Source: Pigoraptor vietnamica (Eukaryota > Opisthokonta > Filasterea). Taken from it: a stretch of DNA of 25,365 nucleotides. The stretch lies in NCBI GenBank assembly GCA_943704525.1, contig CALSCQ010001706.1, positions 1 to 25,365 of the forward strand. Reading direction: 5' to 3'. Of the stretch, positions 1-25,365 are shown one piece after another. The position numbers were made by a program, and so were the translations under genes. The notes under the pieces were generated by a model that was not told the origin of the DNA, did no database searches, and was given only the letters and a program-made list of their open reading frames with translations. Each line of letters opens with the position of its first letter. The first letter of the stretch is position 1.

Positions 1-158
1 GGGGGAGGAAGGAGGAATCTGTGCGTCGATCTCGTGCAAATGCGTAACTGCCCGAAATTGCACAATAGCTCTCACACACGTCAAATACCACACGTAGGTG
101 CACTGTACACGCACACACGCACACACTGCGTGCACGCGCCCGCAGAATGGCCACGCAC

Positions 159-1219
159 CCCACGTGCAGCGACGCCCTTTCGTCGGGATACTCTTCAAAG
201 ACCACGTCGTAGACAAACCCGCCCACCGCGCTCGCGTCCGGACGCACCGCCGTCACAATCGCCTCGAACCAGGCGTCCAGGTCCTCGTCCTGTCCCTCCA
301 CCCATTCGCCGATGGCAAAGAGCGGCTGCATCGGCTGCGCGACAGGCGGCGGCTGACGCGCAGGCTCCGATGGGGTGTAGAGGGAACCCCCAGCCACGCC
401 ACGCCCACCCTTCGCTCTTGTCTTCGCCACATCCACGCGCGCGTCCTCTCCGCTCTCCCGCTGCGCACTCCGGCGCCCATACGATGCCAAGAGGTCGTGC
501 ACGTCCCCGATGCGCTGCGCGCGTGCCGTGCTCGGAGACGTGGCGGAGGCGCCCTTGCCCTGCCTCCTCCCCTCACCAGTCGCACGTGACCCACCGCCCT
601 GGTGTGTGCCACTAGCAATGGGAGACGGCGACGCTGCCGACGCAGGCGACCTCCCCTTGACGATGTCCAAGAACGCGCGCACGTGGTCGGAAGAGTCCGC
701 ACGCGTCTTTGGTGTGGACGTCGCAGTAACGGGCGAAGGGTTCTCCATGCCCCACGAGAGCGCGCGCGGCAACACGCGCAAGTAAGGGTCCAGCGTCGGT
801 GTGCTCTTGTCTTTTCCGCGATGAGATGCAGGCGTGCTGCGCGGCGGCGTGCGATGCGCAGGGGACGGCGTGTCCGTTGCCGTCGAGTGCTTCGACGCAC
901 GCGAGGGCGGCGTTTTCGGTGTCCACGACGTGCCGTTACGCGCCGCACTCATGAGAACGTCGGATGCATTGCCGCCACGCGAATTCCCGCCAGTTTGCGC
1001 GGACGATTCGCTTTCGCGCGCTGGGACGGGCGATACGGTCAGGTCGACTATCTGGGGCACGCGAGTTGTTGCTGTTGTGCGATGAACGGCGTCGCGCGCT
1101 TTCTTGTGCGATTTGGGGTCATTCGCCGTGTCTGTGCGCACTTCATGGGACCGTTGGGTTCTCAACAGCGCATCGCTTGGGTTGGGTGTGTCCCTGGCGC
1201 GCGAACGCGGGGACGACAT
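159..1219 (-). CDS. Ser/Thr/Pro-rich protein with C-terminal Tudor/Agenet-like domain, first exon (partial gene)
   Basis: A continuous minus-strand frame starts at the ATG at 1219-1217, with an in-frame TAA a few codons upstream, and runs about 353 codons to a proposed donor GTGCGT at 158-153 (phase 2). Residues 1 to about 295 are low-complexity, rich in Ser, Thr, Pro, Arg and Ala, and probably disordered. They include a short helical block, DHVRAFLDIVKGR, which may be an interaction motif. Residues 300-353 (GEWVEGQDEDLDAWFEAIV, then GGFVYDVVFEEYPDERASL) follow the Tudor/Agenet pattern: an entry residue, a Trp at the strand turn, 'EAIV', then 'YDVVFEE'. Such domains read methylated Lys or Arg, so a nuclear or RNP role is likely by inference. 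The frame stays open to the window edge, but beyond 158 it turns into TG-rich sequence typical of introns here. Downstream exons lie outside the window. The exon is strong; the exact function is unknown. Confidence 0.72.
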
Positions 1220-1448
1220 GGCGAATCTGAAAGGTCGACGGATGCGTTACGCCCAGTGGAGTGCCAAGCGCCGTCAAGGCACAGTTCACGCCATCGCCGC
1301 AAGCGTCTGTCTTCTCACCCACGTGCGAAAGTGAACGATGTCTGTGCAAAGCATGCAATGGTGGTTTTTTGTGTATTGTCGGCGTGCACGTGCCGCGGAC
1401 TGAGCCGTACCTGTCCGAGTAACATGGCAGCTCCCATTCGGCATCCCA

Positions 1449-2895
1449 GTGACTTGGCCGACTACTCCGTGACCGACCGACTGCTGCGCCGGACAGGCCC
1501 GCTGGCGAGCTAGAACTGACGGCAACCACTGACGAACGCTTTAAACGGAAGGTGGTTCTGCTTACGTGTGTGCTGAGAATGTGGCAGTGCGTAACTCATT
1601 GACAGCTCACTGGACTGAGCCCGCACTCGGGACCGTCAGGCCGGCCGCTGTGTCAGAACTGAACTCAGCCGGAGCGGCCCGGTCCCGGGTCCGGCCAGCA
1701 ATGTCCCGAGTCCTTGACTTCAGTTCTACCGGGCGAACTGATCACAGTATCGATCAGTTCGTGAGATGAGGCTCGCAGTATGCGCCGGGCGTTTTCGTGT
1801 CGCTTTCACGTACGGTTCCCGGCACGTCTTTGATGAGGGTGGACTGTACTGGCCCGAACTTTCGAGTCGGACACCGGCGTTCGTTCAGTCTCAGGTTCAC
1901 GGCCGCTCGCGGTCACCCAGTGACACTTGCCGGTGGGCCGTGAGCTCGGTGCCGGCTCTGCCGGCGGATGGGCGCCGAACCGCCGACTGGCTCGCGTGGC
2001 CACTAAATTAAATTTATCCGCCGGCGTCCTCAGTGTTCAGCAGTCGGCCGGCGTCGTTAGTCGAGTTGACCGAGTGGCGGCCTCAGTCCACTGCGACCGC
2101 AGCCGCGTCGGAAATTCGTAATTGACGGATCAGACGAACAGTTTGCCGAACGGCCCGCGGCGATTAGATGAGTCGTCGTGCTCGCCGGGTGTACTGGCTG
2201 GCCGACACACCCGCCTGACTGGCAGTTACTTGACTTCGGCACAGTGCTTCCGCCTGACCACTAGTGTGTTCGTCTGAACATAAACACTATCGCCGACACT
2301 GAACTGTTATTCAACTGAAGATCATCAGTCTGACCAGTCAGTGACTCAGTCGACACGATCAGAACATATCCCTCACTCGACAGCCCAGCGCTAAAGACAC
2401 TCCAGGTGTGTCGGTCGATATTAGTAGCCAAGGGCAACCGGCCTACTAACAGCAACCCTCGCGCCGCACTGAGTAACTCACCGGCCCGGTGGCCGCCGTT
2501 TGCATGCATGGCAAGGTATCCGTCAGTGCCGGACTGAGCTGCTGGAGGAGTGTCTCCGTCATTTCTGAGTTGATTTCCAGACTGTGCCCAACCGGCGCCG
2601 GCTCAACCTGACCGACCGGCGCCTGATAGCGCCGGCGGCGGCCTCAATTCATCGGCTGTCGCTGTAGCTCGCAGTCTATTAATATAACCCCACAGCTTTG
2701 TGCGCCGTCGGTGTCAGATTGTCAATGTGTACCCGGCGGCACTGACCGGCGGCTCTCTCCGTCTCAGTCTCCGACGCGTCCGGCCGCGGCTTCACACTTA
2801 TTGTAGGGCTCACCGTCAGGGTAACGTGCAATACGCACGCTCGCACTGCCAAAGGTCGGGTTATTACCTTCATGTCCCTGGTAATTTTTGTCAGT
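1449..2895. repeat. CAGT/ACTG-dense, low-coding tract
   Basis: The words CAGT and ACTG appear roughly 40 times here by manual count, against about 11 expected for random sequence of this length. Clusters occur near 1735-1765, 2295-2325 and 2328-2360. The copies are not in a regular tandem period, so this is a compositional signature rather than a satellite. It may be an old, mutated repeat family. No gene is visible in it. Confidence 0.45.
2616..2635. repeat. GC-rich hairpin
   Basis: Perfect 7-bp arms (CCGGCGC and GCGCCGG) flank a 6-base loop CTGATA. A second palindromic block, CCGGCGCCGG, lies just upstream near 2592-2601. The function is unknown; these may be remnants of an inverted repeat inside the CAGT-dense tract. 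Confidence 0.5.
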
Positions 2896-3074
2896 GGGGA
2901 TGGATCGTCGTTTTTATTTTGTATGCGATTTCTATGGCAGCTTTTTTTTATTATAATTATTTCGCACCAAGGGCCGAGCGAATCGATGTACGAAGGGACG
3001 AAAAGGGGTCAATTATTCAGTTTCAGTATAATAATTTTGCACCGAGCGGAAAGACGCCTCGGACATTTCGCACC
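2885..3074. promoter_or_regulatory. AT-rich island with three ATTTYGCACC motifs
   Basis: This is the only clearly AT-rich part of the intergenic region. It carries three near-identical decamers on the plus strand: ATTTCGCACC at 2959-2968, ATTTTGCACC at 3034-3043 and ATTTCGCACC at 3065-3074. The first two are each preceded by a TATAAT(T/A)A stretch. It lies 420-600 bp upstream of the EGF/TSP1 start codon, so it could be an upstream activating region. It could equally be a small decayed repeat. Regulatory function is inference only. Confidence 0.35.
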
Positions 3075-3493
3075 TCGTGTCGGGCAATTTCCCAATTGGC
3101 AATACAAAGGGGAACGCGCGATCATGCCAAAAATAAATCTGACTGTGCAGACATGCATCCAAAAGAGGAAAGGGTCGCTGCTCCCCAAGCCGACCTCAAC
3201 GGGGGTGTTAGCAGCATGCAGGCGTTTGTGTAGCCAATCAAAAACCTTTTTTCAGTCCGAAATAAACTGAACAGCAGTGCTGTCGTCGAATGCATAGAAG
3301 ATTCCATACTGTCTCGGCTGACCGAAAATTATCTTCCCAAAGGACGCCTCACGGCAGGCTCGCGTGATAACAGTGAGCATTCGTGGCCCAACGTACTTGT
3401 GTGAGGCCAGTGATGGGATTTCCGCGTTTTGTAAAACGGTGCCCCTTCCGCGCCGGCGGCTGGTCGAGAGGCCGCAGACGCCCACCAACCGAC

Positions 3494-6400
3494 ATGGCGG
3501 CACCGCGTGCGACGGTCGGCGTCATCATGGCGCTAACCATTTTGTCGAGTGTGGCACCAGCGCCAGTCGTCGCCGGCAACTTATGTCAAGTTGTGCCGAG
3601 CTCCGCTGATCAGAGCATGAGCCAATGCGGCATCATCACCCCTGCGATGTTAAGTGGCTCGCCGGCAAAAACGGTGAAGGACATCTTTTCGGCGTGCTCT
3701 AACTTCGGTTCCGACGCATTCATCCCCGCCGGCACCACGGTCACCTATTGCGGTTGCCGCGCCGGAAAGGATTGCCCTGAAACGTACATGGCCGTCTGCA
3801 TGCGCTGCTGCACGGGGTACAAGAGCCCGCCCGACTGCGTGAACATCAACGAGTGCGAGGAGTCGCCGGACAAGGGCGGGTGCGACGCGACGTCGCAGAA
3901 TTGCCAGGACACGGTCGGGAGTTCCACCTGCGTTTGCAAGCCGGGCTTTGAGGAGATACCTGGCAACTCAAAGCTGTGCTCCGATATTCCCGAGTGCGCA
4001 CGCCACAAAGACACGTGCGATAGGGCCATTTCCACGTGCGTCGAACTCGCCCCGGGCTTCCGGTGCGACTGCAAGCCCGGCTACTACCACCCCGGCCCTG
4101 ACCCCAACGAGCAAAAGCTGTGTGCCGACCGAGACGAGTGCGACAAGCGCGCGCCCGAGCACAATTGCGACCCGGCCACGACGAACTGCCGCAACACCGC
4201 CGGGTCTTTCGTTTGCGACTGTGCTTCGTCCGGCTTTGAACGCGTGTCGGATTCCGCGTGCGCCAACATCAACGAGTGCGCGAGAGGCACGCACACGTGC
4301 GACCTGCGTTCGACGTCTTGTGTCGACACGTTTGGAAGCTACACGTGCCCGTGCCTCAAGGGATATCGCGCGATCCCATCCCAGTTTGGGAGCTGCGCCG
4401 AGATTAACGAGTGCGCGGAGGGAACGTCGCACTGCGAGCACATATGCACGAACACGCCGGGGTCGTTTTTCTGCAGCTGCCTGGACGGTTACATCACGCG
4501 CCCCTCCAACAGCTCGCGGTGCATCACGCCCAGGGACTGCTGCGTGACTGTCGGCGAATGCTCCGTAAGTGGCAGATGCCGCGCAAGTTTATTTCCTGGT
4601 GCAGCTGGTTCTTCCCCTCCCCCCAAAACGCCTCTCAAACGCCTCTCAAGCGCCTACTCACTCGGACCACGTTGCAGGTCGACATGTGCGTCGACTACAT
4701 GCTGTCGCTGGCGTTCGAGGCGCGTCTTCACACGGTGGCTTCGCGGCAACAGCTTGCGCTCGCGCGTCTGGACGAACTGTGCAGCATGAAGCGCGCCGAC
4801 CGCGAGACGCAGAGCCTCCTTGCCGAGTGGTCGTGCCGATTGGCCGCGATGCTGCGCAGTCCGGTCGGTCTGGACTACCTCGGCTTTCGCCAGAACGAGG
4901 TGACGCCGCTCGCGTGGTCGCAGTACGACCCCCTCATCGAAGAGTACGTCAAGATTGTCGAGGGCTACGAAGCGAACATCCGACACCTGCAGCAGCTGCG
5001 CACGCTCGGCGTCACGAACGAACAGATGCGCGCGTACATCAGCGGCAGCCTGAAGAACGCCACGAGCGACATTGTCGTCGCGATTAACGACGTGAACCGC
5101 ACGCTGACGGCGAGCCTCGACGCCGGCCTGCGGACGATCGAGTCGCGCATCGCGGAAACGAACCAAATCCTGGTCAACCAGGGTAACCAGCTGCGCGAAA
5201 TCCAGGCGTCGATTCTCGAAAACGGCGCGCTCATTCGAAAGTGCCAGGACGCGATCGAGCAGGTCAGCGAGAAGGTCGACGACCTCAAGACGGAGGTTCA
5301 GCACATCAACGTCGACGCCGACACGATGGCGGCCAAGTTCGATAACGGAAAGAAGGGATGGGATACGGACGGCAACGGAAACGTCAGCCCCTCGGAGCTC
5401 CTCGACGCTATGGTCGACATGCGTCAGCTGCGATCGGCCGCGAGCGATGCCCTGCGCGTGTTTCGAAAGGCGCAGTCGTCGCTTTCGGCAAGCGTGCCGT
5501 GCGAGGTCCTCTTTGATGTCGGGGCGCGCGAGATAGGGCCCATATCGTGGGCCAACCTACACGCCGAGCTGCACATCTGCACCGACGACACGGGCCCCTC
5601 CAAGTTTGAGATGGCGCCTTTCGACGGCATCATCTCCGTCACTGAGCTCGTGAACGGGTTCAAAGTCAAGGAGCTGCTCGAAGACGAGGCGGTTAAGCTG
5701 TGGGACAAGCTGTCGTTCACGGTCGACGGAATTTCGAAGGCGCCCGAGGTCGTGTGGCAAGTCCTCCTCGACACCGGCAGCGATCTGCTGGACAAGGCAT
5801 TTCGGAAGCTGAGCAACTCGATCCCGTCGAAGCAGGTGCGGGACGTAATGGAAAACGTCGTCGGCATCCTCGGCGTGGTCAAGGCGGGCGCGCCCATCGT
5901 GTCGTCTGCCGTGAAGAGTTGCGCGACGACGGCGGCGATTATAGGAGAGTATGGGGGCCTGCCGGGTCTGGCGATTGCGACGGTCACGGGCGACTCGCTC
6001 AAGTGCATTACGGGCATTAGGGACACGATCAAGTTTGTGCTCGCGAACAAGGACCGCATCATACAGGCGGCGAAGGCGGCGGTTAACGGCGTCATCAACA
6101 TCGTCAAGGGTATCGGAAAGGCCATCGGAGGGGTCGTCAAGTCGATCGGGAAAATCTTCGGACGCCGACGCCGGCGGGAGCTCTTTGTCGGCATTCTCGA
6201 CCAGCACGACTTGCCCTATCTGCAGCAGGTGCGCGAGTGGCTCACATCAACGATGTTGTGCGATAATGCGACTGCATGCACGCGTGCGTCATACAGAGGC
6301 GGGTCCAGCACGGACACTGACGCACGCACACACGACTTTCTCACGCGCAACGCACAATATTACGCACCTGTTAAGCCGCGTTTCCGATTCTCACGCGCAG

Positions 6401-7663
6401 CTCTCGAGCGACCTTGATCTCATGAACGCAACGACCATGTCCGTCATGGACATCGATGGCAACATACAGAACGCGACCTACCCGAGCGTCGTCCCAGAGC
6501 TCTCCATCGACGGCGCGCGTTTTGCCGCCTACGCAAAGACCTTTGCCGCAACGCTAGACAACGCCACCGACGCCGTGAGCCCGGAGACGATCGACAGCTT
6601 CGTCGAGCTGGTCGTGACACTCAACACGTACATGCGCGTGTGGCAGACGGAGGCGGTGCGCGGGCTGGGATGGGACAACGCCCGCGTCCTCGACACGGTC
6701 GCCCTCGCGCAGATGACGACGTTTGACTTTGACCGCATGCTCGCGGCGTACTCGCGCAAGATGCAGAGCGTCGCCTTCCGCACGATCGAGCAGATATCGC
6801 GCCAGGTGCGGCAGCTCCGCTACCTCTGTCTCGACAACTCGCTGGTGGCGGACGAGCTGTCCGCGCTCCCGATCACGTCGTCCCTCTCGTCCGTCGACCT
6901 GCGCACGCTCAAGGCCGCCGTCCAGTCGTCGTATCTCAGCTGCCTCACGACCCTCCCCGTCGTGAAGAACACGCGCACGGTGACCCACGAGTTCACCGTC
7001 GACGACGCCCCGGACAGCTTTGCGAGCCTCCGCACGACCGGCACGGCCGTGTTCGTGGTCCCCGTCCCGCCCACCTCTCGCTTTGGCCGCGCCCGCCTCG
7101 TCAGCGCCTCGGTCTACGTGTACCCGGCCACCATCGACGACCTCACGCCGAGCACCTTCGTGCAGCTGGACTTTTGGAAGCTGCCTGCGTCGTACTTTTT
7201 CGACTACGCGGGCGCCCGGTGGCCCTTCCTGCACACGAAGGCGTCGGCGTCGTTCAACTACCAGGCGACGACGTGCGCGCACCAGTCGGAGCCCGTGTTC
7301 GACGACAACACGCGCGTCAGTTACAGCCCGTACGGTCCCTGGAAGGTCCGCCTGACGCGCCCGCAGCCCGTCAACGTCACGGCAAGCCGCATTCGCGCAG
7401 TCCGCTTCCAGTTTGTCGTCGCGTTTGCGCAGGTGGATGCGATGGGGAGCGATCTCGACGTCATGGAGCAGCTGAAGGCAGACACGAACACGTGCCCATC
7501 GAGTGAGTGTGCCGGACACTGCAAACGCGGCTGAGTCTTTCGAAAAGTTTTGCGACATGGTAGTCGTGTGAAAATTCTCGTCGTAAGTTCGTGGGGTTGT
7601 TCTTGTGTGCTTGTGTGTGTGTGTGTGTGCGTGTGTGTGTGTGCATATGTGTGTGTGTGTGTG

Positions 7664-7696
<33 letters not shown>

Positions 7697-10255
7697 GTAT
7701 GTGTGTGTGTGTGTGCGTGTGTGTGTGTATGTGTGTGTGTGTGTGTGCGTGCGTGTGGCGTGTGCGTATGTGTATGTGTGTGTGTATGTGTGTGTGTGTG
7801 TGCGTGGGGGGTGGGGGGGGGTTGAGTGTTTGCTGCGATGTGTGTGAGTGCAGGTCGATTGATTACGTCCGGCACGCAGATTGCGACGATACCTGCGCCA
7901 CGTGCACGGGGTCGGCGGCCACGCGGTGCCTCACGTGCGCGTCCAGGCTCGTGAAGGCGCTCAACGGCACATGCGTCCCGTGCCCTGCGGCAAAGTATTA
8001 CGACGCGCTGACGGCCTCGTGCCAGGGTGGGGCGCTTGCTTGTTGTGTCTGCACTTCTCACTTTCTCACTTCTCACTCGGAGTAACACGTGCAGACTGTT
8101 ACGCGCCCGCCTGTGTCCGCTGTACGGGTGCGCTGCCCTCGCAGTGCACACAATGCGCCGGCAGTCTCACTCTCGGTGACAGCGGGTGCGCCTCAACGGG
8201 CTCTTCTTCCACTGCCCCTGCAAGCAGTGCAACGCCCGCGCCGTCCTCTTCGGTCGGCACCGGCGGCAGCATCTCGATCGCCGCGCAGAGTCCCACCCCC
8301 GCTGCGACGCCATGTGCCGCGACGACTGTTTCCGTGACGACCACCGTCACGGTCCCTGCTACAACGACGGCGACAGTGACCGTGACCGCGCCCACAGTAA
8401 CGGTGACGGCGCCTCCCGCGCCGCCGCTCACTGCGACGGTGACTGTGACGGCAGTTGCGACTTCCACGGTCACGGTTACGCCGTTCTCGACACCCCTGTT
8501 GCCTGCGCTGGGCGCCGTCTGCCCCGGGGACCCCGTCGCACAGAGCAGTTGCTTCGGTGAGTAACGCACGTCACATGGGACGATCCGTGCGTGTATGGAA
8601 GGTTCTGAACAGCCACCTCTCGTGTGTGGCCGATTGCCGAGATCCCGTGAGACTCAAGCGCGCATGTCACGCGTAGGTCTGACGCTTGCGGTGGCGGCGG
8701 ATGCCAAGACGGTTCGCTTGCAGCGCGTGAATGGCGCCATCGAGAACTGGTGTCCGTGCGCGGGCGGGTCTTGCGGTGCACCCACAACTGCCGCGTCGTC
8801 CTCGAAGCAGGCGGCGACGAGTGTCCCGCCCACGCCAGGTGCGTGTCGTTGGTTTGCACGTTTCGTAGCGGTCGAATGCCGTCAGTCGTATCTGTGTAGG
8901 GATGTGCGTCTGTGCACGCGTGCGTGTGCGTGTGCGTGTGTGTCTGTGTGTCCGTGCGTATGCCGCTTCCTGCGTGCGTCGAACCTCACCCTCCACTTTT
9001 CGTCCGCGCAGTCAATTGCGTCGTCACCGAATGGACAGCGTGGAGCGATTGCACTGCGCTGTGTGGACAGGGCCAGCAGACACGCTCGCGCACCGTGACG
9101 ACGCCCGCCGCGTACGGTGGCACGTGCGTTGCCCTTGACGAGACGCGCGCGTGCAACGTGGCTGCGTGCGTCGACTACACCGTCACGGCGATCACGAGCG
9201 CCGCAAACGACGCAGGGACCTCCGCGAATATCACCGTGCGGGTTGTGGGGTCGACGGGCCTCTCGACGCCGCCCATTACGATCGCCGGCGGTGCGTCTGC
9301 GAGGGGCGTCGCGAGCGTGTTTGCGGCGGATTTGCCGGACGTCGGAGACGTGACCATGCTCGTGGTGTCTGTGGGTTCGGATGACGACACGTGGCACTGC
9401 GACGCTTTCGTGGTCGCTGTGAAGGACGCGACGGTGGTGTTTTCGTGCGGCAGCAAGTACATCGACCGGACGCCCGTCTCCCTCTTGTCGCCGTCGGCGC
9501 GCGGTGAGTATGCCTGTCGTGTGCGATGCACGTGCGTTTGAAAAGCCGGAAATAACCCACCGTTTTCCCTTCTCCATCCGCTTTCCGTCTCTTTTTTGCC
9601 TACGCTTTCAGTCGACTGCGCCGTGACGGAGTGGACGCCGTGGTCGCGCTGCACGCGCTCGTGTGGCGGCGGCACCCAGTCGCGCGTGCGTAATGTCACG
9701 AGGGATGCGTCGAACGGCGGAGCGGCCTGCCCGAACCTCGTGGAACAGCGCCCTTGCAACGTGCCCGCGTGCCCTGGTGAGCCTGATTTTGCGAGTGTAT
9801 GTGCGCACACACGCTCTTGTCCACTCGCTTGCACGCCCACGCTCTACGACCACACAGACGCGGCAGACAAGCACAGGTGTGGCGTTGTGTTTATTGACTT
9901 ATCGCTTCTTCGGTTCCTTTGCGCAGTCGCGACGTACACGATCACCGTCGTCACAGCGAACGTCGCGGGCGCCGGCACCGCGGGGGCCGTCAACTGCATT
10001 GTTCTCGGCGAGTTGGACGACACGAGCGACGTCATGAACGTGGCGGGCTCCCTTGCCGCGGGGACGACGTGGAAGTTCCAGCGGTCAGGCAGCAAAGTGA
10101 CGGCGATTACGGGCCTTCTCGTGCAGGCCGTCCGCGCCGCCGACCCATGGACGTGCGTGTCCGTCGCCGTGTCCGGTCCTGGAATGCCCGCTGTTACGTT
10201 CCTGTGTCCCGACACGCCCATTGCCGTCGACTTTGTGCCCCTGCGGCGCGCTTGA
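3494..10255 (+). CDS. Large secreted mosaic protein: EGF-like x5, EF-hand loop, Cys-rich region, TSP1-PLAT x2 (nine exons, complete)
   Basis: Exons: 3494-4564, 4678-6228, 6401-7502, 7880-8026, 8095-8556, 8677-8838, 9012-9503, 9612-9776 and 9927-10255. They sum to 5,481 nt (1,826 aa plus stop). Introns 1 and 2 are phase 0; introns 3 to 8 are all phase 1. The ATG at 3494 opens a signal peptide (MAAPRATVGVIMALTILSSV...). Residues ~118-340 hold five EGF-like domains, most with the Ca-binding opener (D)INEC. Residues 358-874 are mainly helical, with a canonical EF-hand loop (DTDGNGNVSPSE, 586-597), an amphipathic Gly/Ile/Lys segment and an R5 run at 853-857. Residues 875-1241 look helical, then beta-rich. 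Exons 4-5 are Cys-rich (growth-factor-receptor type), followed by a TV-rich stalk. Residues 1499-1717 and the C-terminus form TSP1-PLAT-TSP1-PLAT. No C-terminal membrane segment is visible, so secretion or matrix/cell-coat attachment is likely. The ligand and role are unknown. Confidence 0.85.
7611..7810 (+). repeat. (TG)n microsatellite inside intron 3 of the secreted-protein gene
   Basis: About 200 bp of interrupted (TG)n with TGCG and TATG variants, followed by a G-rich run, lies inside the 377-bp intron 7503-7879. It makes this the longest intron of the gene and opens spurious Cys-Val frames. Confidence 0.95.
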
Positions 10256-10388
10256 ATCCGGTCGCGATTAACGACCCTCTGCGTCAGCGTAACTTCGTAT
10301 TCTTACTTTTTTATTTATCTTTCCGTCGTGTGTATATACGGTTGCTTTTGTCTCACGGTCGGCCCAGTCAAGCGCGTGCGAGTGTGTT

Positions 10389-10412
10389 CACTGTATGTAA
10401 AAGTCGGGCCTG
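10389..10412 (+). repeat. Left terminal inverted repeat
   Basis: 24 bp, identical to the reverse complement of 22491-22514. It begins CACTGTATG and ends GTCGGGCCTG. That last block resembles the subterminal motif, so the transposase-binding site may extend into the TIR. Confidence 0.93.
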
Positions 10413-10545
10413 CGCGATCGGACTTTTTGGTCGGACTTGGGTTGGGTTGTCGGGCCTGAAAGCTGGCCAAATCACAAAATTTTTCAGTTCGCTCAGGTCC
10501 GACTCAGCGGACCTGAAGCCCCCCCATCGACCAACCTGAAGTTGC
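10413..10545 (+). repeat. Left subterminal motif cluster
   Basis: Related motifs are GTCGGGCCTGAAAG (near 10449-10462), AGGTCCGAC (10495-10503), GGACCTGAAG (10509-10518) and CCAACCTGAAG (near 10531-10541). They share a (T/G)CGGRCCTGAAG or CAACCTGAAG core that also appears at the right end. Clustered subterminal repeats bind transposase in CACTA-type elements; here that role is inference. Confidence 0.6.
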
Positions 10546-10568
10546 CAAAAATAGCACGCGTTGACACG

Positions 10569-10603
10569 ATGAAAAGCCACGCGGTCGCACAACATCTTTT
10601 CAT
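10569..10603. promoter_or_regulatory. Inverted repeat ahead of the plus-strand transposon gene
   Basis: Perfect 8-bp arms ATGAAAAG (10569-10576) and CTTTTCAT (10596-10603), with a near-copy ATGAAAGG at 10616-10623, lie 23-57 bp before the first ATG. The arms could be an operator-like binding site or a 5' leader hairpin. No experimental analogue is known to me. Confidence 0.35.
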
Positions 10604-10625
10604 GGTGTCGCCTTTATGAAAGGAA

Positions 10626-12034
10626 ATGGAACATCAAATGTCGTCCGAAACTGAGGCGCGTCAGGAAGAGGCGCTTGTACGCGTCTTCCTAAGGACTCGT
10701 CGCCCTAAACTTAATGATCTAGTCTCTTGCACGAACGACCCCTTGAAGGTAACGGTGCGGCCGGCCGTGAAATGTCCGCGGTTGAGGCTAGGTTTGTTCC
10801 TCACAGCATCGTTCTCCCTCACTCTCAGGCCTTGAACCGCCTCGGCCAGTGGCGGTTCCAAATGCGCAGACGACTCATAGAGACGATTCATGATCGAACT
10901 CCGGAGGGTTTTCTCAGGATGTGTGCGAGTAACCCGGAGGTTATGGCGGCGACAATTTTTGGAAAACGGTTTTATCGGGTCGCAGCATCGAGCGCAACGG
11001 GTGTGGCATCAATGCGTGCTATTGTTGCCGGGGTAAGTCTAACGTCGCTTGAAGCTGCACCATATATTGTTGTCTGACATCGCTCTGTTCGGTCCGTTGA
11101 TTTTCAGATTCGTCGTGAACTTCATGCGTTTCTCGAAGCGACGGGTAGCATCGGCTCGGAAACTGACTTGAGCGCCTTCCTGACGACCGTTCTCGAGACG
11201 ACGGACAGTTCCACGCGCGATATTGTGCCGGAGCCGCGCAGCAGTATCGAACATTCGACATCGCCACGGGACGCGACACCGGCGGCTGACAGTCGTACCG
11301 CAGCTGAGTCCATGGACGCGAGCGATGTCGTCGTGAGTTCAGCGGGGGGAGAGCGGCTGACTGCGACCGAGTTCCCCACAATTTCTTGTGCGTTTCGCCG
11401 ATGTCGGTCGAAGATTTCATTGTCTCTCTACCGCAATCGTTGGGAGGAAGGAGATTACGTGCCTTCGTTTCTCAAATTCTTCTGCGATGTCCATGCGCCT
11501 ATGGACGCGGCTTTGGAACGGCGCCATGTATCCGTACTGTTGGACGAATATTTAGTTGTACTCCGATCGGCAGCAAGCTTTCGTATGGAGGTAGAGACGT
11601 GCGCATCGATGCCCAATGTTTCTGGAATCACGGCCGTTTTCTTCGGAGTTCAGTTTGCGTTGCGACATTTGCGACGAAGGACGAATAGCGTCTCCGTGCC
11701 GGCATGGGTCGATCATCAGCACCTAAACGGTATTCTTCGCGATTATCTGTCCCATGCCCGTATGTTCGATCATGTGCGTCGAGTGGGAGATCTCTCCGCG
11801 GAGGATTGGAGTGTGGATGTGTTAAGGCCTTGCAATATCTTGAAGGCATTCTCTGTGCGCCTAGCTACATGCTTCGCTCTCGGGACAAACGATAGTGGCA
11901 CCGTTCGCCTCGGCGATTGCTTCTTGCACGAGCGACGTTCTACCGACTGCCCACATGCATACGTGTTTTGTTTGCTTCCTTTCGCCGCGGCTGCGCCAGC
12001 GTATTGTGCGGTCCTAAAAAGAACGTACGAATGA
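10626..12034 (+). CDS. Transposon-encoded protein of unknown function, 417 aa, three exons
   Basis: Exons 10626-10748, 10829-11032 and 11108-12034 join in phase 0 at both junctions (donors GTAACG and GTAAGT; acceptors CTCTCAG and TTTTCAG). Introns are 80 and 75 bp. A second in-frame Met at 10638 is an alternative start. The N-terminal third is Arg-rich and helical. The middle (around RDIVPEPRSS to SSAGGERL) is Ser/Thr/Asp-rich and probably a linker. The C-terminal half is a compact mixed region with many hydrophobic residues and several Cys, starting near CAFRRCRSKISL. I see no zinc-finger array, catalytic motif or known domain. It sits just inside the left TIR and converges on the Lys/Ala-Tudor gene with a 58-bp gap. 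It may be a second protein needed for mobilisation, as in two-gene CACTA elements, but that is analogy only. Confidence 0.75.
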
Positions 12035-12092
12035 CACGACATAAATTGTCTCGTCTTTCAAAATGGCCGCAGTCAAATTGGGTCGGTCAAAT

Positions 12093-15000
12093 TTACTGCT
12101 CATCGAATCTGCTAATCTCTCCTTGCGTTACCCAGGATTCAGCGTTGTCGCGATCAAATCGCACGAGCGCGCTCCCTGGAGACCGTGCCTCCCTCTTGAG
12201 CATGATAATCCGCGCTGGCTCAACAGTCACACCTTCAATTTTAGAATGGAAAGGACAATAAGAGACCATAGACGGACGCCGAAATGAGCGGCTAGAAGTG
12301 CCGAGCAGGTAACACAACTGACCTCGTAACGCCATAACCGTCTCGTTTCGCTTTAGAGGCACACCCGTCGATATGTGCTCCAGAACGGGCCCATACACCG
12401 ATTCATCGGACTCCTTGCGCGAAAGTCCATCGGTACCTGTGGCCGGCGCCCGCATCAGTGCGTGTGTTCATGACGTCAGAAAACAGCAAGGCAAACTGGC
12501 TCGGCGGCGCCAATACTAAGCATACCGTCAGTTCTGATGGTCTGCGTTTGACCCTTCCAGCCGATAAATCGAATCGTCGTCGTGACTTCACTTGTGTCGT
12601 CCAAAACAAGCGCTTTGTACCACGTAATGTCATCGGGGCAAGACACATCGACGGCATCGATCACATCGCCAACTGCCGAGACAGCAATCAACTTAGATTG
12701 CATTCGTTCAACGCACGTGCACGACTCGAAAGGTAACAATGTACAAAATTATACCTTTGAGGTCGCCGTCGTTACGAGTAGTTCCTGCACCGAGTAACAC
12801 ACGCTCGTTAATTACAACAAACAGATTCGGTTGCGGCCGGGCGCCGGCACCAGTGGTCAGCACAAACCTGCGGTGCAAAGAAGCTTCCTGGGACGCCGGG
12901 CCGGGCTCGTACTGGATTTCCGCTTGCTTGGCCTTCGGTTGCTCCTAGTGGCTTCGGCTGGCATGCTGCTTGCGGGCCCGTCCGTGCCTGATGTCCCGAC
13001 AGCCGCGTGCTTGAGCTTCCGCATATTTGCGGCAGCCATTCCTGTCTCGTCCAAGACGGCACACTTCCGCTTGCGCATGCTGGTCGCATCTGCCACGGTT
13101 CCCGCCTCATTGACGACCACGGCGTGCTTGATCGCGCCTGCCGCCTTGGTCGCACTTGTCTCGTCCGCGCCCGCGGCGTGCTTGATCGCGCTTGCCGCCT
13201 TGGTCGCACTTGTCTCGTCCGTGCCCGCGGCGTGCTTGGTCGCGCTTGCCGCCTTGATCGCGCTTGCCGCCTTGGTCGAACTTGTGTTGTCCGCGCCCAC
13301 GGCGTGCTTGATCGCGCCTGCCGCCTTGGTCGCACTTGACTCGTCCGTGCCCGCGGCATGCTTGATCGCGCTTGCCGCCTTGATCGCGCTTGCCGCCTTG
13401 GTCGAACTTGTCTTGTCCGCGCCCACGGCGTGCTTGATCGCGCTTGCCGCCTTGGTCGCACTTGTCTCGTCCGCGCCCACGGCGTGCTTGATCGCGCTTG
13501 CCGCCTTGGTCGCACTTGTCTCGACCGCGCCCACGGCGTGCTTGATCGCGCTTGCCGCCTTGATCGGGCTTGCCGCCTTGGTCGCGCTTGTCTCGTCCAC
13601 GCCCGCGGCGTGCTTGATCGGGCTTGCCGCCTTGGTCGCGCTTGTCTCGTCCACGCCCGCGGCGTGCTTGATAGCTCTTGCCGCCTTGGTCGCGCTTGTC
13701 TCGTCCGCGCCCGCGGCGTGCTTGATCGTGCTTGCCGCCTTGGTCGGGCTTGCCGCCTTGGTCGCGCTTGTCTCGTCCGCGCCCACGGCGTGCTTGATCG
13801 CGCTTGCCGCCTTGGTCGCACTTGTCTCGTCCGCGCCCGCAGCGTGCTTGATCGCGCTTGCCGCCTTGGTCGGGCTTGCCGCCTTGGTCGCACTTGTCTC
13901 GTCCGCGCCCGCGGCGTGCTTGATCGCGCTTGCCGCCTTGGTCAGGCTTGTCTCATCCGCGCCCGTGGCGTGCTTGATCGCGCTTGCCGCCTTGGTCGGG
14001 CTTGCCGCCTTGGTCGCACTTGTCTCGTCCGCACCCGCGGCGTGCTTGATCGCGCTTGCCGCCTTGGTCGGGCTTGCCGCCTTGGTCGCACTTGTCTCGT
14101 CCGCACCCGCGGCGTGCTTGATCGCGCTTGCCGCCTTGGTCGCGCTTGTCTCGTCCGCGCCCGCAGCGTGCTTGATCGCGCTTGCCGCCTTGGTCGGGCT
14201 TGTCTCGTCCGCGCCCGCGGCGTGCTTGATCGCGCTTGCCGCCTTGGTCGCGCTTGCCGCCTTGGTCGCGCTTGCCGCCTTGGTCGCGCTTGTCTCGTCC
14301 ACGCCCGCGGCGTGCTTGATCGGGCTTGCCGCCTTGGTTGCGCTTGCCGCCTTGGTCGCGCTTGCCGCCTTGGTCGCGCTTGTCTCGTCCGCGCCCGCAG
14401 CGTGCGATTGCAATCCGTCCGCGCGGCTGTGTCGTGGAGTCACATTCCCGCTATCGCTGCACGAAGGCCGTCTCATTCAGACATCACAGTATAATAGAAA
14501 TTGCGACTCTCCTGCTTACCTTTCCTTGGGGCGACAAGTATCACTGAAGCGGAGCCCTGAGCGGCCCCGTTCTCGGTCGCGGTTGCAACCATCATGATCA
14601 TGACAACGGCTACTCGGTTCGCGGCGGTATTCCCGGTCATTGCTTCGTTCGTGACGGTCCGGATCTCCCCATCGTTCGCGGTCATGCGCAGAGCGGTCGT
14701 CGCGATGGTCGCGCTTGTCACGATCATTACGCCTGTCGCGGTCAACACTGGCATGTTGCCCGCGGTACTCATTATCGTCGAGCCGGCCGTCGTGCCGATC
14801 GTCACGCTGCTGACGGTCGCGCCTGTTCCGGTCGTCATTGGGCAGCTCCTCATCACGCATGGCTCGGGCGTTGCGCCCTTCGGGGTCGTTGCGCCTGCAG
14901 TCACGATCGTCGCGTTGCTCACGCTCTTCATGGTCGCGCTGCTCACGATCGCTCCGCCTATCGCGGTTGCGGTCGCGCTGCTCGCGGTCGCGCTGCTCGC

Positions 15001-16830
15001 GGTTGCGCTGCTCGCGGTCGCGCTGATCCGTGCGGTCGCGCTGCTCGCGGTCGCGCTGATCGCGGTCGCGCTGCTCCGCTCGCGCTGCTCGCGGTCGCGC
15101 TGATCCGAGAGGTCAGCCAGGTCGCGGCAATCCCTTTCCCCGCTCCGATTAAACTCCTCGTCCAAATTTCCTGAACGTTGGCCATGTTCCAAACCGGTTC
15201 GATGAGTCGCCGCTGGCCTTGTCGAGCCGATCTTATCCTGCAGTTGGAATGTACGGATAGGAGATCAGCCACCTCTTCACAGAAACAGCACAAACATCGC
15301 AAGATTATGAGTTGTGCGACGAAGCATTTCACCGTTCGGTCCGATACGTACGAGACGGCGAAATGTTGTTGGCACGTGGCGAACAGCCCGAGCTGCAATG
15401 CGACAAACCGACCATGGCCCTTGCAGAATATCGCTTTCCACAACGTCCATCCGCTCCTTCGTGTGTATGATAACTCTGCACGATTCCGCCGTCCCTAGAG
15501 GCGACGATTTCAGAGCATCGTCAATGATGCCCGCGCACTTCGAAAAATCGACAACTATTTCCAGACGATTCGCGTCCAGCAGCCGTGGTTCGACAAGAGC
15601 GGCGTGAAGATCAATAGGGCACCACAGCAAGTCCAAAAAGATCTTATCAGCACAGTTCGGTGCCCTCGATTCGATCGTCACGGGCGTTACGTCGTAAGAA
15701 CCGCGCGGCAGTTGCCATTCATACGTTGTGTCGCCATTACTGTCAGTTGACGGGACGAAGCTGTGCAGTGACGCGGAGTCCTCGCTGGTGCGCAACGTCG
15801 AAGTCGGCACCGAGGACGATAACGCTGCGCGCGGCGGGGGAGCGGACGAGCCGGGCGGCGACTGCAGTCCAACAGAATATAAATCCCTGCCCGAATCAAC
15901 ATCAGTCTGCCAGTCTGATGACGGCGACACCGTCCGTAGCACCTGGACGACTGCGGCCTCCGGGAAGTGCCCCTCCAGTATTGTACTCGCCGCGTCGCCG
16001 CCACACTGGCTCAGGCTGCGCAAAAGTCCCAGCGACATCGCCGTTAAGCGCGGTCTCGAAGAGAATTTCTTACAAATTGACCCGAACTGCGCGCGAACAA
16101 AAGCAGAGTATTCGGCGCCGCGCTCCTCCGCAAGAGCGACCCAATCGATCTCAGCGCCATCAGACTCGGGCAAATGGAGGCCCAGCCCAAAATGCTTCGA
16201 CCGCCAATTCCCATTCTTGGGGAACGAATATTCCGCCGCCGCAGCCAGGTTATGCGCCTCGTAATAACGCCTCTTGAAGTCAGCCGGGTCGGGATGAGAA
16301 GTAGGCGCGCCATCATCGGCCTCTACGCCCGCTCGACGAGCGCCGGGTGCGCGATTGCTCTCCGACGTCTTCTTCGCGCCCACTCCATAAAAAGTCTCGC
16401 TCGCGGTGGAAACGTGCATTCCGAGCCCGTTCTTGTACTCCATCTTGAGGCCCCTTCGTACGCCCAGAGGCAGCACGGCCGCCAATATAGCAGCCAGGTC
16501 GCTCTTGGAGGCGGCATTAACGTGCGAATTCGACGAGACCTCGTCGGTAAACTTGCAGTACAGCGAGAGAAGGAGAGCATAAACGCGAGTGGAGTCCTTC
16601 ATCTGCGTCGACCAGTAGTCGTTGGGAAGTGGTACATAGTACCCGCCGCAGCTCGGTCGTCCCTGCGGTTGCGGAGGTGGAGTGCACGTCGCGCCAGGCG
16701 GCATTCTCGTGTCAGCCGCGGCGCCGTCGTTAGGCCGACGGCCCGTGCGCTTATGCGATCCACCGAGACTAATGTCCCACGCTGCACCTGCAGATACGTA
16801 CGTGTCTACACTCTCTCTGAAGAGTGGCAT
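12093..16830 (-). CDS. Transposon-encoded Lys/Ala-repeat protein with RD/EQ repeats and C-terminal Tudor-like segments (six exons, probable frameshift)
   Basis: Proposed exons: 16830-15352, 15237-14520, 14456-12868, 12784-12755, 12672-12526 and 12436-12093. Residues 1-493 match nothing I recognise; they include a helical block (DSTRVYALLLSLYCKF) and Ser/Pro-rich linkers. Exon 2 encodes an Arg/Asp/Glu/Gln repeat (units like QRDRE). Exon 3 encodes about 20 copies of an 18-, 24- or 30-residue unit of the type HAAGADETSATKAASAIK, with Lys every six residues, like histone H1-type tails. Exon 5 (VGDVIDAVDVSC...WYKALVLDD...IRFIGWKG) fits a Tudor/MBT-type fold. Exon 6 ends with ALVRFDRDNAESWVTQGEI, also Tudor-like. 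Junctions agree in phase except inside exon 2, where the frame changes near 15075-15085, consistent with a 1-nt deletion. The likely role is DNA or chromatin binding for the element. Exon 6 is the least certain. Confidence 0.65.
13106..14405 (-). repeat. 54-bp coding minisatellite (18-residue Lys/Ala repeat)
   Basis: About 20 head-to-tail units lie here, most 54 bp, with extra 18-bp hexapeptide blocks (e.g. ATKAAS, PTKAAS) making 72- and 90-bp versions. Because length steps are multiples of 18 bp, the frame is kept. Units nearest 13100 decay into HAVVVNEAGTVADATS and then CAVLDETGMAAANMRK, showing older diverged copies at the protein's C-terminal side and homogenised ones at the N-terminal side. 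The repeat has few stops in any frame, so other frames also appear open. Confidence 0.9.
14955..15112 (-). repeat. Short-period repeat encoding Arg/Asp/Glu/Gln runs
   Basis: Interleaved CGCGACCGCGAGCAG-like 15-mers (read on the minus strand) encode RDREQ units. One unit near 15075-15085 reads CGCGAGCGGAGCAG, one base short, which is where the reading frame of the gene changes. The product is a highly charged, probably disordered segment. Confidence 0.75.
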
Positions 16831-16910
16831 GGCGTCAAGGTGTGGAGTTACGTGATCACGGCATGGAAAAATAGTCGTCCAGTTTTGGGCGGGAAAATCA
16901 AAATGTGATG

Positions 16911-17010
16911 GGGATTGTTGCGAATTTCTTGAGATTTTTACGATTTGTTGCGGATTTTTACGGATTTTTACGGATTTTTACGAATTTTTGCGGATATTTA
17001 AGGGATTTTA
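16911..17010. repeat. 10-bp tandem repeat with phased T tracts (likely curved DNA)
   Basis: Ten consecutive 10-bp blocks fit in register, the best being three exact CGGATTTTTA units at 16951-16980, with variants on both sides. T-tracts recur every 10 bp, close to one helical turn, an arrangement known to curve DNA. The block lies 81-180 bp upstream of the start codon of the Lys/Ala-Tudor gene, so it probably forms part of its promoter. Confidence 0.75.
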
Positions 17011-17349
17011 GTCTCCATTACGTTAGGGCTACAATCCCAACTGTACGCCACATTTCCTACGAATTTGGGTAGGGTTAAGCGAACGCGACCAAATTGTGTG
17101 CAGCGAAAAATGCACGAAGTACCGCAAGTTAGTACAAACTTTCATTTCTGATCAGTCCTACACTCGTCTGACGACGACTCTCGCACTGCCATTAAAATAA
17201 AATGTTGCGCTGACGCCGCCGGGCCGAGACAGTCACTATTGCTGTCGACGAGCCGGACAAAAGCTTCAATAAAATATTCACGATGACTGTCAGCTGTGCG
17301 CAGCCGCAGCCCGCGCCCCACCCCACCCCATCGCGCCCGCCCCTTGCCG
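17011..17349. other. Intergenic spacer between the two minus-strand transposon genes
   Basis: This holds the 3' side of the 1,320-aa protein gene. A minus-strand frame crosses it in a different phase from the ATARG tail but has no start or splice link, so I do not call it coding. No gene is seen. Confidence 0.5.
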
Positions 17350-20300
17350 TCAGGTCGCGCCCCTTTCCGTCGCGCCCCTCGCCGTCGCGCCCCTCGCCGT
17401 CGCGCCCCTCGCCGTCGCGCCCCTTGCCGTCGCGCCCCTCGCCGTCGCGCCCCTCGCCGTCGCGCCCCTCGCCGTCGCGCCCCTCGCCGTCGCGCCCCTC
17501 GCCGTCGCGCCCCTCGCCGTAGCGCCCCTCGCCGTCGTGCCCGTCGCTGTCGCGCGTGCTGCGCGTCCCCTTCCAGTCCCCCGTCCACCGCGGCGCCGAT
17601 TGGCCGCAGAGCGTTGCCGCGCCATCTCTTCGTCCGTCAGCGGAGGATTATGACGGATTTCCGCAAACGTCGACAATCCTCTGAGGCGTTGTAAGAGGTC
17701 GGGCGTGAGGGGATGTTCAACGGCAGGGTCTCCGTCAATCCCGCGCGCAGAGTATGCTAGCGGCTTGTGCCTCGAAGCGTCCGTACAGAGACAGAAGAAT
17801 CTCACGGGGGTTCCGCCGGTGCCACTCTTCCCCTCCGCACACGTGAAATGAAGATGCGCACGAGCAAGCAAGTCGTCCGGCAGCTCACCGGTCGACGCAC
17901 TAGCGTTCGCGCTGGTGCTCGCGAGCAAAACGGCGTCACACGCGAAAAGGTCCGACTCCTCTTCGGAAATCTCTTCAACCGCCTGAACCGCTTGCGAGAG
18001 CGAGAACCCACTCGACCGAAAGGCGCAGGGCGCAAACTGGATGTCCCCTACGTCTCGGTCGCACCATATGGAACATTACAACAAGTACAAAGTCGCGACA
18101 TCGGTGAAATTGATACTCACCGAAAGTCGGAACCGTGGCGTGCTCCCATAGACTCCTTTTCGACTGCAGCCGCTCACCGCCGCCATGCCCACGGCGCGCT
18201 TTGGCAGCATCGAGAAGCTTACCACGGAGAGCGCAGAAGAACGCATGTGCCCGTATCTTCGCGAAGTTCCCGCGTAGTCCTTGGAAAACGCGAATCAAAC
18301 CCTTGTGACGCCCGATCAAGCTCTCTATCCCATTTTCGTGGGCGGCGAGCATCGGAATCGGAAACTTCCGCAAAAAGCGCCAGTGATGCGCAACGAGGTT
18401 GTGGAAATATAGAGACGAGAGAAGGGAATGCAGCAATTTCGCTGCGTGCAAATAGGCAACTGAAGCTCAGCACAAAACTCATAGGCCAGCAGAAGTGCGA
18501 CTGACGTACCGAGAGTCGTCATGTTTTTCGTCGACAGAGGTACAGACGTCCCATAACGGTCGTCAACGGTGGAGGGCACACGCACGGAATCGTGCTCGTC
18601 GCCAAATGCACCCCCTCCGCCGTCCAGCTCCGGATCGCTGTCATCGCCGGCTTCGCCAGTATGATCCTCTTCGGTGCTCGTCGGCGGCGGTCCGCTTAGC
18701 GCCTCACCAATGTTGATGTTCAGTGCGGCGAAATACGTCTCAAAGCAATCGGCAGGGACGGTCGGATCCGCGATATCTGAGGAACAAGGCAAGCCATCAG
18801 GTAAGATACACATTTCGCATAAAAGATGCAAAACATTACACACACGCACCAGCCGAGTACGTGAATTCCGTGGGGGCCACACATCGCCCTCGACTCCTTG
18901 AAGAAATGCACACTACACCGCTTCGCTCACTCGCATCATCAGGCAGCGCCGCCGTAAGCACGGCAACGTAGCGGGGACACGCTAGCTCAATCGACGCAAC
19001 CCGCAGACCACAAACGACGACTTCCAGGCTGTTATCGTCACTGTCGCACAACCAGTCACCAATAATTTCGAGCCAATCGCCACCTTGACGACACCCACGC
19101 GTCATTGAGATGGACGAAATCGAAGCCGCTGGGATGGTACGAAAATGCAATCAGGGAAGCCGTGCACAAATCAGCACACGATAAAGCATACATACCCCTC
19201 ACTATCGTGAACGCGTCCTTCAGCAAGACAAGCGTGCTGTTGTTACGCTTAATCGCGAGATCGCGGGACGCCACGAGGCCCGCCAATCGAAAGCTATCCA
19301 CCTGCTGAGCCTCCTCTTCCCCAAGGGCGACGTGTACGAGCAGGGATACAACCGTGTCGCTGTGCTCGATAACCTTTGCGACCGTCAGCCCCTCAGCGAC
19401 AACCGCACTCGGGTCGAACGAAAGCAGACCTTCGCCAGAGAGGTACACGACGTGCTCGCCGTTGTTTACAAGACGACGCGGCTCAACACCTGCAAGTAAA
19501 AATCCATCCTTTGTCGCGAGGCCTGTAAGAGAGGCGCGGACATAAGCAAATGTCTGCATGCATTCAAAGCAAACGCAACGGCCGCCTACAAAGATGCAGA
19601 CCTGCTGTGCTGGGCAACTTAGTGCCCGCCGCAACCTGCATCAGCGCCCAATTCGCGAAATATACGCTGCAGAGCATCGATTGAACCCAACGATGCGCGT
19701 GCGGATAGTTGTCATTGTAGCCCGTGACATCCAATATGCGCAGGCACTCTAGCATGTCGCGATCCCGATCGAGAAGTGGGATGGACGGTTGATCGGTTGG
19801 GCGCAGGGCTTTCGGGGCCCTGTCGGGACGACACCTAATGTTAGTGACATAAAATATTGGCTCCAAACTGCACAGATGAGTTCACTCACAGTGCGAGGTA
19901 GAGACGAAAGTAGGTGCCATTCTGCTTCTTGAGGGGCACGCCCACGGGCAGATTCATCTTCTCGCAGCGAACTCGAAATTCGGTCGCTTGTGCCGCTGTT
20001 CCACCGGCCAACTTGATGAGGTCCGGCAGAGCCTTTCCCACAATGATCTTCGTGACCGCCATGACATTGTGTAGAATACTCGGCGCCGCCGAGCAGTGGT
20101 CCACGTACTCCTGACCGTCGAGAACGTTCATAGCGTCGGGTGGGAGAGCGTCTGGATTGAGAATCCCGCCGGACTTGGCGCCGTTGCACCGAAGTTGTAG
20201 CGAGCGAATGTGGGCCTCGCGCTCGGCGACTGTAGCCTGTGTGGCAGCCTCGGACGCTGGAAAATCCGTCATTCAAGGTTCAGCCCAGTCATTTTGCATA

Positions 20301-21997
20301 GAACAGGTCTGGAATTAGAACAGCCGACAGAGGCAACTCACCGAGATAAGCCTTTTTGAGTCCTTGAAACGCAATGCCGTCCCTACGGATGTCCGCAAGT
20401 TCCACGACCTTCGCCTTCGGGATGACCGCGATCCCACCCCACTCAGTCGAGCGGAGGGAGCACCCATCACACCTGCAAGCCGGCCGCTGATCAACGTATG
20501 CCTACTAACATGATTGCATACCGTGCAACCAGTATAGAAGAACTGCGTACCTCGAAAGCCCCTTTTTTTCGAAAAGGATCTGGTGCATCTTGTTATCCTT
20601 ACACAGAATGACATGAACGCACCGGAACGCAACTCTGAGGTGCTTGAATTCGTCGGGGAGGTTCACGGCGGCCAGCTCATAGAGCGACGCCAATGGCTTG
20701 TGAAGCTCGCTGATGAAGAGTGGAACGTACTCGCCAATGTTCTCCTCACGCGCATTGATCTCAACGAATGGCACGGTGTCTGCACCAAAAGGATAGAATT
20801 CAGAGGATGCTGTCGTGGGATGCTGACACATTGCACGGTACCGTACATCGACGGACATTACGGACTCACCCGAGCGCCCTCCTTTAAACAAGAAGGGAGT
20901 GACCTCGACGATGCTCCTCGTGATCATTGTTGTAGCAGCCGCTCGTCCTGCAAGTGCTCCGTCGACGGACACGACGTCGAAATACGGCACGATGAGCAAG
21001 TTGTCGTCGTCAATGCCCTCGTCGCCGTCCAGCCGCAATTGTGCGAAGCGGCGTTGAAGCCACAACGGCATCAGTTCGAGCGACGGAAGGTTGACCGTTC
21101 CCATATTGGGCCGTGGCCCGTTCAGCCCGACACTGAGTAGCCGTCCCGTGATGCCGGCGAGACGGATAATGAACTCGATGACGTCGCGGTAAAGGTCAAC
21201 GATGATGATGCGGTCGCGGAAGGCGGGGTTGTTATAGTTCAACTTTGACCCGGCCGGCATGCCGTGCTCTATGGCGCGCGAAATGATCGTCGGCGATACC
21301 GTTCGAGCGGCCTGAAGGTTCGAAGGTGCGCCGACTCCGATGTCGTCGCGATCATACGACTCGTACATGATCTGAAAGACAGAAAAAATAAGTCACGAGG
21401 GACCAGTTGCGCTAAGAAAACACCGGCAATGCATATACGGGAGCAACATACCAGACTGTCGTCGATAAGACGTTGCCTGGCTGTACCGCATCCAAGAAGG
21501 TGTATCTTGTCCGCGTACAACGCCTGCAACGCTCGCCTGTATTCGCGAAGGGCCGCCACCGATATAGCGCGAAGTTCCTTCTCGCGGTCGGCGGAAATCG
21601 TCGAAATAATGTAGTACTTGATGCGATCGGCACTCCAATTACGCCTCTCAGAGTCGGACAGCGCCCGATTGAGCCACTTGCGAAAACTCTCCTCGCCGAG
21701 TCCAGCGGCGTTGTGGTACAAGTCATCGCCAAACGCATCGTTCATGGCGTTCCATGTATCGCGGATGGGCGATTTCTTCGAGGTGGAGTGGAAATAACGT
21801 CCCAACGCGACTGCGACGCATGGCTGCAGCGCGTCGTGATCGAACGCAGCGCCGAATTCGTTGTCGCAGTCTTCAGCGCGAGACGAAAAGCTGGGGAAAA
21901 CCAGACGTTTGTCGGGCGCATCGGGCACGCGAACCTCAACCAGAAGATGTCGCGACTTTACGCGCACCATACCCAAACGCGTATACTTCTGGGACAT
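17350..21997 (-). CDS. Putative transposase of the element, 1,320 aa, ten exons
   Basis: Exons: 21997-21452, 21371-20551, 20472-20342, 20256-19890, 19819-19666, 19601-19196, 19083-18850, 18776-18510, 18459-18121 and 18047-17350. All nine junctions agree in phase and the total is 3,963 nt. I do not recognise the family. Transposase-like features by inspection: a hydrophobic strand ending in Asp (LLIVPYFD, D314) followed by VSVDG; a second strand with Asp (VHVILCKDN, D441) followed by R-CDGC (Cys457, Cys460); a Cys-rich patch CIFVGGRCVCFEC (exon 6); and a His-rich helix FHNLVAHHW leading into HENGIESLIGRHK (E1017, E1021). This order, D...D-CxxC...large insert...H-rich...E, recalls RNase H-fold cut-and-paste transposases such as CMC and hAT. 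Catalytic assignment is inference. The C-terminus is an ATARG repeat ending at TGA 17352-17350. Exon 9 could instead begin at about 18441. Confidence 0.75.
17356..17550 (-). repeat. 15-bp minisatellite encoding ATARG repeats
   Basis: About 13 units of a 15-mer (plus strand GCGCCCCTCGCCGTC) encode Ala-Thr-Ala-Arg-Gly on the minus strand as the C-terminal tail of the putative transposase, preceded by an RRRGGRGTGRGRAARA-type basic stretch. In a second frame the same repeat would give RRGAR units; I prefer ATARG because it continues the upstream exon to a stop. Confidence 0.88.
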
Positions 21998-22390
21998 TCT
22001 TGCAGCCGGGATCCGCACCCTGCATCTTTGTGTGAGTGTGCGCCCTTTTCTGAGTTGGGCGCGGCTTTTAGGCCGAACAGGGGCTAAATTTAGTGCAATC
22101 GGACCTGGGCGCTTGCCTTTTTGGGATATCCTCAGGCCCCCCCCTGGCTCGTCGTGCGAGGTCCGCTCGCTTTCGCCGTGGTCCGCTTCGACTTTTCTCC
22201 CACAGGTGCGCAGTCAATTAAGCTGGTAGGAGTCTTCGCACACTCCCCCTGCGTCTATGTACAAAAAATTTCGATGCGCACCCGTGGGTATTTTTTTCTA
22301 GACGACCTCAAGTGCCGAGTAGTCGTCCTTGACTACCTATCACGATGATCCACACGTGGGGCTGATCAATACATTCACTATGGATCAGGC
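21998..22390. promoter_or_regulatory. Upstream region of the putative transposase gene
   Basis: No credible gene lies here. It must contain the minus-strand promoter. A copy of the subterminal-type word (ATCGGACCTGGG) occurs near 22098, so motif copies extend inward from the right end. Confidence 0.4.
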
Positions 22391-22490
22391 TACCCGTGAC
22401 CAACCAATTGACCAACCTGCAAGCTGGGTCCAAATCGGACCTGAAGGTCCAACCAAATGGTCCGAGCTAACCTAAAAGGCCGTTACTCAT
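22391..22490. repeat. Right subterminal motif cluster
   Basis: It contains GACCAACCTGCAAG (about 22409-22422), TCGGACCTGAAG (22435-22446) and TGGTCCGA (near 22458-22465). These match the words found inside the left end, in both orientations, and support the element's boundaries independently of the TIRs. Confidence 0.6.
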
Positions 22491-22514
22491 CAGGCCCGAC
22501 TTTTACATACAGTG
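22491..22514 (-). repeat. Right terminal inverted repeat
   Basis: 24 bp, the exact reverse complement of 10389-10412, ending ...CATACAGTG. The host sequence resumes with TTCCCTATC. Confidence 0.93.
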
Positions 22515-22659
22515 TTCCCTATCAGCTTTCCGTGTCTTGGCCATTGCAAACGCCAACAAACACACAGCCTTTCTACCGTGGAGAACAACACCATGCGCTC
22601 AGACAACGCCATTGAGGACGTCAGTTAGGCTGCCAGTGGGCTGGTGACCTCGCACAGCT
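22515..22659 (+). promoter_or_regulatory. Short host spacer between transposon and SET gene
   Basis: Only about 145 bp separate the right TIR from the proposed SET-gene start codon. The native promoter of that gene may therefore have been cut off or displaced by the insertion, or may lie within this spacer. No clear TATA box is visible. Confidence 0.4.
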
Positions 22660-22816
22660 ATGTGCATCCTATCAGCCGAATCCATTCGCCGTTATTTCTA
22701 CGCACGCATTGTTGGCGATGCACCAACATTGCGTCTCTACGCCCTCCTTGCAACATGGGTGCTACTGCCACTGGCCGCGACGGAAGAATGTGTGTGTGTG
22801 TGTGTGTGTGTGCGTG

Positions 22817-22870
<54 letters not shown>

Positions 22871-22902
22871 TGTGCGTGTGTGTGCGTGTTTGTGTTTATG
22901 TT

Positions 22903-22982
<80 letters not shown>

Positions 22983-23403
22983 CGTGCGCAATTCAATTGT
23001 AGCTCAAAGTACTAACGACATTTCGCAGACGTCCCTTCGCAGCCTCGTGAGAGTAATGCCGCCATCGAGTCGTATGTCCATTGGTTCCACGAGCGAGGGG
23101 GTCGTCTCGCGGGCGTGTACCCCAAACCATCGGCAAAGGGCGGGCTGGGCATGTTTGCGTCGCGTCCCCTCGAGGTGTGTGGTGCCTCGTTGTGTGTGTT
23201 TGCGTCAGTATGTGTGTGTGTGTGTGTGCCAATCTTCATTTTGCGCGTGTGCATGTGCGTGTATGTGAGGCGACTGTACGTGTGTGAGTGTGCATGTGTG
23301 TGTGTGCGCGTGTGCAATGTGTGTATGTGCGTGTGCGTGTGCAATGTGTGTATGTGCGTGTGCGTGCGCACGCGTGTGTGCGTGTGCAGTGCGTGCGTGT
23401 ATG

Positions 23404-23443
<40 letters not shown>

Positions 23444-25224
23444 GTGTGTAGATAACGTACAGTCTTACACTCAATCTCTCCTTCGCGTCATTCCGCGTGC
23501 AGATCGACGAAGCCTTCGCAGAGGCGCCCGTTTCCCTCATTCTGTCCGAGCGCACTCTCGACGAAGAGCTGGACGACGAGGGCTTCTGCGACCCGCTGAC
23601 GCTGTGTGTCGCAAGCGCAAGACACGCCGACGTCCCCTCGGGCGCCTCCTACGCACCGCCGGGGTGCGCAGAGTGGGCGCCGTACTTTTCAATGCTGCCG
23701 ACGCGCGTGGTGTCGGCCGTCGATTACACTGGCGAAGAGATGGAAGGACTGCATGGGTCGATTGCACGGAAGCGCTTTCACGAGCGAAAGGAGCTTGTGC
23801 GTCTGCAGCACGGTGAGTCTCACCCACAACTGAGCCACCAGTGGAGGTCTCTAGTTTCCCTCCTTTTGCACTCACACACACACACCTGTGTGTGTGTCCT
23901 CTGGGCACGCACTCACGTTGGACCACCCTCGCGCGACACTCTGTTGTTTTCCTGAAGCGCCAGGCCCGCTTCTCACATGTTAACGTGACTGCAGCGTGGT
24001 GCGATCGTATCCTGCGACGCGCCGGTCGCGCTGTGCCGGCAGTGGACGCTTGGCGATGGGCGAGTGCAATTGTGTACAGCCGCTCCTTTGGGGTGCCACT
24101 CGGCAAGTACAAGAGCACCACGATACTCGGTGCGTGCGGTGTGTCGGCTCTAGTGTGCGCGTAACAAGGGCATGCGCATGTGTGTGTTTGGGGGTGGGGT
24201 GGGGACTGTCCTAATCGACCAGTGCTTGCCGTCATTGTTTGTGCATTCTGGTGCTATCGTGTAAACATTATCGCACATTGTCACATTTACCCCCCCCCCC
24301 CCCCCTCTCACATACACGCACCAACCTCTCCTTCAGCCCTCGTGCCGTTGATTGACCTCCTCAACACGGAGGGCTACAGCGCCCGGAATGCGCGCTGCGC
24401 ATTGGACGCCAAACGACAAGTGTTCTCGTGCCGCACAATTCGTCGCGTCGACGAAGGCGCAGAGGTGAAGAGCGAGTGGATTGTCCTACTCTAGACAGCC
24501 GTGTAACTGTTTTGTATGAGTGCATTGGTCACATAACATTGTGTGTCGTTGACTCAGTCGCCAGGCTCTGCCACGTGAAATTGCCCACCACTCTTTCCGA
24601 CGTTTCGCTGTTTCCATCGTTTCGCTTAACGACGCCCTGTGCCCCTTCTTCAGCTGCTCATCTCGTACGGCGCCGGGTCTTCGAACGCGCGGCTCTTGAT
24701 GGATTATGGCTTTGTGTTGCCCGAGTCGCCCGAGCACGCGACAGTGCACGTGTGGCCGCCCCGGTTGCCCCAGGACGCGCCGCCGTGGGCCAAGAAGATC
24801 CTCGACGACTGCGAGCTGGCGCTGTGCGTATCCATGTCGCCCTGCTTATCGTGCCGGCACTGGCCTCTTGTTTACTAACGGGCCCTCAATCGAATGCCGC
24901 CTGCAGCGAGCTCAGACCCATTGGATTTGTGGCCCGCGCGCACGCGGTCGAGCGCTCATTGCTGGCCTATCTGCGCGTGTTACACGCTGCTCTCTCCGGG
25001 GTCGCCATACCCGATGCCTCGCCTGACTTGTGCTATGAGCTGGTACGTCAGCATTGCGTTATAACAAGGGATGCGCGCTGTTTGGCCAAACTGTGCATCG
25101 AACCCTTTGTTGTTTTGCCTCTCAGGAACGTGATCCCGTGCCAATTGTCGACGATGTGGCGCTGCTTCACGTCCGCTCGCTGCTCGGCAATCTCCAGGCA
25201 GAGTATCACAAGACGACAGTCGAG
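22660..25224 (+). CDS. SET-domain protein methyltransferase, SETD3/Rubisco LSMT type (eight exons, 3' end outside window)
   Basis: Exons: 22660-22789, 23029-23174, 23503-23812, 23995-24129, 24337-24464, 24654-24823, 24907-25042 and 25126-25224. All phases agree, giving 418 codons so far; a donor GTGTGT follows at 25225. The split-SET signature is clear: GGLGMFASRPLE near the N-terminus, EWAPYFSMLP (W150), SRSFGV (224-229), LVPLIDLLN (242-250), LLISYGAGSSNARLLMDYGF (284-303), then a helical Rubis-subs-bind-type domain. This family methylates Lys or His on proteins such as Rubisco, aldolase, ribosomal proteins or actin. The usual DxxNH motif reads DLLNT, so the His is missing, while the catalytic-type Tyr (Y288) is kept. 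Exon 1 encodes a hydrophobic leader (LRLYALLATWVLLPLAA) that could be a signal or transit peptide. Exon 1 is less certain than the rest; its phase fits. Confidence 0.85.
22790..22981 (+). repeat. (TG)n microsatellite filling intron 1 of the SET gene
   Basis: About 190 bp of (TG)n begin directly at the proposed 5' splice site (GAAGAAT|GTGTGT), so the donor is itself the first repeat unit and many shifted GT donors are available. The intron ends with a canonical TACTAAC branch site (23010-23016) and TTTCGCAG. Confidence 0.9.
23207..23449 (+). repeat. Interrupted (TG)n tract in intron 2 of the SET gene
   Basis: TG-rich sequence with TGCG and TATG variants and a short TATATATA core (about 23403-23410) takes up most of the 328-bp intron 23175-23502. 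Confidence 0.9.
23873..23898. repeat. CA/TG palindrome in intron 3 of the SET gene
   Basis: A run of CACACACACACAC is followed almost directly by a run of TGTGTGTGTG, making a near-perfect inverted repeat able to fold as a hairpin in DNA or pre-mRNA, about 60 bases after the donor. Confidence 0.7.
24290..24305 (+). repeat. Homopolymer of 16 C residues
   Basis: A pure C run lies in intron 4 of the SET gene, about 30 bases before the acceptor, so it forms part of the pyrimidine tract. Its length is likely to vary and to be prone to sequencing error. Confidence 0.9.
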
Positions 25225-25365
25225 GTGTGTGTGATGTGCGCGTTTGTGTGTGCTGTGTTGAGCATGAGCGTGAATAGGTGTGCGTGCGTGTGTGGTCGGG
25301 CCTACGTGTGCGTGTATATCAGCAGAGTGGATGCGTGGTAGGGGTAGGAGGGAAGGGAGAGGAGG
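25225..25365 (+). other. Start of intron 8 of the SET gene, truncated by window edge
   Basis: TG-rich sequence begins at the donor GTGTGT after the Glu codon at 25224, in the same style as the other large host introns. No exon is seen before the edge. Confidence 0.6.

What the first reader, a model, noticed from the sequence alone, without database searches (positions are those of the whole stretch)
10389..22514. A 12.1-kb transposon carrying three intron-rich genes, possibly a new superfamily
Perfect 24-bp TIRs bound three genes, each split by short introns that are phase-consistent across 3, 6 and 10 exons. The ends look CACTA-like, but none of the three proteins shows a family signature I can name. 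The combination of a large DDE-type candidate, a histone-tail-like Lys/Ala-Tudor protein and a third unknown protein is not one I recognise from any described element.
Basis: partly seen in the sequence, partly recalled or inferred. Interest (0 to 1): 0.93.

Follow-up and report, generated by a model that had tools for sequence, protein, structure and literature searches.

The report
Low-copy three-gene CACTA-like DNA transposon
A 12-kb jumping gene in an unnamed eukaryote carries an intron-split candidate transposase and two further proteins; its ends and motifs resemble the CACTA/RAG group of transposons, but its proteins match no catalogued family that I could search, so it may be a new branch of that group.

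Summary
The observation largely holds. The 24-bp inverted repeats (10389-10412, 22491-22514) are perfect, and a second, truncated copy lies on contig C102. Similarity between copies ends at the terminal repeat; flanks are unrelated. All three genes recur in the same order with dN/dS 0.25-0.53, so they belong to the element. Corrections: gene C has 11 exons, not 10; gene B here is frame-shifted in exon 2, while C102's reads through; the Tudor label found no support. Protein C (1294 aa) has the D..D-C(2)C..H..H(4)H..E layout of the CMCT clade (CACTA, Mirage, Chapaev, Transib/RAG1, Plavaka). Ends are CACTG..CAGTG with a possible 2-bp TT duplication; CGGRCCTG repeats lie only near the ends (7 against 0). 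No search linked protein C to a known transposase (Pfam, PDB, 5.8 billion proteins, viral and prokaryote contigs); A and B were searched less widely. Best reading: a low-copy cut-and-paste transposon, probably a new CMCT lineage. The clade assignment rests on motifs; structure prediction was never available.

The parts
10389..10412 (+). left terminal inverted repeat, 24 bp, CACTG...
   Evidence: 3 occurrences genome-wide at <=3 mismatches
22491..22514 (-). right terminal inverted repeat, perfect complement of the left
   Evidence: similarity to the C102 copy ends exactly here
10387..10388 (.). TT, left copy of a possible 2-bp target site duplication
   Evidence: sequence; a match by chance is about 1 in 16
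22515..22516 (.). TT, right copy of the possible 2-bp duplication
   Evidence: sequence
10389..10838 (.). left terminal region with subterminal CGG[AG]CCTG repeats
   Evidence: 7 occurrences, both orientations, in the two 450-bp ends together (2 of them inside the terminal repeats), 0 in the 11,226 bp between; the motif was chosen by inspection
22065..22514 (.). right terminal region with the same repeats; outer 200 bp 91.5% identical to the second copy, above gene C exons (85.7%) and introns (57.6%)
10626..12034 (+). gene A, exons 10626-10748, 10829-11032, 11108-12034; 417-aa protein of unknown family
   Evidence: exon 3 in C102: 72% aa identity over 292 codons, dN 0.186, dS 0.349
12093..16830 (-). 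gene B, exons 16830-15352, 15237-14520, 14456-12868, 12672-12526, 12436-12323, 12232-12093; conserved N-terminal part, RDREQ repeat, Lys/Ala/His-rich repeat, conserved C-terminal part; frame-shifted in exon 2 in this copy
   Evidence: C102 copy reads through as one 1253-aa protein; dN/dS 0.37 (exon 1, 491 codons), 0.26 (exons 4-6, 130 codons)
12868..14456 (-). gene B exon 3 with 18/54-bp tandem repeats coding ADETSATKAASAIKHA-type units
17350..21997 (-). gene C, candidate DDE transposase, 1294 aa, 11 exons: 21997-21452, 21371-20870, 20779-20551, 20472-20342, 20256-19890, 19819-19602, 19522-19196, 19128-18850, 18776-18510, 18441-18121, 18047-17350
   Evidence: intact in C102 (1255 aa, 84% identity over 1248 codons, dN 0.089, dS 0.362)
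20870..21371 (-). gene C exon 2: first candidate catalytic Asp (D314 or D319, PYFDVVSVDG)
   Evidence: aligned codons 300-450 have the lowest dN/dS (0.07) of nine segments
20342..20779 (-). gene C exons 3-4: second candidate Asp (D411) and C427-x2-C430
19890..20256 (-). gene C exon 5: conserved His (H532, SILHN)
18850..19522 (-). gene C exons 7 and 8: two possible Ig-like modules (weak Qn_am_d_aIII and TIG matches, both under the curated cut-offs), each in one symmetric phase 1-1 exon
   Evidence: Qn_am_d_aIII E 0.056 in copy 1 and 0.0025 as the better of the two copies; TIG E 0.11 in one copy only
18121..18441 (-). gene C exon 10: H969-x4-H974 and candidate catalytic Glu (E991 or E995)

Best explanation
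This is a low-copy cut-and-paste DNA transposon. [quoted passage not shown] It would bind the CACTG terminal repeat and nearby CGGRCCTG sites, cut both ends and join them to staggered cuts 2 bp apart. Proteins B and A are accessory proteins of the element; the likeliest role is a TNPA-like end-binding or chromatin-binding helper. Shown: the ends, the second copy, three co-conserved genes under purifying selection, end-restricted repeats, the motif layout. Inferred: catalysis, DNA binding, the 2-bp duplication and the roles of A and B.
For: Perfect terminal repeats and a second copy with unrelated flanks ending at the same base. The order A(+) B(-) C(-) is kept in both copies, dN/dS 0.25 (C), 0.37 and 0.26 (B), 0.53 (A). 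The outer 200 bp at the right end are better conserved (91.5%) than gene C exons (85.7%) or introns (57.6%). CGG[AG]CCTG: 7 in the outer 900 bp, 0 in the inner 11,226. Among columns conserved in both copies there is exactly one C-x2-C (427) and one H-x3/4-H (969), placed as in the CMCT clade: 86 of 2000 shuffles fit the layout, 10 of 2000 with hydrophobic stretches before both Asp. CMCT criteria: C(2)C and H(3-4)H between second D and last E, CA..TG ends in most cases, 2-5 bp duplications (PMC12730594, passages). 2-bp direct repeats flank 7 of 14 copies of the animal CACTA element SmTRC1, whose transposase also has CxxC (PMC1636069, passages). TNPA binds subterminal repeats (PMC2613891, passages).
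Against: No sequence-level link to any transposase. Pfam lists no transposase family at E<=10; PDB gives only unrelated chance-level hits, best E 0.17; hhalign against mouse RAG1 and a recalled plant CACTA sequence is negative; the local alignment to RAG1 is reached by 58 of 1000 shuffles (42 of 1000 for copy 2) and pairs the wrong parts. These tests are weak: the profile holds two close sequences, and RAG1 itself finds the Transib structure only at E 0.01. The motif layout was chosen after seeing the sequence. Only one copy has both ends; the duplication is 2 bp at most. No structure, no RNA, no empty site. Gene B is broken in this copy, or misassembled.
Confidence: 0.74

Rival explanations
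1. A transposon of a new superfamily outside the CMCT clade: the C(2)C/H(4)H layout is coincidence, and protein C is a DDE or other enzyme of separate descent.
For: No profile, PDB-sequence or word search found a relative of protein C. 86 of 2000 shuffles also fit the loose layout.
Against: Only 10 of 2000 shuffles fit with strand context; CACTG ends, a possible 2-bp duplication and subterminal repeats point the same way.
Confidence: 0.17
2. Transposition is catalysed by another protein: gene A or B is the catalytic one and C is accessory.
For: Catalysis by C is not shown; A and B are also conserved, and I looked for a DDE layout in C only.
Against: C has the lowest overall dN/dS, with its most conserved stretch around the two candidate Asp. 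B is largely repeats between two conserved parts.
Confidence: 0.06
3. Not mobile: a duplicated host gene cluster bounded by chance inverted repeats.
For: Only two copies, and one end of copy 2 lies off its contig.
Against: 24-bp perfect repeats have a chance expectation of about 1e-6; the boundary of similarity coincides with the repeat; the outermost 200 bp of the right end are better conserved than exons.
Confidence: 0.03

Closest known systems
EnSpm/CACTA elements, including animal SmTRC1 (PMC1636069), soybean Tgmt* (PMC2613891) and the Capsaspora CACTA families (PMC4007536); passages seen
   Same: CACT(G) ends, several-kb size, intron-rich genes, subterminal repeats, a further protein besides the transposase, CxxC in the transposase, 2-bp duplications in SmTRC1
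   Different: No Transposase_21 (PF02992) match; three genes; about 540 residues between C(2)C and H(4)H; at most 2-bp duplication against 3 bp in Tgmt* and Capsaspora
Transib/RAG1 (PMC4411706, passages seen; RAG1 residue numbers recalled)
   Same: D, D, C(2)C, H(4)H, E order; CA..TG ends; one or a few autonomous copies per genome
   Different: 5-bp duplication is not present here; no significant sequence similarity to mouse RAG1; insertion far longer (RAG1 length recalled)
Plavaka, ESTA, Lanisha (CMCT lineages in PMC12730594, passages seen)
   Same: C(2)C and H(3-4)H motifs; 2 or 3 bp duplications in Plavaka
   Different: Plavaka ends are TGT..ACA or CATCA..TGATG; ESTA duplicates TA; no Pfam transposase match here; Lanisha was not compared
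KDZ (Kyakuja, Dileera, Zisupton)
   Same: large elements that can carry further genes (recalled, and TET/JBP in PMC12730594)
   Different: Zisupton makes 8-bp duplications (PMC12730594, passages); no KDZ (PF18758) match in protein C

Membership tests
[quoted passage not shown]
   D314/319, D411, C427-x2-C430, H969-x4-H974, E991/995, identical in both copies; 86 of 2000 shuffles fit, 10 of 2000 with strand context. That these residues are catalytic is not shown.
[quoted passage not shown]
   CACTG..CAGTG
[quoted passage not shown]
   TT/TT flanks one insertion; a 2-bp match has about a 1 in 16 chance; no empty site
[quoted passage not shown]
   Structure prediction was busy at all 20 attempts (first, last)
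EnSpm/CACTA | Transposase_21 (PF02992) or other recognisable EnSpm transposase similarity | tested here: not met
   no match at E<=10; hhalign to a recalled plant CACTA sequence, probability 0.3%. The genome search with PF02992 rang nowhere, controls included, so it is uninformative.
EnSpm/CACTA | subterminal repeats, direct and inverted | tested here: met
   (motif chosen by inspection)
EnSpm/CACTA | second, end-binding TNPA-like protein | not testable with these tools
   proteins A and B exist; binding untested, and TNPA-type proteins share little sequence (PMC2613891, passages)
Transib/RAG1 | 5-bp target site duplication | tested here: not met
   left GTGTT, right TTCCC
Transib/RAG1 | sequence similarity to the RAG1 core | tested here: not met
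KDZ | KDZ domain (PF18758) | tested here: not met
   no Pfam match at E<=10; the genome search with PF18758 rang nowhere, controls included, so it is uninformative
KDZ | 8-bp target site duplication (Zisupton) | tested here: not met
   the 8 bases on either side differ

The most novel reading that the evidence does not exclude
A superfamily-level transposase lineage of the CACTA/RAG1 group whose long insertion between the zinc-type C(2)C and H(4)H motifs has taken up two Ig-like (IPT/TIG-like) modules, each encoded by one symmetric phase 1-1 exon, as in exon shuffling, and which moves with two co-evolving helper proteins, one bearing a histone-tail-like Lys/Ala repeat.
Probability: 0.35. Interest if true: 0.7.

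Novelty: new variant of a known kind. Interest (0 to 1): 0.52.

Why it matters
The CACTA/RAG1 group includes the ancestor of V(D)J recombination, and its deep branches are thinly sampled outside plants, fungi and animals (general knowledge). An element with an intact candidate transposase, no relatives found, two extra proteins and a transposase of unusual build would widen that group. It would also allow tests of what the insertion domain does, and of how low-copy multi-gene transposons persist: two copies about 0.36 synonymous substitutions per site apart both keep an intact gene C.

Tried and rejected
Weak genome hits for protein C at C773 (E 0.025) and C1225 (E 0.044) were examined. The first lies in a frame that looks like an oxidoreductase by eye. 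The second lies in a 206-aa frame overlapping a 501-aa frame that looks like a membrane protein. Both were rejected as chance. A third, gene B exon 1 at C919 (E 0.42, two stops), was not followed.

RAG1 kinship by direct alignment was attractive by eye at H(4)H-E but fails shuffling and hhalign; kept as a motif-level resemblance only. Exons 7 and 8 of gene C were tested as duplicates of each other: no support (150 of 1000 and 735 of 1000 shuffles reach the score). The Tudor domain of gene B: no support. Other Pfam matches seen and set aside: GETHR (E 1.1e-6), HC2 (0.0022) and Pentapeptide (0.071) on the repeat tail of protein C; DUF963 (E 4.7e-8) on an RDSTPL repeat and zf-CCCH_3 (0.027) in gene A of copy 2; DCAF4, TraM, UL31 and SH3_7 matches at E 0.05 or worse. 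The repeat matches reflect composition; none bears on the transposase.

Limits of the negatives. The protein database was asked only with protein C: one search used an earlier 1329-aa model (10 exons) and scored the 8000 candidates sharing most words; one search also scored 8000; one search had 40 candidates. Viral contigs were asked with gene C exons 2-3 including the intron, protein C by two peptide patterns and gene B exon 1; prokaryote contigs with gene C exons 2-3 only. Gene A was asked only of Pfam and of the own genome. Phage, plasmid and E. coli collections and metagenome contigs were not searched. Host identification failed: the 18S query did not complete. An empty site could not be sought, as no relative of this genome is held.

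Literature: in ten searches I found no description of such an element in the listings, or in the passages of the six papers opened: searches (2 papers; 3; 18; 20 of 241 listed; 0; 15; 12 of 20; 15 of 1,421; 3), 111 (1). One open-access library is held and Repbase is not, so this does not show absence from print. No paper was read whole.

Full report
What is there. The window is contig C693 (25,365 bp) of an unnamed 32.5-Mb assembly of 1395 contigs. A perfect 24-bp inverted repeat bounds 10389-22514. With up to 3 mismatches it occurs three times in the genome and its control never: both ends here, and one end at C102:10794-10817 with one mismatch. About 1e-6 such perfect pairs are expected by chance in a window of this size under uniform base use.

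Second copy. C102 (10,964 bp) carries a second element that begins inside gene A at the contig start and ends at its terminal repeat at 10817. Similarity to the window ends at that base; the 147-bp flank of C102 resembles neither the window flank nor any other place in the genome. The missing left end of copy 2 was not found elsewhere in the assembly. Gene A exon 3, gene B exon 1, gene C exons 2-3 and gene C exon 10 gave strong matches only in these two copies. The weak extra matches (C773, C919, C1225) have E 0.025 to 0.42; the two that were examined look like chance.

Gene models. Comparison of the copies fixes the exons. Aligned gene C exons are 85.7% identical and introns 57.6%. Copy 2 encodes an intact 1255-aa protein C; over 1248 codons aa identity is 84%, dN 0.089, dS 0.362. 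Of nine segments the lowest dN/dS is in aligned codons 300-450. Gene A has 3 exons and 417 aa; exon 3 compared over 292 codons gives dN 0.186, dS 0.349. Gene B has 6 exons. The C102 copy reads through as 1253 aa; the window copy has a frame-shifting difference in the RDREQ repeat of exon 2, which is either a real lesion or an assembly error in a repeat. Its conserved parts give dN/dS 0.37 (exon 1, 491 codons) and 0.26 (exons 4-6, 130 codons). All three genes therefore belong to the element and have been under purifying selection, weakest for A.

Ends. CGG[AG]CCTG, in both orientations, occurs 7 times in the two outer 450-bp regions (two of these inside the terminal repeats) and never in the 11,226 bp between; the motif was picked by inspection. 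The outermost 200 bp at the right end are 91.5% identical between copies, more than the exons, as expected of sites that the element's own proteins bind. TT flanks both ends; this is compatible with a 2-bp duplication but has about a 1 in 16 chance.

What protein C is. Columns identical in both copies hold exactly one C-x2-C (427-430) and one H-x3/4-H (969, 974). Before the first lie D314/D319 and D411, each after a hydrophobic stretch; between the two lies H532 (SILHN); after the second lie E991 and E995. [quoted passage not shown] Which of the histidines here answers to which there I could not check. Shuffling the conserved columns reproduces the layout in 86 of 2000 trials, and in 10 of 2000 when strand context is required. 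The criteria were set after seeing the sequence, so this is support, not proof. Direct sequence tests fail: Pfam at E<=10 lists no transposase; PDB gives only unrelated hits, best E 0.17; hhalign against RAG1 and a recalled plant CACTA protein is negative; local alignment to RAG1 is reached by 58 and 42 of 1000 shuffles for the two copies and pairs the wrong parts. For scale, RAG1 itself finds the Transib structure only at E 0.01. Three searches of 5.8 billion proteins with the full protein (earlier 1329-aa model), the D-D-C(2)C-H region and the H(4)H-E region gave no hit at E<=1. Viral contigs (and 108 for gene B) and prokaryote contigs gave none. These collections may hold few eukaryotes.

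The long insertion. About 540 residues separate C(2)C from H(4)H. Exons 7 and 8 weakly match Ig-like families: Qn_am_d_aIII at E 0.056 in copy 1 and 0.0025 as the better of the two copies, and TIG at E 0.11 in one copy only, all under the curated cut-offs. Both exons begin and end in phase 1. They do not resemble each other significantly. Two shuffled-in Ig-like modules are a hypothesis.

Mechanism. Most likely cut-and-paste transposition by C on the CACTG ends and subterminal repeats, with B and A as helpers. In maize Spm/En two proteins are needed and TNPA binds the subterminal repeats (PMC2613891, passages). Shown here: ends, boundary, two copies, three conserved genes, end-restricted repeats, motif layout. 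Inferred: catalysis, binding, helper roles. Low copy number fits what is reported for autonomous Transibs (PMC4411706, passages) and for transposable elements of Salpingoeca and Capsaspora (PMC6875170, passages).

Placement. It works like a CACTA-type transposon, and the CMCT criteria that could be tested are met or open. It is not filed as EnSpm/CACTA proper, because no recognisable Transposase_21 or EnSpm similarity was found, nor as Transib/RAG1 (no 5-bp duplication, no similarity), nor as KDZ. The host is a eukaryote, judging by its introns and by neighbouring frames with EGF, TSP1 and PLAT domains; it could not be named.

Noticed in passing
C102:10818-10964 (L012:818-964): The 147 bp beside the second copy's end look protein-coding on the minus strand by eye, so the element may have landed in a gene; no second place in the genome matches it.
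   Followed up: partly
window 16912-17009: AT-rich 10-bp tandem repeat (GATTTTTACG) upstream of gene B in an otherwise GC-rich element; a similar array stands at the same place in the second copy.
   Followed up: no
window 17354-17555: A 15-bp tandem repeat codes the TARGA-type tail of protein C (Pfam GETHR match); the C102 tail differs, so the tails evolve fast.
   Followed up: no
window 3377-10255: Left of the element lie frames with EGF_CA, TSP1 and PLAT domains; the element starts about 130 bp beyond the last stop.
   Followed up: partly
window 2-1246, minus strand: Frame with a weak UHRF1 tandem-tudor match (E 0.0073, below the curated cut-off); it lies outside the element.
   Followed up: no
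window about 7600-7810, 22790-22980 and 23390-23450: Long (TG)n tracts in the flanks, on both sides of the element.
   Followed up: no
L013 (C773) 487-1530, minus strand: Frame that looks by eye like the C-terminal part of an animal-type tyrosine kinase (recalled motif, no profile search), which would hint at a relative of animals as host.
   Followed up: no
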